From positions 1,674,001 through 1,738,000 of the forward strand of contig NZ_JAHWXM010000001.1 in assembly GCF_023091225.1 (NCBI RefSeq): 64,000 bases of DNA, read 5' to 3'. Each line of letters opens with the position of its first letter. Position 1 is the first letter of the stretch. This DNA comes from Microbacterium galbinum (GTDB lineage: Bacteria > Actinomycetota > Actinomycetes > Actinomycetales > Microbacteriaceae). A program made the position numbers and the translations under genes. The notes beneath the pieces are model-generated. The model saw nothing but the letters and a program-made list of their open reading frames with translations. It was not told the DNA's origin and made no database searches. Positions 1-64,000 of the stretch are shown one piece after another.

Positions 1-209
1 GTCAGCAGCTTGTCGCGGCTGTCGTTCCAGCTGCCCTCGAAGTCGTGGCAGCGGTCCTGGAGTCGACCGTCGCCGTAGGGCCGCGCGACGGCGGCCTCGA
101 CGTCGTCCTGGCGCCCCGACGCCGACTCGAACTCGCTGACGATCGCCGTGAGCTGCTCGCTCGTGGTCTGCAGATACTCGATCGGCACGATCATGCTCTG
201 GCCGCTCAT
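1..209 (-). CDS. WXG100-superfamily-like small protein, partial (C-terminus beyond left edge)
   Basis: Only the first 69 codons are present. Reading from ATG at 209, the protein begins MSGQSMIVPIEYLQTT and has a long predicted helix, then a hinge with FEGSW (W at residue 61) followed by a second helix start (NDSRDKLL). A helix, a G-x-W or F-x-x-x-W hinge near residue 60 and a second helix is the layout of WXG100/ESAT-6-like type VII substrates and partners, although the exact W-x-G is not present. A strong Shine-Dalgarno (GAGGAGG) lies about 6 bases before the ATG. It has its own promoter containing the palindrome shared with the surface-protein operon, and an EssC-type ATPase is encoded 2 kb upstream on the same strand. 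It is inferred to be a secreted or chaperone component of that system. It could instead be another short helical-hairpin ESX-associated protein. Confidence 0.72.
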   Translation of the reverse strand, partial: MSGQSMIVPIEYLQTTSEQLTAIVSEFESASGRQDDVEAAVARPYGDGRLQDRCHDFEGSWNDSRDKLL

Positions 210-230
210 CGCCCCTCCTCAGTTCCTGGA

Positions 231-283
231 CGATACGACATTAGTGGGCGGCGATGTCTCACACGATGGGGAGCACTCCCCAT
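231..283 (-). promoter_or_regulatory. Promoter of the WXG100-like gene with 18-bp palindrome
   Basis: The 18-bp inverted repeat ATGGGGAG-CA-CTCCCCAT lies at 266-283. On the minus strand it is followed after 22 bases by a -10 hexamer TAATGT (238-243), so transcription should begin near 231, leaving a short leader that contains the Shine-Dalgarno. No good -35 is visible; the palindrome sits where a -35 would be, which fits an activator-type site. The same palindrome core with nearly identical spacing is found at 25199-25216. Confidence 0.65.
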
Positions 284-291
284 GTTGCGGA

Positions 292-1185
292 TCACCGCGC
301 GGCACGGCGCGCGGTGCCGTTCTCGGCCTTCTTCGTCAGCGCCCGGATGCTCTCGCGATCGGCCAGAATCCCCAGCTCCGTGATGCCGCCGGCGCCGAGG
401 CCCCGACCGCGCGTCTTCGCCGCGGTGGTGCGGATGCTGGTGGTGGAGGAATGCTCCACCATCTCGCCGAGCCGCGTCCATCGGCGGAGGTCCTGAGCGT
501 CGAGTTCCTTCCGATGCGCCCGGTGCAGTCGGCCGAGACGCCTTCCCCCGGCCTTCCGCTGACCGAACGTCTCGCTGTATTCGTCGCTCCCTTTCTCCAG
601 GATCCTGCGCTGCTTCGCCTCCGTGTCGGCGATCACCGCCGCGATCTCCTGGGCGTAACCGGGCATCCCCCGGAGGATCCGCCGCTCCTCCGCGACCCAT
701 CGCCGCAGCAGTGCATCCTCGCACTCGTCGCAGAGACGCGATGGACGTGTCCCTTCCGTCGCGTACCCGCAGTCGCACGGGATCCCCCCGCGCTGTGTGC
801 GCCGTGCGGGCGCCCATCCGAACCGCTCCCGTAACGACGCGGCACCCACGACGCTCTCGTGCAACTCCCCCAGATACCCCTCACCGCTCCGGCGCTGCGC
901 CTCGCGCACCAGCGCCTCCCACCGCTCCGCATCGCCCGCACGCACCAACGGCCCCGCCTCCCGCGCATACTCCGCCAGGACCGCGAAGACCTCCGCCTCC
1001 ACCAGCGCCGCCTTCAACGCCGACGCCGACGTCGTCCCCGGCCACGACGGAAACGCCGCATCGCGCGACACCTCGCGCACCCGCGCCTCACCCGCCGCCG
1101 CAAAACGCTCCCAGACCGGCTTCAGCGCCTCGTCACGCTCGAGCACGCCCCGCTCGAACTCCACCACCGCATCGAACACACCCAT
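292..1185 (-). CDS. Hypothetical protein with one four-cysteine zinc-ribbon-like motif (297 aa)
   Basis: I do not recognise the family. The N-terminal half (about residues 1-130) is acidic/basic, Ala-rich and predicted helical. It is followed by CDCG and, 11 residues on, CDEC (about residues 137-155), a likely zinc knuckle. The C-terminal third is rich in Arg/Lys and ends in a basic tail, suggesting nucleic-acid contact. A tandem, frameshifted copy lies immediately upstream (1222-2107). The ATG is preceded by TACGCT and 6 bases, so the mRNA is probably leaderless. It sits between the EssC-type gene and the WXG100-like gene, but with its own promoter; membership in the secretion system is not shown. 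Confidence 0.75.
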   Translation of the reverse strand: MGVFDAVVEFERGVLERDEALKPVWERFAAAGEARVREVSRDAAFPSWPGTTSASALKAALVEAEVFAVLAEYAREAGPLVRAGDAERWEALVREAQRRSGEGYLGELHESVVGAASLRERFGWAPARRTQRGGIPCDCGYATEGTRPSRLCDECEDALLRRWVAEERRILRGMPGYAQEIAAVIADTEAKQRRILEKGSDEYSETFGQRKAGGRRLGRLHRAHRKELDAQDLRRWTRLGEMVEHSSTTSIRTTAAKTRGRGLGAGGITELGILADRESIRALTKKAENGTARRAAR

Positions 1186-1191
1186 GCGAAA

Positions 1192-1197
1192 AGCGTA
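1192..1197 (-). promoter_or_regulatory. -10 box of the zinc-ribbon protein gene (leaderless)
   Basis: TACGCT on the minus strand, six bases before the ATG at 1185. This spacing places the transcription start at or next to the A of ATG. The upstream paralogue has the same hexamer at the same distance. Confidence 0.5.
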
Positions 1198-1221
1198 AGC
1201 CGTGCGCGCCTCCGCACGCGC

Positions 1222-2107
1222 TCACCGTCGACTCTTGCGTCCAGTCGCCGGTCGAGAATGCTGCGCTCTCACCTGCAGCGCCAGTCCGACGAGCTCAGTC
1301 AGGGCGGCGGCGCCGAGTCCGCGTCTCAAGACCTTGCTCGCCGTCTCGCGATACGCGAGCATCGACGCGGCGGCGAGAGGTGCTCCCAGCGTCTCCCATC
1401 GAGACATCTCTACGCCGCGCAGCTCCTCCCGGTGCCGTCGACGCAAGCGGGAGACCACGCGGCCTCCCGCTCGACGAAACGCAGTCGCTTCAGACGCGGT
1501 GTACTCGCCGCCGGTCACATACACTTGCTCCTGTTTTCGCGCGGTGCGCTCGATGACCGCAGTGACCTCTTCCGCGTACTCGGGCATCCCCCGAAGCAGT
1601 CGCCGCTCCTCCGCGACCCAGCGTCGCAACAACGTCTCCTGACAGTCATCGCACAACGCCCCGCGGCAACACCCCCTCGGTCGCAAACCCGCACTGACAC
1701 GGAATCCCACCCCGCTGCGACCTCGACCGCGGAACCCACCCCCACCGCTCCCGCAACAGAGCAGCACCCACCGTGCTCTCCTGCAACTCACCCAGAAAAC
1801 CCTCACCGCTCCGACGCTGCGCCTCGCCCACCAGCGCCTCCCACCGCTCCGCATCACCCGGCCGCACCAACCCACGAGCCTCCCGCGCATACTCCGCCAG
1901 CACCGCGAACACCTCCGCCTCCACCGACGCGGCCTTCAACGCCGACGCCGACGTCACCCCCGGCCACGACGGAAACCCCACACGCTCCCGCAACACCCCC
2001 AACCGCGCCTCACCCAACACCGCGAAACGCTCCCAGACCGACTTCAGCGCCTCGTCACGCTCGAGCACGCCCCGCTCGAACTCCACCACCGCACCGAACA
2101 CACTCAC
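1222..2107 (-). pseudogene. Frameshifted tandem paralogue of the zinc-ribbon protein
   Basis: The start (GTG at 2107) reads MSVFGAVVEFERGVLERDEA, nearly identical to the downstream intact protein, through the first cysteine pair (CQCGFATEG). The frame then stops at about 1646. Homology resumes in another frame with ALCDDCQETLLRRWVAEERR down to 1222. The break lies in a G/C run near 1658-1666. Removing one base there restores an alignment with the intact copy through the second cysteine pair. This is either a decayed duplicate or a homopolymer sequencing error. The promoter-start arrangement is duplicated as well, so the duplication unit included the upstream region. Confidence 0.75.
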
Positions 2108-2113
2108 GCGACC

Positions 2114-2119
2114 AGCGTA
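2114..2119 (-). promoter_or_regulatory. -10 box of the frameshifted paralogue (leaderless)
   Basis: TACGCT, six bases before the GTG start at 2107, identical in sequence and spacing to the box of the downstream copy. The upstream stretch GCGGAGGCGCG is also shared between the two copies. Confidence 0.45.
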
Positions 2120-2221
2120 GGACGCACGCGCCTCCGCGCTCGGCCACGCGAGAAAACGGAGACCGGATGCTGCGCGGGCGGCGCGTCACGGCCTCCCACC
2201 GTCCGGCACGCCGAAGCGACG

Positions 2222-2254
2222 GCATCCGCTCCGGGTTTTCTCCCGACCGGATGC
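2222..2254 (-). terminator. Possible terminator after the EssC-type gene
   Basis: A two-tier hairpin lies 16 bases beyond the stop of the EssC-type gene: outer arms GCATCCG/CGGATGC (7 bp) and inner arms CGGG/CCCG around a short T-rich loop. There is no clear U tract. Because GCATCC/GGATGC octamers are frequent in this genome, the outer arms could be coincidental. Confidence 0.35.
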
Positions 2255-2269
2255 AGCCGCAGACGGAGC

Positions 2270-5200
2270 TCACCCGATGCGGTCGCCCTCGACGAGCGGC
2301 ATCTGCACCGTGACCTGGCGACCGGCCTGCACGAAGATGCCACGACCCTCGGGGAAGTCGGTGCGCTTGACCTTCGGGAACGGCACCTTGAACACCGCGT
2401 CGCCGTCGAACGAGTCGGGCTTGAGGATGATGCCCTTGCGGCCGGCCTTGAAATCGCCGATGAACCCGAAGCCGCTGGTGACCTGCGTCACGTCGGCATC
2501 GCCGATCATGAGGTGGTCGCTGCGGTTGATCGCCTGGAACAGCGCCTTCATATCGCGCTCGGCGGGCGAGTCGGCGAACTGCGGCACGTCCTCCACGACG
2601 ATGAGGATGCGCATTCCGAGCGCCTCGTCGGCGACGAGCTCGACGAGTTCCTTCGCGAGCTCCTTCGCCTCTTCGGGCGTGGTGGCGCTGCGCGTCCAGT
2701 CGGCGTATCCCTTGAGCTGCGCCCGCCGTCCGCCGAAGTGGAACAGCTTGACCGTCGGGTCGAGCCGCCGCATCGACGTGATGAGCCCCTTGAGCGCCGT
2801 GGTCTTGCCCGACTGCGGCGGACCGGCCACGACGAACGTGCCGACAGGATCGAAGTCGCGCGCGGCGAGCGTGTCCTCCGCGACACCCAGCACCGGGAAC
2901 TCGCCCAGGCGATCGGGCAGATCGCGCACCGAGAGGCGGGTGGGCAGCGCGCCGATCTCCTCGACCTCGCGCACCCCGGCTCCGCGCAGCTGGGCCGCGA
3001 GCTGCTCGAGCAGCTTGGTCTGCTCGGCCACGTTGGGGGTGCCGCCGAGCGTCGCGATCTGCGTCTCGAGGCCGTCGACGATGGCACGACCCGGGGCGGA
3101 CGTCTCGTCGAGCACGTCCTTCGGGGCGTTGAGCATCGCGTAGCCGGAGTCGTCGGAGAGACGCAGCACCACGCGGCGCGACACGTTCGCGCTGACCGCC
3201 GTCGGCACGGAACCCGAGCGGTCGGCGCTCGCGATCACGTGCACGCCGAGCGGGCGCCCCTCGCCGAGGATGCGCATGAAGGTCTGGTAGAACGGCATCC
3301 GCGCGGTGGTCGATTCCCACTCGCTGCGGAACTGCGGGAATCCGTCGATGAGCAGCAGGATGCGCGGCTCGCGCGACCCGGTGATCTCGCGGTACTCGGT
3401 GAGGCTCGAGGCGTTCGCGGCGCTGAAGCGCTTGCCGCGATCGTCGAGCACCCGCGCGAGCGAGCGCAGGATGCGCTGCACGCGCTCGGCATCGTCGCCG
3501 CCGATGATCGATCCGACGTGCGGGAGGACCTCGAGGCTCTTCAACGCACCCGACCCGAAGTCGAGGCCGTAGACCTCGACTTCGGAGTGCCCGGCGTGGA
3601 ACCCGGCCGCGATCGCGACGGTGCGCAGCACGGTCGACTTGCCCGAGCCGCTCGTGCCGTAGACGAGGAGCGAGCCGTCCTTGTCGGGCACGAAGTACGC
3701 GGGCTCCTGCATCTGCCGGGAGGGCACGTCCATCTTGCCGAGCAGGATCTGCCCGTCACCGAGCACCGGCAGGTCGCGGATGTCGACCGCGCGCTCGAGG
3801 TCGTCGAGCCACGGGCGGCGCGGGGCCGGGATGCCGGCGATCGAGGATGCCGCGACGAGCGACGAGACGATGCGCTTCTGGTCGTTCGGGCCGAGGTCCT
3901 CGTCGTGCGAGTCGGATTCGGGTGCCTGGTCGGCCTCCCACGTCTGGATGGATCCGAACCGCAGCTCGGCCACCTTGACCTCTGCCTGCTGCACCTCGTC
4001 GGTCGTCCACCCACCGGCGTACGCCGACTGGAACGGCACGAGACGACCGGGGCCGGTCTTCGCGATGCCGCGACCGGGGAGCGAGGGTGGGAACGACGCC
4101 GCCACCGGGTCGTCGACGACGTCCTTCGAATCCGACTCGTCGGCCATGCGCAGGGCGACGCGCAGGTTGGTGTTGGCGCGCAGGTTGTCCTTGATGACAC
4201 CCGCGGGCCGCTGGGTCGCCATGATCAGGTGGATGCCGAGGGAGCGACCGCGCTGCGCGATGTCGACGACGCCGTCGACGAACTCGGGCACCTCTCCGGC
4301 GAGCGCCGCGAACTCGTCGATCACGAGCACGAGGGCGGGCGGGGTCTCGGGGTCGCGGCGCTTCTCGAGTTCGAGGAGGTCCTTCGCCTTCTTGCGGTTG
4401 AAGAGATGCTCGCGGTGGTGCAGCTCGGCGCGCAGGCTGGTGAGCGCGCGGCGAACGAGGTGCGGGCTGAGATCGGTGACCAGGCCGACGCAGTGCGGCA
4501 GATCGACGCAGTCCGCGAACGCCGAACCGCCCTTGTAGTCGACGAAGAGGAACGTCACCCGGTCGGGGCTGTGCGCCGCCGCCATACCGAGCACCCAGGC
4601 CTGCAGGAACTCGCTCTTACCGGCGCCGGTGGTTCCACCGACGAGTGCGTGCGGCCCCTGCGTGCGCAGGTCGAGGGTCATGGCATCCGTCTGCGACTGC
4701 CCGATGATGGCGCGCAGGTTGCCCGCCTTCTTCAGGCGCGACTGCGGAGCACCCGAACGGTCGAGGATGGTGTTGTTCTGACGCCAGCGGTCGATCACGG
4801 CGTTCGGGTCGGAGGCCAGCTCGCTGCCGACGAGCGACAGGAACATCACCGAGTTCGGGATGTCGGAGGAGTCCTCGATCACGGTGCTCGAGTCGACGAC
4901 CGGAGCGAGACGCTTGGCGAACATCGTCATGTACGCGTGCGAGACGCCCTCGACGCGCACGTCCTCGTAGGCGACACCGTTGCGCACCGTGCCGACCCGC
5001 GCGTGCTCGAGGCCGGCGCTGACGTCGACGAACGAGCGGCACGCCGCCGGCAGCGACTCGACCACCGGGGCGACGAAGAGCCCGTAGACGCCGACATCCG
5101 CTCCCCGCTCGAGGATCTGCGTGAGGCGTGCGCGGTCGACCGGCGCGTCGTTGGTGACGATCACGAGGATCGCGGTCTGGCCGGGGAACGTCGCTTCTTC

Positions 5201-6781
5201 GGCGGCGCGCTTGACGTCGGTGCCGTAGTACATCGGGTCCCAGTCGTCACCGTAGGGCGGGCGCTGCGACTTCGCCTCGCGCGAGCGGCGGAGCACGATC
5301 TCCTCGAGGCCGTTGAGCAGGGCCGTGCCCGTCGAGGCCGAGTCGGCCAGCGCGACGTCCTTGAACGGGTTGCGCTCGCTGGAGGTGTGCGGGAGCCACT
5401 TGAGCCAGTCGAGTTCGTTCGCCCACCCGGGCTCGGTGAGGGCGACCGCGACGAGCTCATTGGGCGAGTGCATCCCGAACAGCTGCACCGCGAGTCCCCG
5501 CAGCGCATCGCTGGCGAGCGAGGTGGGGCCGGCGACGCCGATCGATCCCGAGCTCTGCAGCGACTCGAGGATCGGCACGTCGTCGATCATCTTGTACCGC
5601 TCCTCGAGGCGGTCCACGCGCTCGATGTACTCGGGCAGCGCTTCGGGAATGTCGGAGCGCTTGATGCGCGTACGCGATTCGTCGGTACAGCTCCCCAACC
5701 GCACGGCCAGGAAGTTCCAGTGCTCGGGTCGACGGGTCCACAGCAGCGGGCCGAGTCGCATCGCCTCGTCGAACACGACCGCGACGGCGGGCACTTCGTT
5801 CTGGCGCACCTCGCGCTCTCGCGGCTGGGCGAGGTAGAGCTTCTCCTCGAGGCGTTCGAAGTTCTCCTCGAACTTCTCGACCTCCTTGCGCAGGCGCTGA
5901 CCGAGGTTCGTCTTCTGGGAGATGAAGTTTCCGAACATCATCAGCGGCGACATGAAGACGATCAGCAGCGACCGCGGGTTCCCGCTCATCGCGTAGATCG
6001 CGGCTCCCAACAGGATCGGCGCGACCAGCATGGGCCACGGGAAGAGCCGCTGCACCTGGTCGCGGGGGTAGCGGGGCTCGTCGAGCTCCTCGCCGGTGAA
6101 TCGCGCCTCGACCCGCGGGCTGCGGTTGAACAGCAGCGCGCCCCCGCGCTCGAGCACGGGGTCGCCGGCGGCCGAGCCGTCGAAGTCGCTCACGAGGTGC
6201 ACGACGAACTCGCAGTCGCCGAGGGTGAAGCGCTGGCCGGGGATCACGCGCAGGCGCTGCACGAGGCCGCCGTCGACGAGGATGCCGTTGGCGGAGTTCA
6301 GGTCGACGATCTCGACGAAGGTCGTCGCGACCTCGATGCGCGCGTGGCGCTTCGAGACCAGCGGATCAGCGATCGTCACGTCGTTCGCGGCGTCGCGACC
6401 GATGAGGAAGTGTCCGAGGGGCAGGGCGAACTCCTGGCCCTGCGCGGGGCCGGCGACCACCGTGAGCACGGCGGCGGGGCGCGCCCCGGCGGTGCCGACC
6501 GACGCCCGGTTCGGGCCGAGGTTGACGACCTCGGCGAGGAAGCCGGAACCGATCGGGGCATCACCGACGAGGAGGTCGGGGGTGAGCATGGTGAGCTGCT
6601 CGCTGGTCGGCGGGGCGACGGAGAGGGTGAGCACATCGGCCGGCGAGGCCGGGATGCTGCGGGTCGGATCGGTCGATGCGATCTGGCGCGCGACGTCGGC
6701 CACGGTCGCGGTCGAGTCGGCCATCACGACGATGTCGGTCAGGGGCGCCGCCGGGCGGCGCAGGGTCAGCTTGACTCTCAT
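2270..6781 (-). CDS. essC-like: EssC/EccC-type type VII secretion ATPase with ubiquitin-like and FHA N-terminus
   Basis: This membrane-anchored FtsK/SpoIIIE-family motor should drive export of WXG100-type proteins. The protein has 1503 residues. Residues 1-85 look like a ubiquitin-fold domain. Residues 103-198 are an FHA domain (GR at 128, S-K-R-H at 143-146, N-G at 165-166). Two membrane segments span about 247-266 and 271-288, followed by a coiled coil (290-320). Three ATPase domains follow, with Walker A motifs GGTTGAGKS (about 713), YGTSGSGKS (about 1042) and AGPPQSGKT (about 1317). Only the first has a full Walker B (VIDEF). The second keeps the Asp (LLIDGF) and the third has VVED. FHA-bearing N-termini are typical of Firmicutes EssC rather than mycobacterial EccC. 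No EccB, EccD, EccE or mycosin gene is in the window. The ATG at 6781 has GAGGA 8 bases upstream. The gene follows the second RDD-FHA gene after a 64-base gap. Confidence 0.93.
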   Translation of the reverse strand: MRVKLTLRRPAAPLTDIVVMADSTATVADVARQIASTDPTRSIPASPADVLTLSVAPPTSEQLTMLTPDLLVGDAPIGSGFLAEVVNLGPNRASVGTAGARPAAVLTVVAGPAQGQEFALPLGHFLIGRDAANDVTIADPLVSKRHARIEVATTFVEIVDLNSANGILVDGGLVQRLRVIPGQRFTLGDCEFVVHLVSDFDGSAAGDPVLERGGALLFNRSPRVEARFTGEELDEPRYPRDQVQRLFPWPMLVAPILLGAAIYAMSGNPRSLLIVFMSPLMMFGNFISQKTNLGQRLRKEVEKFEENFERLEEKLYLAQPREREVRQNEVPAVAVVFDEAMRLGPLLWTRRPEHWNFLAVRLGSCTDESRTRIKRSDIPEALPEYIERVDRLEERYKMIDDVPILESLQSSGSIGVAGPTSLASDALRGLAVQLFGMHSPNELVAVALTEPGWANELDWLKWLPHTSSERNPFKDVALADSASTGTALLNGLEEIVLRRSREAKSQRPPYGDDWDPMYYGTDVKRAAEEATFPGQTAILVIVTNDAPVDRARLTQILERGADVGVYGLFVAPVVESLPAACRSFVDVSAGLEHARVGTVRNGVAYEDVRVEGVSHAYMTMFAKRLAPVVDSSTVIEDSSDIPNSVMFLSLVGSELASDPNAVIDRWRQNNTILDRSGAPQSRLKKAGNLRAIIGQSQTDAMTLDLRTQGPHALVGGTTGAGKSEFLQAWVLGMAAAHSPDRVTFLFVDYKGGSAFADCVDLPHCVGLVTDLSPHLVRRALTSLRAELHHREHLFNRKKAKDLLELEKRRDPETPPALVLVIDEFAALAGEVPEFVDGVVDIAQRGRSLGIHLIMATQRPAGVIKDNLRANTNLRVALRMADESDSKDVVDDPVAASFPPSLPGRGIAKTGPGRLVPFQSAYAGGWTTDEVQQAEVKVAELRFGSIQTWEADQAPESDSHDEDLGPNDQKRIVSSLVAASSIAGIPAPRRPWLDDLERAVDIRDLPVLGDGQILLGKMDVPSRQMQEPAYFVPDKDGSLLVYGTSGSGKSTVLRTVAIAAGFHAGHSEVEVYGLDFGSGALKSLEVLPHVGSIIGGDDAERVQRILRSLARVLDDRGKRFSAANASSLTEYREITGSREPRILLLIDGFPQFRSEWESTTARMPFYQTFMRILGEGRPLGVHVIASADRSGSVPTAVSANVSRRVVLRLSDDSGYAMLNAPKDVLDETSAPGRAIVDGLETQIATLGGTPNVAEQTKLLEQLAAQLRGAGVREVEEIGALPTRLSVRDLPDRLGEFPVLGVAEDTLAARDFDPVGTFVVAGPPQSGKTTALKGLITSMRRLDPTVKLFHFGGRRAQLKGYADWTRSATTPEEAKELAKELVELVADEALGMRILIVVEDVPQFADSPAERDMKALFQAINRSDHLMIGDADVTQVTSGFGFIGDFKAGRKGIILKPDSFDGDAVFKVPFPKVKRTDFPEGRGIFVQAGRQVTVQMPLVEGDRIG

Positions 6782-6845
6782 CGTCGATCCTCACCGCGCC
6801 CGGGGCGCGTCTCACGTCTTCCGGCGGTGGGGCACTCGGCCCCGG

Positions 6846-8306
6846 TCATGCGTGTTCCACCCGCATCGTGCGGTCGCCGAAGCGCACGGTGTCGCCCGTG
6901 CGCAGCTCGGCGGGGTGCCCGGCGACGAGCGGCGTCTCGGCTCCGTCGCGGATGATCGCGCTCCCGTTCGTCGACGCACGGTCGACCACGAACACACCGC
7001 GGCGCGCGGGCATCACGGCCACGTGGGTCTTCGAGACCGACCGGGTCTCATCGGGAACGGGGATCAGCTGCGCCTCGCCCTCGCCCGCCGCGGCGGCGGG
7101 CGCGCGGCCGAACAGCGTTGTTCCGCGCACCTCGACGCGCGCGCCCGAGTCGAGCACGAGCACGGCGCGGATGCCGTCGCCGGCGTCGGCCCGGGGAACG
7201 GATGCCGGAGCGGGCACTGCCGGAGAAGGCGATGCCGGAGCGGGCACTGCCGGAGAAGGCGATGCCGGAGCGGGCGCCGCCGGGGCCGCGACCGCGGGGC
7301 CGGGTTCGACCTGCGCCGGGGGTGCGGGCTGCGCGACGGCGGGTCCCGGAGCGGGCGCCGCCGGCGCCTGGGGCGGTGCCACGACGGGCCCGGCCTGCAC
7401 CGAGGCCGGCGGTGCGGGCGAGGGCACGGCCGGGGCGGGAGCTGCGGCCGGGGCGACCGGGAACGCGGGAGGGGCGCCGGTCGCGAGCGACGGCGGCACC
7501 GCCGCGACCATCGAGCCCGGAGCGGCGGCATCCGTCTGCTCCGGCTGCGGCGTCTGCGACCGATGCGCGCCGATGACCCCGCCGGAGAGACGCGCGCTCG
7601 GCACGTACTCGGCGGGGGCGTCACGGTCGACCGGGGTGGCGAGCGAGGGCAGCGGCGCCTTCTCCTCGTGCTCCGAGATCTTGACGCTCTTGCGGGCGAT
7701 GCGCATGCGCTTCTGGTCGTAGGGGTTGAGGCCCCGGCGCACGTCGACGAACCAGGTGCCGGCGGCGAGGTCGAGCCACCCGCGCCCGCGACGTTCGATG
7801 TCGAAGAGCGGCGACAGGGCGATCACGAGCACCGGGCCGATCACGGGCACGATGAGCGAGGCGGAGGCGACGAGGTAGCGCACGACCGCTCCGCGCCAGA
7901 ACTTCGGGCGTTCGAGGGTGCGCACGTTCACCGAGCGGATGCCGCACACCGCCTTGCCCAGCGTCACACCCTTTCGCCCGTGCATCACCAGTTGCACGAT
8001 CACGTAGGCCAGGGTCAGCACCTGCGAGACGGCCAGCGCGACGATCACCCAGACCAGGTCGCCCCGGGCGAAGAACGCATCGACGTCGAACCCGCCGGAG
8101 GCGATGTCGGCGAGGATCGGAGGCAGCACGATGAGGGCGGGCAGGGCGAGGAGCACTGCGACGGCCGCCTCGAGGAGCGAGGCGAGCACGCGCGATCCCT
8201 TGCGCGCGGGGAGCAGCCCGAGCGAGGCGGCGTAGGCGGGATCCGGGCGTCCGTGCGCGTCGAGACCCTCGACGACGGACGCGCCGTCGTCGATCTCCCA
8301 GATCAC
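6846..8306 (-). CDS. RDD-family membrane protein with C-terminal FHA domain (486 aa)
   Basis: The GTG start at 8306 overlaps the stop of the FHA-HTH gene (GTGA); the longer open frame upstream is not coding. An RDD-type membrane region covers about residues 25-200, with several hydrophobic segments and the RDD hallmark GRKGVTLGKAVCGIRSV. A Pro/Ala-rich linker of about 170 residues follows, partly made of a duplicated 10-residue unit. The C-terminal 90 residues are an FHA domain (FGRAP, S-V-S-K-T-H, STNG). The FHA presumably reads phosphothreonine on partner proteins at the inner membrane face. It lies directly upstream of the EssC-type gene, so it may be a membrane partner of that ATPase. It is a paralogue of the RDD-FHA protein at 12907-14298. 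Confidence 0.88.
   Translation of the reverse strand: MIWEIDDGASVVEGLDAHGRPDPAYAASLGLLPARKGSRVLASLLEAAVAVLLALPALIVLPPILADIASGGFDVDAFFARGDLVWVIVALAVSQVLTLAYVIVQLVMHGRKGVTLGKAVCGIRSVNVRTLERPKFWRGAVVRYLVASASLIVPVIGPVLVIALSPLFDIERRGRGWLDLAAGTWFVDVRRGLNPYDQKRMRIARKSVKISEHEEKAPLPSLATPVDRDAPAEYVPSARLSGGVIGAHRSQTPQPEQTDAAAPGSMVAAVPPSLATGAPPAFPVAPAAAPAPAVPSPAPPASVQAGPVVAPPQAPAAPAPGPAVAQPAPPAQVEPGPAVAAPAAPAPASPSPAVPAPASPSPAVPAPASVPRADAGDGIRAVLVLDSGARVEVRGTTLFGRAPAAAAGEGEAQLIPVPDETRSVSKTHVAVMPARRGVFVVDRASTNGSAIIRDGAETPLVAGHPAELRTGDTVRFGDRTMRVEHA
7201..7274 (-). repeat. 30-bp tandem repeat in RDD-FHA linker
   Basis: A 30-base unit beginning GATGCCGGAGCGGGCACTGC occurs twice perfectly (7201-7230, 7231-7260), followed by a partial third copy. 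It encodes repeated PAPASPSPAV units of the flexible linker and is prone to length change. Confidence 0.85.
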
Positions 8307-9028
8307 TCCTGCTCCCCTTCGACCTCGTCGGCGTGCGAGATGTCGAGCAGCGGGAGGTCCTCGCGACTGACGAGACGCGAGGCGATCACGTGCTCGACGA
8401 GGCGGGCACGGCGGTTGGTGGCGAAGCTGCGCTGCCCTCCGCGCATACCGGGTACGCCCACGCGGTCGAACTTGTCGCACACGTTGTCGAGCTTGCGGTT
8501 GAAGCGGGTGACGGTCCAGCCCAGGCGCTCGGCGGCCTTCACCGACGTGGGGATGTCGCTCATGCCCGTGCCGTCGCGGCGCAGCTGCGGCTCGGCGAGC
8601 GCGAGGATCAGCAGCTTCTGGCTGAGGGTCAGGGGCACGTCCCCGATGGTCGACGCACCGCCGTCGTCGTGGTCGCGCCGGGTCGCGCGGAACGCGGGCT
8701 CGGCGGCGTGCAGGGTGAGCTCGTAGGTCGTCGGCCCCGCGCTGAAGACCACCGTGGTCTTCTCGAACACCAGCGGCAGTCGGGCGCCAGGCGCGAGCCA
8801 GGCCTGCACCCCGCCGGCCGAATCGGTCACGGTCGCCGTCAGCCGCGTGCCGACGTTCGACAGCCACCACAGCCCGTCGGCATCCGTGATCTCGAGGAAA
8901 TGCCGGTGCAGGAAGAGGTTGTCGTCGAGCTCGAGATCCCCCTCCCGGCCCACGATGAATCGTCCCCCGCGCTCGATGGGGAAGTACTCCCCGGCGAACT
9001 CGACGGTCACTCCGGTCGTACCGCTCAC
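8303..9028 (-). CDS. FHA domain fused to a C-terminal helix-turn-helix-like domain (241 aa)
   Basis: The GTG start at 9028 overlaps the kinase stop (GTGA); the ATG further upstream is inside the kinase gene. Residues about 5-100 form an FHA domain (VGRE, L-H-R-H, SNVG). After a short linker, about residues 130-230 are helical and basic, with PLTLSQKLLILALAEPQL followed by VKAAERLGWTVTRFNRKLDN, which resembles a winged or LuxR-like HTH. A phosphopeptide-binding module tied to a probable DNA-binding module suggests a regulator whose activity depends on the neighbouring kinase and phosphatase. It is the only candidate transcription factor in the locus, and so the best candidate to bind the palindromes at 266-283 and 25199-25216. 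The HTH assignment is by eye and could be a different helical fold. Confidence 0.75.
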   Translation of the reverse strand: MSGTTGVTVEFAGEYFPIERGGRFIVGREGDLELDDNLFLHRHFLEITDADGLWWLSNVGTRLTATVTDSAGGVQAWLAPGARLPLVFEKTTVVFSAGPTTYELTLHAAEPAFRATRRDHDDGGASTIGDVPLTLSQKLLILALAEPQLRRDGTGMSDIPTSVKAAERLGWTVTRFNRKLDNVCDKFDRVGVPGMRGGQRSFATNRRARLVEHVIASRLVSREDLPLLDISHADEVEGEQE

Positions 9029-10656
9029 TCCACGCACCCCCGTACCGGCTCCGAGGCTCTTCCGTCCTCGCGCCGAAGCATCACTTCGATGCACACGATA
9101 TCGCCCGCCGGGCTCTCGACCTGCACCGTCGTCTCCGCGGTCTGCTTCTGCTCGCCGACATCGTCGAGGCGCACCTGGTGCCAGAGGTAGCTGTCGCCCT
9201 CCTGCGGAGAGGGGTTCGTCCAGGTGAACGTGACGGTCGAGCCCTCCCGCGTGCCGGTCGGCGCGGCGAGCGTGGGCACCACGTCCGGCACGACGTCCTG
9301 CGGCTGCGCGTCCTCGGATGCCTGAGGGGCGGGTTCGGGCTCGAGACCCGCGACGAGCAGGTTGAGTCCGACGATTCCGCCGATCACGAGCACCACCGCT
9401 GCGGCGGCGAGACCGATCCAGAGACCCGTGCGCGAGCGCCGGGCACTCGTCGCCGCGGGCGCGGGAGCCGCCGGGGAACCGGGTGCCGGCGGAGCCGGGA
9501 CGAACGCCGGGGTCTCGGGCGCGACCACCTGCGGCGCGCGGAGCAGAGTGTGCTCGTCGTCGGGGACGGGCGGGGGCACCGGCGCGGCCGAGGGGCGCAG
9601 CTGCGTCTGCTCGAACGCCGAGGGCGCGACCGGTGCGTCGAAGCGGGGCACCTCCGGCGTGCGCGGCGGGGTGTGGCGCTGCGTCGTGGCCGAGGGCCGC
9701 GTCGACGTGGCCATGTCGGGGTCGATGCTGACGACCTCGCGCACCCGGGTCAGGCCGTCGTCGTCGTCTTCGAGCTCTTCGGCGGACGGATGCTCGTCGA
9801 CGATGTCGATCGGGGTGACCGAGTGCGACAGCTCGATCTGCACCTTCTGCAACGCCCGCGCGAACGCGACCGCGCTCGGGAACCGGTCGTCGGGGTTCTT
9901 CGCCATGGCCCGCTCGAGCAGCCGCTGGAGGCTCTCCGGGGAGTCGGGTCGGCCGAGGTGCGGCAGGGCCGCGCGCTCGATGCGCTCGATGAGGTCGGCG
10001 CTGGAGTTGCGCTCACCCGGTCGCTCGAACGGCGAGCGCCCGGCGAGCAGCGTGAACAGCGTCGCTCCGAGTGCCCAGACGTCGGTGCGCGGGCCGCTCG
10101 TGGGCGGCTCGGCGAACGACTCGGGCGGCGACCACGGGATCGACATGCCGGATGCCTCGGTCGTCGCACCGGTGGTCGACGCGATGCCGAAGTCGGTGAG
10201 GGCCGGGCGGTTGTACTCGGTGACGAGGATGTTCGCCGGCTTGATGTCGCGGTGCAGCACCCCGGCGCGATGCGCCGTCTCGACGGCGCCGGCGACCTGC
10301 ACGCCGACACGCAGCGCCTCGGCGACCGAGAACGGCTCCTTGCGGGCGCGCAGCTGCAGGTTCGGGCGCGGGCAGTACTCCATGACGAGGTACGGGCGGC
10401 CGTCGCCCGCGACACCGGCCTGGTAGATCGTGACGATCGCGGGGTGCGTCGAGAGCATCGCCATGACGTTGGCCTCGTCGGCGAACTCCTGGGCGGATCC
10501 GCTCGAGATGCGGTCGGCGAGCAGCACCTTCACGGCGACCCGGCGGCGCGGCATCTCCTGCTCGTAGAGGAAGACGTCGGCGAAGCCGCCCGTGCCCAGC
10601 GGCTCCACGTAGGTGAAGCCGGGAAGGACGGGCGGCGGTGACGGGCGACGATTCAC
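9025..10656 (-). CDS. Transmembrane Ser/Thr protein kinase (PknB-type) with FN3-like outer domain
   Basis: The protein has 543 residues. The kinase domain covers about residues 14-275: glycine loop GTGGFADVF, catalytic lysine in VAVKVLL (K43), HRDIKPAN (D137) and DFG (D155-157), with PPE in place of APE. A Thr- and Pro-rich juxtamembrane region follows, then one membrane segment (about 413-437). The outer domain is about 105 residues with a fibronectin-III-like pattern (TFTWTNP near its middle). Both ends overlap neighbours: ATGA with the FHA gene upstream and GTGA with the FHA-HTH gene downstream. Likely substrates are the Thr motifs beside FHA domains in this locus. The extracellular domain, rather than PASTA repeats, presumably senses a surface or wall signal. 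Confidence 0.93.
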   Translation of the reverse strand: MNRRPSPPPVLPGFTYVEPLGTGGFADVFLYEQEMPRRRVAVKVLLADRISSGSAQEFADEANVMAMLSTHPAIVTIYQAGVAGDGRPYLVMEYCPRPNLQLRARKEPFSVAEALRVGVQVAGAVETAHRAGVLHRDIKPANILVTEYNRPALTDFGIASTTGATTEASGMSIPWSPPESFAEPPTSGPRTDVWALGATLFTLLAGRSPFERPGERNSSADLIERIERAALPHLGRPDSPESLQRLLERAMAKNPDDRFPSAVAFARALQKVQIELSHSVTPIDIVDEHPSAEELEDDDDGLTRVREVVSIDPDMATSTRPSATTQRHTPPRTPEVPRFDAPVAPSAFEQTQLRPSAAPVPPPVPDDEHTLLRAPQVVAPETPAFVPAPPAPGSPAAPAPAATSARRSRTGLWIGLAAAAVVLVIGGIVGLNLLVAGLEPEPAPQASEDAQPQDVVPDVVPTLAAPTGTREGSTVTFTWTNPSPQEGDSYLWHQVRLDDVGEQKQTAETTVQVESPAGDIVCIEVMLRREDGRASEPVRGCVE

Positions 10657-12095
10657 GGCAGGTCCTCGAAGGCGACGGTGATCCCGTCGCCGAGGTCCAC
10701 CACGTCGCCGGTGAGCACGAGCGTCTGCTCCCCCGGGTGCAGGCGCACGGGGTCGGCGCCCGGACGCAGCAGCGTCGACCCGTTCGTGGTGTGCAGGTCG
10801 ATCACGACCACGGTGTCGCCCTCGGGGCGCACCTCGAGGTGGCTGCGGGAGATGTCCTGCTGCGGGCTCTCGACCGCGATCAGGTGCGGGAGGCTCGCCC
10901 CGCTCGCCCGCGTGGAGCGCGGACGACGCCCGATGATCACGGTGCGATCGAGTTCGACGACCTGTCCGCTCGACACCCGCAGTCGACCGATGGTCGGGCC
11001 GTCGGATGCTCCCGCGACGGGCAGCACGGCGGTCGGCGTCTCGTCGGCCGAGGCGGGCTGCTGCCGCAGGGCGCGCAGTTCGGCGGCCGAGATCGTCGCA
11101 CCGTCGTGGTCGCCCTGGGCGGGGAGTGGCGGTACCGGCGGGGCATCGGCCGGCGCCGGTGCGGTGTGCACCGTCGCCCCGAAGAGCTGGTCGAAGATGT
11201 CGTCGTCGTCGGGGGTGATCGTGTCTTCGGTGGGCACCAGGGTGGCATCCTCGATGACGGGCAGAGGAGCCGAGTCGGAGGACTGCTCGGGGATCTCCTC
11301 GGTCACCGGCGCGACCGGCGGCTCAGCCACGGGGGCATCAGCCACGGGAGCATCCGGCACGGAAGCATCCGGCACGGGAGGCGCGGCCGGAGGCGTCACG
11401 GCCGAGGGAACGGGCGGTGGCGTCACGACCGGGGGCGACACGACCGGGGGCACCGGGACGGCACCGACGAGCGGGGCGCTGACGGCGGCATCACCTCCGA
11501 GCGCTGCACCTCCGAGCGCTGCACCCCCGAGCGCTGCACCTCCGAACAGGGCGAGCGGCACCGGGGCGGCGGCGAGCGCCGTGGCCGAGGCGCCCTCGTG
11601 CGTGGCGACGACGACCGGCGCCGGCCCGAGCGCACCCGTCAGCGGAGCGGCGTCGTCGGATTCGAGATCGGCGCTCACCGCGGCCGCGCGCACGATTCCG
11701 GTATGCACCGGCAGGCCCGCGTCGCCCTCGACGGTCTCGACGGTGATCTCGATGCGCGTGGCTCCGCCGATGAAGCGCTCGCTCCACGTCGTCACCTCGG
11801 CGCCGGAGAGTTCGTGCGCGCCGTCGACCGCGGTCACGCGGGCGGCGACCCCGCCGCGCAGCGCGATGCGCACATCGGCGCCCTCGGCGACCGCCGCGAC
11901 GAACGGCGGCAGCGCGGTGAACGACCCGCCCGCCTGCGTCGTGAGCACGTCGACCACCGTCGCCAGCGTCTTGTGCGCGGGGAGCCGCTCCCAGAGCGTC
12001 GACACGACCTCGGTCGGGGCATCCGGCGGCAGCGCGACGAGCGCGCCGGGGATCACGATGAGATTCCACTGGCCCGGGCGATAGATGGTCTGCAT
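10653..12095 (-). CDS. FHA domain protein with long acidic/Pro-rich linker (480 aa)
   Basis: The N-terminal 150 residues form an unrecognised alpha/beta domain. A low-complexity linker follows, including four GGAAL repeats, PDAPV repeats and an acidic stretch containing DATLV, EDTIT and GATV motifs. The C-terminal FHA domain spans about residues 383-475 (IIGRRPRS, D-I-S-R-S-H-L, TTNG). No membrane segment is seen. The ATG at 12095 shares one base with the phosphatase stop (TGATG), and the end overlaps the kinase start (ATGA). Its position between phosphatase and kinase suggests an adaptor that binds phosphorylated partners. The acidic Thr-containing stretch could be the kinase target. Confidence 0.85.
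   Translation of the reverse strand: MQTIYRPGQWNLIVIPGALVALPPDAPTEVVSTLWERLPAHKTLATVVDVLTTQAGGSFTALPPFVAAVAEGADVRIALRGGVAARVTAVDGAHELSGAEVTTWSERFIGGATRIEITVETVEGDAGLPVHTGIVRAAAVSADLESDDAAPLTGALGPAPVVVATHEGASATALAAAPVPLALFGGAALGGAALGGAALGGDAAVSAPLVGAVPVPPVVSPPVVTPPPVPSAVTPPAAPPVPDASVPDAPVADAPVAEPPVAPVTEEIPEQSSDSAPLPVIEDATLVPTEDTITPDDDDIFDQLFGATVHTAPAPADAPPVPPLPAQGDHDGATISAAELRALRQQPASADETPTAVLPVAGASDGPTIGRLRVSSGQVVELDRTVIIGRRPRSTRASGASLPHLIAVESPQQDISRSHLEVRPEGDTVVVIDLHTTNGSTLLRPGADPVRLHPGEQTLVLTGDVVDLGDGITVAFEDLP
11494..11544 (-). repeat. 15-bp tandem repeat in FHA protein linker
   Basis: Three consecutive 15-base units CTCCGAGCGCTGCAC with one or no mismatches, then a truncated fourth. They encode GGAAL repeats in the linker of the FHA protein. 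Confidence 0.8.
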
Positions 12096-12910
12096 CAGCG
12101 ACCCCCTCCTGCTGCGGCTTCACGCGGACGCGTGTTCATGTCGATGTCGTCGTCGGTGGCGAGCAGTGTGCCCGGGCGCGAGGCGACCGAGACGGCATCG
12201 GCGATGACGACGGTGATGTTGTCGCGCCCGCCGGCGGCCACGGCCGCCTCGATGAGCGCGTCGGCAGCCCGCTGCGGGTCGGGCGTCGTGCCGAGGATGT
12301 CGCGGATGCGCTCGTCCGACACCTCCGAGGTGAGGCCGTCGGAGCACACCAGCATCCGATCGCCCAGCTCGGCCGGGAACATCCAGTAGTCCGCGTCGCC
12401 GGTGCTGGAGGCGCCGATCGCCCGGGTGATGATGTTGCGCCGACGATCGGTGAGTGCGTCGAGCGGCGTGAGCTCGCCCGCCTCGATGAGTTCCTGCACG
12501 ACCGAGTGGTCGACGGTGATCTGCTCGAGCTCGCGGTCGGCGAAGCGGTAGGTGCGCGAGTCTCCGATGTTCACCGCGAGCCAGTAGCCCATGCCGTCGA
12601 CATCGGCGATCACGACACCGCTGAGCGTCGTGCCCGCACGGCCGTTGCCCGAGGTCGACAGCTCCTCGACACGCTCGCGGGCCGTGGCCAGCGCCCGGCG
12701 CACGTCGTCGAGTTCGAGCGCCGCGCGCCCGATCGAGAAGGCGAACTCGGCGATGACGGCCGCGCTCGCGCGCTCCCCCGCCTCATGCCCGCCCATGCCG
12801 TCGGCGACGACGAACACGGGCGAGGTGGCGAGGTAGGCGTCCTCGTTGAGCGGTCGGCGCAGACCCGCGTGCGTCGCCGCGCCCGACGAGACGACCAGTC
12901 CGGGCCTCAT
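12095..12910 (-). CDS. PP2C-family Ser/Thr phosphatase (271 aa)
   Basis: This is a metal-dependent phosphatase that reverses the kinase in the same operon. All metal-binding signatures are seen: NEDAY and VVADGMGGHEAGERAS near the N-terminus (D37), NIGDSR (about 120), CSDGL (about 190) and GGRDNITVV (about 230). The length fits the bacterial Stp/PrpC group. No membrane segment is visible, so it should act in the cytoplasm. The ATG at 12910 overlaps the RDD-FHA stop (ATGA), and its own stop shares a base with the next start. Confidence 0.95.
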   Translation of the reverse strand: MRPGLVVSSGAATHAGLRRPLNEDAYLATSPVFVVADGMGGHEAGERASAAVIAEFAFSIGRAALELDDVRRALATARERVEELSTSGNGRAGTTLSGVVIADVDGMGYWLAVNIGDSRTYRFADRELEQITVDHSVVQELIEAGELTPLDALTDRRRNIITRAIGASSTGDADYWMFPAELGDRMLVCSDGLTSEVSDERIRDILGTTPDPQRAADALIEAAVAAGGRDNITVVIADAVSVASRPGTLLATDDDIDMNTRPREAAAGGGR

Positions 12911-14298
12911 GCGTAGCCCCCGACCGTGACGATGCGGTCGCCGATCTCGATCGCGTCACCGAGCCGGATCGGCACGCGCTGACCGGGCGGGCAGGCGATG
13001 CGCTGACCCTCGCGCACGATCGTGGTGCCGTTGGTCGAGTGGCGATCGAGCACCCATCCGCCCGAGGTCTCGGCGGCGGCCTCGAAGTGCGTCTTCGACA
13101 GCGAGAGCGTCTCGTCGCGCACCGCGACCGTCGCCGCGCCCTCCTCCGGGGAGGGGTTGCGGCCGAAGACCGTGCGCCGCGAGACCGAGACGCGGGTGCC
13201 GTCGTCCCACGTGAAGACGAGACGGTGCCCGGGGATGCTGATGCGGGTCGACTCGACGTCGGGGTCGTCGACGAGCGGTGCCGGGGCGGGAGCAGCCGGC
13301 GCGGCCGCGGCGGCCGGGGCGGGCGCGGCAGGCGCCGGTGCGGCGACCGGTGCCGGGGGCGCGGGCGGCGTCGGCGCGGATGCCGGGGCGACGGGCTCGG
13401 GCTCGGCGGGGGCCGAGGCCGAGGCCTGGGGCTGCGGCGGGCGGGGCGGAGCATCCTGCGTCACGCCGGGGACGAAGGCGATCAGGTCGCCGCCCTCGCC
13501 GATCGGCGCGGCCGGTGCCACCGGCGTCGCCGGGGCGGGGAACACGGGCGCCGACGGCGCGTAGGCCTCGGCCGGAGCGGGCGGGCTCTGCGGAACCCCC
13601 GCGGCGGCGGGAGGAGCAGCGGGCGACTGACCGGGAGCGGCCGGCGGTGCGTAGGGCGAGACCCCCGCGTGCGGGGCCGACGCGTGCGGGGCCGGGGCAT
13701 GCGGCGCCCCGTACGATCCGGGGTGGGGCAGACCCGGGATCGCGGGCGGCTGCGACGGAGCGGTCGGCGCGGGGGACGTCGGCGACGCACCGTCGACGGT
13801 CGGCATCGCCGTGGTCGCCGGCGCCGTGATCGGCACGATCCCGCCCTCGGCGCGGGCGTCGAGCACGAGCGAGCGGCCGACCTTGTCGTGCCATCCCTGG
13901 AAGCGACCCGATCCGTCGAACAGCGGCGTGAAGTACCCCACGACGATGCCTGCGGCGAGACCGAAGATGATGTTGCGCAGCAGGGCGCGGCCGAAGCCGA
14001 TCGACGACCCGTCGGTCTCCGACACGAGGCGCAGGCCCTGAGCGCGCATGCCGATGGAGCCCGCACCGGCCTGCATGTTCGTGTAGACCACGAACCAGCC
14101 CAGCAGCACGAGCCCGACGAGCGGCCCGCCGATGGTCACCGTGAGCAACGACGCCTCGAGCCCACCCGAGAGCGCGGTGGCGATGCCGAGCACCACGCTG
14201 AGCACGATCGCCAGACCGCCGGCGATCAGCGCATCGATGAGGTACGCGACCGCGCGTCGGGAGATCGGGGCGATCTGACCGAAGGGGAGCTGGGTCAT
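12907..14298 (-). CDS. RDD-family membrane protein with C-terminal FHA domain (463 aa)
   Basis: The ATG at 14298 overlaps the transglutaminase-like stop (ATGA); a longer frame exists but is not supported. Residues about 10-145 form an RDD domain with three or four membrane segments (RRAVAYLIDALIAG at the start, then SIGMRAQGLRLV). About 200 residues of Pro/Ala-rich linker follow. Just before the FHA is DVESTRISI (about residue 349), an acidic Thr motif like those in region 2. The FHA domain covers about 355-460 (VFGRNP, L-S-K-T-H, STNG). This layout recalls GarA-type proteins, where a phosphorylated Thr beside the FHA folds back onto it. The equivalent position in the second cluster is taken by a DUF5684-FHA protein. 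Confidence 0.9.
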   Translation of the reverse strand: MTQLPFGQIAPISRRAVAYLIDALIAGGLAIVLSVVLGIATALSGGLEASLLTVTIGGPLVGLVLLGWFVVYTNMQAGAGSIGMRAQGLRLVSETDGSSIGFGRALLRNIIFGLAAGIVVGYFTPLFDGSGRFQGWHDKVGRSLVLDARAEGGIVPITAPATTAMPTVDGASPTSPAPTAPSQPPAIPGLPHPGSYGAPHAPAPHASAPHAGVSPYAPPAAPGQSPAAPPAAAGVPQSPPAPAEAYAPSAPVFPAPATPVAPAAPIGEGGDLIAFVPGVTQDAPPRPPQPQASASAPAEPEPVAPASAPTPPAPPAPVAAPAPAAPAPAAAAAPAAPAPAPLVDDPDVESTRISIPGHRLVFTWDDGTRVSVSRRTVFGRNPSPEEGAATVAVRDETLSLSKTHFEAAAETSGGWVLDRHSTNGTTIVREGQRIACPPGQRVPIRLGDAIEIGDRIVTVGGYA

Positions 14299-16721
14299 GG
14301 GTTCTCGCTCTCGGGGGCGGTGGTGCGGTCGTTGTTCTCGATGGTGCCAGGTTCGCGGCGTGCGCGCGCGTCCGCGGAGTCGGCGACGCGGGCGGCCGCG
14401 GCATCCTTCAGGTTCTGGAAGCCGTGCGAGAGAGCCGTTCCGCCGAGGAGCGAGCGCAGATTCGCCCGCGCCTTCCAGCGCCGCCAGAAGCCGGCCTCCT
14501 TGCCCAGGCCGCCGACGATGTCGTCGACCTCGCTCCAGAACGCCTCGACATCGGCGGGCGTCGGATCGGTCGGGCCGAAGATCTCGGCATCCGCCCGCTG
14601 CGCCAGCGCGGCCGCCTTCGGCACATCGAGCGTGGCGACGACGGTCGCGGCGTCCTCGACGCGCGTGCCTCCCGGAGCGATCCGCGCGCCGTAGTCGGTC
14701 GCACGATCGGTGAGCTCGTCCCACCCGCCGCTGATGCGGTCGGAGGTGCGCGCGGCGCTGCGACGCGCACGGCGCTTGGCCGCCTTCCACGCACCGATCA
14801 CGATGAAGGGCGAGGCGAGGATGGCGAGGATCGCGAGCGTGATGCCGCCGATCGCGAGGATCGCGCCCAGGATGCCGAGGATGTTGAGCGTCTCGTCCTC
14901 GGACTTGCGGTCATCGGGCAGCGTCGGGGGCAGATCGACCGGCTCCTGCGGCGGGGGCGGCGGCTGCAGCACCTGCGGCTTCGGATCGACGCGCGGCTTG
15001 GTGTTCTGGTCGTTCGGCACCTGGTCCTCGGGAGGAGTCGGGTTGAACGGCAGCCAACCCACGCCCTCGAAGTTCACCTCGACCCAGGCGTGGACGTCGT
15101 CGCCGGTGGCGGCGAACTCGGCGGCCTTCGCGTCTTCCTCGTCGGGGTAATACCCCATCACGACGCGCGCGGGGATGCCGACCTCGCGGGCGAGCAGCGC
15201 CATCGCGACGGCGTACTGCTCGTCGTCGCCGATCATCTGGTCGCCGCCCACGAGGGTCGAGATGCGCTCGGCGGTGTGGCCGGCGCGAGAGATGACCTCG
15301 CCCTCCAGACCGTGGCTGAAGAACCCGCCGTCGGCCAGCATCGTCTCGAGCGCCCGCACCTGCTCGATCGGGGACTCGGCATCCGCGACCGTCTCGGCCG
15401 CGAGCGAGGTGAGCTCCTCGGGCACGTTGCTCTGCTTGGGCTGGGTGACGTTGCCGAACTCGACCTCGGCGAGCCGGTCGTCGTCGATCTCGTTCGGGAT
15501 GACGGTGTCGACCGTGTAGGTGTCGCCCGCCGTGAGCCGCGGCGTCGCCACCGCGGTGCCGGTCTCGGTGTTGTAGAACGTGCCGCGGCGCAGCTCTTCG
15601 GCGCGGTCGCCCGTGTACTCGATCTCGGAGACCGCACCGGCATCCGGCACCCACACACCGCCGTACTCGGCGATCTCGACCTGCAGCGTGACCGGGATTC
15701 CCTCAGCCTCGGGCGACATGTCGGAGCGCAGCGGCGTGAACGCGCTCGACGACCCCGGTCCCCCGTCGGTGACGTTGTAGACCATGCCGTCGAACTGGTC
15801 CATGACCGCGATGCGGATGCGCGCCTTCTCGGGCAGGCCCCGCACGGTGAAGAGCGTCTTGACCTTCTCGTCGCGCACGTTCTTACGGAACGCCTGCAGC
15901 GGGCTCGGGTAGTCGCGGATGTCGAACGGCGGGATGATCACGTCGCGGAACACGTGGCGGGTCTCGGCGGGAGCGGCGATGGCCGACGAGGCGATGCCCG
16001 CTCCCGCGGCGATCGCGAGCACGGCCGCTCCGGCCAGCAAACGGCGCAGGCGCATGTGGGCGGCACGCGAAGGGTCGACCTCGCTCACCGAGACGGCCGA
16101 GTTCTGCGGGGCCCACAGCTGACGCAGTGCCATCCAGGCGATGGCCACGACCGCAAACACGAGTCCCTGCACGAACGGGAACGCCGCCTCGGGAGTGCCG
16201 AGCGCGATCACCAGCACGAGCAGCGTGCCCGCGGGGATCAGCGCCCAGGCCACGTTCGACAGCCGAAGAGCGAGCGAGGCCGTGACGGTCGACGCCACGA
16301 GGGCCAGCAGGAACGGTACGAGCAGGTGGCCGTCGGCGGCCGAGACCGGGGCGACGGTCGTGAGCATCTGCTTCCACGACGTCACCACGCCCAGCGCGAG
16401 CTTCTGGAGCGTCTCGATCGTGGGCACGAAACCGGCGATGGTCGTGCCGGGCAACGCGAGCGCCCCACCGAAGACGAAATACACCGCGATCGTGAGACCG
16501 GTGATGATCAGGATGCCCCAGCGACGCCAGGCCGAGACGCCGGCGACCGCCAGGCCGAGGAGGAGTCCGCCGATCGCCGCGGGCAGGAACGACCCGCCGG
16601 CGAAGGTCGGCCAGAAGCCGAGGAGTATCGCGCCGACGAGCAGGGCGGTGGCGAGGAGATCGAGGATCCAGCGGCGCAGCGGAAGGGCGGTCGGCGCAGC
16701 CGGGATCGCGGGCGCGGTCAT
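14295..16721 (-). CDS. TgpA-like membrane protein with degenerate transglutaminase domain (808 aa)
   Basis: The ATG at 16721 overlaps the DUF58 stop (ATGA). The N-terminal 270 residues contain about six or seven membrane segments. A large outer domain follows, then a transglutaminase-like core, a Pro-rich stretch, one more membrane segment and a cytoplasmic tail of about 170 residues. The core reads IGDDEQYAVAMALLAREVGIPARVV, where active enzymes have Cys at the second Asp, so the catalytic nucleophile appears to be replaced. The His is kept (DVHAWVEV), while the later Asp of the FDPT-like motif is Asn (FNPTP). It is therefore more likely a binding or structural domain than a cross-linking enzyme. 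The MoxR-DUF58-TgpA order is a common actinobacterial trio of unknown exact role. Confidence 0.9.
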   Translation of the reverse strand: MTAPAIPAAPTALPLRRWILDLLATALLVGAILLGFWPTFAGGSFLPAAIGGLLLGLAVAGVSAWRRWGILIITGLTIAVYFVFGGALALPGTTIAGFVPTIETLQKLALGVVTSWKQMLTTVAPVSAADGHLLVPFLLALVASTVTASLALRLSNVAWALIPAGTLLVLVIALGTPEAAFPFVQGLVFAVVAIAWMALRQLWAPQNSAVSVSEVDPSRAAHMRLRRLLAGAAVLAIAAGAGIASSAIAAPAETRHVFRDVIIPPFDIRDYPSPLQAFRKNVRDEKVKTLFTVRGLPEKARIRIAVMDQFDGMVYNVTDGGPGSSSAFTPLRSDMSPEAEGIPVTLQVEIAEYGGVWVPDAGAVSEIEYTGDRAEELRRGTFYNTETGTAVATPRLTAGDTYTVDTVIPNEIDDDRLAEVEFGNVTQPKQSNVPEELTSLAAETVADAESPIEQVRALETMLADGGFFSHGLEGEVISRAGHTAERISTLVGGDQMIGDDEQYAVAMALLAREVGIPARVVMGYYPDEEDAKAAEFAATGDDVHAWVEVNFEGVGWLPFNPTPPEDQVPNDQNTKPRVDPKPQVLQPPPPPQEPVDLPPTLPDDRKSEDETLNILGILGAILAIGGITLAILAILASPFIVIGAWKAAKRRARRSAARTSDRISGGWDELTDRATDYGARIAPGGTRVEDAATVVATLDVPKAAALAQRADAEIFGPTDPTPADVEAFWSEVDDIVGGLGKEAGFWRRWKARANLRSLLGGTALSHGFQNLKDAAAARVADSADARARREPGTIENNDRTTAPESENP

Positions 16722-17980
16722 GCGAGCACCTTCTGCAGGGCGAGGGGGATCTGCTCGAGCGCGCCGATCGTGACGACGTCGGCGTCGCCGATGCGCCGCA
16801 GCTCGGGCGAGGAGAGCGTGGAGTCGGTGACGATCGCGAGCACCCGCGCGCCGAAGGGCAGGCGCGCGCACGCGAGCCGGAGATCTTCGGTGCGCACCTT
16901 CGATCCGCACACCAGCACGACGATGCTGGCGAGCGGCATGCTCGCGGCGAGCACGCCGGCGAGTTCGGCGATGCCGCCCTCGCGGGGCTTGGAGTTCTCG
17001 ACGGCCGAGAGCGAGTCGAGCAACTGCTTGCCGGTGCTCGAGGGCAGCTCCCTGCCCTGCACCCGCATGTCGACGCGCTGCGAATCCCGCAGCGCGCGCA
17101 GGCCGATCGATCCGGCGGCCGAGATCGCGAGCTCGAAGTCCTCGTCACGGGCGTAGTCGCCGGTCGAGCGCGAGAGGCCGATCACGAAGTGCGAACGACG
17201 GGTCTCCTCGTACTGCCGCACCATCATGGTGCCGGTGCGGGCGGTCGACTTCCAATGCACGTGACGCAGGTCGTCGCCGGGCTGGTACTCGAGGAGGGCG
17301 TGGAACGAGACGTCGTCGCGCGACAGGTCGGCCGCCGGCATCCCCTCGAGGTCGCGCAGGAAGCCGAGCGACTGACCGTCGAAGAGGATCGTGCGCGGGT
17401 GCACGAACAGATCGACCGGGTCGTCGCTGCGGCGGGCGCGCTCGAAGAGACCGAGTGGATCGCCGCGCACGACGCTCACCGGACCGACCTTCACGACGCC
17501 GCGCTTCTGCGTCGGGATCGCGAAGAGCTCCTCGGCCTCGGCTCCCGGGGCGAGGCGCTGGATGCCGAACTCTCCTCGTCCCGACCCCACCGGCAGCACC
17601 ACGCGCGAGGGCAGGATGGCGCGCGTTCCGAGGTTGGCGAGCTTCAGGGCGCCGATCGCCCGCTCCCCCACCACGACCCGGGTGCGGGCGAGATCGAGCG
17701 AGACGTCGTAGGCCGTGCGGCCGATGAGGAACAGAGCGCACAGCGCGACGACGATCGCGATGACGAGGGCGGTAATCGTGAACTCCACCCACCCGGCGAC
17801 CTGCCCGAGGATCCAGAACCCGACCGCCAGGCCCATGAGCACCCACGCGAGCGGACGCACCGCCTGCGCGATGAGACGGAGGCGCGCGAGCATCCGCACA
17901 CCGACGACCGCCGCGATGTCGCGCCAGCCGGCGTCGCGGTCGATCGTGGGGTGCGTGCTCTGCAGGGCCTCCGTGGTCAT
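16718..17980 (-). CDS. DUF58 domain protein (420 aa)
   Basis: Two adjacent membrane segments (about residues 42-90) are followed by a beta-rich domain and the DUF58 signature DDLRHVHWKSTARTGTMMV. The vWA-like C-terminal part lacks a clear MIDAS (it reads HFVIGLSRSTGDY). DUF58 proteins nearly always accompany MoxR ATPases and are thought to be their partners. The start shares a base with the MoxR stop (TGATG), and the end overlaps the transglutaminase-like gene (ATGA), so these three proteins are probably translated together. Confidence 0.93.
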   Translation of the reverse strand: MTTEALQSTHPTIDRDAGWRDIAAVVGVRMLARLRLIAQAVRPLAWVLMGLAVGFWILGQVAGWVEFTITALVIAIVVALCALFLIGRTAYDVSLDLARTRVVVGERAIGALKLANLGTRAILPSRVVLPVGSGRGEFGIQRLAPGAEAEELFAIPTQKRGVVKVGPVSVVRGDPLGLFERARRSDDPVDLFVHPRTILFDGQSLGFLRDLEGMPAADLSRDDVSFHALLEYQPGDDLRHVHWKSTARTGTMMVRQYEETRRSHFVIGLSRSTGDYARDEDFELAISAAGSIGLRALRDSQRVDMRVQGRELPSSTGKQLLDSLSAVENSKPREGGIAELAGVLAASMPLASIVVLVCGSKVRTEDLRLACARLPFGARVLAIVTDSTLSSPELRRIGDADVVTIGALEQIPLALQKVLA

Positions 17981-18951
17981 CAGGCCGCCGTTCGCGCCTG
18001 CGGGGCCGCCACGGAGTCGAGAACCCGCGCGATCACGGTCTCGCTCGACGTTCCGGCGAACTCGGCCTCGGCGTCGAGCAGCATGCGGTGCTGCCAGACG
18101 GGGCGGGCGAGGACCTTGATGTCGTCGGGCAGCACGAAGTGGCGGCCGTGGGCGGCGGCCCAGACCTTCGCGATGCGGATCATCGCGATCGCCCCGCGCA
18201 CCGAGACTCCGAGGCGGGTCGCCGAGTCGGTGCGGGTCGCCTCGGCGAGCTCGGCGGTGTACCGCAGCACGGCGGGCTCGACGTGCACGGTCGCGGCGAG
18301 GTCGGCCATGTCGGCGACCGCGCTGGTGGTGATGATCGCGCCGAGGCCGGCGGAGGGGTTGCGGTCGGATGCCCCGGCCAGGATGCTCTCGGTGACGGCG
18401 AGGTCGGGGTAGCCGATCGACGTCTTGATGAGGAAGCGGTCGAGCTGGGCCTCGGGGAGCTTGTAGGTTCCGGCCTGCTCGATGGGGTTCTGCGTCGCGA
18501 TGACGAGGAACGGGCGCCCGGTCTCGTGCGTGACGCCGTCGACGGTGACGCGCGACTCCTCCATGACCTCGAGGAGTGCGGACTGCGTCTTCGGCGAGGC
18601 GCGGTTGATCTCGTCGGCGAGCACGATCGACGCGAAGATCGGCCCCTTGTGGAACTCGAACCGGTGCTGCTGCTGGTCGTAGATCGTGACGCCGGTCACG
18701 TCGGACGGCAGCAGGTCGGGGGTGAACTGGATGCGGGCGCTGGTGCCCTGCACGGTGGCGGCGAGAGCCTTCGCGAGGCTCGTCTTGCCCGTCCCCGGCG
18801 CATCCTCGAGTAGCACGTGCCCCTCGGCGAGCATCGCGGAGATCACCAGGCCGACGATCTCCTGCTTGCCCTGCACCGCCTTGTCGACGTTCTCGACGAG
18901 ACGGTGGAAGGTGCCCTGGAACCAGGTGGCCTGCTCGGGAGTCATGGTCAT
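17980..18951 (-). CDS. MoxR-family AAA+ ATPase (323 aa)
   Basis: This is a cytoplasmic AAA+ chaperone-like ATPase. Walker A is APGTGKTSLA (residues 51-60) and Walker B is VLADEINRA (about 108). The sensor-1 region ATQNPIEQAGTYKLPEAQLD and the MoxR-typical QSALLEVMEE are present. The length is normal for the family. The start is taken at ATG 18951 (MTMTPEQATW); a second ATG lies two codons later. It follows the giant surface protein by 58 bases, the widest gap within this part of the operon. It probably remodels or activates the DUF58/transglutaminase-like complex. Confidence 0.95.
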   Translation of the reverse strand: MTMTPEQATWFQGTFHRLVENVDKAVQGKQEIVGLVISAMLAEGHVLLEDAPGTGKTSLAKALAATVQGTSARIQFTPDLLPSDVTGVTIYDQQQHRFEFHKGPIFASIVLADEINRASPKTQSALLEVMEESRVTVDGVTHETGRPFLVIATQNPIEQAGTYKLPEAQLDRFLIKTSIGYPDLAVTESILAGASDRNPSAGLGAIITTSAVADMADLAATVHVEPAVLRYTAELAEATRTDSATRLGVSVRGAIAMIRIAKVWAAAHGRHFVLPDDIKVLARPVWQHRMLLDAEAEFAGTSSETVIARVLDSVAAPQARTAA

Positions 18952-19009
18952 GAGTGTGTCGTTCCCTGTTCTCGTGGGGTGTCTTCGCGTGCGGGGGTGT
19001 GGTGCGGCA

Positions 19010-22000
19010 TCACTGCCAGACCCTGTGCTCGTAGGCCGTGCCGTCGATGACGACCCAGGCCTCGATCGTTCCGCGGCGCATGCCGAGATAGCAGCCGATC
19101 TGCTGCTCGAAGTTGCCGTTGCCGTCGGTGGTGACGTTACGTCCGCCGAACGTGCCGCCGTAGGGTGCGGGCGCGTTGCTCGCACACTGCAGGTACATGG
19201 TCTTGTTGGGCGGGAAGTCGCGCATCGTGACGTAGAAGTACGCGCAGGTGCCGTCGTTGCAGTTGTCTTGGCCGTTCGCGTTACCGCTCGAGGTGACCCA
19301 GGCCTTGGGCGGCGGCTTCGAGCCGGAGGTCTCGCTGGCGGATCGTTCGATCGTCTGACCGGCGGAGTCCGTCACGCGCACCGTGATGGAGTGCTGCTGG
19401 CTGTAGCCGTTGCCGACCGTGCGCGAGCCGGTCGCGCCGACGTCCTCCCATCCGCCGCTGTCGATCCGGATCTGCACCGAGCTCAGCTCGCGGCCGTTCA
19501 TCGACTGGTTGCCGTTCCACTCGAACGTGACGCTCGTCGCGTTCTGGCGGGTCGAGAGCCCCGGCTGACTGAGCGGCCCGTAGGGACGGCCCGACCGCGT
19601 GGCAGAGCCGTCGCTGGCGTAAGTCGTGCCGTCGACGGTGGCGACCGCGCGCAGCACCACGTTGTAGGTCGTGCCGTTGGTGAGGCCCGAGATCACGTTG
19701 TTGCCCGGGATGCCTGCCCAGCTCCCCCCGCCGTTGAGCGAGTACTGGTACTGCACCTCGTTCTCACGGGCGCCGTTGCGCGCACCCTGCGTCCACGCGA
19801 GCGTGAGTGCCCGGTCGCCGTCGGTGACCGACGAGAACGACGGCGCACTGGGCTTGTTGACGCCACGGCGCGGCGCCGACATCGGGCTCCACTCACCCCA
19901 GCCCGCCTTGTTGATCGCGCGGATGCGGTAGGTGTACGGCGTCTCGGAGGTCGAGACCGTGACCGCCTGCGTGCGCGCTCCTGCATTCGGAGTGAGGGTG
20001 TTGCGGAGGGTGTTGCCCTCCCACACCTCGAGCTGGAAGGAGTCGATCGCGTCACCGTTGGCGCTGCCGGGCTCCCACGAGACCTGCATCTGCGCCTGGT
20101 TGCCGACGCCCTGGATCTCGGCGGTCGTGGGCGCGGCGGCGGGCATCGGGGGCCCTGCCGGGATCTCGGATGCCGACCATCCGCTCCAGCTCGACGGCTC
20201 GGGCGCACGATTGTGGGCCTGAACGCGCACCTGGTAGTTGCCGCCGTTCTCGAGGCCCTCCCAGGTCATGGAGTTGCCCGTGACCTGCTTCTGCGTCACG
20301 CCGGACGGCGGGGCGGGCGAGATCTCGAGGGTGTAGCTCTCGACCGGCGACCCCGGGGTGGTGGGCGTCTGCCAGCTCACGTCGAGCGACTTGTCGCCGA
20401 ACTTCAGGGTCGGCGGGTTCGGGGTGTCGGGGCGCGCGTCCGGCCGCGCGATCGCCGAGCCGCCCGAGGGCTCGGACTCGCCGACGCGGTTGGTGGCCGT
20501 GACCTGGAACGAGTACTCGACGTTGTTGGTGAGGCCGTCGAGGGTGCAGGTCGTCGAGCCGCACTCCTTCGAGTACGGATTGCCGGTCACCGAGCGCACC
20601 GTGTACTTCGTGATCTCGGCGCCGTTGTTCGAGGGTGCGCCGTACGAGACGACGACCGTGCGATCCTGCACGCTCGACACGGTGGGAGTGCCCGGGGCAT
20701 CCGGCACACCCTGCACGGTCACGATGATCTGGCCGTTGGCCTCGCGGTCGGGATCCTTCGTGGCGTCCTGGATGCGGTAGCGCACGACCATGGTGCCGAC
20801 GAAGTCCGCGGCGGGAGTCACCACGACCTCGTCGCCCTGCACCTCGGCACCGCCCGACCCCGACTCGGTCGACGCGTTCATGAGCTTGAGCGGCGTCTCG
20901 GGGAACGGGTTGAAGTCGTTCGCGAGCACGGGCACCGTGATGCTCTTGCCCTGGTCGGCCTCCGAGATCGTGTCGGTGTTGGCGGCCGGGAGCGGACGCG
21001 TCGACGCCCCGACGCGCACCGTCACCGTGCCCTCGACGGGGTCGGTCGTGCCGTCGGAGATCTCGAGCTTGAGCGAGGCGACCGTGCCCTTCGCGACATC
21101 CGAGCCCGCCTCGACGAGCAGCTCCTGTCCGTCGATCCGCGCGCTGATGCCGTCGCCCGCGCCGCTGACGTACTTGTACGTGTGCACGCCGGCGTCTTCG
21201 GGATCGGGGTCGGTCGTCAGCGGCACGAGATCGAGGCTCACGGGGTCCTCGCCCGCGGCGACGACCATCTCGGTGCCGATGAACTCGGGCTGCTGGTTGT
21301 CGGGCGGCAGCACGTTGATCGGGATGCTCAGCGTGGCCTTGCGCCCCTCGGGGTCGTCGGGCCCGGTGCCGTCGGTGACCTCGAAGGTGAGCGCGTCCTG
21401 CCCGAAGTAGCCGTCGGCCGAGGTGTAGACCAGCGTGGTCTCGTCCTGCACGAGGTCAGCGCCGTTCGCGTGCACGGCGCTCACGCGGGCGTGCTCGGTG
21501 ATGCGGGCCGTGCCGCCGCCGGCGACCGTCACGTAGTCGGCGAGCGGCACTTCCTTGGTCTCGCCGCTCATGACCTCGAGCGGCTCGGTGGAGTCGAGGA
21601 TCGGGCGCAGGTCGGATTCGGCCGGCACGAAGATGAACGCGGATGCCTCGAGGCCGTCCTGGTCGGTGAGGGTGTAACGGATGAGCTGGAGCTCTTCCGT
21701 GACGGTGACCCGCACCATCCCGTTCTCCAGCTGCGTCGCGCCCTCACCGAGGGTCACCTCGAGCCGATCGGTGGTGCCGTCGGGGTCTTCATCGTTCGCG
21801 AGGATGTCGATGTCGGCATCCATCGTCCCCTCGGTGAGGTCGGTGGGCCGCACGCGGTCGTCGCGGGCGATCGGCGCCTGCAGCGGCACGTCGTCGTCGA
21901 CCGTGATCTGCAGCGCGGCGGTCGCGGTCGCGCCGCGGGTGTCGCGGATCGTGTACTGCAGCGAGGTCTCGAGCGGACGATCCGGCGCCTGCACGAGCAC

Positions 22001-25000
22001 GCGATCGCCCGAGACGCGCGCTTCGATGCCCGTCTCGGTGGGCACCTCGAGGCCGTCTTCGACCAGCACGATCTTGTCGCCCTCGGGGTCGGAGTCGTTC
22101 TCCATCACGGGCACGGCGATCTCACGACCGGGTCGCACGACGACGGCATCCTTCACCGCATACGGCGCCTGGTTGACCTTCTCGGCGGGGGCGATGCCGA
22201 CGCGGATCGTCGCGATGCCCTCCTTGCCGAGGCGATCGCGCACGCGGTACTTGAACACGTCGACACCGGCCGAGCCGTCGAAGGCCTCGTAGGTGAAGTA
22301 GTTCTGCGCGGTCTCGGTGATGCGGCCCTTGGTCGGGTTGGAGGCGATGTCGATCAGCTCGACCGAGTCGCCGTCGGCGTCGATGCCGTCGAGCGGCACC
22401 GCGATGTTGGCGGTCGACCCGGCGAGCACCCGCGCCACGAGGTCCTGCGGGCGCGGAGCGGCGTTCGTCTCCTCGTCGACCGGCAGGATCTGGATGGTGA
22501 CGTAGCCGGCATCCTTCTGTTGACGTGAATCGACGGCTTCGTAGGTCAGGTAGACCGTCTTCGCGACCGGGCCGGCCTTGAAGCGCACCGTGTCCTGCGA
22601 CACGAAGGCCTCGCCGTCCTCGGGATCGACGAGCGGCTCGACGAGCTCGGGCACGACGTGCAGCACGTCGTCATTCGGGTGGGTGTCATTGTCGAGCACC
22701 GGAATCGTGACGACGTCACCCGCGCGCACGGTCGCGGTGTCATCGTTCACGACGGGTTGGAGCAACTTGTCGGGCGCCGGGATCGGGATGACCACGACCT
22801 CACCCTCGGCCGACTTCGAGCCGTTCGAGATGCGATACGTGATGCGCGCCTGATCGGTCAGCGCACCCTGGTCGGTGATGCGCAACGTCTCGTGGTTGAT
22901 GACCGACACAGAGATGCCGGAGTCCTCCTCGATCGACACCGACTGCACGACGAGGATGCCGCCCGCGGGGTCGACGTCGTTCGCGAGCACACCCACGAGC
23001 ACGTCGCCACCGGTGGGCAGAAGTGCGACGTCGCGCACGGCGACCGGGGGCAGATCGGTCTCGGTCGCCTCGAGCACGTCGACGCGCACGATGCCCTCGC
23101 CGTTCTCGGGACCGGCCGTCGCAAGGTACAGCACGTAGTAGGTGTCGGCCTTGTCGGCGCTGAAGGTGAACGTCTTGTTCGGGGCGTCGGGCAGCACGGT
23201 GGCGCCGGTCACCTCGCTCACGCGACCGAGGCGCAGTGGCTCGCGGCCCGAACTGGTGTCGTTCGCGAGCGGGGCGATCGTGACCTGCTCGCCGACGCGG
23301 GTCACCACGTGATCGGCGTTCGTCTTCGGTTTCGTCGATCCCTCGGGGCGCACGTCGAGGGTGAGGGATGCCGTCGCGCTCTCGCCGTAGCCGTCGGCGA
23401 CCGTGACCTGCACCTCCTTGCGGCCCTGCAGACTCGCGGTGGCCTTGTAGGTGATCTGGCCGTCGGTGCTGAAGTCGACCTCGTCACCGGGAGCGGGGAC
23501 GACGTCCTTCAGATAGACGTCGTCGCCTTCGGGATCGATCCAGTCCGGGAGGATGTTGTACGAGACCGTGCCGCCGGTCTCGATCGTGAGGCTCGTCTTG
23601 CGCTTGGGCACGGGAGCGGTGTTGATGCTCTCGTCGTAAACCGTGAGGGTGACGGTCGCCGTGTCCTTGCCGTCCCGACCGTCGTCGGCCTCGTAGGTGA
23701 AGGTCGCCGAGCCCTTCGCATCCTCTGCGACGGCGATCTGCAGCGAACCGCCGTTCTGCACCTGCTGGATCTCTCCGATCGACGGCTGCGCCTCGACCAG
23801 CGTGGCGACCAGCACGTCGCCGTCGGGGTCGTTGTCGTTATCGAGCACCGGGAGCATGGTCGTGACACCGGGGCGCACGCCGAACGAGTCGTCCTCGGCG
23901 ATCGGAGGGGTGTTCTCCTCCTTGCGCTCGGGCAGAGTCGTCTCGACGGTCTCCTCGGTGGAGTCGTCCTCGTTCTCGGTCTCGCCCTCGGGCGGGGTGA
24001 GGTCGTTCCAGTTATCGACGCGCTGCAGGCTCTCGTCGGCCAGCCAGGCCGCACCGCCGACGGCGTCGTTGAGGATGATGACGTCGCGGTTCACGCGGAA
24101 CACCAGGCTCTGCGACTCCTCGGCGCCCTCGACCGTCGCATTGACGTCGTTGGTGCTGCCGGGGCATTCGCGGATGAACGTCGCCGTCCCCGCCCAGGCG
24201 CCGTACGTGCAGCCGCGCAGCCAGACCGGCGCGGTGGGAGTTCCGGTGCCCCCGGCCTGGGTCGTGCTCGGCTCGCTGCCGTCGAAGGGCAGACGCACCA
24301 GGGCATCCGGGGTGGCGATGGCGACGGCATCCGTCTCGGCGGATGCCTGCTGCAGCACCGCCTCGTTCGCCCCGGGGAGTTCGGCGCGGAAGCCGCCGGG
24401 AGAGGTGACGATGCCGGCTGCGGCGTCGAGCACGACCGGGGTCGTGCCGACCACGGTGATGGTGGGCCGTGCGGAGGTGTCGATCTCGCCGACGGACGCG
24501 GCCGAGGGGGCGCCCGCCTCTCCCTCGGCGTCGACGGGGACCGTGACGACCTCGCCCCGCTCGGCCGAGAGACCGTAGACGGTTCCGTCGGTACCGACCG
24601 CGACGTCGGCGTCGGCGCCGAGCTCGGCGACCGGGTCCTGCACCTCGGGTTCGAACCCGGGCACGCCCTGCACGGGGACGACCCACAGCTCGCCCGTCTT
24701 CTGATCGAGGATCGCGGTGGTGCGGTTGCCGAGGGCGACCTTCGAGGCGGCGGGGATCGCGGCCGAATCGCCGAGGGCGACGCGGGCGGGATCGACCGCG
24801 GTCATCGTGGAGGCGCTCTCGTCGACGACGAGGATGTTCGTGGCATCCTGCAGGATGTCGTAGTTCTCACCCGTCGTGCGCAGCCCGCCGTCGAGCACCG
24901 TGGACTCATGGTTGAAGTGGCCGACCAGCAGGCTCGACGTCTTGGTGATCCAGACACCGCCGTCGTTCAGGTCGACCTTGGTGGTCGGGAAGCCTTCGTA

Positions 25001-25099
25001 GGTGAAGGCCATGGTGGTGATCGCGATCACACCGACGGTGACGCCGGCGGCGGACGCCAGCGTCTTCGGTCGCGCGCGCATCCAGGACAGCGCCTTCAT
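19010..25099 (-). CDS. Giant membrane-anchored surface protein with tandem Ig-like and FN3 domains (2029 aa)
   Basis: The ATG at 25099 has GGGGGA 8 bases upstream; the longer frame would run through the promoter. The N-terminus is a short basic tail and one membrane segment (about residues 12-32), with no cleavage signal evident. A beta-propeller-like region follows (about 35-390), then an acidic linker. About eleven Ig/cadherin-like repeats lie between about 398 and 1466, each starting with N-x-x-P-x-A and carrying NDxDPDGD-like calcium-binding loops. About five fibronectin-III domains follow, and a C-terminal domain with four or more cysteines. It corresponds to the Fn3 protein of the PFNA cluster of bifidobacteria. 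It is probably the effector or sensor at the cell surface, first in its operon and partnered with the kinase. Confidence 0.92.
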   Translation of the reverse strand: MKALSWMRARPKTLASAAGVTVGVIAITTMAFTYEGFPTTKVDLNDGGVWITKTSSLLVGHFNHESTVLDGGLRTTGENYDILQDATNILVVDESASTMTAVDPARVALGDSAAIPAASKVALGNRTTAILDQKTGELWVVPVQGVPGFEPEVQDPVAELGADADVAVGTDGTVYGLSAERGEVVTVPVDAEGEAGAPSAASVGEIDTSARPTITVVGTTPVVLDAAAGIVTSPGGFRAELPGANEAVLQQASAETDAVAIATPDALVRLPFDGSEPSTTQAGGTGTPTAPVWLRGCTYGAWAGTATFIRECPGSTNDVNATVEGAEESQSLVFRVNRDVIILNDAVGGAAWLADESLQRVDNWNDLTPPEGETENEDDSTEETVETTLPERKEENTPPIAEDDSFGVRPGVTTMLPVLDNDNDPDGDVLVATLVEAQPSIGEIQQVQNGGSLQIAVAEDAKGSATFTYEADDGRDGKDTATVTLTVYDESINTAPVPKRKTSLTIETGGTVSYNILPDWIDPEGDDVYLKDVVPAPGDEVDFSTDGQITYKATASLQGRKEVQVTVADGYGESATASLTLDVRPEGSTKPKTNADHVVTRVGEQVTIAPLANDTSSGREPLRLGRVSEVTGATVLPDAPNKTFTFSADKADTYYVLYLATAGPENGEGIVRVDVLEATETDLPPVAVRDVALLPTGGDVLVGVLANDVDPAGGILVVQSVSIEEDSGISVSVINHETLRITDQGALTDQARITYRISNGSKSAEGEVVVIPIPAPDKLLQPVVNDDTATVRAGDVVTIPVLDNDTHPNDDVLHVVPELVEPLVDPEDGEAFVSQDTVRFKAGPVAKTVYLTYEAVDSRQQKDAGYVTIQILPVDEETNAAPRPQDLVARVLAGSTANIAVPLDGIDADGDSVELIDIASNPTKGRITETAQNYFTYEAFDGSAGVDVFKYRVRDRLGKEGIATIRVGIAPAEKVNQAPYAVKDAVVVRPGREIAVPVMENDSDPEGDKIVLVEDGLEVPTETGIEARVSGDRVLVQAPDRPLETSLQYTIRDTRGATATAALQITVDDDVPLQAPIARDDRVRPTDLTEGTMDADIDILANDEDPDGTTDRLEVTLGEGATQLENGMVRVTVTEELQLIRYTLTDQDGLEASAFIFVPAESDLRPILDSTEPLEVMSGETKEVPLADYVTVAGGGTARITEHARVSAVHANGADLVQDETTLVYTSADGYFGQDALTFEVTDGTGPDDPEGRKATLSIPINVLPPDNQQPEFIGTEMVVAAGEDPVSLDLVPLTTDPDPEDAGVHTYKYVSGAGDGISARIDGQELLVEAGSDVAKGTVASLKLEISDGTTDPVEGTVTVRVGASTRPLPAANTDTISEADQGKSITVPVLANDFNPFPETPLKLMNASTESGSGGAEVQGDEVVVTPAADFVGTMVVRYRIQDATKDPDREANGQIIVTVQGVPDAPGTPTVSSVQDRTVVVSYGAPSNNGAEITKYTVRSVTGNPYSKECGSTTCTLDGLTNNVEYSFQVTATNRVGESEPSGGSAIARPDARPDTPNPPTLKFGDKSLDVSWQTPTTPGSPVESYTLEISPAPPSGVTQKQVTGNSMTWEGLENGGNYQVRVQAHNRAPEPSSWSGWSASEIPAGPPMPAAAPTTAEIQGVGNQAQMQVSWEPGSANGDAIDSFQLEVWEGNTLRNTLTPNAGARTQAVTVSTSETPYTYRIRAINKAGWGEWSPMSAPRRGVNKPSAPSFSSVTDGDRALTLAWTQGARNGARENEVQYQYSLNGGGSWAGIPGNNVISGLTNGTTYNVVLRAVATVDGTTYASDGSATRSGRPYGPLSQPGLSTRQNATSVTFEWNGNQSMNGRELSSVQIRIDSGGWEDVGATGSRTVGNGYSQQHSITVRVTDSAGQTIERSASETSGSKPPPKAWVTSSGNANGQDNCNDGTCAYFYVTMRDFPPNKTMYLQCASNAPAPYGGTFGGRNVTTDGNGNFEQQIGCYLGMRRGTIEAWVVIDGTAYEHRVWQ

Positions 25100-25162
25100 T
25101 CCGTGTTCCCCCCACAGGTCCGTGCTCGACTGGGGCCGAACGGCCTCGGGCCGCTCGGCGCA

Positions 25163-25216
25163 CCTGATCATCCTAACCGCGCGCTGGAATACCGCCGCAT
25201 GGGGAGAGTTCCCCAT
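25163..25216 (-). promoter_or_regulatory. Promoter of the region 1 operon with 18-bp palindrome
   Basis: The palindrome ATGGGGA-GAGT-TCCCCAT lies at 25199-25216 and extends to 11-bp arms (25195-25220) with flanking CCGC/GCGG. On the minus strand, 23 bases later, is a -10 hexamer TAGGAT (25170-25175), so transcription should start near 25163, 64 bases before the ATG. The spacing matches the promoter at 231-283. As RNA the longer inverted repeat could also fold, but it has no U tract and so is a poor terminator for the upstream operon. Confidence 0.65.
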
Positions 25217-25251
25217 GCGGTTCGGTACGTGTCAGGCGAAGCGTCGCGGCG

Positions 25252-25965
25252 TCAGGCGAAGACGACGAAGCCGAGCGTCACGAGCCCCGCGACCGACACC
25301 GCGCACGCACCGACGAAGGCGAGGAGCGCCGTGCGACTGCGGCGCACTCCCTGCCGCGCCACGGATGGGAGCCCCGGGTCCTCGATGCGGGTCGGTGCCG
25401 GACCGCCGCCGACCGCGGGCGGGGCCTTCGGCACGAGGGGAGCCGGGCGGGGCTTGTAGATCGCCGGCGGCTCGGGCTCGGTGGGGCGCTCGAACGAGAC
25501 CGGTCCCCGAGGGATCGTCGCATCGAGGTCGGACGGATCATCGAACACCGTGGTCCGCCGGCGACGCAGGCCGCGCCGGGGACGCACGATCGTCTCCTCC
25601 AGACCCGACGGCGCGACGGCAGCGCCGCCCGAGCGATCGACGACGACCGTCGACTCGTCCGGCTCGAACGATGCCGGGCGGGCGCGGTCGACCACGACGG
25701 TCGCCTCGTGGTCATCGTCCGACGATGTGTCGCGGGTACGGTCGACGACGATGGTCGCCTCGTCGATGTCGGATGCCGCGGGGCGGGAGCGCCCGACGAG
25801 CACCGTCGCCTCGTTGTCTTCCTCGACGTGCGCCCCGGCATCCGTCTGCGACGACGCCGGCTGCGACTCGGCATCCGCCTGCACGGACTCCGCCTGCTCG
25901 ACCGCGCGACGACGGTCGCGTCGCGTGACGATGACGGTCTCCTCGTCGATGCTCTCGTCGGTCAT
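25252..25965 (-). CDS. Tail-anchored protein with seven E-x-T-[VI] repeats (237 aa)
   Basis: I do not recognise a named family. The cytoplasmic part is acidic and carries a repeated motif centred on Thr at residues 10, 54, 71, 89, 106, 125 and 150. Examples are NEATVLVGR, DEATIVVDR, HEATVVVDR and DESTVVVDR. Five of these are spaced 17-19 residues apart. A basic, Pro-rich stretch follows, and the last 26 residues form a membrane helix ending at the stop, so the protein is tail-anchored. Acidic residues at -2 and a hydrophobic residue at +3 are what actinobacterial Ser/Thr kinases favour, and pT with hydrophobic +3 suits FHA binding. It is the last gene of the operon, overlapping the phosphatase stop (ATGA). 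It is inferred to be a multisite phosphothreonine platform for the FHA proteins. Confidence 0.8.
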   Translation of the reverse strand: MTDESIDEETVIVTRRDRRRAVEQAESVQADAESQPASSQTDAGAHVEEDNEATVLVGRSRPAASDIDEATIVVDRTRDTSSDDDHEATVVVDRARPASFEPDESTVVVDRSGGAAVAPSGLEETIVRPRRGLRRRRTTVFDDPSDLDATIPRGPVSFERPTEPEPPAIYKPRPAPLVPKAPPAVGGGPAPTRIEDPGLPSVARQGVRRSRTALLAFVGACAVSVAGLVTLGFVVFA

Positions 25966-26789
25966 CGCGCGCGCACCGGGATCGTCGTGCCCTCGAGCAT
26001 CGAATCGGTGCCGACCGACACCGCCAACCGGCCGGCCGTGTCGTCGTCACGGCCGGCGCGCAGGCCGCCGGCGACGACGTCGATCACGACGACCGAGACG
26101 TTGTCGCGTCCGCCCGCCTGCAGCGCCCGGCGCACCAGAGCGGATGCCGCGGTCTCCGGGCGTCCGCACATCGTGAGGGTGGCGCGGATCGCCTCGTCGC
26201 TCACCTCGCCGCTGAGACCGTCGGAGCAGAGCAGCAGGCGCTCGCCGTCGATCACCGGGAGGAGCCAGCTGTCGGCCTCGCTGTCGGCCGCGCCGATCGC
26301 GCGGGTGATGATGTTGCGCTGCGCGAAGGTCGCGAGGTCTTCGGGACGCATCTCGCCCGCGTCGACCATCTCCTGGCCGAGCGAGTGATCGATCGTCAGC
26401 TGCACGAGATCGTTGGCGTGATGGCGGTAGACCCGCGAGTCGCCGACGTTGAAGACGAGCCAGTGCGGCAGTCCTTCGTGCTCGACCAGGGCCACGCCCG
26501 AGACCGTGCTGCCGGCTCCCTGCTTGTGCGCGGCGGCGATCGACTCGACCACGGCGGTCGCGCGTCCCAGCGCCAGACGCACGTCATCGATCGTGACGGC
26601 GGTGCCCCGGAGTGGCTCGAAGGCGGCGACCACCGCGGCGCTCGCCCGGTCGCCGGCCTCGTGCCCGCCCATGCCGTCGGCCACGAGGAACACGGGGGCC
26701 GCGGTGAGCAGGGAGTCCTCGTTCGCGGCGCGCTTGAGACCGGTGTCGGTCAGTGACGCGACATTGAGGACGACCTGTTCGACGGTCAC
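25962..26789 (-). CDS. PP2C-family Ser/Thr phosphatase (275 aa)
   Basis: The GTG at 26789 overlaps the stop of the FHA gene (GTGA), which fixes the start; the longer frame overlaps that gene by 150 bases. Metal-binding motifs are all present: NEDSL, LVADGMGGHEAGDRAS, FNVGDSR, LLCSDGL and GGRDNVSVV. It is a paralogue of the phosphatase at 12095-12910 with the same overlap style. It should dephosphorylate the targets of the region 2 kinase, probably including the tail-anchored Thr-repeat protein encoded immediately after it. Confidence 0.94.
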   Translation of the reverse strand: MTVEQVVLNVASLTDTGLKRAANEDSLLTAAPVFLVADGMGGHEAGDRASAAVVAAFEPLRGTAVTIDDVRLALGRATAVVESIAAAHKQGAGSTVSGVALVEHEGLPHWLVFNVGDSRVYRHHANDLVQLTIDHSLGQEMVDAGEMRPEDLATFAQRNIITRAIGAADSEADSWLLPVIDGERLLLCSDGLSGEVSDEAIRATLTMCGRPETAASALVRRALQAGGRDNVSVVVIDVVAGGLRAGRDDDTAGRLAVSVGTDSMLEGTTIPVRAR

Positions 26790-28330
26790 GAATCGCGCTC
26801 CGCGATCACGTGCATCCCGACCTCGCCGAGGATGAAGCGTCCGGTTCCGACCACGCTCTCGCCCGGGTCGAGCAGCACCTCGGTGCCGTCCTCGGCCACC
26901 ACGACGACGCCGTTGGTCGCGTGCAGATCGGTCAGCCGCCACTCGTCATCGGTGACGACGAGTCGCGCGTGGGTCTTCGAGAGGGTGCGGGTCGCATCGG
27001 TGATCGACAGACGCTGCTCGCCCGGATCGCCCACCGGGTTGCGTCCGATCACGACGCTCGCGCCCGAGAGCGCGAAGCTGCGGCCATCGTCGAGCACGAG
27101 TGAGCGACGCACTCCGCGCTTGCGTGCCACGACGACGGTCGCCTCGAGGTCGTCGTCGACGGCGACCTGGCGGGGCTTGATGATCGTCTGTGCGAGGTCG
27201 TCGGCGAGCAGGTCGTCGGACTCGGCGTCGTGCGCGAGCAGAGCCTCCGCCGCCGACGTCTCGGTCGGCGCGGCGGGAGCGACCGGAGGAGTGGCGATCA
27301 GGGGGACGGGACGGATTCCGGGTGCCGGGGTCTCCGTCACGGGCGGCACCGTCGCGGCCGGAGCGGCCGGGGGCGCCGGGGGCGTGAAGACGGGCGGGGT
27401 CGGGGCGAAGGCGGGCGGCAGCGGGAACTCCTCGGCGGGACCCGCGGGTGCGGCCGGAGCGGCGAGAGGCACCGGGGCGGCGGCCGGAGCGGGCGGAGCG
27501 GCCGGCGGCGCGGCCGGAGCGGAGACGACCGGCGGCTGCGGAGCGGGTGCCGTGGGCGGAGCAAAGGACGGAGCCGGCGGCTGCGGGGCGGGGGCAGGCG
27601 GCTGCGGCGCGGCCTCGGACGGCGCGGCCACGGAAGGCTCGGGCGTGGAAGACTGCGGAACCGGGGGCTGAGGCGCAGACGCGGGAGCCTGCGGGGCGGG
27701 GGCGAACGCCTGCCACTCGGCCGGGATCCCGGCGTTCCCGGCGGGCGGGGCGGATGCCTCCGACCCGGCGTTCGTCGAGCGCGGGGCCGGGATGAATCCC
27801 CCCGACGGAGCCGCTCCGGCGTGTGCGGAAGCGGGGCGCTGCGGCGCGAAGGCCGGGAGCGCATAGTCGCGGGTGTCTCCGGTGGTCGGTTCGAGCAGCG
27901 GCTGGGGCGTGCGGCGCGGCCCCGGCTGCAGGGCCGCGAGGCGGTCGCCCTCCGGGTACGGCGGCGCCCCGGCGGCGAGGATCGTCGCCCACACGGGCGG
28001 CAGCAGGATCGCGAGCACCGTCGACCCGGCGCCGCGACCGAACTGCTGGTTGATCCGATGCGTCGCGATCACCTTGAGATAGATGCCGTAGATCTGCACG
28101 ATCGGGATCAGGTAGAACACGACCTTCCAGGCGGCGACGCCTCCGCGCGCGAGGATCTCGGCCTCGTTGAGGATGGGCACCCAGCCCTTCCACGCCTCTC
28201 CCCCGAGCCGCGGGAACAGGCGCGACAGCGCCACCGCGTACCAGACGTAGATCCCGAGGCCGAGGAGCAGGCCGACACCCCATCCGATGAGGAGCATCGA
28301 GAGCAGTCCGGACTCTGCTGACGGTGTCAT
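26786..28330 (-). CDS. DUF5684-like membrane protein with C-terminal FHA domain (514 aa)
   Basis: The ATG at 28330 overlaps the transglutaminase-like stop (ATGA). The first 135 residues hold three or four membrane segments with WKGWVPILNEAEIL, which resembles the DUF5684 family of small membrane proteins. About 240 residues of Pro/Ala-rich linker follow. Just before the FHA are LAQTIIKPR and DLEATVVVARK (Thr near 397), the same Thr motif as in the tail-anchored protein of this operon. The FHA spans about 405-510 (VIGRNP, L-S-K-T-H, TNG). A phosphorylatable Thr next to the FHA suggests intramolecular binding as in GarA, or competition with the tail-anchored repeats. It replaces the RDD-FHA protein found at this place in region 1. 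Confidence 0.86.
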   Translation of the reverse strand: MTPSAESGLLSMLLIGWGVGLLLGLGIYVWYAVALSRLFPRLGGEAWKGWVPILNEAEILARGGVAAWKVVFYLIPIVQIYGIYLKVIATHRINQQFGRGAGSTVLAILLPPVWATILAAGAPPYPEGDRLAALQPGPRRTPQPLLEPTTGDTRDYALPAFAPQRPASAHAGAAPSGGFIPAPRSTNAGSEASAPPAGNAGIPAEWQAFAPAPQAPASAPQPPVPQSSTPEPSVAAPSEAAPQPPAPAPQPPAPSFAPPTAPAPQPPVVSAPAAPPAAPPAPAAAPVPLAAPAAPAGPAEEFPLPPAFAPTPPVFTPPAPPAAPAATVPPVTETPAPGIRPVPLIATPPVAPAAPTETSAAEALLAHDAESDDLLADDLAQTIIKPRQVAVDDDLEATVVVARKRGVRRSLVLDDGRSFALSGASVVIGRNPVGDPGEQRLSITDATRTLSKTHARLVVTDDEWRLTDLHATNGVVVVAEDGTEVLLDPGESVVGTGRFILGEVGMHVIAERDS

Positions 28331-30876
28331 AGGGTCTCCTTCTGCCGGTCGTGGGGCGAACCGGCTACTGCGAGCGTACCGATCACCGGACGGCGACCCG
28401 CGAAACGAGGACCGCTCGTCGGCCTCGCCCGGCTCAGCAACGAGGTGAGGCGCACCCGCGCGACCAGCCGCCGCCACCGGCTGTCGGCCGTCGACAGCGC
28501 GGCTCGTTCGTCGTCGACGATCTGCCAGGCGGCGACGGCATCCGCATCGGTGGGCGGATGCCCCGCGAAGATGCCGCGGTCGACGAGCACCGCGAGCCGC
28601 ACAGCGGCCGAGCGATCGGTCGACCGGGCGCGCTGCACGCGCGTGCCCTGGGTCTGCAGGGCGACGTCGTGATCGGTGTACAGGTCGACGAGCTCTTCCC
28701 AGGCGCCCGCGAGCCGCACCTCGGGATCACCGGCGTCGCGCCGTGCGCGTGCCCGGCGGCCCTTCGCGATCAACAGCACCAGCAGGGGAAGCGCCAGGAG
28801 CACGAGCGCGAGGACGCCGAGACCGACGGCGCGCAGGATCGGCAGCAGAACGGCCAGGAACTCCGATTCGGGGGCCTCCAGCGGCGGAGCGTCGTCGTTC
28901 GAGTCGCTCTGCGCCTGCGGCGGATCGAGCGCCTCCGAGCGCGGCTGCTCCGGCACGGTCGGATGCTCGGGCAACTGCTCGCCCTCGGTGATCGCACTCG
29001 GCAGCATCGCGTACTGCGGCGTGACGTCGATCGGCATCCATTCGCCGCCGGTGGACCGCACCTCGACCCAGGCGCTCATGCTCTCGCCCGTGCAGACCTC
29101 GGTGCAGGCCGGGATGCCGGGCACCTCCTCGGCGCCCGCGAGACGCGCACCGATGACCACGCGCGACTCGAGGCCCCAGTGCTCGGCGAGCAGCGCGGCG
29201 GCCGTCGAGAACTGCTCGTCGTCTCCGATCGCCGACACGAGCAGCTCGGGCGCGGCATCCGACCCGGCCCGCCGCTCCTGCTCGACCATCGCGGTGAAGA
29301 CCTCTTCGATGCGCGCCGCCGAGTGACCGGCATAGCTCGAGGCGAAGCCGTAGCCCTCCGCCCCGTCGAGTGCGGCGATCCACCCGGCCGACGCGGCGTC
29401 GTCGAGCACCGCGTGGCTGAGGTAGCCGCGCGAGCGCAGTCGGTCGATCAGTTCGACGTAGCCGGCGCCGGTGCGCGGCTGCTCCTGCATCTCGGCCCAC
29501 TCGACCAGCGCGGGGAACGCGTCGGCGTCGAGCGTCGAGTCGCCGCCCTGCAGCGGCGCGATCCCGTCGCCGGTGGCCGGAGCGTCGACGAGCACCGAGT
29601 ACCGGTCGCCCGGAACCAAGCCGCTCCCCCCGCCCGGAGCATCCGCGATCGTGATGGCCGTGTCGCCGTCGGCGTCGATGTGGAACCCGTCGGCGAGAGC
29701 ATCCGCCCGTGATCCGGCGAACGCCGGCGCCTCGGCGAGTCCGGCGGGGGTCGGAACCCAGATGCCCCGGTAGGCATCGCCCACCGTGATGTCGAGCGCG
29801 ATACGACCCTCGCCCGGGCCGGCCGTGCGCGGGAGCCGGCTGAAGCGGTCGTCCTCGGCGATGTGGAAGTCGTTGCCGTCGTAAGCGTCGAGCGTGACGA
29901 GACGGACGCGATCGACGGCTCCGGGGTCGCCCTGCACGCCGAACACGGTCTCGTCGAGGCGATCCCCCGCGAACCACGCGCGGTAAGAGCCGAGTGGGCT
30001 GGTCTGCTGCTGCACGACGATCATCGGCTCGACCTCGTCGCGCAGCACCGATCGGTCGGTCCAGCCGGCGGCGACGGGGGCCGCCGCGACGCCGGCGACG
30101 AGCGCGACGACCACGAGCGCGCCCGCGAGCAGGTGCCGGCGGATGCTGAGCCACACCGGTGCCGCCCGGCGCGAGACGCCGGTCGCCGCGACGATGCGCA
30201 GCGCCTGCGCCCGCTCGATGCGCGCCCGGCCGATCACCCAGACCAGGGCGGCGGCGAACACCCCCACCCCGATGAGCCACTCGCGCGGAGCGGGCACCTC
30301 GATGCCGAAGACGACGACCGGCGAACTCGTCGCGCTCAACCCGAAGGCCACTCCGAAGACGCTCATCGCGGCGACGACCGGGACCGCCGCCAGGGCACGA
30401 CGCCCGGGATGGAGGGCGAGGAAGGTCGCGAGGAATCCGCCGAACAGCATCACGACGAGGAACGGGATGAGCACCGCCTGGTACTCGCCGAGCGGCGGGG
30501 CCAGGGTCAGCATCTGCTTCCAGCCGAGCACGACGCCGAACACGGCGTCGCGCAGGCCGCCGAGGAACGCGGGCACCGACGACAGCGCCGAGGGGATCGC
30601 CAGGGGGACGGCGACGATCAGGTACATCGCCACGGCCGCGAGCGCGGCGAGCAGAGCGCCCCAGCGCAGCATCCGCGCGAGGACCGCCACCCCCATCCCG
30701 AGCAGGCCGCCGGCGACACCGACGACGAGCGCGCGCGGCGACTCGTACACCGGCCAGGCGGCGGCCGTCGCGAGCGCGATGCCGACCGCCACGAAACCGA
30801 GCGCCCAGAACGTGAGGGCCGAGAACCGGAGTGCGGGGCCGTTCGCACCCCGGAGAGGCGTGCGCGTGCCGCTCAT
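28327..30876 (-). CDS. TgpA-like membrane protein with inactive transglutaminase domain (849 aa)
   Basis: The layout matches the region 1 paralogue: seven or so N-terminal membrane segments (to about residue 270), an outer domain, a transglutaminase-like core, one membrane segment and a cytoplasmic tail. In the core, IGDDEQFSTAAALLAEHWGL has Asp where the catalytic Cys should be. The His motif HAWVEV is changed to SAWVEV, so Cys and His are both lost. Two cysteines occur between these motifs (ACTEVC). It is presumably a non-enzymatic wall- or protein-binding domain. The start overlaps the DUF58 stop and the end overlaps the FHA gene, both ATGA. Confidence 0.9.
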   Translation of the reverse strand: MSGTRTPLRGANGPALRFSALTFWALGFVAVGIALATAAAWPVYESPRALVVGVAGGLLGMGVAVLARMLRWGALLAALAAVAMYLIVAVPLAIPSALSSVPAFLGGLRDAVFGVVLGWKQMLTLAPPLGEYQAVLIPFLVVMLFGGFLATFLALHPGRRALAAVPVVAAMSVFGVAFGLSATSSPVVVFGIEVPAPREWLIGVGVFAAALVWVIGRARIERAQALRIVAATGVSRRAAPVWLSIRRHLLAGALVVVALVAGVAAAPVAAGWTDRSVLRDEVEPMIVVQQQTSPLGSYRAWFAGDRLDETVFGVQGDPGAVDRVRLVTLDAYDGNDFHIAEDDRFSRLPRTAGPGEGRIALDITVGDAYRGIWVPTPAGLAEAPAFAGSRADALADGFHIDADGDTAITIADAPGGGSGLVPGDRYSVLVDAPATGDGIAPLQGGDSTLDADAFPALVEWAEMQEQPRTGAGYVELIDRLRSRGYLSHAVLDDAASAGWIAALDGAEGYGFASSYAGHSAARIEEVFTAMVEQERRAGSDAAPELLVSAIGDDEQFSTAAALLAEHWGLESRVVIGARLAGAEEVPGIPACTEVCTGESMSAWVEVRSTGGEWMPIDVTPQYAMLPSAITEGEQLPEHPTVPEQPRSEALDPPQAQSDSNDDAPPLEAPESEFLAVLLPILRAVGLGVLALVLLALPLLVLLIAKGRRARARRDAGDPEVRLAGAWEELVDLYTDHDVALQTQGTRVQRARSTDRSAAVRLAVLVDRGIFAGHPPTDADAVAAWQIVDDERAALSTADSRWRRLVARVRLTSLLSRARPTSGPRFAGRRPVIGTLAVAGSPHDRQKETL

Positions 30877-32243
30877 CGGAGCGCTCCTCGGGCCAGCATC
30901 TGCGGCAGATCGCCGAGCGCTCCGAGGGTCATGACCGACAGCTCGCGGGCCGTGCGCATCGTGGGCTGCTCGCCGAGCTCGCTGCGCACGGCGACGGCGT
31001 CGACCTGGGCGGGCAGCTTCACCGCGGCGTGCCGCAGTCGCTCGAGCGGTGTGCGCGATCCGGTGAGCAGGAAGCCGATCGAGAGGTCGGGGTAAGACTG
31101 CACCGTCAGCGCTGCCACGGCCTCGAGGCGCATGACCCGGTCGGACGCGTCGAGGGTCGAGGTCGCGTCGAGCATCGCCTTCGGGGTGACGGTCGGAAGG
31201 GTGCGGATCGACAGCACCTCGGTGCGACTGTGCTCGGGGATCTCGTTGCTCACCGAGAACAGCACGTCGCGGCCGTCGCGCACGCCCTGCAGCGCGAGGG
31301 ATGCCGCGGCGCTCACCGTGTTCTCGAACTCGTCGTCGCTGTCGTACGACTCGGCGTCGAGGTCGAGGATGATCGCGATGCGGGCGTGCCGGGACTCCTC
31401 GTACTGCCGCACCATGATCGTGCCGGTCTTGGCGGTCGACTTCCAGTGCACGTGGCGCTGCGAGTCGCCCACGACGTACTCGCGCACGGCGTGGAACGAC
31501 AGGTCGGCGTCGACGAGCGTCGTGCTGGGGGTGCCGTCGAGGTCGCGGATGAGCCCCGCACTGGTGCTCGGGATGCGCACGGTGACCGGGTGCACATGGA
31601 TGCGCTGCACCTCGGGCCAGCGCATCTCGCGGCGGAGGATGCCGATCGGGTCGCCACGCGTGATCGTCATCGGCCCGACGTCGATCACGCCGCGACGGTG
31701 CGCCGCGATCGTGAGCTCTTCGCGGTGGTGCCCGTCGGGGCGCAGCAGCGGCACGTGCGCCTCGACCAGGCCCTCGCCGACCGGAACGTCGACCACGCCG
31801 GGCAGCGACAGGCGGGTGCCGTTGTTGCGCACGTCGAGCGTCGCGCCGATCTCAGCCCCCGCGACCACACGATCACGGTCGAGAGCGAGGTGAATGCGGT
31901 AGTCGTGCGCGCCCAGCACGAAGGGCACGCACACGATCAGGAGCACCAGCGCGATCGCGGCCACGGCCCACGCCTCGACCCAGCCGAAGAGCAGTCCCGC
32001 GACGACGCCGAGTACCAGGGCCGCGGCCACGAGCATCCCCGCGGCCGTCACCGTCTCGCGCACCCAGCCGGCCGTGCGACGACCGGCGCGCGTCACGGTG
32101 CGAGCCGCTCGGCGCATGCCGAACACCGCTCCCCGCACGGGGCCGCGGCGCGTACGCGAGTACCGCGTCACCGTCGCCGTGCGCGTCGAGGTCGACGTGC
32201 CGGCGGTGGTGCGGGTCAGGCGCGATTCGGTGTTGAAGCTCAC
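30873..32243 (-). CDS. DUF58 domain protein (456 aa)
   Basis: A Thr/Ser/Arg-rich N-terminal cytoplasmic tail of about 70 residues is followed by two membrane segments and the DUF58 domain with DSQRHVHWKSTAKTG. The vWA-like part reads IAIILDLDAESYDSDD, closer to a metal-site pattern than in the region 1 paralogue. The Thr-rich tail (many T/S within the first 32 residues) has no counterpart in the paralogue and could be a kinase target. ATGA overlaps join it to MoxR upstream and to the transglutaminase-like gene downstream. Confidence 0.93.
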   Translation of the reverse strand: MSFNTESRLTRTTAGTSTSTRTATVTRYSRTRRGPVRGAVFGMRRAARTVTRAGRRTAGWVRETVTAAGMLVAAALVLGVVAGLLFGWVEAWAVAAIALVLLIVCVPFVLGAHDYRIHLALDRDRVVAGAEIGATLDVRNNGTRLSLPGVVDVPVGEGLVEAHVPLLRPDGHHREELTIAAHRRGVIDVGPMTITRGDPIGILRREMRWPEVQRIHVHPVTVRIPSTSAGLIRDLDGTPSTTLVDADLSFHAVREYVVGDSQRHVHWKSTAKTGTIMVRQYEESRHARIAIILDLDAESYDSDDEFENTVSAAASLALQGVRDGRDVLFSVSNEIPEHSRTEVLSIRTLPTVTPKAMLDATSTLDASDRVMRLEAVAALTVQSYPDLSIGFLLTGSRTPLERLRHAAVKLPAQVDAVAVRSELGEQPTMRTARELSVMTLGALGDLPQMLARGALR

Positions 32244-33229
32244 GCAGTGCCGTTCTCGCGCGGGGGTTCGACGTCGAGCAGGATCTGGCCGACCACGGCC
32301 ACCGCGGTCACGCCGTCGAACTCGGCCTCGGGCTCGAGCACGAGTCGGTGCGCCAGAGCGACGACGGCGAGCTCGCGCACGTCGTCGGGGGTGGCGTAGG
32401 TGCGCCCGTTCTTCGCGGCCCAGGTCATCACGAGCCGCGACAGCGCGATCGCACCGCGCACGCTGGCCCCCAGACGCACCTCGGATGCCCGGCGCGTGGC
32501 GTCGACGATGCGCATGATGTAGTCCGAGACGAGCGGGTTCACGTACACGCCGCGCGCCATCTCGGTCATCGTCAGGATGGTGTCTGTGCCGACGATGCCG
32601 TCGAGCACGCGGGTCGGCTGCGCCGCACCCTGCAGGATGCGCATGGTCGCCGCGTCATCGGGGTAGCCGATCGACGTCTTGATCATGAAGCGGTCGAGCT
32701 GCGCCTCGGGCAGACGGTAGGTACCGCCCTGCTCGATGGGGTTCTGCGTCGCCATCACGAGGAACGGCGAGCCGACCGGGCGGGTGACGCCGTCGACCGT
32801 GACGGTGCCCTCCTCCATGACCTCGAGCAGCGCGGACTGCGTCTTGGGGCTCGCGCGGTTGATCTCGTCGGCGAGCACGATGTTCGCGAACACCGGACCC
32901 GCGTGGAACTCGAACGTGCCCTCCTTCTGGTCGTACACGGTGATGCCCGTGACGTCGCCGGGGAGCAGGTCGGGGGTGAACTGGATGCGCGTGCTCGTGC
33001 CCGAGATGGTCTGGCCGATGGCCCGGGCGAGCGCGGTCTTGCCGGTGCCCGGGTAGTCCTCGAGCAGCACGTGCCCCCCGCTGATGCCCGCCGCGAGCAC
33101 CAGCTCGACGATGTGGCGCTTGCCGAGCACGACCTGCTCGACGTTGCCGGTGAGGATCGAGAACGTCTCGGCGAACCAGGCGGCCTGTTCGGGGGCGATG
33201 GTCACGGGTGCAGCGGAGGAAGCAGGCAT
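32240..33229 (-). CDS. MoxR-family AAA+ ATPase (329 aa)
   Basis: Walker A is GTGKTALARA (from residue 61), Walker B is VLADEINRA, and QSALLEVMEE and ATQNPIEQGG follow as in the region 1 paralogue. I take ATG 33229 (MPASSAAPVT) because it starts after the giant gene ends and gives the family length. An ATG at 33304 would overlap the giant gene by 38 bases. The Shine-Dalgarno is weak at either site. The 37-base gap to the surface-protein gene mirrors the gap in region 1. Confidence 0.92.
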   Translation of the reverse strand: MPASSAAPVTIAPEQAAWFAETFSILTGNVEQVVLGKRHIVELVLAAGISGGHVLLEDYPGTGKTALARAIGQTISGTSTRIQFTPDLLPGDVTGITVYDQKEGTFEFHAGPVFANIVLADEINRASPKTQSALLEVMEEGTVTVDGVTRPVGSPFLVMATQNPIEQGGTYRLPEAQLDRFMIKTSIGYPDDAATMRILQGAAQPTRVLDGIVGTDTILTMTEMARGVYVNPLVSDYIMRIVDATRRASEVRLGASVRGAIALSRLVMTWAAKNGRTYATPDDVRELAVVALAHRLVLEPEAEFDGVTAVAVVGQILLDVEPPRENGTA

Positions 33230-33266
33230 AGGAGCAACAGTATTCTTCTCGATGGTCTCGGACGGG

Positions 33267-36200
33267 TCAGGGGCAGGGGGCGGGGACGCGGTGCGTGATG
33301 GCATCCAGCTGCCCGTACGCACCTGTCCAGGTGAGGGTGATGTCATAGGCGCCCTCGGGCGCCGCGGGGTCGACCGCCACCGCGGCGGGAGGCAGATGCG
33401 ACCCGCTCGCCGCGCCCGAGACGCTCACGACGTCGGCGATGTTCTCGGGCAGGCATTCGCGGAACTGGACGTTGACGATCGTGGGCACGGTTTGGGCGGT
33501 GATCTGCACCGGTGCCGAGCAGTACCCCGTCACGAACGTGTGGCATGCCTGTGCGAGCACCTGGGCGGGTGCGGTGTCGGCGGTCAACGAGAACTCCGAG
33601 CGCCACGTGCCGTAGACGTTGTACTGTGCCGCGAACCCGTCGCGCACCGAGATCGACGGTCCGCGTTCGAGCGGGTAGGAGTACGAGTTTCCGCTCTGGT
33701 TCGGCGTCGTCGCGACGCGATAGCTCGTGTCACCTCCGGGGCCCTCGACCGACGTGAAGGTGAACACCTGTGTGGCAGAGGTCTCGCTGACGCCGTAGCC
33801 GTTCGAGGCGCATGCCTTGACGTTGTACAGCTGGTACTCGACCAGCCCGTCCAACGAGGGAGAGGGGGATTGCTTCTCGGCTCCCGACACCCGGAGTTCC
33901 CCGCTGGGGCCGGCCGTGCACGAGACGGTGCCGGAGCGCCACGCGACGTAGGTCACGTTCACGCCGAGCGCGCTGCCGTTCGCCTGTGCTGCTCCGGTGC
34001 CAGGAGAGGCGATGCTGATCGAGGTGTTGGACGACGGCCTGGCATCCGTGTGCGACGGATCGAAGAACACAGTTCCCGCCACCGTCGCCTGCGTGGTGAA
34101 CGCGCCACCCTCGTTGCCCGCGTTGCCGGTCGGCGGCTGGAACTGGCTGATCGGCACGATCGTGAGCGTCTGCGCACCCGGAGCGAGCGTGATCTGGGCC
34201 GCCGTCGTTCCGCCCGTGCGATCGATGACCTGCCCCGTCTCCTCGACGCGGAACGAGCGCGCGTCATCGGGGGCATCGATCGAGAGGCTCACGACACCCT
34301 GTGTCCGGCTGGTCGTGCCGGCCACATACACCGGCGTCGCCGTCGCGTTCGACACCGTCGGCGCCGCGTACGCCCAGCTGGTGTGCGCGGAGGTCGGAGC
34401 CGATGCACCGACGGAGTTGACCGCGGATGCCGTGAACGCATGCGGTTCGCCGTTGACCAGGCCGTTCACCGTGCAGCGGTACAGGCCGCCACCGGCCGGC
34501 CCGCACGAGGCGTTCGCGGCCGCGCCGTCCTGCTGGATCGTCACGCCGGTCACCGAGGGGTGCGCGCGTCCGGCCTCACCGAGCGGCACCTCGAGCACGA
34601 CGGTCGAGCGCGTGTACCCGACGGTCGTGACGCTCGCCGGCGCCTGCGGGTAGCCCTGCAGATCGAGGGTGAGGGTGCCCGTGCCGGTGCGGCCCTGAGC
34701 ATCCGCCACCACGAACGGCACCACGCACTGCCCGCCGGGAGCCTGCCCGCCGCCGGGCCAGCTCGCGGTGATCGCGCGCTCTCCCGACGCGGCGAGCGTC
34801 GCGACGTCGCACCGGGCGCCGGAGCCGAGCGACACCAGCTTCAAGCCGGAGCCCTGCTTGCCCGCGAACGGGTCGTACTCGCCGGCGATGTCGACGACGT
34901 CGATCGAGCAACTGGGGCTGGTCACGACGCACTGCTTCGTGAAGGTCGCCCCGCGCGGAGCATCCGGCGGCGCCGCACCGACGACCAGACGCACGGATGC
35001 CGCGGCCTCGCCGTACTGCGAGACGGTCACCTCGACGGCCTCGGCGGAGCCGGGCCGCGCGTCGGCGTGCGCCTCGACGGTGAGCGTCGGGCCGTTCTGC
35101 GTGACCGTGAACGAGGCGCCGCTGTAGACCGTGCGGAAGTCGAGCGAACGGGCGTCGCCTTCGCGGCCGCCCTCCCAGCTCGCCATGTTCGCGTAGAGGT
35201 CGAAGTCCGCGCTCGCGCCCGGCGCGACGGTGTGGGCGATCGACGAGAGCAGCAGTTGCGGCTCGGCGGGACGGATGCTGATGGGCACGTCGATGTACGA
35301 CCAGCGCTCCTGGCCCTGGAGCCGCACCGGCACGAGGCACGTGTCGGACCAGGGCGACTCGCGGCCGGCGCGATAGGTCGCCTCTCCCCCGCCTGCGGGG
35401 AGGCAGACCGCGGCGGCGCGCTGCGTGGTGAACTCGCCCGTTCCGATCTCGACCGCGTCGCTCGCCGCGAGGTCGAGGTAGTCGGCAACGGTGAACGTCG
35501 CCTCGGCGTCTTCGTCGACCACGACCGGGGTCGCGCCCGGCGTGATCTGCACCTGCATGTCGTCGAACGCGGGGATGTGCAGGAACCCGTAGGCGACGAC
35601 GTCGCGTCCGCCCGCAGCGGTGCCCGTGAGCTGGAACGGCACGAGGGTGCCCTCGGCCGGGGCCGCGCCGACGATGCGGTCGCCCTGCGCCGAGAAGCCG
35701 GGCTGGTCACCCCAGAGGCTGAGCTTCAGCGAGCTCGCGTCGCCCGACGGCCAGCTGACCCGGTCGGTGACGACGTCGATGCCGCGGTCGGCGAGATCGT
35801 CGCGGTCGCGCGCGGTGAGCACCGTGTCGGCGACGGTGGGCTGGTCGGTCACGGCGCCATCGGTCACCGAGACGACGATGAGGCCCTGCGCGGTGCTCTG
35901 CGTGCGGCTCGACGTCACCGTGTAGAAGTAGGAGTTCGTGCCCGCCACGTCGCCCGCGCGCAGCACGACGCGTCCGTCTTCGAGCGACGTGTCGGGGTCG
36001 ATCAGCGACTTCAGCCGCTCGTAGAGCGGGTTGCCGGCGACGGGCGGAGCGTTGGGCACCAGTTCGGTGATCTCGAGGTCGCCCTGCGCCGGGTCGAGAT
36101 CGTTCGCCCGGGGGTCGAGCACGATCGGCGTCGACGACCCGGCCTCGACGCGCACGTAGTCGCTGAAGGTCACCGGGGCCGCATCGTCGATGTCGGCGTC

Positions 36201-39200
36201 GAGCACGCCGATCCGCACGAGTCCGGTGCCCGTCTCGCCCTGCGGATCGCGCACGGTGTAACGGAAGGTCGCCTGGCCGCCGTCGACGCCTCCGGCCGGA
36301 GCGCGGTAGACGATCGAGTCGCCGCGCGCCGAGATCGTGGCCGTGCCGGCGCCCTTGCCGGGCTGATCGATGCCGGCGAGCACGACGCGGTCGCCGTCGC
36401 TGTCCATCCCGGTGGCGGGCACCGACAGCGAGACGGTCTGCCCGCTGAGCACCCGACCGGTGAGCGTGGTGGGCGTGGGAGCACGGTTGGTGCCCGGCGG
36501 CACGACGGTCACCGTCACGGCGCCGTCGTCGGAGAGGGACGGGTTGCGCTCGAGCGACACCGAGTAGGTGAGCCGGTACGTGCCGGGCGTCGACGGGGCG
36601 AGATAGCGGAGCGCGTTGCCGTCGGCGAAGACGAGCTCTCCCGCCTCACCCGAACCGGTCACCTCGGGCTGCACGACGAGGGGTTCGCCCCGCGGTGCGA
36701 CGTCGTTGGCGGTCACGTTGATGCGGGTGAGCGACCCCGCCCGCACGGTGATCGCGTCGGGGAAGACGATCGGGCGGGTGACGGTCGACGGCGGCGTGAG
36801 GAAGACGGTGACCGTTCCCTCGACGGCCGCACCCGAGCCGTCGGCGACGGTGACGCGTGCACGGCCGATCACGCCCGGCTCGCCGTCGTCGGTCGTGCCG
36901 TTGACGCGGATGCTCTCGTTGTTGACGACGCGCACGCTCAACTGGGGCGACGAGCTCTCGGCTCCCGAGAGCATGAGCACGCGGCCCGTCGTGTTCTGCA
37001 CGGCACTGAGCACGTCGACCGTGGTGTCCTCGCCCTCGCGCACGAAAGCGGTGAGCGGAGCCATCGCGAGGGGAGCCGCCCCGTCGACCGCCGTGATGCG
37101 GATCACGGCCGACTGCTCGGCCTGCGTCGTGGCATCCTGTGCGGTGTACGTCACGACGTACTGACCGGGCTCGGCGACCGTGAGCTCGACGTCGCCGGAG
37201 GCGAGGTTCGGCGCGACCTCGAGGCCCGCCGCCGTCGCCGCCGTCTGCACGGCGTCGACCAGGCGGTACGACCCGGAGCCCCCGGAGAGGTGATCGGAGA
37301 TGCGGATCGACTGGGGCTCCCCCACCCGCGCGGTCAGCGCGACCGGCGAGGCGAGGAGCGCGGGGCTGCCGGTGACCTGCACGTCGAGGTTCTTCTCGGC
37401 GCGCGCACCGTGCACGTCTTCGACCACGACGGTCACGGGGATGACGGCATCCGAGGCGTTCGGGTCTGTGTGACGGATCGCGACCCGACCGTCGGCCATG
37501 GGAACGACCATCACGGGGGCGGCGGAGTCGGTCTCGTAGGCGTCGACGAGCACGAAGGGATCGCCCTCGGGGTCGACCCATCCCGACAGCGCCGAGACGA
37601 CCGTGCTGCCGCCCGGAAGCAGCTGCGGTGTCGGCCACTCCTGCTGGCACGCGTCGACACCGCACCAGACCGGGGCGGAGTTCACCCCGGGATCGACGAC
37701 GGTGAGCGTGACGGTGGCGGGCGGCGACACCGCGGCCCCGTCGGTCACGGCGTACGTGAAGGAGGTCTGTCCGCTCGTCGCGGTCACGTCGACGACGAGC
37801 GACTGTCCGTCGGACACGAGCGACAGCCGACCGAAGCCGTCGTCGCCGAGCCCCGCCGACACCGACTCGGGGTCGATCGTCAGGACGTCCTTCTTGTTCG
37901 GATCGTGGTCGTTGAGAAGCACGGGCAGGATGACCTGCTCGCCGGCCCGCACGCCGAACGAGTCGTCGACGGCGACGGGCGGCATCTGCTCCGCCACGTC
38001 CTCGACGATGATCGTGCCCTCCTGCTGCTCGGTGTCGTCGTCGATCGCCCACTGCTCGAGCGGGATGAGCACGCCGTCCGGTGCCGTCCAGAGCAGACCG
38101 GTGCCGATCTCGCTGAGCACCACGCGGTCGCCGTTGCCCTGGAAGACGGGTTCGATGGTCGCGGACTCGAGCGCGTCGTCGGGGACGGACAGCGACGTGG
38201 TCTCGCCGCCGGCCCACAGGGTGCCGGACCCGGTGTCGAGCCAAGCGGCGTAGGTCGTCGTGCCGACCACGACAGGGCGCGCGGGGACGCCGGATGCTTC
38301 GGCGATACGCTCCGAGTCGCCCGAGGCGAGCGCCACCGAAACGAGACCGTCGGAGTCCGCGACGACGACGTCGTCACCGGATGCCGCGCCCGCCTGCAGT
38401 CGTGCGCCCTCGGCGACGTCGATCGTGATCGGGGCGTCGGCGCCCGACGTCCAGAGTCGCCCTTCCGCGGCCTGGAGCATCGCCCAGCGATCGCCGACCA
38501 CGGTGAGCTCGAGACCGTCACCGCCCTCGGGGGCGTCGGACACCTCGGCACCGTCTCCGAGGAAGCGGTGCTCATCGATGTCGAACCGGCGCACCGCGCC
38601 CTCTTCGGCCGAGTAGAGCGCGAGCACGCCCTCGGGCGAGAGGCCGATCGCATTGGCCGTGTACGACGGCGGGTCCTCGCCCTCCTCGACCTCGACCGCG
38701 GCGAAGGGGTCGACCAGAGCCGTGCCCGCCCCCGCGTCGAGGGTGGTGACCGAGACCTGTCCGGTGTCGGTGCGATAGGCCACGTACGGCCCGGCCGACA
38801 CGATCTCGCGGGTTCCGGCCGGGGTCGGCTCGGAGGCGAGAGGAGTGCCCTCGTCGCCGGCATCCGCGATCAGGTCTCCGGGGCTCGCGGGATCGAGGTC
38901 CCAGCGCTGGCGGTTGCCCTGTGCGTAGAGCACGGCCGAGGAACCGCTCTGCCACACGGCTTCGGGATCGTCGACGTTGCGCACCGTGTCGATCTCGGCG
39001 AGGTCGGTGTTGACCCGCGCGTACTGGCCGCTGTCGCGCATGACCCAGACGGCCGATTCCAGACGGGGCACCTCCTGCGACTGGTAGCCCTGCGCCGTGA
39101 CGGCGAGGGTGACGACCACGGCGAGAGCCGCGACGCCCGAGATCGCGGCGATGACGCGCCCGCGGGAGCGGGGCCTCGTCGCGGTGCGGTCGCGTTCGCC

Positions 39201-39209
39201 GATCGCCAT
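33267..39209 (-). CDS. Giant membrane-anchored surface protein with Ig-like and FN3-like domains (1980 aa)
   Basis: This is a paralogue of the region 1 giant. The start could be ATG 39209 or GTG 39212; both overlap the kinase stop. A basic N-terminus is followed by one membrane segment (about residues 20-42), a beta-propeller-like region to about 390, an acidic linker, and Ig/cadherin-like repeats from about 408 (PPVAVDDSFGVRAG is nearly the same as in the paralogue). FN3-like domains start near 1520. Cysteine pairs occur in the second Ig-like unit and in the C-terminal half. Here the kinase gene directly precedes it and lacks an outer domain of its own, so this protein may supply the extracellular sensing part. 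Confidence 0.9.
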   Translation of the reverse strand: MAIGERDRTATRPRSRGRVIAAISGVAALAVVVTLAVTAQGYQSQEVPRLESAVWVMRDSGQYARVNTDLAEIDTVRNVDDPEAVWQSGSSAVLYAQGNRQRWDLDPASPGDLIADAGDEGTPLASEPTPAGTREIVSAGPYVAYRTDTGQVSVTTLDAGAGTALVDPFAAVEVEEGEDPPSYTANAIGLSPEGVLALYSAEEGAVRRFDIDEHRFLGDGAEVSDAPEGGDGLELTVVGDRWAMLQAAEGRLWTSGADAPITIDVAEGARLQAGAASGDDVVVADSDGLVSVALASGDSERIAEASGVPARPVVVGTTTYAAWLDTGSGTLWAGGETTSLSVPDDALESATIEPVFQGNGDRVVLSEIGTGLLWTAPDGVLIPLEQWAIDDDTEQQEGTIIVEDVAEQMPPVAVDDSFGVRAGEQVILPVLLNDHDPNKKDVLTIDPESVSAGLGDDGFGRLSLVSDGQSLVVDVTATSGQTSFTYAVTDGAAVSPPATVTLTVVDPGVNSAPVWCGVDACQQEWPTPQLLPGGSTVVSALSGWVDPEGDPFVLVDAYETDSAAPVMVVPMADGRVAIRHTDPNASDAVIPVTVVVEDVHGARAEKNLDVQVTGSPALLASPVALTARVGEPQSIRISDHLSGGSGSYRLVDAVQTAATAAGLEVAPNLASGDVELTVAEPGQYVVTYTAQDATTQAEQSAVIRITAVDGAAPLAMAPLTAFVREGEDTTVDVLSAVQNTTGRVLMLSGAESSSPQLSVRVVNNESIRVNGTTDDGEPGVIGRARVTVADGSGAAVEGTVTVFLTPPSTVTRPIVFPDAITVRAGSLTRINVTANDVAPRGEPLVVQPEVTGSGEAGELVFADGNALRYLAPSTPGTYRLTYSVSLERNPSLSDDGAVTVTVVPPGTNRAPTPTTLTGRVLSGQTVSLSVPATGMDSDGDRVVLAGIDQPGKGAGTATISARGDSIVYRAPAGGVDGGQATFRYTVRDPQGETGTGLVRIGVLDADIDDAAPVTFSDYVRVEAGSSTPIVLDPRANDLDPAQGDLEITELVPNAPPVAGNPLYERLKSLIDPDTSLEDGRVVLRAGDVAGTNSYFYTVTSSRTQSTAQGLIVVSVTDGAVTDQPTVADTVLTARDRDDLADRGIDVVTDRVSWPSGDASSLKLSLWGDQPGFSAQGDRIVGAAPAEGTLVPFQLTGTAAGGRDVVAYGFLHIPAFDDMQVQITPGATPVVVDEDAEATFTVADYLDLAASDAVEIGTGEFTTQRAAAVCLPAGGGEATYRAGRESPWSDTCLVPVRLQGQERWSYIDVPISIRPAEPQLLLSSIAHTVAPGASADFDLYANMASWEGGREGDARSLDFRTVYSGASFTVTQNGPTLTVEAHADARPGSAEAVEVTVSQYGEAAASVRLVVGAAPPDAPRGATFTKQCVVTSPSCSIDVVDIAGEYDPFAGKQGSGLKLVSLGSGARCDVATLAASGERAITASWPGGGQAPGGQCVVPFVVADAQGRTGTGTLTLDLQGYPQAPASVTTVGYTRSTVVLEVPLGEAGRAHPSVTGVTIQQDGAAANASCGPAGGGLYRCTVNGLVNGEPHAFTASAVNSVGASAPTSAHTSWAYAAPTVSNATATPVYVAGTTSRTQGVVSLSIDAPDDARSFRVEETGQVIDRTGGTTAAQITLAPGAQTLTIVPISQFQPPTGNAGNEGGAFTTQATVAGTVFFDPSHTDARPSSNTSISIASPGTGAAQANGSALGVNVTYVAWRSGTVSCTAGPSGELRVSGAEKQSPSPSLDGLVEYQLYNVKACASNGYGVSETSATQVFTFTSVEGPGGDTSYRVATTPNQSGNSYSYPLERGPSISVRDGFAAQYNVYGTWRSEFSLTADTAPAQVLAQACHTFVTGYCSAPVQITAQTVPTIVNVQFRECLPENIADVVSVSGAASGSHLPPAAVAVDPAAPEGAYDITLTWTGAYGQLDAITHRVPAPCP

Positions 39210-40342
39210 CACAGGACCCCGGTGAGGAAGAGGATGCCGACGCCGACGCCCGCGATCACGACAGCGCCCACGAGCGCGCCGATCACTCCGGCGACGAGCG
39301 GAGAACGCGACGGGGCCCGGGTCGCGACCGGCAGGTCGTCGCGGTCACGGGCAGCGCCCTGCTGCTTCGCGGCGCGTGCGGCGCGACGGGAGTCGGGAGC
39401 GACGGTGGTGACGACGGGGCCGCGGGGCGCGGCATCCGAGAAACTGACCGGCGAGGCCGCGGCCCACTCGGCGGATGCCGCCTCGAAGGCGGTGGGCGCG
39501 ATGCCGAGCTCGTACTGCGCATGACGCAGACGGTCGGCGAACGCGGCCATGCTCGGGAACCGGCGCGCCGGATCCTTCTCCATCGCCGTGGCGAGGATCT
39601 CGTCGATGACCTTCGGCATGCCCGCGATCGGCAGCGGTGTGTACTTGGCCTTCACGATGCGCTGCGTGAGCAGCTCACGCGTGTTCGACGCACGGTCGTC
39701 GCGCTCGAAGGGGCTGCGGCTGGAAAGGAGGGTGTACAGCGTCGCCCCGAGGCTCCAGACCTCGCTGGGTACCGAGCCCGACACCTTCTCCTGCAGCACC
39801 TCGGGGGCGCTCCACGGGATCGACATCGCGATGGTCTCGGAGTCGCCCTCGTCGAGCACCGCGGCCGCGATGCCGAAGTCGGCGAGCACCGGCGCACCGA
39901 GCGAGTTGATGAGCACGTTCGAGGGCTTGATGTCGCGATGCAGCAGCCCCGCCCGGTGCACGGTCTCGAGCGCGCCGGCGATGCGCACGCCGATATCGAG
40001 CACCTCGGCGAGCGGCAGCGGTGCCTTCTTGTAGCGGGCGCTCATCGTGTCGGGGCAGTACTCCATCGCGAAGTACGGGCGCCCGTCCGACGAGATCGAC
40101 GCCTGATAGATCGTGACGATCGACGGATGCGCGCTGAGGCGGGCGGAGATGTCGGCCTCGACGTTGAACGCGCGCAGCACGTCGGAGTTCACGGCATCCG
40201 CCAGCAGCACCTTCACCGCGGCGACGCGGCGGGGCATGTCCTGCTCGTAGAGGAAGACGTCGGCGAATCCACCGGAGCCCAGCGGGCGCACGTAGCTGTA
40301 GCCCGACAGCACCGGAGGCGTGGAGGCAATCCGCTTCGCCAC
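39209..40342 (-). CDS. Membrane-anchored Ser/Thr protein kinase without outer domain (377 aa)
   Basis: I take GTG 40342 as start: it has GGGGGAGGG just upstream and aligns with the start of the region 1 kinase (both have PPVL-x-G at residues 8-14). ATG 40366 is an alternative. The kinase domain has GSGGFADVF, K44 in AAVKVLL, HRDIKPSN (D138), DFG at 155-157 and SAPE. A basic linker leads to a single membrane segment at about 352-374, and the protein ends three residues later, so there is no extracellular sensor. It is the first gene of the region 2 operon and corresponds to Pkb2 of the bifidobacterial PFNA cluster. Confidence 0.93.
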   Translation of the reverse strand: MAKRIASTPPVLSGYSYVRPLGSGGFADVFLYEQDMPRRVAAVKVLLADAVNSDVLRAFNVEADISARLSAHPSIVTIYQASISSDGRPYFAMEYCPDTMSARYKKAPLPLAEVLDIGVRIAGALETVHRAGLLHRDIKPSNVLINSLGAPVLADFGIAAAVLDEGDSETIAMSIPWSAPEVLQEKVSGSVPSEVWSLGATLYTLLSSRSPFERDDRASNTRELLTQRIVKAKYTPLPIAGMPKVIDEILATAMEKDPARRFPSMAAFADRLRHAQYELGIAPTAFEAASAEWAAASPVSFSDAAPRGPVVTTVAPDSRRAARAAKQQGAARDRDDLPVATRAPSRSPLVAGVIGALVGAVVIAGVGVGILFLTGVL

Positions 40343-40406
40343 TCGCCCTCCCCCGGGAATTGTCATCGACGGGGGTCGCATCGAAAGCGCCGCGGCACGA
40401 GCGCAC

Positions 40407-40432
40407 CGCGGGTTCCCCCGCGCACGAGTATA
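40407..40432 (-). promoter_or_regulatory. Promoter of the region 2 operon
   Basis: A near-consensus -10 TATACT lies at 40427-40432 on the minus strand, giving a start near 40420 and a leader of about 78 bases. An inverted repeat CGCGGG-TTCC-CCCGCG (40407-40422) overlaps the predicted start site and could be an operator or an early RNA hairpin. The ATGGGGA palindrome of region 1 is absent here, so the two operons are probably controlled differently. Confidence 0.55.
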
Positions 40433-40451
40433 ACCGCGACCGGCGACGCGC

Positions 40452-41021
40452 TCAGGCGCGCCAGCATCCCTCGATGTGATCGTCGACCATTCCCGCCGAC
40501 TGCATCAGCGCGTACATGGTCGTCGCGCCGACGAAGCGGAACCCCCGCTTGCGCAGTTCCTTGCTCATCGCGGTCGACTCCGCGGTCACCGCCGGCACAT
40601 CGGCGAACGACGCCGGGCGCGTGTCGGATGCCGGCGGCGCGAACGACCACATCAGCTCGTCGAGCTCGCCCTCGGCCATGTCGCGCACGAGTTGCGCATT
40701 GCCGATCGTCGCCAGGATCTTCGCCCGGTTACGGATGATGCCGGCGTCGCCCATCAGGCGCTCGACGTCGTCGTCGCCGAACTCCGCGACGACCGCCGGG
40801 TCGAACCCTGCGAACACCTCGCGGAATCGCGGGCGCTTGCGCAGGATCGTGATCCACGACAGACCGGCTTGGAAGCCCTCGAGCGCCATCTTCTCGAAGA
40901 GGGCCCGATTGCCGTGCAACGGGGTGCCCCACTCCTCGTCGTGATAGCGGCGGTACTCGGCGTCGTCACCCACCCAGCCGCAGCGCGCGCGTTCGTCGGG
41001 ACCGGTGATCAACGAGCTCAT
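40452..41021 (-). CDS. tag: DNA-3-methyladenine glycosylase I
   Basis: This enzyme removes 3-methyladenine from alkylated DNA in base excision repair. The 189-residue length is typical. Family landmarks are RCGWVGDD at the N-terminus, YHDEEWGTPLHG, FEKMALEGFQAGLSW and the C-terminal HIEGCW. The conserved Cys and His residues at the two ends form the zinc site known in Tag. It is not part of the kinase operon: it has its own -10 (TAGCGT) six bases before the ATG, suggesting a leaderless mRNA. Its stop lies about 20 bases before the region 2 promoter. Confidence 0.95.
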   Translation of the reverse strand: MSSLITGPDERARCGWVGDDAEYRRYHDEEWGTPLHGNRALFEKMALEGFQAGLSWITILRKRPRFREVFAGFDPAVVAEFGDDDVERLMGDAGIIRNRAKILATIGNAQLVRDMAEGELDELMWSFAPPASDTRPASFADVPAVTAESTAMSKELRKRGFRFVGATTMYALMQSAGMVDDHIEGCWRA

Positions 41022-41027
41022 GCCCCC

Positions 41028-41033
41028 ACGCTA
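41028..41033 (-). promoter_or_regulatory. -10 box of tag (leaderless)
   Basis: TAGCGT on the minus strand, six bases before the ATG at 41021. Confidence 0.5.
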
Positions 41034-41069
41034 GCGGCGGGCACCGACACGGCCCCTCGCGGTGGGGCG

Positions 41070-41119
41070 CTTCGACAGGCTCAGCGACCCAAAGCACTGG
41101 GTCCCTGAGCTTGTCGAAG
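41070..41119. repeat. REP-like inverted repeat between tag and adh
   Basis: Left arm at 41070-41090 begins CTTCGACAGGCTCAG; right arm at 41099-41119 begins GGGTCCCTGAGCTTGTC. The 21-base arms pair with two mismatches around an 8-base loop. The same unit occurs at 60592-60642, with an extra right arm at 60662-60682. It sits just beyond the alcohol dehydrogenase stop and could also end its transcript. Confidence 0.85.
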
Positions 41120-41136
41120 GGCCCACCCCGCGGACC

Positions 41137-42183
41137 TCAGGCGGCGAAGGTGGAGGCGTCGATCACGAAGCGGTAGCGCACGTCCGACGCGAGCACGCGC
41201 TCGTAGGCGGCGTTGATGTCGGATGCCGGGATCACCTCGATCTCGGCGGCGATGCCCTTCTCGGCGCAGAAGTCGAGCATCTCCTGCGTCTCGCGGATGC
41301 CGCCGATGTTGGAGCCGGAGATCGACTTGCGTCCGCCGATGAGCGATCCGACGAACAGGGGAAGCGCATCGGACGGCATCCCCACGCACACCATCGCCCC
41401 GTCGACGTCGAGCATTCCCAGGTACGATCGCAGATCGATCGGCGCGCTGACCGTATTGAGGATCATGTCGAACGAGCCGCGCAGCGAGCGGAACGTGTCG
41501 TCGTCGCTCGTCGCGTAATAGTGGTCGGCGCCCAGGCGCAGACCGTCGTCCTTCTTGCTCAGCGTCTGGGAGAGAACGGTGACCTCCGCTCCGAGCGCGT
41601 GAGCGATCTGCACGCCCATGTGGCCGAGCCCGCCGAGACCCACGACCGCCACCCGCGAATCCGGCCCGACCTCCGCGTGCCGCAGGGGCGAGTAGGTCGT
41701 GATGCCCGCGCACAGCAGGGGCGCGGCGACATCGAGCGCGAGCGCATCCGGGATCCTCACGACGAAGCCCTCCGTCACGACGACCTTCTCGGAGTAGCCG
41801 CCCTGCGTGATCGTGCCGTCGCGGTCGACGCTGCCGTAGGTGAAGACGGCGCCGTTGCGGCAGAACTGCTCCTCGCCGCGCCGGCACTGGTCGCACTCCC
41901 CACAGGAGTTGACCATGCAGCCGACACCGACGCGGTCGCCGACCGCGTGCTTCGTGACCTCGGCACCGATGGCCGCGACCGTGCCGGTGATCTCGTGTCC
42001 CGGCGCGAGAGGGTACTCGCGGGCACCCCAGTCGCCCCGCACCGTGTGGATGTCGGAATGGCAGATGCCGGCGAAGGCGACATCGATCAGAACATCGTGG
42101 GGGCCGAGCTCTCGCCGCTCGATCGTCGTCTTCTCGAGGGGAGCGGCTTCGGAGGGGGCGGCATAGGCGTTCACGCGGGTCAT
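41137..42183 (-). CDS. NAD(P)-dependent zinc alcohol dehydrogenase, YahK/CAD type (348 aa)
   Basis: This is a medium-chain dehydrogenase that oxidises alcohols or reduces aldehydes. Catalytic zinc ligands are in GICHSDIH and GHEITG. The structural zinc site is the four-cysteine [15 protein letters not shown] region. The nucleotide-binding loop is [19 protein letters not shown]. The order and loop sequences fit the cinnamyl-alcohol-dehydrogenase-like, usually NADPH-preferring, group. ATG 42183 is chosen; the GTG two codons earlier is less likely. TAACGT lies seven bases before the ATG, so the mRNA may be leaderless. It is a single gene, with no pathway neighbours to suggest a substrate. Confidence 0.93.
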
Positions 42184-42190
42184 GCACACG

Positions 42191-42196
42191 ACGTTA
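42191..42196 (-). promoter_or_regulatory. -10 box of the alcohol dehydrogenase gene (leaderless)
   Basis: TAACGT on the minus strand, seven bases before the ATG at 42183; no Shine-Dalgarno is visible. Confidence 0.45.
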
Positions 42197-42235
42197 CCCG
42201 CGCCGCCTGTCCCCTCTTCTCAGAGTCGCGTCTTC

Positions 42236-42565
42236 TCAGAGTCGCGGACCGCGGATCGCCGTCATCAGCAGACGCACGCCGAAGCCGGTCACGGCCACGC
42301 CGACGATCGCGCAGAAGACCATGGGCGGCCAGGCCCAGATCTCGGTATTGCGCCAGGGGATCGTGTCGGTCAGCACCCACTCGACCCGGATGCCGACGGC
42401 CACCACGGCGACGAGGAAGACCGCGCCGAACAGGATCACCACGGTGCAGGCGAGCACTCGCCCGGCCCGTGACGGCGCCGGGAGCGGGGCGTCGTCGTCG
42501 GGCGTGCCGTCATCGAGTGACGAATAGTCGACCTCGCGACGGAAGTACCGCCAGAGAAAGCTCAT
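42236..42565 (-). CDS. Small two-helix membrane protein of unknown function (109 aa)
   Basis: An acidic N-terminal tail (SSLDDGTPDDD) is followed by two hydrophobic helices at about residues 34-58 and 80-104. The ATG at 42565 starts MSFLWRYF; the much longer frame upstream is an antisense shadow. GATAAT lies seven bases before the ATG, so it is probably leaderless. It is divergent from the next membrane protein gene, with only 76 bases between them. A 17-base stretch (TTCTCAGAGTCGCG plus spacer) is tandemly duplicated at its 3' end (42217-42246). I do not recognise the family. Confidence 0.7.
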   Translation of the reverse strand: MSFLWRYFRREVDYSSLDDGTPDDDAPLPAPSRAGRVLACTVVILFGAVFLVAVVAVGIRVEWVLTDTIPWRNTEIWAWPPMVFCAIVGVAVTGFGVRLLMTAIRGPRL

Positions 42566-42572
42566 GCCGACG

Positions 42573-42613
42573 ATTATCCCGTCTTCCGCGCAACGGCCCC
42601 GAGTCGATACGGT
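42573..42613. promoter_or_regulatory. Divergent promoters between two membrane protein genes
   Basis: On the minus strand, GATAAT (42573-42578) lies seven bases before the ATG at 42565. On the plus strand, TACGGT (42608-42613) lies 29 bases before the ATG at 42642, with a possible -35 TTCCGC 18 bases upstream. The plus transcript would carry a normal leader with GGAGGGG. Confidence 0.4.
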
Positions 42614-42641
42614 GAGCACGAGACTCTGGAGGGGAAGTCCC

Positions 42642-43661
42642 ATGTACCGATCGTCCGCGCTCGCGCGTGTCCTGACCGTCATCGTCGCCGTGGTTCTCGC
42701 GCCCGTCGGCGCCGGACTCCTCGCCGGAGGGGGCCGGGTCTGGATGTCCTCGGTCTTCCAATACGCCCGTGAGCTCGACCTCGCGGAGCTGGCCGGACCG
42801 ACCGCACTGCAGGTCCTCGGCATCCTGCTGCTCGTCGCCGTGGTGATCACGGGGATCTGGAGCTCGGCGGGTCTCATCGCGGTCGGCGTGCTCTCCCTCG
42901 CACCGATCGTCTTCGCGATGTTCCCGGCCGCGCTGATCACCTCGCAGCGCGCGGTCCGCCTCCCCCTCGAGTGGACCGACGGCATCATCTACGGCGTGCC
43001 GCTCGTGCTCTTCCCCGCGCTCGGAACGATGGGGGTGGTCCTGGCCCTCGCGCGTCGACGCCCCGAGACCAAGGGTGCGGGCCTCGGCATCGTCGGCGGC
43101 ATCCTCGCCCCCGTCCTGCTCGCTTTCGGCGCGGGACTCCTCGCCTGGGGGATCGGAACCGGGATGCTGTACGCCTACCAGCGCTTCGAGATGGCCGTGC
43201 AGCCCGTCGCCGTGGCCTCGGTGCTCGGTGGGGTGATCCTCGTGGTGATCGGGATCGCGGTGACGCGCTGGTCGCCGTTCGCGCTCCTGCTGCCCGCGCT
43301 CGCGCTTCTCGTGGTCAACGCGCTTGTGCTTCTCCCTGACGTGTTCTTCCCTGCGCTGTTCCAGTTGCCGCGGGAGATCAGCAGCACGCTCCCGGCCCTT
43401 CTGCTCTTCGGCACCGGCACGGCAGTGGCTTTCTTGTACCTCTCTTATACGTTCGTGCTGCAACGGGTTCGCTCGCGGGCGCAGCAGACCCCGGCAGCCC
43501 CGGTCGCGGCTTCGTCGTCCGGGCAGCTCCCGGGTCAGCATCCGATCTACCCGCCGTCGCCCGCACAGTACTTCCCGGGCACGGGGATGGGTCCTGCGGC
43601 GCACTCCCCGGCGATTCCGACCTACCCGCCCGCCCCGGGCACCGGTCCGACCCGTTCATAA
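42642..43661 (+). CDS. Polytopic membrane protein of unknown function (339 aa)
   Basis: About eight hydrophobic helices are spread over residues 5-280 (for example LTVIVAVVLAPVGAGLLAG, then VLGILLLVAVVITGIW). The cytoplasmic tail is rich in Pro, Gly and Ser, with YPPSPAQYFPGTG and YPPAPGTG motifs. ATG 42642 is preceded by GGAGGGGAAG; the upstream in-frame extension would cross the divergent promoter. It is the only rightward gene between the signalling locus and the GNAT gene. A strong hairpin follows its stop. No function can be assigned. Confidence 0.78.
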   Translation: MYRSSALARVLTVIVAVVLAPVGAGLLAGGGRVWMSSVFQYARELDLAELAGPTALQVLGILLLVAVVITGIWSSAGLIAVGVLSLAPIVFAMFPAALITSQRAVRLPLEWTDGIIYGVPLVLFPALGTMGVVLALARRRPETKGAGLGIVGGILAPVLLAFGAGLLAWGIGTGMLYAYQRFEMAVQPVAVASVLGGVILVVIGIAVTRWSPFALLLPALALLVVNALVLLPDVFFPALFQLPREISSTLPALLLFGTGTAVAFLYLSYTFVLQRVRSRAQQTPAAPVAASSSGQLPGQHPIYPPSPAQYFPGTGMGPAAHSPAIPTYPPAPGTGPTRS

Positions 43662-43731
43662 CTCCGGAGAATCGGCGAAAAGGGCCCGATCACGCCGATC
43701 GGGCCCTTTTCCATGCAGTTCCTCCGGAGTT
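43660..43731. terminator. Nested bidirectional terminator between convergent genes
   Basis: The inner hairpin has perfect 14-bp arms (43678-43691 and 43697-43710; AAAAGGGCCCGATC and its complement) around a 5-base loop, flanked by A and T tracts so it works on both strands. An outer 10-bp pair AACTCCGGAG/CTCCGGAGTT (43660-43669 and 43722-43731) encloses it. It separates the rightward membrane protein gene from the leftward acyl-CoA oxidase gene. Confidence 0.93.
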
Positions 43732-43743
43732 GTGAACCCCGGC

Positions 43744-45804
43744 TCAGTGCTTCTTCGCGGCGCGCAGCGCCTTCTCCTGGATCGGAGCCTCGCCCGAGGC
43801 TGCGAGGTCGGCGTAGTACGCGCGGGCCTCGTCCTGCCGGGCCTTCTCCGCACCCGAGGCGATCGGTGCGCGCACGTGCTCGGGCTCGTAGCCGAACGCG
43901 TTCACGAGGTCGAGCGCGTGCGGCCGCAGGCGGGCGCAGAGCCGGTCGATGTAGCTCGACACCGCCGCCGCGCGCTGCATCGACAGACGCCCGTTGATCA
44001 GGTGCCAAGCGAGGTGCTTCTCGATGAGCTGCAGACCGAAGAGGTCGCGCAGCCACGTGAGCACGGCCTTCGTCTGCTCGTCGTCGACGGTGTGCACGGC
44101 ATCCGTGAACGCCTCCCACTGCAGCAGCTCACCGTGAGCGCGGGCCGCTTCGATGAGCTCGGCCTGGTTCTCGTTGAACAGGCGGGCGCCGAGCGCCTTG
44201 TCCTTCGCACCGGGACGCAGCCGGTTCGCGATGTCGGCGACCATCTGCTGCACGCGCTCGGTGAGCAACTGGTGCTGCTGCTCCTCGCGCAGACCGTTCT
44301 CGACCGACCGAGAGACCTGTCCGAGGTCGGCGACCGACTGACCGAACTGGCGCAGTCCCGCACCGTGGAAGAGCTTGCCGGCGGTCATCCCCACCGCGTA
44401 CTTGGCGAGGGCAGCGGCATCCTTGCCCTTGAACTGGCTCGCGTAGTCGGTGAGCAGGCGCTTGCCGACGAGCTGCAGCAGCACGTTGTTGTCGCCCTCG
44501 AAGGTGACGTAGATGTCGAGGTCGGCGCGCAGTCCGACGAGACGGTTCTCGAACATGAAGCCCGCACCGCCGCACGCCTCGCGCGCCTCCTGCAGCGTGT
44601 CGAGCGCATGCCAGGTCGACAGCGGCTTGAGCGCCGCGGCGAGGGTCTCGAGGTCTTCGCGGTCGTCGGGGGTGTCGGTGCGCCCCGAGAAGACGCCGTC
44701 GAACTTCCGCAGGAACTCGTCGTGCGCGAAGATCTGCGCGTAGGTCGTGGCCAGGCGCGGCAGCAGGCGGCGCTGGTGCTTGCCGTAGTCGAGCAGCACG
44801 ACCTCCTGCCCGTCGACGCCGTCGAACTGGCGGCGCTGGGTCGCATACGTGATCGCGATGTGCAGGCCGAGGGCGGATGCCCAGGATGCCGCACCGTCGA
44901 GCGAGACGCGCCCCTGCACGAGGGTGCCGAGCATCGTGAAGAAGCGACGACCGGGGCTGTCGATGGCGCTGGTGTAGGTGCCGTCGGCGGCGACGTCGCC
45001 GTACTTGTTGAGCAGGTTGGTGCGCGGGATGCGCACCTGATCGAAGCTCAGGCGCCCGTTGTCGATGCCGTTGAGTCCGCCCTTGAGTCCGTCGTCCTCA
45101 CGGCCGATGCCGGGGAGATCGACGCCGTCGTCTCCGCGCAGCGGCACGTAGAAGCAGTGCACGCCGTGGTTCACACCGTTCGTGATGAGCTGCGCGAACA
45201 CGGTCGCGGCGATGCCGTGCAGACCCGCGTTGCCGAGGTACTCCTTCGTCGCCCCGCGGAACGGGGTGTGGATGACGAACTCCTCGGTCGCGGGGTCGTA
45301 GGTCGCGGTGGTGCCGACCGCGGCGACGTCCGATCCGTGGCCGATCTCGGTCATCGCGAACGCGCCGGGGATCGAGAGGTCCATGATGCCGGGCAGCCAC
45401 TTCTCGTGGTGCTCCTGCGTGCCGAGCTGCAGCACGGCCGATCCGAAGAGGCCCCACTGCACACCCGACTTGATCTGCAGGCTGGGATCGGCGACGACGA
45501 GCTCTTCGAAGCTCGCGATGTTGGCGCCGTTGTTCTCCTCGCCGCCGAGCGACTTCGGGAACGCTCGGTGCACGGCCTTCTTCTCGACGAGCAGGTGCAG
45601 CTGGCTGAGCACGCGCTCGCGGTGCTCGTCCTTACCGAGGTCGTCCTGCCGCCAGAAGGCGGAGTCCTTGATCATCTCGCGGGCCTCGCGGCGGGTGTCG
45701 CCCCAGGTCCCCAGCAGGAGATCGTTGACGCGGGCGACATCGATGGCGGGGCTGGTGGCCTCGACGATCGGGGTCTTCGTGGTGCGGACGGCGGCGTCGA
45801 CCAT
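43744..45804 (-). CDS. Acyl-CoA oxidase / acyl-CoA dehydrogenase family (686 aa)
   Basis: This flavoprotein should carry out the first, FAD-dependent step of fatty acyl-CoA beta-oxidation. The length and the two-part C-terminus fit acyl-CoA oxidases rather than 380-residue dehydrogenases. Landmarks are AFAMTEIGHGSDV, the FAD-loop region TPFRGATKEYLGNAG, REACGGAGFM and YVTFEGDNNVLLQLVGKRLL, where the Glu is the likely catalytic base. I choose ATG 45804 (MVDAAVRTTK) because AGAGGA lies six bases upstream; ATG 45810 and more distal starts are possible. It is monocistronic, with its own promoter and the nested terminator downstream. Confidence 0.93.
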   Translation of the reverse strand: MVDAAVRTTKTPIVEATSPAIDVARVNDLLLGTWGDTRREAREMIKDSAFWRQDDLGKDEHRERVLSQLHLLVEKKAVHRAFPKSLGGEENNGANIASFEELVVADPSLQIKSGVQWGLFGSAVLQLGTQEHHEKWLPGIMDLSIPGAFAMTEIGHGSDVAAVGTTATYDPATEEFVIHTPFRGATKEYLGNAGLHGIAATVFAQLITNGVNHGVHCFYVPLRGDDGVDLPGIGREDDGLKGGLNGIDNGRLSFDQVRIPRTNLLNKYGDVAADGTYTSAIDSPGRRFFTMLGTLVQGRVSLDGAASWASALGLHIAITYATQRRQFDGVDGQEVVLLDYGKHQRRLLPRLATTYAQIFAHDEFLRKFDGVFSGRTDTPDDREDLETLAAALKPLSTWHALDTLQEAREACGGAGFMFENRLVGLRADLDIYVTFEGDNNVLLQLVGKRLLTDYASQFKGKDAAALAKYAVGMTAGKLFHGAGLRQFGQSVADLGQVSRSVENGLREEQQHQLLTERVQQMVADIANRLRPGAKDKALGARLFNENQAELIEAARAHGELLQWEAFTDAVHTVDDEQTKAVLTWLRDLFGLQLIEKHLAWHLINGRLSMQRAAAVSSYIDRLCARLRPHALDLVNAFGYEPEHVRAPIASGAEKARQDEARAYYADLAASGEAPIQEKALRAAKKH

Positions 45805-45838
45805 GAGCATTCCTCTCGGAGAAGAAGGTGGAGTGCTC

Positions 45839-46909
45839 TTATCGTAGAACTCCGACAACTTCGGGCGAAGTCACCTGTACATCCTCTCCAACGCCCTGTC
45901 GGGATGTGCCCGCGTCGGGTTGTCGGTTGCTCACAGTCCGGCGTCGCTTCCACCTCCGCACGACCCAGAGCTGCACCTTGCGCCAGGTCACGTCGCGCAC
46001 GAAGATCATGTCGCTGAAGATCATCACGAGCGAGAAGAACGGCAGCGACATCAGGATGCCGATGCCGGCGTGCATGCCCGTGATCGCGATCAGTCCGAAG
46101 ATGCGCGTCCAGCGGTTGAGGAGCGTCAGCGGGAAGAGCAGTTGCATGTAGACGCTCAGCCACGAGGCGATGAAGATCGCCGGGGTCACGTGCCAGGCGA
46201 TCTCGTTGAGCCAGGGGAACAGGATGAACTGCTCGAGACGCAACGGGTAGTAGGCGGCGATGCCCTCGGTCCACATCGACCCCTGCAGCTTCCACAGTGC
46301 GCTGGTGATGTAGACGATGCACAGCTGCGCGCCGATGAGGATGACGGCGACGTTGTTCGACAGCACCGGCACCCAGCGCGGCAGCATGTGGCCGCGGAAC
46401 GAGAGCGGATGCTCGTCACGGGTCACCCGTCGACGGCGCGCATCGAGCGACCAGCGCCGCGACGTGTCGGCGAGCAGGAGGAAGAGGAGCATCACCCGGA
46501 ACGTCTGGTAGTGCCCGGTGTTGAGCACGAGCGGGTTCGTCGACGCGTAGCCGAGCCACAGCACGACGAAGAGCGGCGCGATGATGCGCATCCGCCAGCC
46601 CAGCAGGTAGGCGACCGCGACCGCGAGCAGCAGGGCGAGCTTGAGGTAGGTGAACCAGTCCGGATCGCTGCGCGAGAACAGGATCGAGATCGGCCAGATG
46701 TAGGTGTTCACCCCGCTCGGTCGATACAGCGACTCTCCCCAGCGCGATCCTTCACCGAAGGTATAGGAGTAGTCCGGCAGATAGAGCAGGATGCTGACGA
46801 TCGTGAGTCCCGCGAAACCGATGCGCATCACGGCGAGGCCGTAGGTGGCGTGCCGGCGATCGAGCAGCCAGTGGAGCAACGAGTCCCAGAGTCGGGTGAC
46901 CGTGTTCAT
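45839..46909 (-). CDS. HTTM-domain membrane protein, SdpB-like (356 aa)
   Basis: This is a polytopic membrane protein with about eight helices between residues 20 and 320, and HTTM-type landmarks (AVMRIGFAGLTIVSILLYL, NTGHYQTFRVMLLFLLLADT, SALWKLQGSMWTEG). HTTM covers vitamin-K-dependent carboxylase-like proteins and SdpB of the Bacillus sporulation-delaying toxin system. The ATG at 46909 overlaps the stop of the DUF5819 gene (ATGA), so the two are made together. The last 35 residues are hydrophilic. No SdpC-like toxin precursor is recognised nearby. The pair may mature or export a peptide or modify an exported protein, but this is inference. Confidence 0.82.
   Translation of the reverse strand: MNTVTRLWDSLLHWLLDRRHATYGLAVMRIGFAGLTIVSILLYLPDYSYTFGEGSRWGESLYRPSGVNTYIWPISILFSRSDPDWFTYLKLALLLAVAVAYLLGWRMRIIAPLFVVLWLGYASTNPLVLNTGHYQTFRVMLLFLLLADTSRRWSLDARRRRVTRDEHPLSFRGHMLPRWVPVLSNNVAVILIGAQLCIVYITSALWKLQGSMWTEGIAAYYPLRLEQFILFPWLNEIAWHVTPAIFIASWLSVYMQLLFPLTLLNRWTRIFGLIAITGMHAGIGILMSLPFFSLVMIFSDMIFVRDVTWRKVQLWVVRRWKRRRTVSNRQPDAGTSRQGVGEDVQVTSPEVVGVLR
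45841..45846 (-). promoter_or_regulatory. -10 box of the acyl-CoA oxidase gene
   Basis: TACGAT on the minus strand, giving a predicted start near 45834 and a leader of about 30 bases that includes AGAGGA. No convincing -35 is seen. It overlaps the 3' end of the HTTM gene. Confidence 0.35.
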
Positions 46910-47718
46910 TCGGCATCCTCCTCGTCGCCGGTCAGCGAGCCGGTCACGCCGGCCGCTTCGGCCCAGTGCAGGAACGTGCGCGCGAACGCGTCTTCGCTCT
47001 GCTGCGACCAGTCGAGCACGGGGCGCCAGCCCAGCTGCGTATAAGAGGAGTCGGGGCGGACGGCATCCGGGTCGTTGCGGTCGTCCCACCGGATCACCGG
47101 ACTGTAGACCGACCGGGTCTGCACGGCGAGGATCTCGCCGTCGTCGCCCCAGAGTGCGCGCGCCGCCTGCGTCGCGTACGACGTCGTGTAGTTCGTGGCG
47201 CGGATGAAGGAACGCACATCACCCGCGTTCGCATCGTCGGCCGCGAGCAGAGCCTCGTTCAGTTCGGCCAGGTCAGGGCTCGTGTGGAAGTTCTCCTCTA
47301 CGACCGCCTTCTGCGCCTCGGTGAGCTTGCCGAACGAGGTCATGAGCTGCTCCGCACCGATCACCGTGAGCTGCTTGCGCAGCACGCGGCGGTACGGTTC
47401 GGCGAGTTCGATGGCCGTGACGTCGACCCACTTCGTCTCGACCCGCTCGCCGTCCGGCGTCTCGACCCACGCCCGCACCCAGAGGTTGCGGTCGGCGCTG
47501 GCCGGGTCGGGGGCGAAGATCCGGTAGTCCTGCACGAAGTAGGGCCGGATCCAGGCATCCGCCGCCCGACCGGGGAGCGCCTCGTATTTGACCTCCGTCG
47601 ACGGGACGTTGAACACGGCGGTGAGAGCGATGTGCACCGCCGCCAGGAGGAGCGCTGCCGCGCTGGCGACCTTCGCCGCCTTCGGAATCGGCTGCGCTCT
47701 CGTCGACGTGTGGGTCAT
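46906..47718 (-). CDS. DUF5819 family protein, SdpA-like (270 aa)
   Basis: One N-terminal membrane helix (about residues 17-37) is followed by an extracytoplasmic domain. The motif YFVQDYRIFAPDPASADRN (about residues 60-78) resembles the Q-x-W-x-x-FAP-x-P signature of SdpA-type partners of HTTM proteins. The ATG at 47718 has AGAGGA 7 bases upstream. It is co-transcribed with the HTTM gene through an ATGA overlap. Immediately upstream on the same strand, after a hairpin, is the large sortase-anchored repeat protein; whether the pair acts on it is unknown. Confidence 0.82.
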   Translation of the reverse strand: MTHTSTRAQPIPKAAKVASAAALLLAAVHIALTAVFNVPSTEVKYEALPGRAADAWIRPYFVQDYRIFAPDPASADRNLWVRAWVETPDGERVETKWVDVTAIELAEPYRRVLRKQLTVIGAEQLMTSFGKLTEAQKAVVEENFHTSPDLAELNEALLAADDANAGDVRSFIRATNYTTSYATQAARALWGDDGEILAVQTRSVYSPVIRWDDRNDPDAVRPDSSYTQLGWRPVLDWSQQSEDAFARTFLHWAEAAGVTGSLTGDEEDAE

Positions 47719-47752
47719 CTGCGTCCTCTGCTCGGCCTGCTGCGGAGACGTA

Positions 47753-47789
47753 CGGCGGCACCCGAGCCGGGGGATCCCGGGTGCCGCCG
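47753..47789 (-). terminator. Terminator after the repeat surface protein
   Basis: Perfect 12-bp arms CGGCGGCACCCG (47753-47764) and CGGGTGCCGCCG (47778-47789) lie 11 bases beyond the stop of the surface-protein gene. There is no U tract, as is common in high-GC actinobacteria. Confidence 0.8.
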
Positions 47790-47800
47790 ATCGTGATCGG

Positions 47801-50800
47801 TCACGTCTTCGACGTCACCGACATCCGCCTCCTCCGCGCGCCGGCCGCGAGGGCCGCACCGGCCAACAGGAACGCCAGGCCCCAGACCAGCGACGGTCCG
47901 GATTCCGCACCCGTGGTCGCCAGACCCGACGGGGTCACTCGGAACTGGATGGAGACCGATCCGGACTCCGCTCCGGTGAGCGTCACGGTGTGGATGCCGA
48001 GATCCTGCGTTGCCGGGATCGTCCAGGTGAACGTCACCTGGCCGGCCGCGTTCGCGACCTGCGTGCCGAGGTTGAGCGGCGCGGACTGCATGACGCCCGT
48101 CACCACCTCACCCGGCCGGAACCCGGTTCCCGTCGCGGACTGGGACTCGCCCTGTGCGCGCTGCGGGTAGAGGATCGTGATCCCGAGCTCGGAACCCGGA
48201 TCGGTTCCGGTGTCCGTGCCCGTGTCGGTTCCGGTGTCCGTGCCCGTGTCGGTGTCCGTACCCGTGTCCGTGTCGGTGCCGGGGTCAGCGCCCGGATCCG
48301 TGTCGGTGTCGGTTCCCGGATCCGTGTCCGTAGCGGTGTCCGTGTCCGTACCCGTGTCCGTGTCCGTACCCGTGTCGGTATCCGTACCCGTGTCCGTGTC
48401 CGTACCCGTGTCGGTGTCCGTACCCGTGTCCGTGTCCGTACCGGTGTCGGTGTCCGTACCCGTGTCCGTGTCCGTGTCCGTACCGGTGTCCGTGTCCGTA
48501 CCCGTGTCGGTATCCGTACCCGTGTCGGTATCCGTGTCCGTACCCGGATCGGCACCCGTGTCGGTTCCCGGATCGGTGTCCGTACCGGTGTCGGTATCCG
48601 TACCCGTGTCGGTGTCCGTACCCGTGTCCGTGTCCGTACCCGTGTCGGTATCCGTACCCGTGTCCGTACCCGTGTCCGTACCGGTGTCCGTGTCCGTACC
48701 CGTGTCGGTATCCGTACCCGTGTCGGTATCCGTGTCCGTACCCGGATCGGCACCCGTGTCGGTTCCCGGATCGGTGTCCGTATCCGTACCCGTGTCGGTG
48801 TCCGTACCCGTGTCCGTGTCCGTACCCGTGTCCGTGTCCGTACCCGTGTCCGTGTCCGTACCCGTGTCGGTATCCGTACCCGTGTCGGTATCCGTGTCCG
48901 TACCCGGATCGGTACCCGTGTCGGTTCCCGGATCGGTGTCCGTACCGGTGTCGGTATCCGTACCCGTGTCCGTGTCCGTACCCGTGTCCGTGTCCGTACC
49001 CGTGTCGGTGTCCGTACCCGTGTCCGTATCCGTACCCGGATCGGTGTCCGTACCCGTGTCCGTGTCCGTACCCGTGTCCGTGTCCGTACCCGTGTCCGTG
49101 TCCGTACCCGTGTCCGTGTCCGTACCCGTATCCGTGTCCGTACCCGTGTCCGTACCCGTGTCGGTATCGGTACCCGTATCCGTGTCCGTACCCGGATCGG
49201 TGTCCGTGTCCGTACCCGGGTCCGTCACCGGATCGGTGTCGGTTCCGGTGGCCTCGACCACGAGGTCGGCCTCCACGGTGTTGCCGTTCACGTCCTCGCC
49301 GACCACTGTGTAGTCACCCGGCTCGGCCGTTCCCGGAACCGTGAGCTGCGTCCCCGCGGGCACCACGCCGTTCCCGTCGGTCGTGACGGTCACCGGAGCA
49401 CCCACGGGGTCGCCTGCCGCATCCTCGATCTGGAACGTGACGTCGGTGAGCGGCGGCCACCCGTCGGAGGTGATGTCGGTCACCGCTCCCGGCGCGACCG
49501 GGCTGGTCACGTCGAGCGTCGGCGCGAACGCCTCCACCGTCACGTCTCCCTCACCCGTGTTGCCGTTCTCGTCGGTACCGACGACCGTGAAGGTGCCGGG
49601 GTCGGCATCGGCCGGAACCGTGATCGTCGTTCCGGGCGGAACGTCGCCGTTCTCGTCGGTCGTGACGATGACGGGCTCGCCCACGGGGTCGCCGTTCTCG
49701 TCTTCGAGCTGGAACGTGACCTCCGTCAGCGGCGGCCACCCACCCGACGTGATCGTCGTGGGCTGCCCCGGCTTCACCGGCCCCGAGAGCTCGACGGTCG
49801 GGGCCCAGGCCTCCACCGTCACATCCCCCTCACCCGTGTTGCCATCGGCATCCGTACCGACCACCGTGAAAGTGCCCGGATCCGCATCGGCCGGAACCGT
49901 CAGCGTCGTCCCCGCGGGGATGTTGCCATCGGCATCCGCCTCGACCGTGATCGGGTCACCGACCGGGTTGCCATCGGCATCCTCCAGCTGGAACGTGATG
50001 CTCGCCAGCGGCGGCCACCCACCCGACGTGATCGTCGTGGGCTGGCCCGGCTTCACCGGACCCGAGAGCTCGACGGTCGGCGTCCACGGCTCCACCGTCA
50101 CATCCCCCTCACCCGTGTTGCCATCGGCATCCGTGCCGACCACCGTCAGTGTGCCGGGATCGGTGCCGACCGGAACGGTCAGGACCGTGTCAGCGGGGAT
50201 GTTGCCATCGGCATCCGCCTCGACCGTGATCGGGTCACCGACCGGGTTGCCATCGGCATCCTCCAGCTGGAACGTGATGCTCGCCAGCGGCGGCCACCCA
50301 CCCGAGGTGATCGTCGTGGGCTGGCCCGGCTTCACCGGACCCGAGAGCTCGACGGTCGGCGTCCACGGCTCCACCGTGACCGTCGCTTCCGCGGTGATCC
50401 CTTCGACGCCAGTACCGACGACCGTGTAGTCGCCCGGCTCCGTGCCGACGGGAACCGTGAGCACGGTCCCTGCGGGCACGTTGCCCTCGGCATCCGTCGT
50501 GACCGTCACCGGTGCACCGACGGGCTCACCCTCGCCGTCTTCCAGCTGGAACGTCACCGACGTCGCCGGCGGCCATCCAACCGAGGTGATCGTCGTCGCC
50601 TGACCCGGCTTCACCGGACCCGACGCCTCGACGGTCGGGGTCCACGGAGCCACCACGAGCGGCCCCTCGGCCGTATCGCCCTCGCCCTCACCGACGACGA
50701 CGTAGTCGCCCGGGTCGGTCGAGATCGGGACCGTGAGGGTTGTGCCGGCCGGGATGTTGCCGTCGATGTCGGTCGTCACCGTGACCGGGTCGCCGACGGG

Positions 50801-53035
50801 ATCGCCGGCCTCGGTCTCGATCTGGAACGTGACGTCGACCTCGGCGGGCCACCCGCCCGAGGCGATCGTGGTCGTCTGGCCCGGCTTCACCGGACCGGAT
50901 GCCGTCAACTGCGGCGTGCCCGGAACGGCGAGCACCGTGACGGTGCCCTCCGCCGTGTTTCCGAACTCGTCCTCACCGGCGACCGTGTAGTCGCCGATCG
51001 CGGAGCCGGCCGGAACCGTCAGCGTCGTGCCCGCGGGGATGTTGCCGTCCTCGTCGGTCGTCACCGTCACCGGGGTGCCGACAGCGGCGCCGGTGGGGTC
51101 TTCGAGTTCGAAGGTGACCTCGGCCTCGGCGGGCCAGCCGCCCGAGGTGAGCGTCGTGGATTCTCCGACCGTGATCGGACCGGTCGCCGAGACCGTCGGC
51201 GTGTAGGCCTCGACCACCAGCGGCGCTTCGACCGTCTGATCACCGGCGGATGCCGTGATCGTGTAGTCGCCGGCTGCCGACGTGGGCGGAACCGTCAGCG
51301 TCGTTCCGGCGGGGAAGTCTCCGTCGCCGTTCGTCGTCACACTGATCGGATCACCGACCGCCGTTCCCTCCGCATCGGCGAGCTGGACGCTCACGGCGGT
51401 GTTCGCCGGCCAACCGCTGGAGGTCAGCGTGGTGGGCTGTCCCGGTTTCACCGGACTCGTCGCCTCGAGCAGAGGAGCGAGCGCGTTCGGCCCCGCTTCG
51501 GCTCGAGCGAGCACGAGCGTGCCCACCCCGCCTCCGCCGGCGATCGCGCCGACCGTGAGGACGAACGCCTCCTGGCTGTAGATCGGGCCGTTGTCGGGCT
51601 GCACGTTACCGCGGAGCGAGACGACGCCGTTGAGCAGGCTGACCGCCGGGGCGATCGCGGTGACGATCCCCGTAACCGCCGTTGTCACGGTGGGCACGAC
51701 GGTGTTGACGACACCACCCGGTCCGAGCAGCACGGTGTTGATCGGCCCTGCGAGAGCTGCGACGAGCGTGCCGAGGGCGATCGGGACGTTCGCTCCCGCC
51801 ACCTTGACCGTGATCGTGGCCGCCGGAGCGGGCGATCCCGGAGCGCCGGTGATGCTGCCGAGGGTCTGGTTCGTCACCGCGATCACGACGCCGGTTCCGA
51901 GGTCGATCGGCGTCGTGGAGCAGGTGGCGCCGGTGCCCACGACGCAGACGGTGCCAGAGATGTTCAGGACCGCGGCATTGAGCGTGGTGGTGAGCGTCGT
52001 GCGCACGAGCTCGGGAACCGTGCCGAGCACGTTCCCGACGCGGGTGATCAGGTTGTTGAGCACTTCCGCCGAGAGCACTTCCTCATCGACCTCGAGGCTG
52101 TTGAGTCCCCGGCCGGTCGTGTCCTCCAGCAACTCATCGAGATCGGCCGAAACGACTCCTGTTCGCAGGTTGACCGTCACCACGTCATCGCCGATGGGCG
52201 TGTCGAGGAGGGTGTTCAGCGCCTGATTCACCTGGGTGGTGATGGTGATGTTCAGGTTCGGGTTGCCGAGAATCGGCGCCAACGCAGCGTTGAGGCCCGC
52301 GATCGCACCCGCCAGGAGGCCGTTCGGTCCGGTGAGCGTGCCCACGGCCGTGTCGACGGTCGAGGCGACACCGCCGGTACCGACGAGCGTGTTCGTCAGC
52401 CCGGCCACCGCGGGAAGTTGGAGCGTCACCGTTCCTCCGGCGACGTTGTAGTCGCGGGAGACGGTCCCATCGCCCGCAAGAGAAACCTCGGAGCTGATCG
52501 CCCCGAGCGAGACGTCGAGGTCTCCGACGACGCTCGTCACCGTCGAGCCCAGCAGCCCCTGCAGATTGAGCGAGGCATTCGCCGGGTAGGCACCGGCGCC
52601 CGTGGTATCGACTACGCCGTTGTCCGCGACTGCCCCGGTCGCGGCGCGACTCGAGCCATCGGGATTCGAGGCGGAGTACTGGTTCGCCGCACCGAGCGTG
52701 AGGAAGTTCGAGAGCGCCGGCACGCTGAGACCACCCGGGACGCTGACACTCAGCGCGTTGAGCGCCGTGATGTCGAGGCCTCCGGTGTCGACGACGGGTT
52801 CACCCGTCGAGCCGTCGTTGGTCGTCTGCACCCCTTGCAGCGCCACGACGTCGTCGAGCGGTAGTCCGCCGAGCAGAAGACTGCCCGTGAGGAATCGCGA
52901 ACTGGAGGCAGAATCGTCCCCTGGAGCTGCCACCGCCGCTGTCGGGGCGATGACGCTCCCGACCACCACTGCACTGATTGCTGCTACTGCGAGGATCCTG
53001 CTTTTGGGCAGAGTCCTCCTTCGTGTACTGCTCAT
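47801..53035 (-). CDS. Sortase-anchored cell wall protein: choice-of-anchor-G-like head, 8 Ig-like repeats, TD-rich stalk (1744 aa)
   Basis: A signal peptide covers residues 1 to about 36 (basic start, hydrophobic core, cleavage near AVA-APG). The next 480 residues resemble the choice-of-anchor G family ([20 protein letters not shown] at the start). Eight Ig-like repeats of about 87 residues follow, each with [19 protein letters not shown] or a variant. A stalk of about 350 residues consists almost entirely of [12 protein letters not shown]. One further beta domain precedes the sorting signal LATTG, a hydrophobic helix and ARRRR. LAxTG is the site used by class E sortases of high-GC actinobacteria. 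ATG 53035 has GGGAGGG just upstream. The 208 bases before it, up to the recQ stop, hold no clear operator. It is probably an adhesin or surface-layer-like protein. Confidence 0.93.
48191..49250 (-). repeat. Short-period tandem DNA repeat encoding the TDTGTD stalk
   Basis: Over 1 kb consists of GTGTCCGTACCC-type 12- and 18-base units (GTGTCC/GTATCC/GTACCC/GTTCCC). The sense strand encodes alternating Thr-Asp with Gly or Pro. Longer units containing GATCGGCACCCGTGTCGG recur near 48548, 48746 and 48908, showing duplication of whole blocks. Copy number is likely to vary between strains and to be mis-assembled from short reads. Confidence 0.93.
49253..51476 (-). repeat. Eight consecutive ~260-bp domain repeats in the surface protein
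   Basis: Each unit encodes about 87 residues. Units five and six (about 49850-50375) are nearly identical at DNA level over 200 bases, indicating recent duplication or gene conversion. The outer units are more divergent. Confidence 0.9.
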
Positions 53036-53243
53036 TTGCCCTCCCGTGATGTCGAACGAAGTTCGTCGTCACTAGGCCCCCCCAGGAACCGGCTTCTTTA
53101 CCGGTCAGGCGCAAGTAAGAGTGTTTCTACGGGAGATTTCGATGGTTGTCTAGGCGTTCAGTGAATTCCATTTCGAGAATATTCGGGGTCGCGAAACGTC
53201 GTTGTGCGCCCCGTGTCATCGACGGAGACGCTGGTGGAGAGGA

Positions 53244-55295
53244 TCAGTTGGCGGCGATGACCGAGAGCACGGCGTCGCCGTAGTCATCGCGCTTCTTCGC
53301 TCCGATACCGCTGATGCCATCGAGGTCGGCGAGGCTCGCCGGGCGGTTCTCCGTGAGGGCTCGAAGCGTGGCGTCACTGAACACCATGTACGCGGGTCTG
53401 CCCAGTTCACGAGCGGTTTCCGCACGCCAGATCCGGAGGGCTTCGAAGAGTGGCCGGTCGTCGGCATCCACCGAATCCGCGGCCGTCGCTTTGCGCGCGC
53501 GCGTAGTCGTCGCACGCCCGATCGTGTCTTTGCGCAGGGGCACGGCGGTCTCGCCGCGCAGCACTCCGGCGGCCTGCTCGCCGGGTGCGAGGGTGCCATA
53601 TTCCCCTTGCGCCATGAGAATGCTTCGGGCAAGAAGTTGGCGAACCACACTGCGCCAATCCTGATCCGAGAGATCGGACCCGATGCCGTAGGTGGCGAGC
53701 TTGTCGTGGCCCTGCTGACGGATGCGTTCGGTCGACGCTCCCCGGAGGATGTCGATCAGGTGCCCCGCGCCGAAGGCTTGGTTGCGCTCGCGCTTGAGGC
53801 GCACGATCGTCGAGAGCAGCTTCTGGGCGGGGACGAGTCCGTCGAAGGTCTCGGTGTCTTCGAGGCAGGTGTCGCAGTTGCCGCAGGGCTGCGACTCCTG
53901 GCCGAAGTAGCCGAGCAGGTTCTGCCGGCGGCACTCGACCGTTTCGCACAGGGCTAGCATCGCGTCGAGGTGCTGTCCCATGCGCATCTTGAAGGTGCGG
54001 TCGCCGGGGCTCTGGTCGATCAGGCGCCGCTGCTGCACGACATCGCCCAGGCCGTAGGCCATCCAGGCGACGGACGGCTCGCCGTCGCGCCCCGCCCGGC
54101 CCGTCTCCTGGTAGTAGCCCTCGACCGACTTGGGCAGGTCGATATGAGCGACGAAACGCACATCGGGCTTGTCGATGCCCATGCCGAAAGCGATCGTCGC
54201 CACCATGACGACGCCGTCTTCGCGCAGGAACCGCGACTGGTTGGCGGCCCGCACCTCGGCGGGGAGGCCCGCGTGGTACGGCAGGGCGTCGAGGCCCTGC
54301 GCGGCGAGATACGTGGCGGTCTGCTCGACCGACTTGCGGCTGAGCGCGTAGACGATTCCCGCGGGACCGGTGGCCGCGCCTTCGGCGGACTCCTGCGACT
54401 TGATGAAGGCGACGAGCTGCTTGCGCGGGTCGACCTTCGGCACGATCCGGTACTGGATGTTCGGGCGATCGAAACTGGCGACGAAGTGCTGCGCGGTACC
54501 GAGCTGAAGACGCTCCGTGATCTCCTGGTGTGTGGCGCGGGTGGCGGTGGCCGTGAGCGCCATGCGCGGAACCCCGGGGAACCGCTCGCCCAGGTCGCCC
54601 AGCGCGAGGTAGTCGGGGCGGAAATCGTGCCCCCACTGCGACACGCAGTGCGCCTCGTCGATCGCGATCACGCTGAGGGTGCCGCGCTGGAGGAGCGCCG
54701 TGGTCTGCGCGTTCGACAGACGCTCGGGGGCGACGTAGATGACGTCGAGCTCACCCGCGATGTAGGAGCGCTCGACCTCTGCACGCTCCTGCGGCGACTG
54801 CGTGGAGTTGAGGTAGGCGGCGTTGACGCCGTTGGCACGCAGCGCGTCGACCTGGTCGTGCATGAGAGCGATGAGCGGACTCACGACGAGTCCGGTGCCC
54901 TCGCGCACGAGCGCGGGAACTTGATACGTGATGCTCTTGCCGCCACCCGTGGGCATCAGCACCACCGCGTCGCCGCCGGCGATCACCTGATCGACGATCG
55001 CGGCCTGGTCGCCGCGGAAATCGTCGTAGCCGAAGACCGTGTGCAAGGCCTCGCGCGCGGTCGCGTATCGGCTCGGCGTGGCGCGGCGGGTGACGGGTGC
55101 GCTGCTCGGCCGCGGTGCGGATGCCGTCGACACCGGGGTCGTGGGGCCGGGGCCCCAGTCGAGGGGCGGCTCGAAACCGGCGCCCTGCGGCTCCCAGTCC
55201 ATCGGCTCGGGCGGGGCGCTGGGCTCCCACCCGTCGTCGTAGGGCTCGTCGGCGTACGGCAGGTCCGCGTACGGGTCACGGGGAGTCTGCGGCAT
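53244..55295 (-). CDS. recQ: ATP-dependent DNA helicase RecQ (683 aa)
   Basis: This is a 3'-5' helicase for recombination and replication-fork repair. Helicase motifs: MPTGGGKSITYQVPAL (K120), AIDEAHCVSQWGHDFRPDY, ALTATAT, YYQETGRAGRDG. The zinc-binding region has cysteines in CETVECRRQN and CGNCDTC. It is followed by the winged-helix (RQC) region and an HRDC domain at the C-terminus. An N-terminal acidic, Pro-rich extension of about 75 residues precedes the helicase core and is not usual for RecQ. TACGCT lies six bases before the ATG, so the extension start may come from a leaderless mRNA. Confidence 0.96.
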   Translation of the reverse strand: MPQTPRDPYADLPYADEPYDDGWEPSAPPEPMDWEPQGAGFEPPLDWGPGPTTPVSTASAPRPSSAPVTRRATPSRYATAREALHTVFGYDDFRGDQAAIVDQVIAGGDAVVLMPTGGGKSITYQVPALVREGTGLVVSPLIALMHDQVDALRANGVNAAYLNSTQSPQERAEVERSYIAGELDVIYVAPERLSNAQTTALLQRGTLSVIAIDEAHCVSQWGHDFRPDYLALGDLGERFPGVPRMALTATATRATHQEITERLQLGTAQHFVASFDRPNIQYRIVPKVDPRKQLVAFIKSQESAEGAATGPAGIVYALSRKSVEQTATYLAAQGLDALPYHAGLPAEVRAANQSRFLREDGVVMVATIAFGMGIDKPDVRFVAHIDLPKSVEGYYQETGRAGRDGEPSVAWMAYGLGDVVQQRRLIDQSPGDRTFKMRMGQHLDAMLALCETVECRRQNLLGYFGQESQPCGNCDTCLEDTETFDGLVPAQKLLSTIVRLKRERNQAFGAGHLIDILRGASTERIRQQGHDKLATYGIGSDLSDQDWRSVVRQLLARSILMAQGEYGTLAPGEQAAGVLRGETAVPLRKDTIGRATTTRARKATAADSVDADDRPLFEALRIWRAETARELGRPAYMVFSDATLRALTENRPASLADLDGISGIGAKKRDDYGDAVLSVIAAN

Positions 55296-55301
55296 CCCTC
55301 C

Positions 55302-55307
55302 AGCGTA
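55302..55307 (-). promoter_or_regulatory. -10 box of recQ (leaderless)
   Basis: TACGCT on the minus strand, six bases before the ATG at 55295. The GGAGGG between them is too close to the ATG to act as a Shine-Dalgarno. Confidence 0.5.
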
Positions 55308-55372
55308 ACGACCCCCGCCGACGCCGGCCCGCCCCTCTCCACAGGTCCGTCACCGGGCGGGCGCCGCCGTAT

Positions 55373-55441
55373 CGGAGGAGATCTCACGCAACGCAGGAGC
55401 GTTTCCCCGTTTCCGTCCTGCAGAACGTGAGATCTCCTCCG
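55373..55441. repeat. Long inverted repeat in the recQ-GNAT intergenic region
   Basis: Perfect 16-bp arms (CGGAGGAGATCTCACG at 55373-55388 and its complement at 55426-55441) enclose 37 bases that themselves contain the pair GCAGGA/TCCTGC. The whole could extrude as a branched hairpin. Confidence 0.85.
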
Positions 55442-55471
55442 GAGCATGCGCCGTATCCCCACACCCTGAGA

Positions 55472-55519
55472 GGTCAGAACACGCCGCCACGGCCCCGGGG
55501 CGCGCGGCGTGTTCTGACC
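55472..55519. repeat. Second long inverted repeat in the recQ-GNAT intergenic region
   Basis: Perfect 16-bp arms GGTCAGAACACGCCGC (55472-55487) and GCGGCGTGTTCTGACC (55504-55519) with a 16-base GC-rich loop. Pairing extends by four bases beyond one mismatch. The hairpin lies upstream of the GNAT promoter (-10 TAGGTT at 55556-55561). Confidence 0.85.
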
Positions 55520-55588
55520 CCTCACCGGGTGAGCCGCGCTCCCCCCGCGCGGGCGTAGGTTTGAACCAGACGCCCGAAGGAGCATCCG

Positions 55589-55891
55589 ATGACCGACATC
55601 ACCGTCACCCGCAACGACGACGACTCGCGCTACGAGATCCGCACCGGAGACCTGCTCGCCGGCTTCGCCGCGTTCGAGACGAAGCACGGCCAGATCCGGT
55701 TCACGCACACCGAGATCGACCCCGCGTTCCAGGGGCAGGGGCTGGCAGGCAAGCTCGCGAAGGCCGCGCTGACGGATGCCGCGGCGAGCGGCGACGCGAT
55801 CGTGCCGCTGTGCCCCTACATCGCCTCCTACCTCGAGACGCACGAGATCCCGGGCGCCGAGATCCGCTGGCCGAAGCGACCGGGCGCATGA
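55589..55891 (+). CDS. Small GNAT-fold N-acetyltransferase, YidJ/GtnA-like (100 aa)
   Basis: This is a short GCN5-related protein with the acetyl-CoA loop EIDPAFQGQGLAGKLAKAAL (Q-x-x-G-x-G/A type) and a C-terminal CPYIASYL strand-helix typical of the COG2388 group. The 100-residue length fits that group. The ATG at 55589 has AAGGAG 8 bases upstream. The stop overlaps the pirin start (ATGA), so they form a two-gene operon. The substrate is unknown. Confidence 0.9.
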   Translation: MTDITVTRNDDDSRYEIRTGDLLAGFAAFETKHGQIRFTHTEIDPAFQGQGLAGKLAKAALTDAAASGDAIVPLCPYIASYLETHEIPGAEIRWPKRPGA

Positions 55892-56805
55892 TCGGCGAGC
55901 GGCGCATCGTCCTCGAACCCCGCGAGGTTCCCCTCGGCGGAGTCCGGGGCATGAACGTGCTGCGTGCGCTGCCCCACCGCAACCTGCCGACCATCGGCGC
56001 GTGGTGCTTCCTCGACCGCTTCGGCCCCGCCGACACCCGCATGCGCGTCGAGCCCCACCCGCACATCGGCCTGCAGACCGTGACCTGGCCGCTCGTCGGC
56101 GAGATCCGCCACCGCGACTCTCTCGGCAGCGATGCCGACCTGCGCCGCGGGCAGCTCAACCTCATGACGGCGGGCAACGGCATCTCGCACTCCGAGTACT
56201 CGATCGGCGACGACCCGATCCCCCTCGACGCCCTGCAGTTCTGGGTGGTGCTGCCGGAGTCCGCGCGGCACGGGGCCGCCGGCTTCGAACGCCACACCGA
56301 ACTGCCCGGCCTGTCTCTTCCCGCCGAACAGGGAGCGGATGCCTCCGCCACCGTCGTTCTCGGCGAGTTCGCCGGCGTCCGTTCACCGGCGACCGTGCAC
56401 ACCCCGATCGTCGGCGCCGAGATCGTCGTGCCCGCGGGAGCCCGCGTGCGGCTGCCGCTGCGCCCCGAGTGGGAGCACGCCGTGATGCTCGTCGAGGGCG
56501 ATGCGCAGGTGGCGGAGCATCCGCTCTCCCTCAACGACACCCTCTATCTGGGCGACTCCCGCGACACGGTCACGGTCGAGAGCGCAGAGGGCGCTCTGCT
56601 GTTCGTGCTCGGCGGCGAGCCCTTCGAAGACGAGATCGTCATGTGGTGGAACTTCGCGGGCCGCTCGCACGACGAGATCGCCGAGGCGCGCGAGGAGTGG
56701 GAGGCGGCATCCGCCCGCTTCGGAGAGGTCGAGGGGCACGACGTACGCATCCCAGCTCCTCCGCTGCCGCCCGTGCGCCTGATGCCCCGCAGCCGCAAGC
56801 TCTGA
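55888..56805 (+). CDS. Pirin family protein (305 aa)
   Basis: This is a bicupin metalloprotein. The N-terminal cupin carries HPHIGLQTVTWPLVGEIRHR and LMTAGNGISHSEYS, which include the three His and one Glu metal ligands of pirins. The C-terminal cupin half ends with GEPFEDEIVMWWNF. The ATG at 55888 is fixed by overlap with the GNAT stop. Some bacterial pirins act as quercetin dioxygenases and others modulate central metabolism; the sequence does not decide between them. Confidence 0.94.
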   Translation: MIGERRIVLEPREVPLGGVRGMNVLRALPHRNLPTIGAWCFLDRFGPADTRMRVEPHPHIGLQTVTWPLVGEIRHRDSLGSDADLRRGQLNLMTAGNGISHSEYSIGDDPIPLDALQFWVVLPESARHGAAGFERHTELPGLSLPAEQGADASATVVLGEFAGVRSPATVHTPIVGAEIVVPAGARVRLPLRPEWEHAVMLVEGDAQVAEHPLSLNDTLYLGDSRDTVTVESAEGALLFVLGGEPFEDEIVMWWNFAGRSHDEIAEAREEWEAASARFGEVEGHDVRIPAPPLPPVRLMPRSRKL

Positions 56806-56820
56806 CGCCCGCGGCATCCG

Positions 56821-58278
56821 TCACCCGCGCTCGGGGGTGTGCACGCGGGCGAGGAATCGGTCGGTGCGGGGCGAGGGCCCGCGCGGATCGAGCACCGACA
56901 CGACGACCGTGACGACGACGGCGAGCGGGATCGTCCACGCGGCCGGCTGCGCGAGATACGGTGCGGCGATTCCGACCCCGTCGATCGCCGCGTGCACGAG
57001 CAACGCGAGCCCGCACGCGACCCCGCCGCTCACCATGCCGGCCACGGCCCCGCGCGCGGTGAGCCCGCGCCACCAGACCCCCAGCAGCACGACCGGTGAC
57101 AGCGTGGATGCCGCGACGACGAACACCACGCCGACGCTCGCGACCAACCCCGCCGGCACCGTGAGCAGCGCGATCGCGAGGGGCACCAGCGCGCACAGCA
57201 GCGCCGAGACGCGGAACGAGCGCACCGAGCCCGAGAAGACGTCCTGGCTGATCACCCCGGCGAGCGACACGACGAGTCCCGCCGACGTCGCGAGGAATGC
57301 CGCGAAGGCCCCGGCGACGATGAGGGCCGTCAGCAGCTCGCCGATGATGCCGGGGAACACCCGCGACGGCAGCTGCAGCACGACGGTGTCGGCGAGACCC
57401 GGCACCGCGAGGTCGGGCGCGGCGATGCGCGCCAGCAGTCCCATGCCGCTCGAGACCGCGTAGAACGCGCTCACCATCGCGATCACGATCACGGTGGTGC
57501 GGCGCGCCGAGACGCCGGTCGGGCTCGTGTAGAAGCGCACGAGCACGTGCGGCAGCCCCATCGTGCCCAGCAGCAGGGCGAGCAGGAGGGAGGCCGTCTC
57601 ATAGGCGTCGAACCCCGAGGGGCCGGCCTCGGCGGGGAACACGAGCGCGGGGTCGAAGTCGTGCGGACCGCCGCTCAGCGCGAACGCGATGAGGATGACC
57701 GGCACGAGGAGTGCCGTGAGTTTGAGCCAGTACTGGAACGCCTGCACGTAGGTGATCGCGCGCATGCCGCCCGCGGCGACGGCGGCGGCCACGAGCACCG
57801 CCACGGTCACCGCGCCCACCCACTCCGGCAGCCCCGCGACGACGACGAGGGTGATGCCCGCACCGTGCAGCTGCGGCACGATGTACAGCCAACCGATGAT
57901 GAGCACGGCCGCACTCGTCACCCGTCGCGCCGAGGTCGACTCCAACCGGGCCTCGACGAAATCGGGGATCGTGTACGCCCCGCTGCGGCGCAGGGGTGCG
58001 GCGACGAACGCGAGCACCAGCAGATACCCCGCCGCGTAGCCGATCGGGAACCAGAACCCGCGCGCCCCGTCGAGCAGTACCAGCCCCGAGAGCCCCAGGA
58101 ACGTGCCCGCCGAGAGGTACTCCCCGCTGATCGCCGAGGCGTTCCACACCGGGCGCACGGTGCGGGAGGCGACGAAGAAGTCGCTCGTCGTGCGCGAGAT
58201 CCGCAGGCCGTAGACGCCGATCAGCAGCGTCGCGACGACCACGAGCGCGACGCCGACCAGATCGAGGACCGCGTTCAC
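56821..58278 (-). CDS. Sodium:solute symporter (SSS), acetate/monocarboxylate type (485 aa)
   Basis: This is a membrane transporter with about thirteen helices and family landmarks GEYLSAGTFLGLSGLVLL and GTMGLPHVLVRFYTSPT, as in ActP-type cation/acetate symporters. It is shorter than E. coli ActP (549 residues). The GTG at 58278 overlaps the DUF485 stop (GTGA), fixing the start. ActP-type carriers are often encoded with a DUF485 (YjcH-like) protein. Here the pair also follows a LytS/LytTR two-component system, which points to substrate-controlled expression. Confidence 0.93.
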   Translation of the reverse strand: MNAVLDLVGVALVVVATLLIGVYGLRISRTTSDFFVASRTVRPVWNASAISGEYLSAGTFLGLSGLVLLDGARGFWFPIGYAAGYLLVLAFVAAPLRRSGAYTIPDFVEARLESTSARRVTSAAVLIIGWLYIVPQLHGAGITLVVVAGLPEWVGAVTVAVLVAAAVAAGGMRAITYVQAFQYWLKLTALLVPVILIAFALSGGPHDFDPALVFPAEAGPSGFDAYETASLLLALLLGTMGLPHVLVRFYTSPTGVSARRTTVIVIAMVSAFYAVSSGMGLLARIAAPDLAVPGLADTVVLQLPSRVFPGIIGELLTALIVAGAFAAFLATSAGLVVSLAGVISQDVFSGSVRSFRVSALLCALVPLAIALLTVPAGLVASVGVVFVVAASTLSPVVLLGVWWRGLTARGAVAGMVSGGVACGLALLVHAAIDGVGIAAPYLAQPAAWTIPLAVVVTVVVSVLDPRGPSPRTDRFLARVHTPERG

Positions 58279-58649
58279 TCGCGGTCCCGCAGGGCACGGT
58301 ACCGGCGCTCGTTGCGCGCGGCGGTGCGCACGTACAGCAGCGCGAACACGAGGATCACCGGATAGAACGCGAACGCCTGCAGCAGCCACGACAACGGCAA
58401 CCCCCACAGCACGATCCGATCGATCGCGGGGATGAGCGCGATCGTCAACGCCATCGCCAGCACCACCAGCACGAACCCGGCGATCGTGCCGAGGGCTAGC
58501 CGGAACTGGCTGCGCATCAGGGCGCGCGCGTACACGGCATCCGCTTCGTCGACCGGGGAGCCCGGCAGGGCGATCCCGCGCGTCGCCGTCGTCGGGCGGC
58601 GCGGCGCGGCATCCGCCGTCACCCGCACCCGCTTCGGCGCCTCGATCAC
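58275..58649 (-). CDS. DUF485 membrane protein, YjcH-like (124 aa)
   Basis: Two membrane helices (about residues 52-75 and 88-112) are separated by PLSWLLQAFAF, with the FRLALGTI segment ahead of the first helix as in DUF485. The N-terminal 45 residues are a disordered extension. GTG at 58649 overlaps the response-regulator stop (GTGA), and the end overlaps the symporter start. It is presumed to be an accessory subunit of the symporter. Confidence 0.9.
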   Translation of the reverse strand: MIEAPKRVRVTADAAPRRPTTATRGIALPGSPVDEADAVYARALMRSQFRLALGTIAGFVLVVLAMALTIALIPAIDRIVLWGLPLSWLLQAFAFYPVILVFALLYVRTAARNERRYRALRDRE

Positions 58650-59365
58650 GGCAGCCCCTCGCTGCGCACCAGCGCCTCGCGCACGGTCGGCACCAGGCGC
58701 CTGCTCACCGGCAGCACGATCTCGCCCACCGATACCGACGGATCGGTGCCCGAGAGTCGGGCCTCGGTGACGGCGGATGCCCGCACCAGTGTCGAGCGAT
58801 GGATGCGCAGGAATCCGGCATCCGCCCATCGCGCCTCGAGCTCGGAGATCGGGATGCGCACGAGATGCCCGGCATCGCCGTCGTCGTGGAGCCGCGAGTA
58901 GTCGCCCTGCGCCCGCACCCAGCGGATGTCGCTGCGGCGCACGAAGCGCACCGCCGAGCCGATCGAGACGGGCAGCACCTCGTCGTCACCCGCCGAGGGC
59001 GCGTCGCCGCGCTCGATCACCCGGTCGACGGCCTGCCGCAGGCGCGCGGCGCGCACGGGTTTGAGCAGGTAGTCGGCCGCGCGCAGTTCGAAGGCCTCGA
59101 CGGCGCGGGCGTCATCGGCGGTGACGAAGACCACGGCGGGCGGTTCGGCGAGCGAGAGCAGTCCTCGCGCGAGTTCGGTGCCGAGCAGCCCGGGCATGTG
59201 GATGTCGAGGAAGGCGATGCGCACCGCGCGCTGGGACAGCTGCCGCAGGGCGTCGGCACCCGTCGTGGCCGTGAGGATGTCACCGATGCGATCATCGGCG
59301 CGCAGCAGGTGCACGAGTTCGTCGAGCGCCGGTCTCTCGTCGTCGGCGACGAGCACGTCGATCAT
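58646..59365 (-). CDS. LytTR-family response regulator (239 aa)
   Basis: The receiver domain (residues 1-120) has acidic residues VADDE at 6-10, phospho-acceptor D54 in FLDIHMPG, and Lys in LLKPV. The LytTR DNA-binding domain covers about 130-235 (WVRAQGDYSRLH, FLRIHRSTLV). LytTR regulators paired with LytS-type kinases commonly sense carboxylates such as pyruvate. The gene lies between the kinase (9-base gap) and the DUF485/symporter genes (GTGA overlap), so the symporter is its probable target. Confidence 0.95.
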   Translation of the reverse strand: MIDVLVADDERPALDELVHLLRADDRIGDILTATTGADALRQLSQRAVRIAFLDIHMPGLLGTELARGLLSLAEPPAVVFVTADDARAVEAFELRAADYLLKPVRAARLRQAVDRVIERGDAPSAGDDEVLPVSIGSAVRFVRRSDIRWVRAQGDYSRLHDDGDAGHLVRIPISELEARWADAGFLRIHRSTLVRASAVTEARLSGTDPSVSVGEIVLPVSRRLVPTVREALVRSEGLP

Positions 59366-59374
59366 GGCCGCACC

Positions 59375-60556
59375 TCAGTCGTTGTCCGGGTCGTTCAGCG
59401 GTTGCGACTTGGGCACCCGCATGCGCACCAGGGTACCGGCGCCGGTGTTCGTCTCGACGACCAGGCCGCCGTCCGCCCCGTAGAGCTGGCGCAGGCGCGT
59501 GTCGACGTTGCGCAGCCCCACGTGCAGGCCGTCGTCGGCCGCCGTGAGGGTGGAGCGCAGAGCATCCGGATCCATGCCGATGCCGTCGTCCTCCACCGTG
59601 ATCTCGGTGTGCGTGCCCTCGTCGCGCGACGCGATCCGGATCTCGCCCCCGCCCTCGCCCGGCTCGAGCCCGTGGCGCACCGCGTTCTCGACGAGCGGCT
59701 GCACGGAGAGGAACGGGATCACCGTTGCGAGAGTCTCGGGCGCGATCTGCAGCGTCACGCGCAGACGCTCGCCGAAGCGGGCGCGCTCGAGCTCGAGGTA
59801 GGAACGGATGCTCTCGAGCTCATCGGCCACGGTCGTGAACTCGCCCTGCCGCCGGAACGAATAGCGGGTGAAGTCGGCGAACTCGAGCACGAGATCGCGG
59901 GCGCGGGCGGGATCGGTCGTGATGAAGGAGGCGATCGCCGTGAGGGCGTTGTAGATGAAGTGCGGCGAGATCTGCGCGCGCAGCGAGCGCAGTTCGGCCT
60001 CGGCGAGCTGGGTGCGCGAGGCGTCGAGTCCGCCCAGCTCGACCTGTGCCGCGCACCAGTCGGCGACCTCTTCGGCCGCCCGGACCAGCGCCGCCCGCAC
60101 GGGGGCGGCGAACGCGACGACCACGCCGATCACGTGGCCGTCGACGACGATCGGCGCACCGACGCCCTCGAGGTGGTCGTCGGCGGCCCGCGAGGGGAAG
60201 ACCTGTCGGCGACCCGACTCGCGCACGCGGCTCGCGATCCGCACGGCCGCGGCTTCCAGCCCATCGGGCGCGCCGTCGAACGAGACGGTGTCGTCGGCGG
60301 AGACGATCGCGACCGCGGCACTGCCGAGCAGCACGCGCAGGTGCCGGGCGGCCTTCACGACCTCCGGAGCCGAGAGGCCCGCGCGCAGGTGCGGAGCGGC
60401 GAGACTCGCGTGATGCAGCGCCCGCAGAGCCGCCTGCTCACCCTCGCTGCCGAGATCGGCCGCGCCGCGCGCGAGACGGCGGGCGAGCAGCAGCAGCACC
60501 GTCAGCGCTATGCCGCCGAGCACGCCCAGCACGGCGGCGAGAACGACGTCGGTCAT
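59375..60556 (-). CDS. LytS/YehU-type sensor histidine kinase (393 aa)
   Basis: One N-terminal membrane helix (about 4-26) is followed by a GAF-like domain (about 60-175) and a His_kinase domain with phospho-acceptor H199 in RAQISPHFIYNALTAIASF. The ATPase domain has QPLVENAVRHGL and a VEDDGIGM box. The sensor portion is cytoplasmic, unlike the multi-helix LytS proteins. ATG 60556 follows TAGGCT by six bases, so the operon mRNA is probably leaderless. It is the first gene of the operon with the LytTR regulator, DUF485 protein and SSS carrier. Confidence 0.95.
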   Translation of the reverse strand: MTDVVLAAVLGVLGGIALTVLLLLARRLARGAADLGSEGEQAALRALHHASLAAPHLRAGLSAPEVVKAARHLRVLLGSAAVAIVSADDTVSFDGAPDGLEAAAVRIASRVRESGRRQVFPSRAADDHLEGVGAPIVVDGHVIGVVVAFAAPVRAALVRAAEEVADWCAAQVELGGLDASRTQLAEAELRSLRAQISPHFIYNALTAIASFITTDPARARDLVLEFADFTRYSFRRQGEFTTVADELESIRSYLELERARFGERLRVTLQIAPETLATVIPFLSVQPLVENAVRHGLEPGEGGGEIRIASRDEGTHTEITVEDDGIGMDPDALRSTLTAADDGLHVGLRNVDTRLRQLYGADGGLVVETNTGAGTLVRMRVPKSQPLNDPDND

Positions 60557-60562
60557 GTGATC

Positions 60563-60568
60563 AGCCTA
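60563..60568 (-). promoter_or_regulatory. -10 box of the histidine kinase operon (leaderless)
   Basis: TAGGCT on the minus strand, six bases before the ATG at 60556. Confidence 0.5.
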
Positions 60569-60591
60569 GGCAGGGTGCCTCGTGGGGGACG

Positions 60592-60682
60592 CTTCGACAG
60601 GCTCAGCGACCCAGCCCTTGTGGGTCCCTGAGCTTGTCGAAGGGCCCCGCCACGCACAACTGGGTCCCTGAGCTTGTCGAAG
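60592..60682. repeat. REP-like inverted repeat with an extra half-copy
   Basis: The left arm (60592-60612) and right arm (60622-60642) match the element at 41070-41119, with the same 21-base arms and a different 9-base loop. A further right arm (60662-60682) follows 19 bases later. The element lies in the gap between the ybdD stop and the histidine kinase promoter. Confidence 0.87.
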
Positions 60683-60699
60683 GGCCCCACGCGCACCGG

Positions 60700-60939
60700 T
60701 CAGCAGCACCGGGCGCCGGGGTTGCGGTCCTGGTCGTCCATGCGCTGACGCCAGAACTGGCGCTCGGTCATCGGGTCCTCGTCCGGATGATGACGACGGT
60801 GATGGGCGACGTAGGTCGCGTAGGCCGTGTCGCCCATCAGCGTCGTCATGTACCAGCGGATGCCGCGCCCGACCCGCGCCGCGGCACCGATCAGTGCACG
60901 CAACGGGGTGGGCGCGGCATCCGTGTGATGGATCACCAT
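60700..60939 (-). CDS. ybdD: YbdD/YjiX family small protein (79 aa)
   Basis: This protein has the conserved C-terminal block GDTAYATYVAHHRRHHPDED and MTERQFWRQR of the YbdD/YjiX family, which is encoded next to CstA/BtsT-type pyruvate carriers and is needed for their activity in enterobacteria. The ATG at 60939 lies one base after the cstA stop, so the two are translationally linked. A two-cysteine C-terminus (RCC) ends the protein. Confidence 0.92.
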   Translation of the reverse strand: MVIHHTDAAPTPLRALIGAAARVGRGIRWYMTTLMGDTAYATYVAHHRRHHPDEDPMTERQFWRQRMDDQDRNPGARCC

Positions 60940-60940
60940 G

Positions 60941-63223
60941 TCAGTGGCTCGAGACCTTGCGCTCATCGGCGAGGATCGGCTCCCACTGCTTCTCGAGCTC
61001 GCGCTCGTCGGCGTTGGGCAGGAAGCCCGCCGGGGCGAACCGGCGGGAGGCGACCGGTTCGTCTTCGGTGTTCTCGCCGCCGCCGTTGCGGATCGCCTTG
61101 ATGGTGACGACGATCGCCGCGATCATGACGATCAGCGCGAGCGTCACGAAGATGATCGAGAGCGTGCCCTGCACGGCCGTGTTGCGGATGACCGCCTCGA
61201 GCACCTCGCGTTCGCCGAGCGACGTGTCACCGGTGTTCAGCGCCTCGAGGTAGCGGAAGTGGTTCGCCCAGTATCCGATCGCCGGGACCGGCGAGAAGAT
61301 CTTGTAGAGCGAGGCCGTGACCGTGACGACCGCGGTGAACGCGAGCGGCAGGCCGATGATCCACAACCACTTGACGTAGCTGCGGCCGCGCTTGGCGACG
61401 ATCGCCATCACCACGGCGAGCGCGATCGCGGCGAGCAGCTGGTTCGCGATGCCGAACAGCGGGAAGAACGTGTTGATGCCGCCGAGCGGGTCGGTGACGC
61501 CGAGGATGAGGATCGCTCCCCAGCCGGCCACCATGATCGCCGTGCAGATCCACACGCCGGGCCGCCACGAGACGTCGCGGAACTTCGGGAACCAGGCGCC
61601 GATCGAGTCCTGCAGCATGAAGCGGGCGACGCGGGTGCCGGCATCCACCGCCGTGAGGATGAACAGCGCCTCGAACATGATCGCGAAGTGGTACCAGAAC
61701 GCCATGAGCGCCTGCCCACCGAGCGCCTGCTGCATGATGTGCGCGAGGCCGAGCGCGAGGGTCGGGGCGCCGCCGGTGCGCGAGACGATCGACTCCTCGC
61801 CGACCGCTTGAGCCGTGCCGGTGAGCATCTCGGGGGTGAGGTTCACCCCCGTCAGACCCAGCGAGTTCACGAAGGCGACCGCGCCCTCGACCGTACCGCC
61901 CGTCACCGCCGATGGCGCGTTCATCGCGAAGTAGATGCCCTGGTCGATCGAGATCGCGGCGACGAGCGCCATGATCGCGACGAACGACTCCATGAGCATG
62001 CCGCCGTAGCCGATGAAGCGCGTCTGACGCTCCTTCTCGACGAGCTTGGGCGTCGTGCCGGAGGCGATCAGGGCGTGGAAGCCCGACAACGCTCCGCAGG
62101 CGATGGTCACGAACAGGAAGGGGAAGAGCGGACCGGCGAACACCGGCCCCATGCCGTTCTCGCCGAAGATGCTGACGGCGGGCACCGTGATCTCGGGGCG
62201 CACCAGGATGATCGCTCCGGCGAGCATCACGATCACACCGATCTTCATGAACGTCGAGAGGTAGTCGCGGGGAGCGAGCAGCAGCCACACCGGGAGCACC
62301 GCCGCGATGAAGCCGTAGATGATGATGCCCCACGCGATCGTGGTGCGGTCGAGGTGGAAGATCGCCTGGCCCCACTCGGTGCCGGCGACCCAGCCGCCGC
62401 CGATGATCGCGGCCATGAGCAGCACGAACCCGATGATCGAGACCTCGGTGACCTTGCCCGGGCGCAGGAAGCGCAGGTAGATGCCCATGAAGATCGCGAT
62501 CGGGATGGTCATCGCCACCGAGAAGACGCCCCAGGGGCTCTCACCGAGGGCGTTGACGACGACGAGCGCGAGGATCGCGACGATGATCAGCATGATCAGC
62601 AGCGAGGCGATGATCGCGGCGGTGCCGCCGATCCGCCCGAGTTCCTGGCGGGCCATCTGGCCGATGGTGCGGCCTCCGCGGCGCATCGAGAAGAACAGCA
62701 CGGTGTAGTCCTGCACGGCGCCCGCGAGCACGACACCCACGATGATCCAGATCGTGCCGGGCAGGTAGCCCATCTGCGCGGCGAGCACGGGACCGACGAG
62801 CGGGCCGGCGCCGGCGATCGCGGCGAAGTGGTGCCCGTAGAGCACGCGGCGGTCGGTGGGGACGTAGTCCTTGCCGTCCTGCTTGACCTCGGCCGGTGTC
62901 GCGCGGCGGTCGTCGGGGCGGGTGATGTACTTCTCGATCACCTTCGAGTAGAAGCGGTAGCCGATCAGATAGGTGCAGACCGCGGCGAAGACGAACCAGA
63001 TCGCGTTCACGGTCTCGCCGCGCACGATCGCGAGCATCACCCAGGCGACACCGCCGAGCAGCGCGATCGCCGTCCAGATCAGGATCTTCGGGAGGGTCCA
63101 GCGCCGGCTCTTCTCCTCGTGCTCGGGAGAGAGGGCGACGGGTGGGAGTTTCGGGTCGGTGACGATGATGGGCTCGTCGTCGACGGTTCCGGCGCCGCGT
63201 CGGCGCGACGAAGGTGCGGTCAT
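60941..63223 (-). CDS. cstA: CstA family pyruvate/peptide transporter (760 aa)
   Basis: This is a large inner-membrane carrier of the carbon-starvation family, with about 16-18 helices. Landmarks are YGHHFAAIAGAGPLVGPVLA, LAGAVQDYTVLFFSMRRGG and CGALSGFHALIASGTTPK. E. coli CstA and BtsT take up pyruvate. ATG 63223 has GAGGAG 7 bases upstream, and the start is supported by family length. The -10 TAGCGT at 63261-63266 gives a leader of about 31 bases. A 24-base palindrome lies in the divergent intergenic region about 110 bases upstream. With the LytS/LytTR-symporter operon next door it forms a carboxylate-uptake neighbourhood. Confidence 0.95.
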   Translation of the reverse strand: MTAPSSRRRGAGTVDDEPIIVTDPKLPPVALSPEHEEKSRRWTLPKILIWTAIALLGGVAWVMLAIVRGETVNAIWFVFAAVCTYLIGYRFYSKVIEKYITRPDDRRATPAEVKQDGKDYVPTDRRVLYGHHFAAIAGAGPLVGPVLAAQMGYLPGTIWIIVGVVLAGAVQDYTVLFFSMRRGGRTIGQMARQELGRIGGTAAIIASLLIMLIIVAILALVVVNALGESPWGVFSVAMTIPIAIFMGIYLRFLRPGKVTEVSIIGFVLLMAAIIGGGWVAGTEWGQAIFHLDRTTIAWGIIIYGFIAAVLPVWLLLAPRDYLSTFMKIGVIVMLAGAIILVRPEITVPAVSIFGENGMGPVFAGPLFPFLFVTIACGALSGFHALIASGTTPKLVEKERQTRFIGYGGMLMESFVAIMALVAAISIDQGIYFAMNAPSAVTGGTVEGAVAFVNSLGLTGVNLTPEMLTGTAQAVGEESIVSRTGGAPTLALGLAHIMQQALGGQALMAFWYHFAIMFEALFILTAVDAGTRVARFMLQDSIGAWFPKFRDVSWRPGVWICTAIMVAGWGAILILGVTDPLGGINTFFPLFGIANQLLAAIALAVVMAIVAKRGRSYVKWLWIIGLPLAFTAVVTVTASLYKIFSPVPAIGYWANHFRYLEALNTGDTSLGEREVLEAVIRNTAVQGTLSIIFVTLALIVMIAAIVVTIKAIRNGGGENTEDEPVASRRFAPAGFLPNADERELEKQWEPILADERKVSSH

Positions 63224-63260
63224 GGGGTTCTCCTCGGGGTGCGCGTCATTGCGTTCCCCC

Positions 63261-63266
63261 ACGCTA
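63261..63266 (-). promoter_or_regulatory. -10 box of cstA
   Basis: TAGCGT on the minus strand, followed by GGGGG as in the tag promoter. The predicted start is near 63254, leaving room for the GAGGAG ribosome site. Confidence 0.4.
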
Positions 63267-63333
63267 GGAAACGGGCGCGGGGGTCGAGGAGCGGGAGCGG
63301 ATGCCGTGCGACGAGCGGCATCGACGATGCGAC

Positions 63334-63357
63334 GAACGGATGCCGCGGCATCCGTTC
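63334..63357. promoter_or_regulatory. 24-base perfect palindrome between cstA and the UvrA-like gene
   Basis: The sequence from 63334 to 63357 is identical to its reverse complement; the centre is GGATGCCGCGGCATCC. It lies 37 bases from the -10 of the rightward gene and about 68 from that of cstA. It could be an operator for either gene. Because the arms are the genome's common CGGATGCC octamer, chance assembly is also possible. Confidence 0.45.
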
Positions 63358-63393
63358 CTGAACGGCACCCAGGGCGATGTCCGACGTCGCGGA

Positions 63394-63399
63394 TACACT
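63394..63399 (+). promoter_or_regulatory. -10 box of the UvrA-like gene (leaderless)
   Basis: TACACT, seven bases before the ATG at 63407; no Shine-Dalgarno between them. Confidence 0.45.
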
Positions 63400-63406
63400 C
63401 GCGACA

Positions 63407-64000
63407 ATGCCCTCCCCCTCTGAGAACGCACCCGACTCGTTCGTCCGCGTCCGCGGGGCGAACGAGAACAACCTCCGCTCCGTCGACGTCGACATGCCAC
63501 GCGATCGGATCGTCGCGTTCACCGGAGTCTCGGGATCGGGCAAGTCGTCGCTCGCGTTCGGCACCATCTTCACCGAAGCCCAGCGCCGATATCTCGAGTC
63601 GGTGGCGCCGTATGCGAGGCGGCTCATCCAGCAGGGCCACGATCCGCACGTCGAATCGATCTCGGGCCTGCCCCCGGCGGTCGCCCTGCAGCAGCGGCGC
63701 GGCGCGCCCAGCTCGCGATCGAGCGTCGGCACCGTGACGACGCTGTCGAACTCATTGCGCATGCTCTTCTCCCGGGCGGGCACCTTCCCGGAGGGTTTCA
63801 CGACCCGGCTCGACTCCGATGCGTTCTCTCCCAACACCGTCGCCGGAGCCTGCCCGGAGTGTCACGGCATCGGCGTCGCACACACCGTCACCGAGGACTC
63901 GCTCGTGCCCGACCCTTCGCTGAGCATCCGCGAAGGTGCGATCGCCGCCTGGCCGGGCGCGTGGCAGGCGAAGAACCTGCGCGACATCACGATCGCGCTC
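63407..64000 (+). CDS. UvrA-like excinuclease ATPase, partial (N-terminal 198 aa)
   Basis: The frame runs off the right edge. It starts VRVRGANENNLRSVDVDMPR and has Walker A FTGVSGSGKSSLAFGTIF (about residues 38-55), then EAQRRYLESVAPYARRLI, as in UvrA. A zinc-type CPECHG appears near residue 150. Compared with housekeeping UvrA, the part after the Walker A is short, which is typical of UvrA2-like or drug-resistance-type paralogues. It is inferred to be a UvrA paralogue rather than the main uvrA, but the missing C-terminal part could change this. Confidence 0.85.
   Translation, partial: MPSPSENAPDSFVRVRGANENNLRSVDVDMPRDRIVAFTGVSGSGKSSLAFGTIFTEAQRRYLESVAPYARRLIQQGHDPHVESISGLPPAVALQQRRGAPSSRSSVGTVTTLSNSLRMLFSRAGTFPEGFTTRLDSDAFSPNTVAGACPECHGIGVAHTVTEDSLVPDPSLSIREGAIAAWPGAWQAKNLRDITIAL

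Follow-up and report, generated by a model that had tools for sequence, protein, structure and literature searches.

A tail-anchored protein with an array of threonine motifs ends a conserved kinase-phosphatase-FHA gene cluster in Microbacterium: a candidate multivalent phosphothreonine scaffold

The window analyzed here, a 64,000-nucleotide stretch of the Microbacterium galbinum genome, carries on its minus strand at 25252-25965 a single open frame encoding a 237-residue protein, here called the ladder, with seven threonine motifs and a C-terminal membrane anchor (open frame, relatives and structural model). The seven threonines singled out in a first-pass annotation of this DNA lie where it placed them, each within [DE]-x-T-[VI]: Thr10 in D-E-E-T-V-I-V-T-R (25921-25947), followed by R-D-R-R-R, the T-R-R-x-R-R-R run at this motif being common to most Microbacterium homologs aligned; Thr54 in N-E-A-T-V-L-V-G-R (25789-25815); Thr71 in D-E-A-T-I-V-V-D-R (25738-25764); Thr89 in H-E-A-T-V-V-V-D-R (25684-25710); Thr106 in D-E-S-T-V-V-V-D-R (25633-25659); Thr125 in L-E-E-T-I-V-R-P-R (25576-25602); and Thr150 in L-D-A-T-I-P-R (25501-25527), all on the minus strand. 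The narrower context that it proposed, [DEHN]-E-x-T-[VI]-V-x, holds for Thr71, Thr89 and Thr106 (three of seven) and fails at the others, where +2 is I, L or P or -3 is L. Its regular spacing is as described, Thr54, Thr71, Thr89, Thr106 and Thr125 being separated by 17, 18, 17 and 19 residues.

Such an array is far above chance expectation. Across 100,000 shuffles of the cytoplasmic part, [DE]-x-T-[VI] occurred 0.57 times on average and at most five times, against seven in the ladder; when a hydrophobic residue, P or R was also required at +2/+3, the ladder still scored seven, against a shuffled mean of 0.04 and a maximum of three. A strict genome-wide DNA pattern ([DE]-x-T-[VIM]-hydrophobic-hydrophobic-x-R) gave 16 matches in the 3.57-Mb genome, versus three for the reversed pattern used as control. 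Five of the 16 fall in the ladder gene, one in the gene of a neighboring FHA protein (FHA1, see below) and one in the FHA core of another (FHA2), while the other nine, judged by reading, are mostly shadow frames or enzyme interiors. GC content by codon position in the ladder gene (0.76/0.56/0.88) is similar to that of neighboring genes on the same strand.

An AlphaFold model built with 34 sequences (mean pLDDT 60.9) has helices at residues 15-32 and 202-236 and nowhere else, with pLDDT mostly below 50 across residues 38-127 and values of about 95 or higher over the final three blocks of the C-terminal helix. The ladder is thus modeled as disordered up to one C-terminal helix, which by the model and by hydrophobic-segment analysis contains the membrane anchor (25258-25362, minus strand). 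A hydrophobic segment that ends at most 12 residues from the C-terminus and is preceded by more positive charge than follows it is found in 120 of 120 family members. The disordered, tail-anchored architecture put forward earlier stands. Just ahead of the anchor, homolog alignment reveals a conserved stretch (residues 166-208; 25342-25470, minus strand) of the form P-x-I-Y-K-P-R-P-A-P-L ... T-R ... P-S-V-A-R, in which Y170, R173, P179, R193, S201 and V202 are invariant across 34 aligned homologs. Unlike the motifs, this stretch is present in a single copy, and it may dock another partner.

Judging from gene order, the ladder is the last gene of a conserved eight-gene cluster, a context new relative to the first-pass annotation. 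All eight genes lie on the minus strand, in the order Ser/Thr kinase (39209-40381; Pfam Pkinase), which has a membrane helix at its C-terminus and no domain after this helix; a 1981-residue Ig-repeat surface protein (33267-39212; Pfam Big_9) with an N-terminal hydrophobic segment, whose true start probably lies lower than 39212; a MoxR-type AAA ATPase (32240-33346) and a DUF58 protein (30873-32243), both from the domain scan; TgpA1, a membrane transglutaminase-like protein (28327-30876; Pfam Transglut_core); FHA1 (26786-28330), in which Pfam matches delimit an N-terminal membrane part (DUF5684), a long Pro/Ala-rich linker and a C-terminal FHA domain; the phosphatase PP2C1 (25962-26789; Pfam PP2C_2, with an NCBIfam Stp1-type match under its cut-off); and the ladder. 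The kinase, PP2C and FHA neighbors originally reported are therefore borne out by Pfam. FHA1 overlaps PP2C1, and PP2C1 the ladder, by four bases each (GTGA and ATGA). In a set of 20 neighborhood loci, drawn from nine genomes and eleven named records with one genome present in both, the eight-gene order is kept in 20 of 20 to the limits of the stretches read. Recognition of the ladder succeeded with the window proteins in 17 and by other searches in the remaining three (G058, G172 and G186).

The same kinds of gene, starting with the kinase and closing with PP2C and FHA genes, make up the Bifidobacterium PFNA operon, reported as pkb2, fn3, aaa-atp, duf58, tgm, prpC, an unknown seventh gene and fha (PMC8430577), and the window cluster has the PFNA-type order of kinase, large surface protein, MoxR, DUF58 and transglutaminase. 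It differs in its surface protein, which carries Big_9 and lacks any fn3 match at E up to 0.01, in place of the fn3 protein of PFNA. As far as the available text of PMC8430577 and PMC6803598 goes, this type of cluster was described as unique to bifidobacteria; a counterpart with the same gene order exists in Microbacteriaceae. We considered whether the seventh PFNA gene might be a ladder, and rejected this for one Bifidobacterium locus (L055), where the gene between phosphatase and fha (9411-10651) encodes a leucine-rich-variant protein (PF25591), a name that its B. longum relatives also bear. In L055 the FHA protein carries D-D-I-E-D-W-D-S-T-V-L ahead of its FHA domain.

Sequence comparison indicates that the ladder is a real protein family. 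A protein search returned 124 relatives, of which those listed with a source name are hypothetical or uncharacterized, and the close homologs with an organism name are from Microbacterium. Neither Pfam-A nor NCBIfam contains a matching family (0 models in both at E up to 0.01), in agreement with the initial impression that no family had been described. We assembled a set of 120 sequences, comprising the window ladder and 119 of the matches listed (the best 120 of 124, with P0003, 99% identical, left out). Motif number per protein ranges from two to ten in this set, and up to 18 in more distant loci. In [DE]-x-?-[VI]-[VIL]-[VIL], with the last 60 residues left out, the middle residue is Thr in 427 cases, Ala in one and Ser in none; the first-pass annotation had proposed just such a comparison, of motif number against threonine retention, and the family passes it. 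Over 580 motifs in the 120 sequences, R occupies +5 in 93% and I, L or V occupies +3 in about 88% (about 73% outside the genus). Among ten close orthologs, gaps ignored, all seven motif Thr columns are invariant, versus one of six other Thr and five of 15 Ser columns.

Copy number differs even between close relatives, and near-identical repeat units in P0047, L097 and L123 point to recent duplication. Both observations could be read as neutral tandem duplication of a motif of which one copy would suffice. We regard this as the least credible of the readings weighed here, since motifs are better kept than the spacers between them: mean identity to the window ladder is 0.90 at motif positions and 0.97 at motif Thr, against 0.79 for the rest of residues 3-161. 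The scarcity of closely spaced motifs (three of 463 spacings of nine residues or fewer, versus 18% in random placement) was also considered as a hint that each motif has one reader, and set aside; with a motif that itself spans about nine residues, a lower limit is expected in any case.

Direct sequence searches recovered a ladder in 2 of 58 relatives (query P0002) and in 9 of 297 genomes of the order (alignment A1), the own genome being counted in both. It is important to note that such searches miss diverged ladders, as became evident on reading the genes downstream of TgpA1. Of 160 genomes of the family, 59 match TgpA1 at E 1e-60 or lower; downstream genes were read in 38 of these, and 27 have the FHA1/PP2C/ladder cluster by score or by hand. 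Together with the 20 neighborhood loci and L048 they form a set of 48 loci, equivalent to 47 genomes because G144 and L026 look like one genome. The set leaves out L098, L103, L104 and L106-L113, without a PP2C1-like gene above cut-off, and includes L081, L093, L102 and L105, added by hand despite a phosphatase under cut-off; the ladder frames of L090 and L100 were also picked by hand, L083 has no FHA domain in the fetched stretch, and L088 ends at a contig end. With a pattern permitting F at +2, 46 of the 48 loci have a ladder of two or more motifs (45 without F, which misses L086), counted on stop-to-stop frames, such that a few motifs may precede the true start or sit in the C-terminal stretch. 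In L084, no recognizable ladder was found in the downstream stretch read. In L099, a tail-anchored frame (1918-2595, gene direction) occupies the place of the ladder with no strict motif, while the FHA1 linker of this locus contains two Thr motifs and its same-genus relative L097 has a ladder with 11. Loss of the threonine by homologs that keep the rest had been named as evidence against a phosphothreonine role; the threonine is kept generally, but L099 is a case of the kind so named. In L085 and L087 FHA1 follows the ladder, giving the phosphatase, unknown gene, FHA order of the Bifidobacterium operon. In L093, a ladder-like frame (2351-3355) repeats every seven residues (S-D-E-T-V-A-V), and its twelve motifs are more tightly spaced than any others seen.

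Within the genus, TgpA1 has a match at 1e-100 in 64 of 99 genomes. Twenty of the 64 were read further, of which one (L114) has the cluster type of the window and 19 (L115-L133) have a second type, in whose stretches no PP2C gene was recognized at any of the 19 loci. A tail-anchored frame stands behind FHA1 in 17 of the 19, and 15 of these 17 have at least two [DE][DE]xT. Where [DE][DE] is accompanied by R four to five residues later, the residue two after the acidic pair is T in 50 cases, S in two, V in 25 and A in 13 (17 loci); we take the V and most A counts to be probable register shifts. Several of these proteins start with a common stretch ending V-T-L-W-A-G-R-L-R-A-W-P.

The ladder motif recurs in FHA1 and a related one in PP2C1, neither of which the first-pass annotation mentions. 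The linker of FHA1 contains D-L-E-A-T-V-V-V-A-R (27122-27148, minus strand; Thr codon 27137-27139), which precedes the G of the FHA G-R by 31 residues, and a second, weaker D-L-A-Q-T-I-I-K-P-R (Thr codon 27185-27187, minus strand). A Thr motif precedes the FHA domain in 45 of the 47 loci with a recognizable FHA domain, the last one lying 27-30 residues (29 in 32 of the 45) before the hydrophobic start of the G-R anchor; the two exceptions are L081, without the motif, and L105, with Ala for Thr and the ladder still present. By reading, all 20 FHA1 linkers of the second Microbacterium sample also contain the cis motif. The C-terminal tail of PP2C1 has a related motif, L-E-G-T-T-I-P-V-R-A-R (25965-25997, minus strand), and T-[ILV]-[PT]-[VL] with acidic residues shortly before it is present in this tail at 20 of 20 loci read.

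The FHA domain of FHA1 itself appears intact. G-R, S-x-x-H and N-G are invariant across 38 aligned sequences, and we take these to be the FHA residues that contact phosphothreonine. In an AlphaFold model of an FHA1 piece the domain is folded, with pLDDT above 90 over most of its length. The unphosphorylated cis motif is undocked in the model and residues 1-31 of the piece have pLDDT below 50, the model being silent on the phosphorylated state. Searched directly against PDB sequences, the FHA1 piece on its own returned no match; PDB matches of the 38-sequence profile include the FHA domains of FhaA (TB39.8), GarA, OdhI, ArnA and Rv1747. The FHA domain of GarA binds the protein's own phosphorylated Thr motif, located in an N-terminal extension that is unstructured (PMC5448819, PMC12321487). 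FHA1 resembles GarA and OdhI in having a Thr motif in a disordered stretch N-terminal to the FHA domain (45 of the 47 loci; pLDDT below 50). It differs in that the GarA motif is ETTS, whereas FHA1 has E-A-T-V-V-V-x-R and variants, ETTS not being encountered; in that FHA1 is a membrane protein; and in that GarA has no ladder partner in the portions of the literature examined.

At the sequence level we thus observe a conserved motif array of variable copy number on an anchored protein, in a constant neighborhood, with the same motif in FHA1 and a related one in the phosphatase tail. We hypothesize, with slightly better than even confidence, that a kinase phosphorylates the ladder at multiple sites and that the resulting phosphothreonines recruit FHA proteins to the membrane, in competition with the motif of FHA1 itself. 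The membrane kinase of the cluster would phosphorylate the ladder threonines and PP2C1 would take the phosphates off. Each phosphothreonine would then serve as an FHA docking site, first for the neighboring FHA1, as we infer from the motif, the neighborhood and the intact FHA site. With the kinase active, FHA1 might bind its own motif, as GarA does, or that of a neighbor, and the cis motif would compete with the ladder or build chains; the multi-copy ladder would outcompete self-binding and collect several FHA proteins in a membrane patch, from which they would be released when the phosphatase is active. In the weakest step, a guess from the operon, the patch might gate MoxR, DUF58 and transglutaminase as they handle the giant Ig-repeat surface protein.

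What is known of kinases and FHA domains elsewhere is broadly consistent with such a role. In the available portion of PMC7164672, M. tuberculosis peptides that lose phosphate on PknA depletion have acidic residues at -1 and -3 to -6, L/V at +3 and K/R at +4, and the acidic residues and L/V at +3 of the ladder fit such PknA-dependent sites by analogy. FHA domains are reported to need phosphothreonine strictly, with pTxx[ILV] and pTxx[ED] among the motifs listed (PMC8786283, seen in part), and the occurrence of Thr without Ser at ladder motifs fits readers of this kind. The same features might instead belong to a multi-site sink or counter of kinase and phosphatase activity, which would delay, buffer or set a threshold for kinase output with no FHA docking: threonines, acidic flanks and variable copy number are all compatible with it, and positions +1 to +3, which an FHA domain would read, drift. 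Ser would do equally well in a sink, however, yet the position is Thr only, and FHA1 is a constant neighbor with an intact phosphothreonine site and the same motif beside it. We consider a sink unlikely, if worth keeping in mind.

That drift qualifies the preferences originally invoked for the motif. Acidic residues before the threonine and L/V or [ILV] at +3 agree with the two sources just cited, as far as their available text extends, but +1 to +3 drift between lineages, where T-R-I-V, T-V-V-T, T-V-L-S and T-E-I-S are found, and the +3 rule is accordingly valid among relatives of the window ladder and not everywhere. Outside the genus, by a pattern permitting V, I or R at +1, R is present at +1 in 33% and V at +3 in 66%. 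Whole arrays switch jointly, with T-V-V-T ten times in L097, T-E-I-S in L123, and T-V-F at 16 of 16 motifs in the 802-residue ladder of L086 (1553-4159, gene direction). We regard it as very improbable that the repeats are unphosphorylated D-E-x-T-V-V-V-D-R units adding as beta-strand peptides to the edge of a folded partner. The hydrophobic residues at +1 to +3 among the relatives of the window ladder would suit strands, but an unphosphorylated strand would accept V, I or S for T, and lineages with T-R, T-E, T-A and Ser/Pro at +3 keep the acidic residues and Thr only.

FHA1's own motif keeps T-[VIM]-hydrophobic. Similarity between this motif and that of the ladder at +1 to +4 is higher within a genome (0.442) than in random pairing (0.345, p 0.0001, 19 genus representatives); with descent controlled, the own genome scores 0.464 against 0.495 for the nearest relative (p 0.78, 34 loci). 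With the signal gone against the nearest relative, we rejected co-evolution of the cis motif with the ladder as not demonstrated. At +2, both proteins of L086 have F, whereas the same-genus L094 has V in its FHA1 motif and V or L in its ladder, which is suggestive of one paired change.

Directly behind the ladder, window 2270-25216 contains a second kinase/PP2C/FHA/MoxR/DUF58/TgpA cluster, comprising a 2068-residue Big_9/fn3 protein, MoxR, DUF58, TgpA, RDD-FHA, PP2C, FHA2, kinase, a further RDD-FHA and an FtsK-type ATPase (FtsK-FHA) whose FHA domain is N-terminal. Other families of the order have related sets too; in 11 of 12 loci read there, the transglutaminase is nearer that of the second set. 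The second kinase (9025-10656) has Thr in acidic or T-x-R contexts (D-D-E-H-T-L-L-R, F-E-Q-T-Q-L-R) between its kinase domain and membrane helix, and may carry docking sites of its own. With four further FHA proteins in the window and nine FHA matches in the genome, the ladder might be a docking strip read mainly by RDD-FHA, FHA2 or FtsK-FHA of the second cluster and not by FHA1, and several genomes have R at +1 in the ladder while the FHA1 motif keeps V, I or M. In most loci read the second cluster is not next to the ladder, whereas FHA1 is, and we therefore consider a reader other than FHA1 rather improbable.

Docking of FHA1 and its relatives on a phosphorylated ladder would follow a principle already known, that of multivalent phosphothreonine with FHA at a membrane. 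Rv1747, an M. tuberculosis ABC transporter acted on by PknF and PstP, forms condensates and membrane nanoclusters that are promoted by the kinase and reversed by the phosphatase (PMC9312465, in the part available). The two are alike in principle, Rv1747 combining FHA domains with a disordered, phosphorylated linker at the membrane, phosphorylation of the ladder being putative. They differ in that Rv1747 has both in one transporter polypeptide, whereas here the putative acceptors are on a separate tail-anchored protein of variable motif number that has no domain match, the FHA domain sits in the neighboring protein, and a single polypeptide of the Rv1747 type was not encountered. The PpkA-Fha system of type VI secretion similarly pairs a kinase with an FHA scaffold at the inner membrane, where condensates that recruit the machine are reported (PMC12607579); the available text of that source names no ladder-like protein, and no T6SS component was recognized among the cluster proteins scanned. 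In the open-access literature, outside which most subscription papers lie, we found no description of a separate tail-anchored protein consisting of little but a variable-copy motif.

If the docking hypothesis is correct, bacteria would possess in the ladder a natural, minimal phosphothreonine scaffold that is multivalent and brings its own controls: copy number runs from 2 to 18 among relatives, the partner has one or two cis copies, and the phosphatase has a related motif at its tail. It would offer a direct route to asking how copy number sets switching and clustering, and an unannotated gene would gain a testable role. It is tempting to speculate further, as a possibility that we consider less likely than not, that such tail-anchored proteins, lacking any fold of their own, form a dedicated class of bacterial linear-motif scaffold, that repeat number sets how many FHA proteins are gathered at the membrane, with duplication tuning the phospho-switch, and that the motif is a trans copy of the FHA1 cis switch, such that the choice between self-binding and scaffold-binding controls surface-protein assembly. 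Elsewhere in the window, a 1744-residue open reading frame (47801-53035, minus strand) whose sole Pfam match is MalQ_N (E 8e-9) adjoins DUF5819 and HTTM genes.
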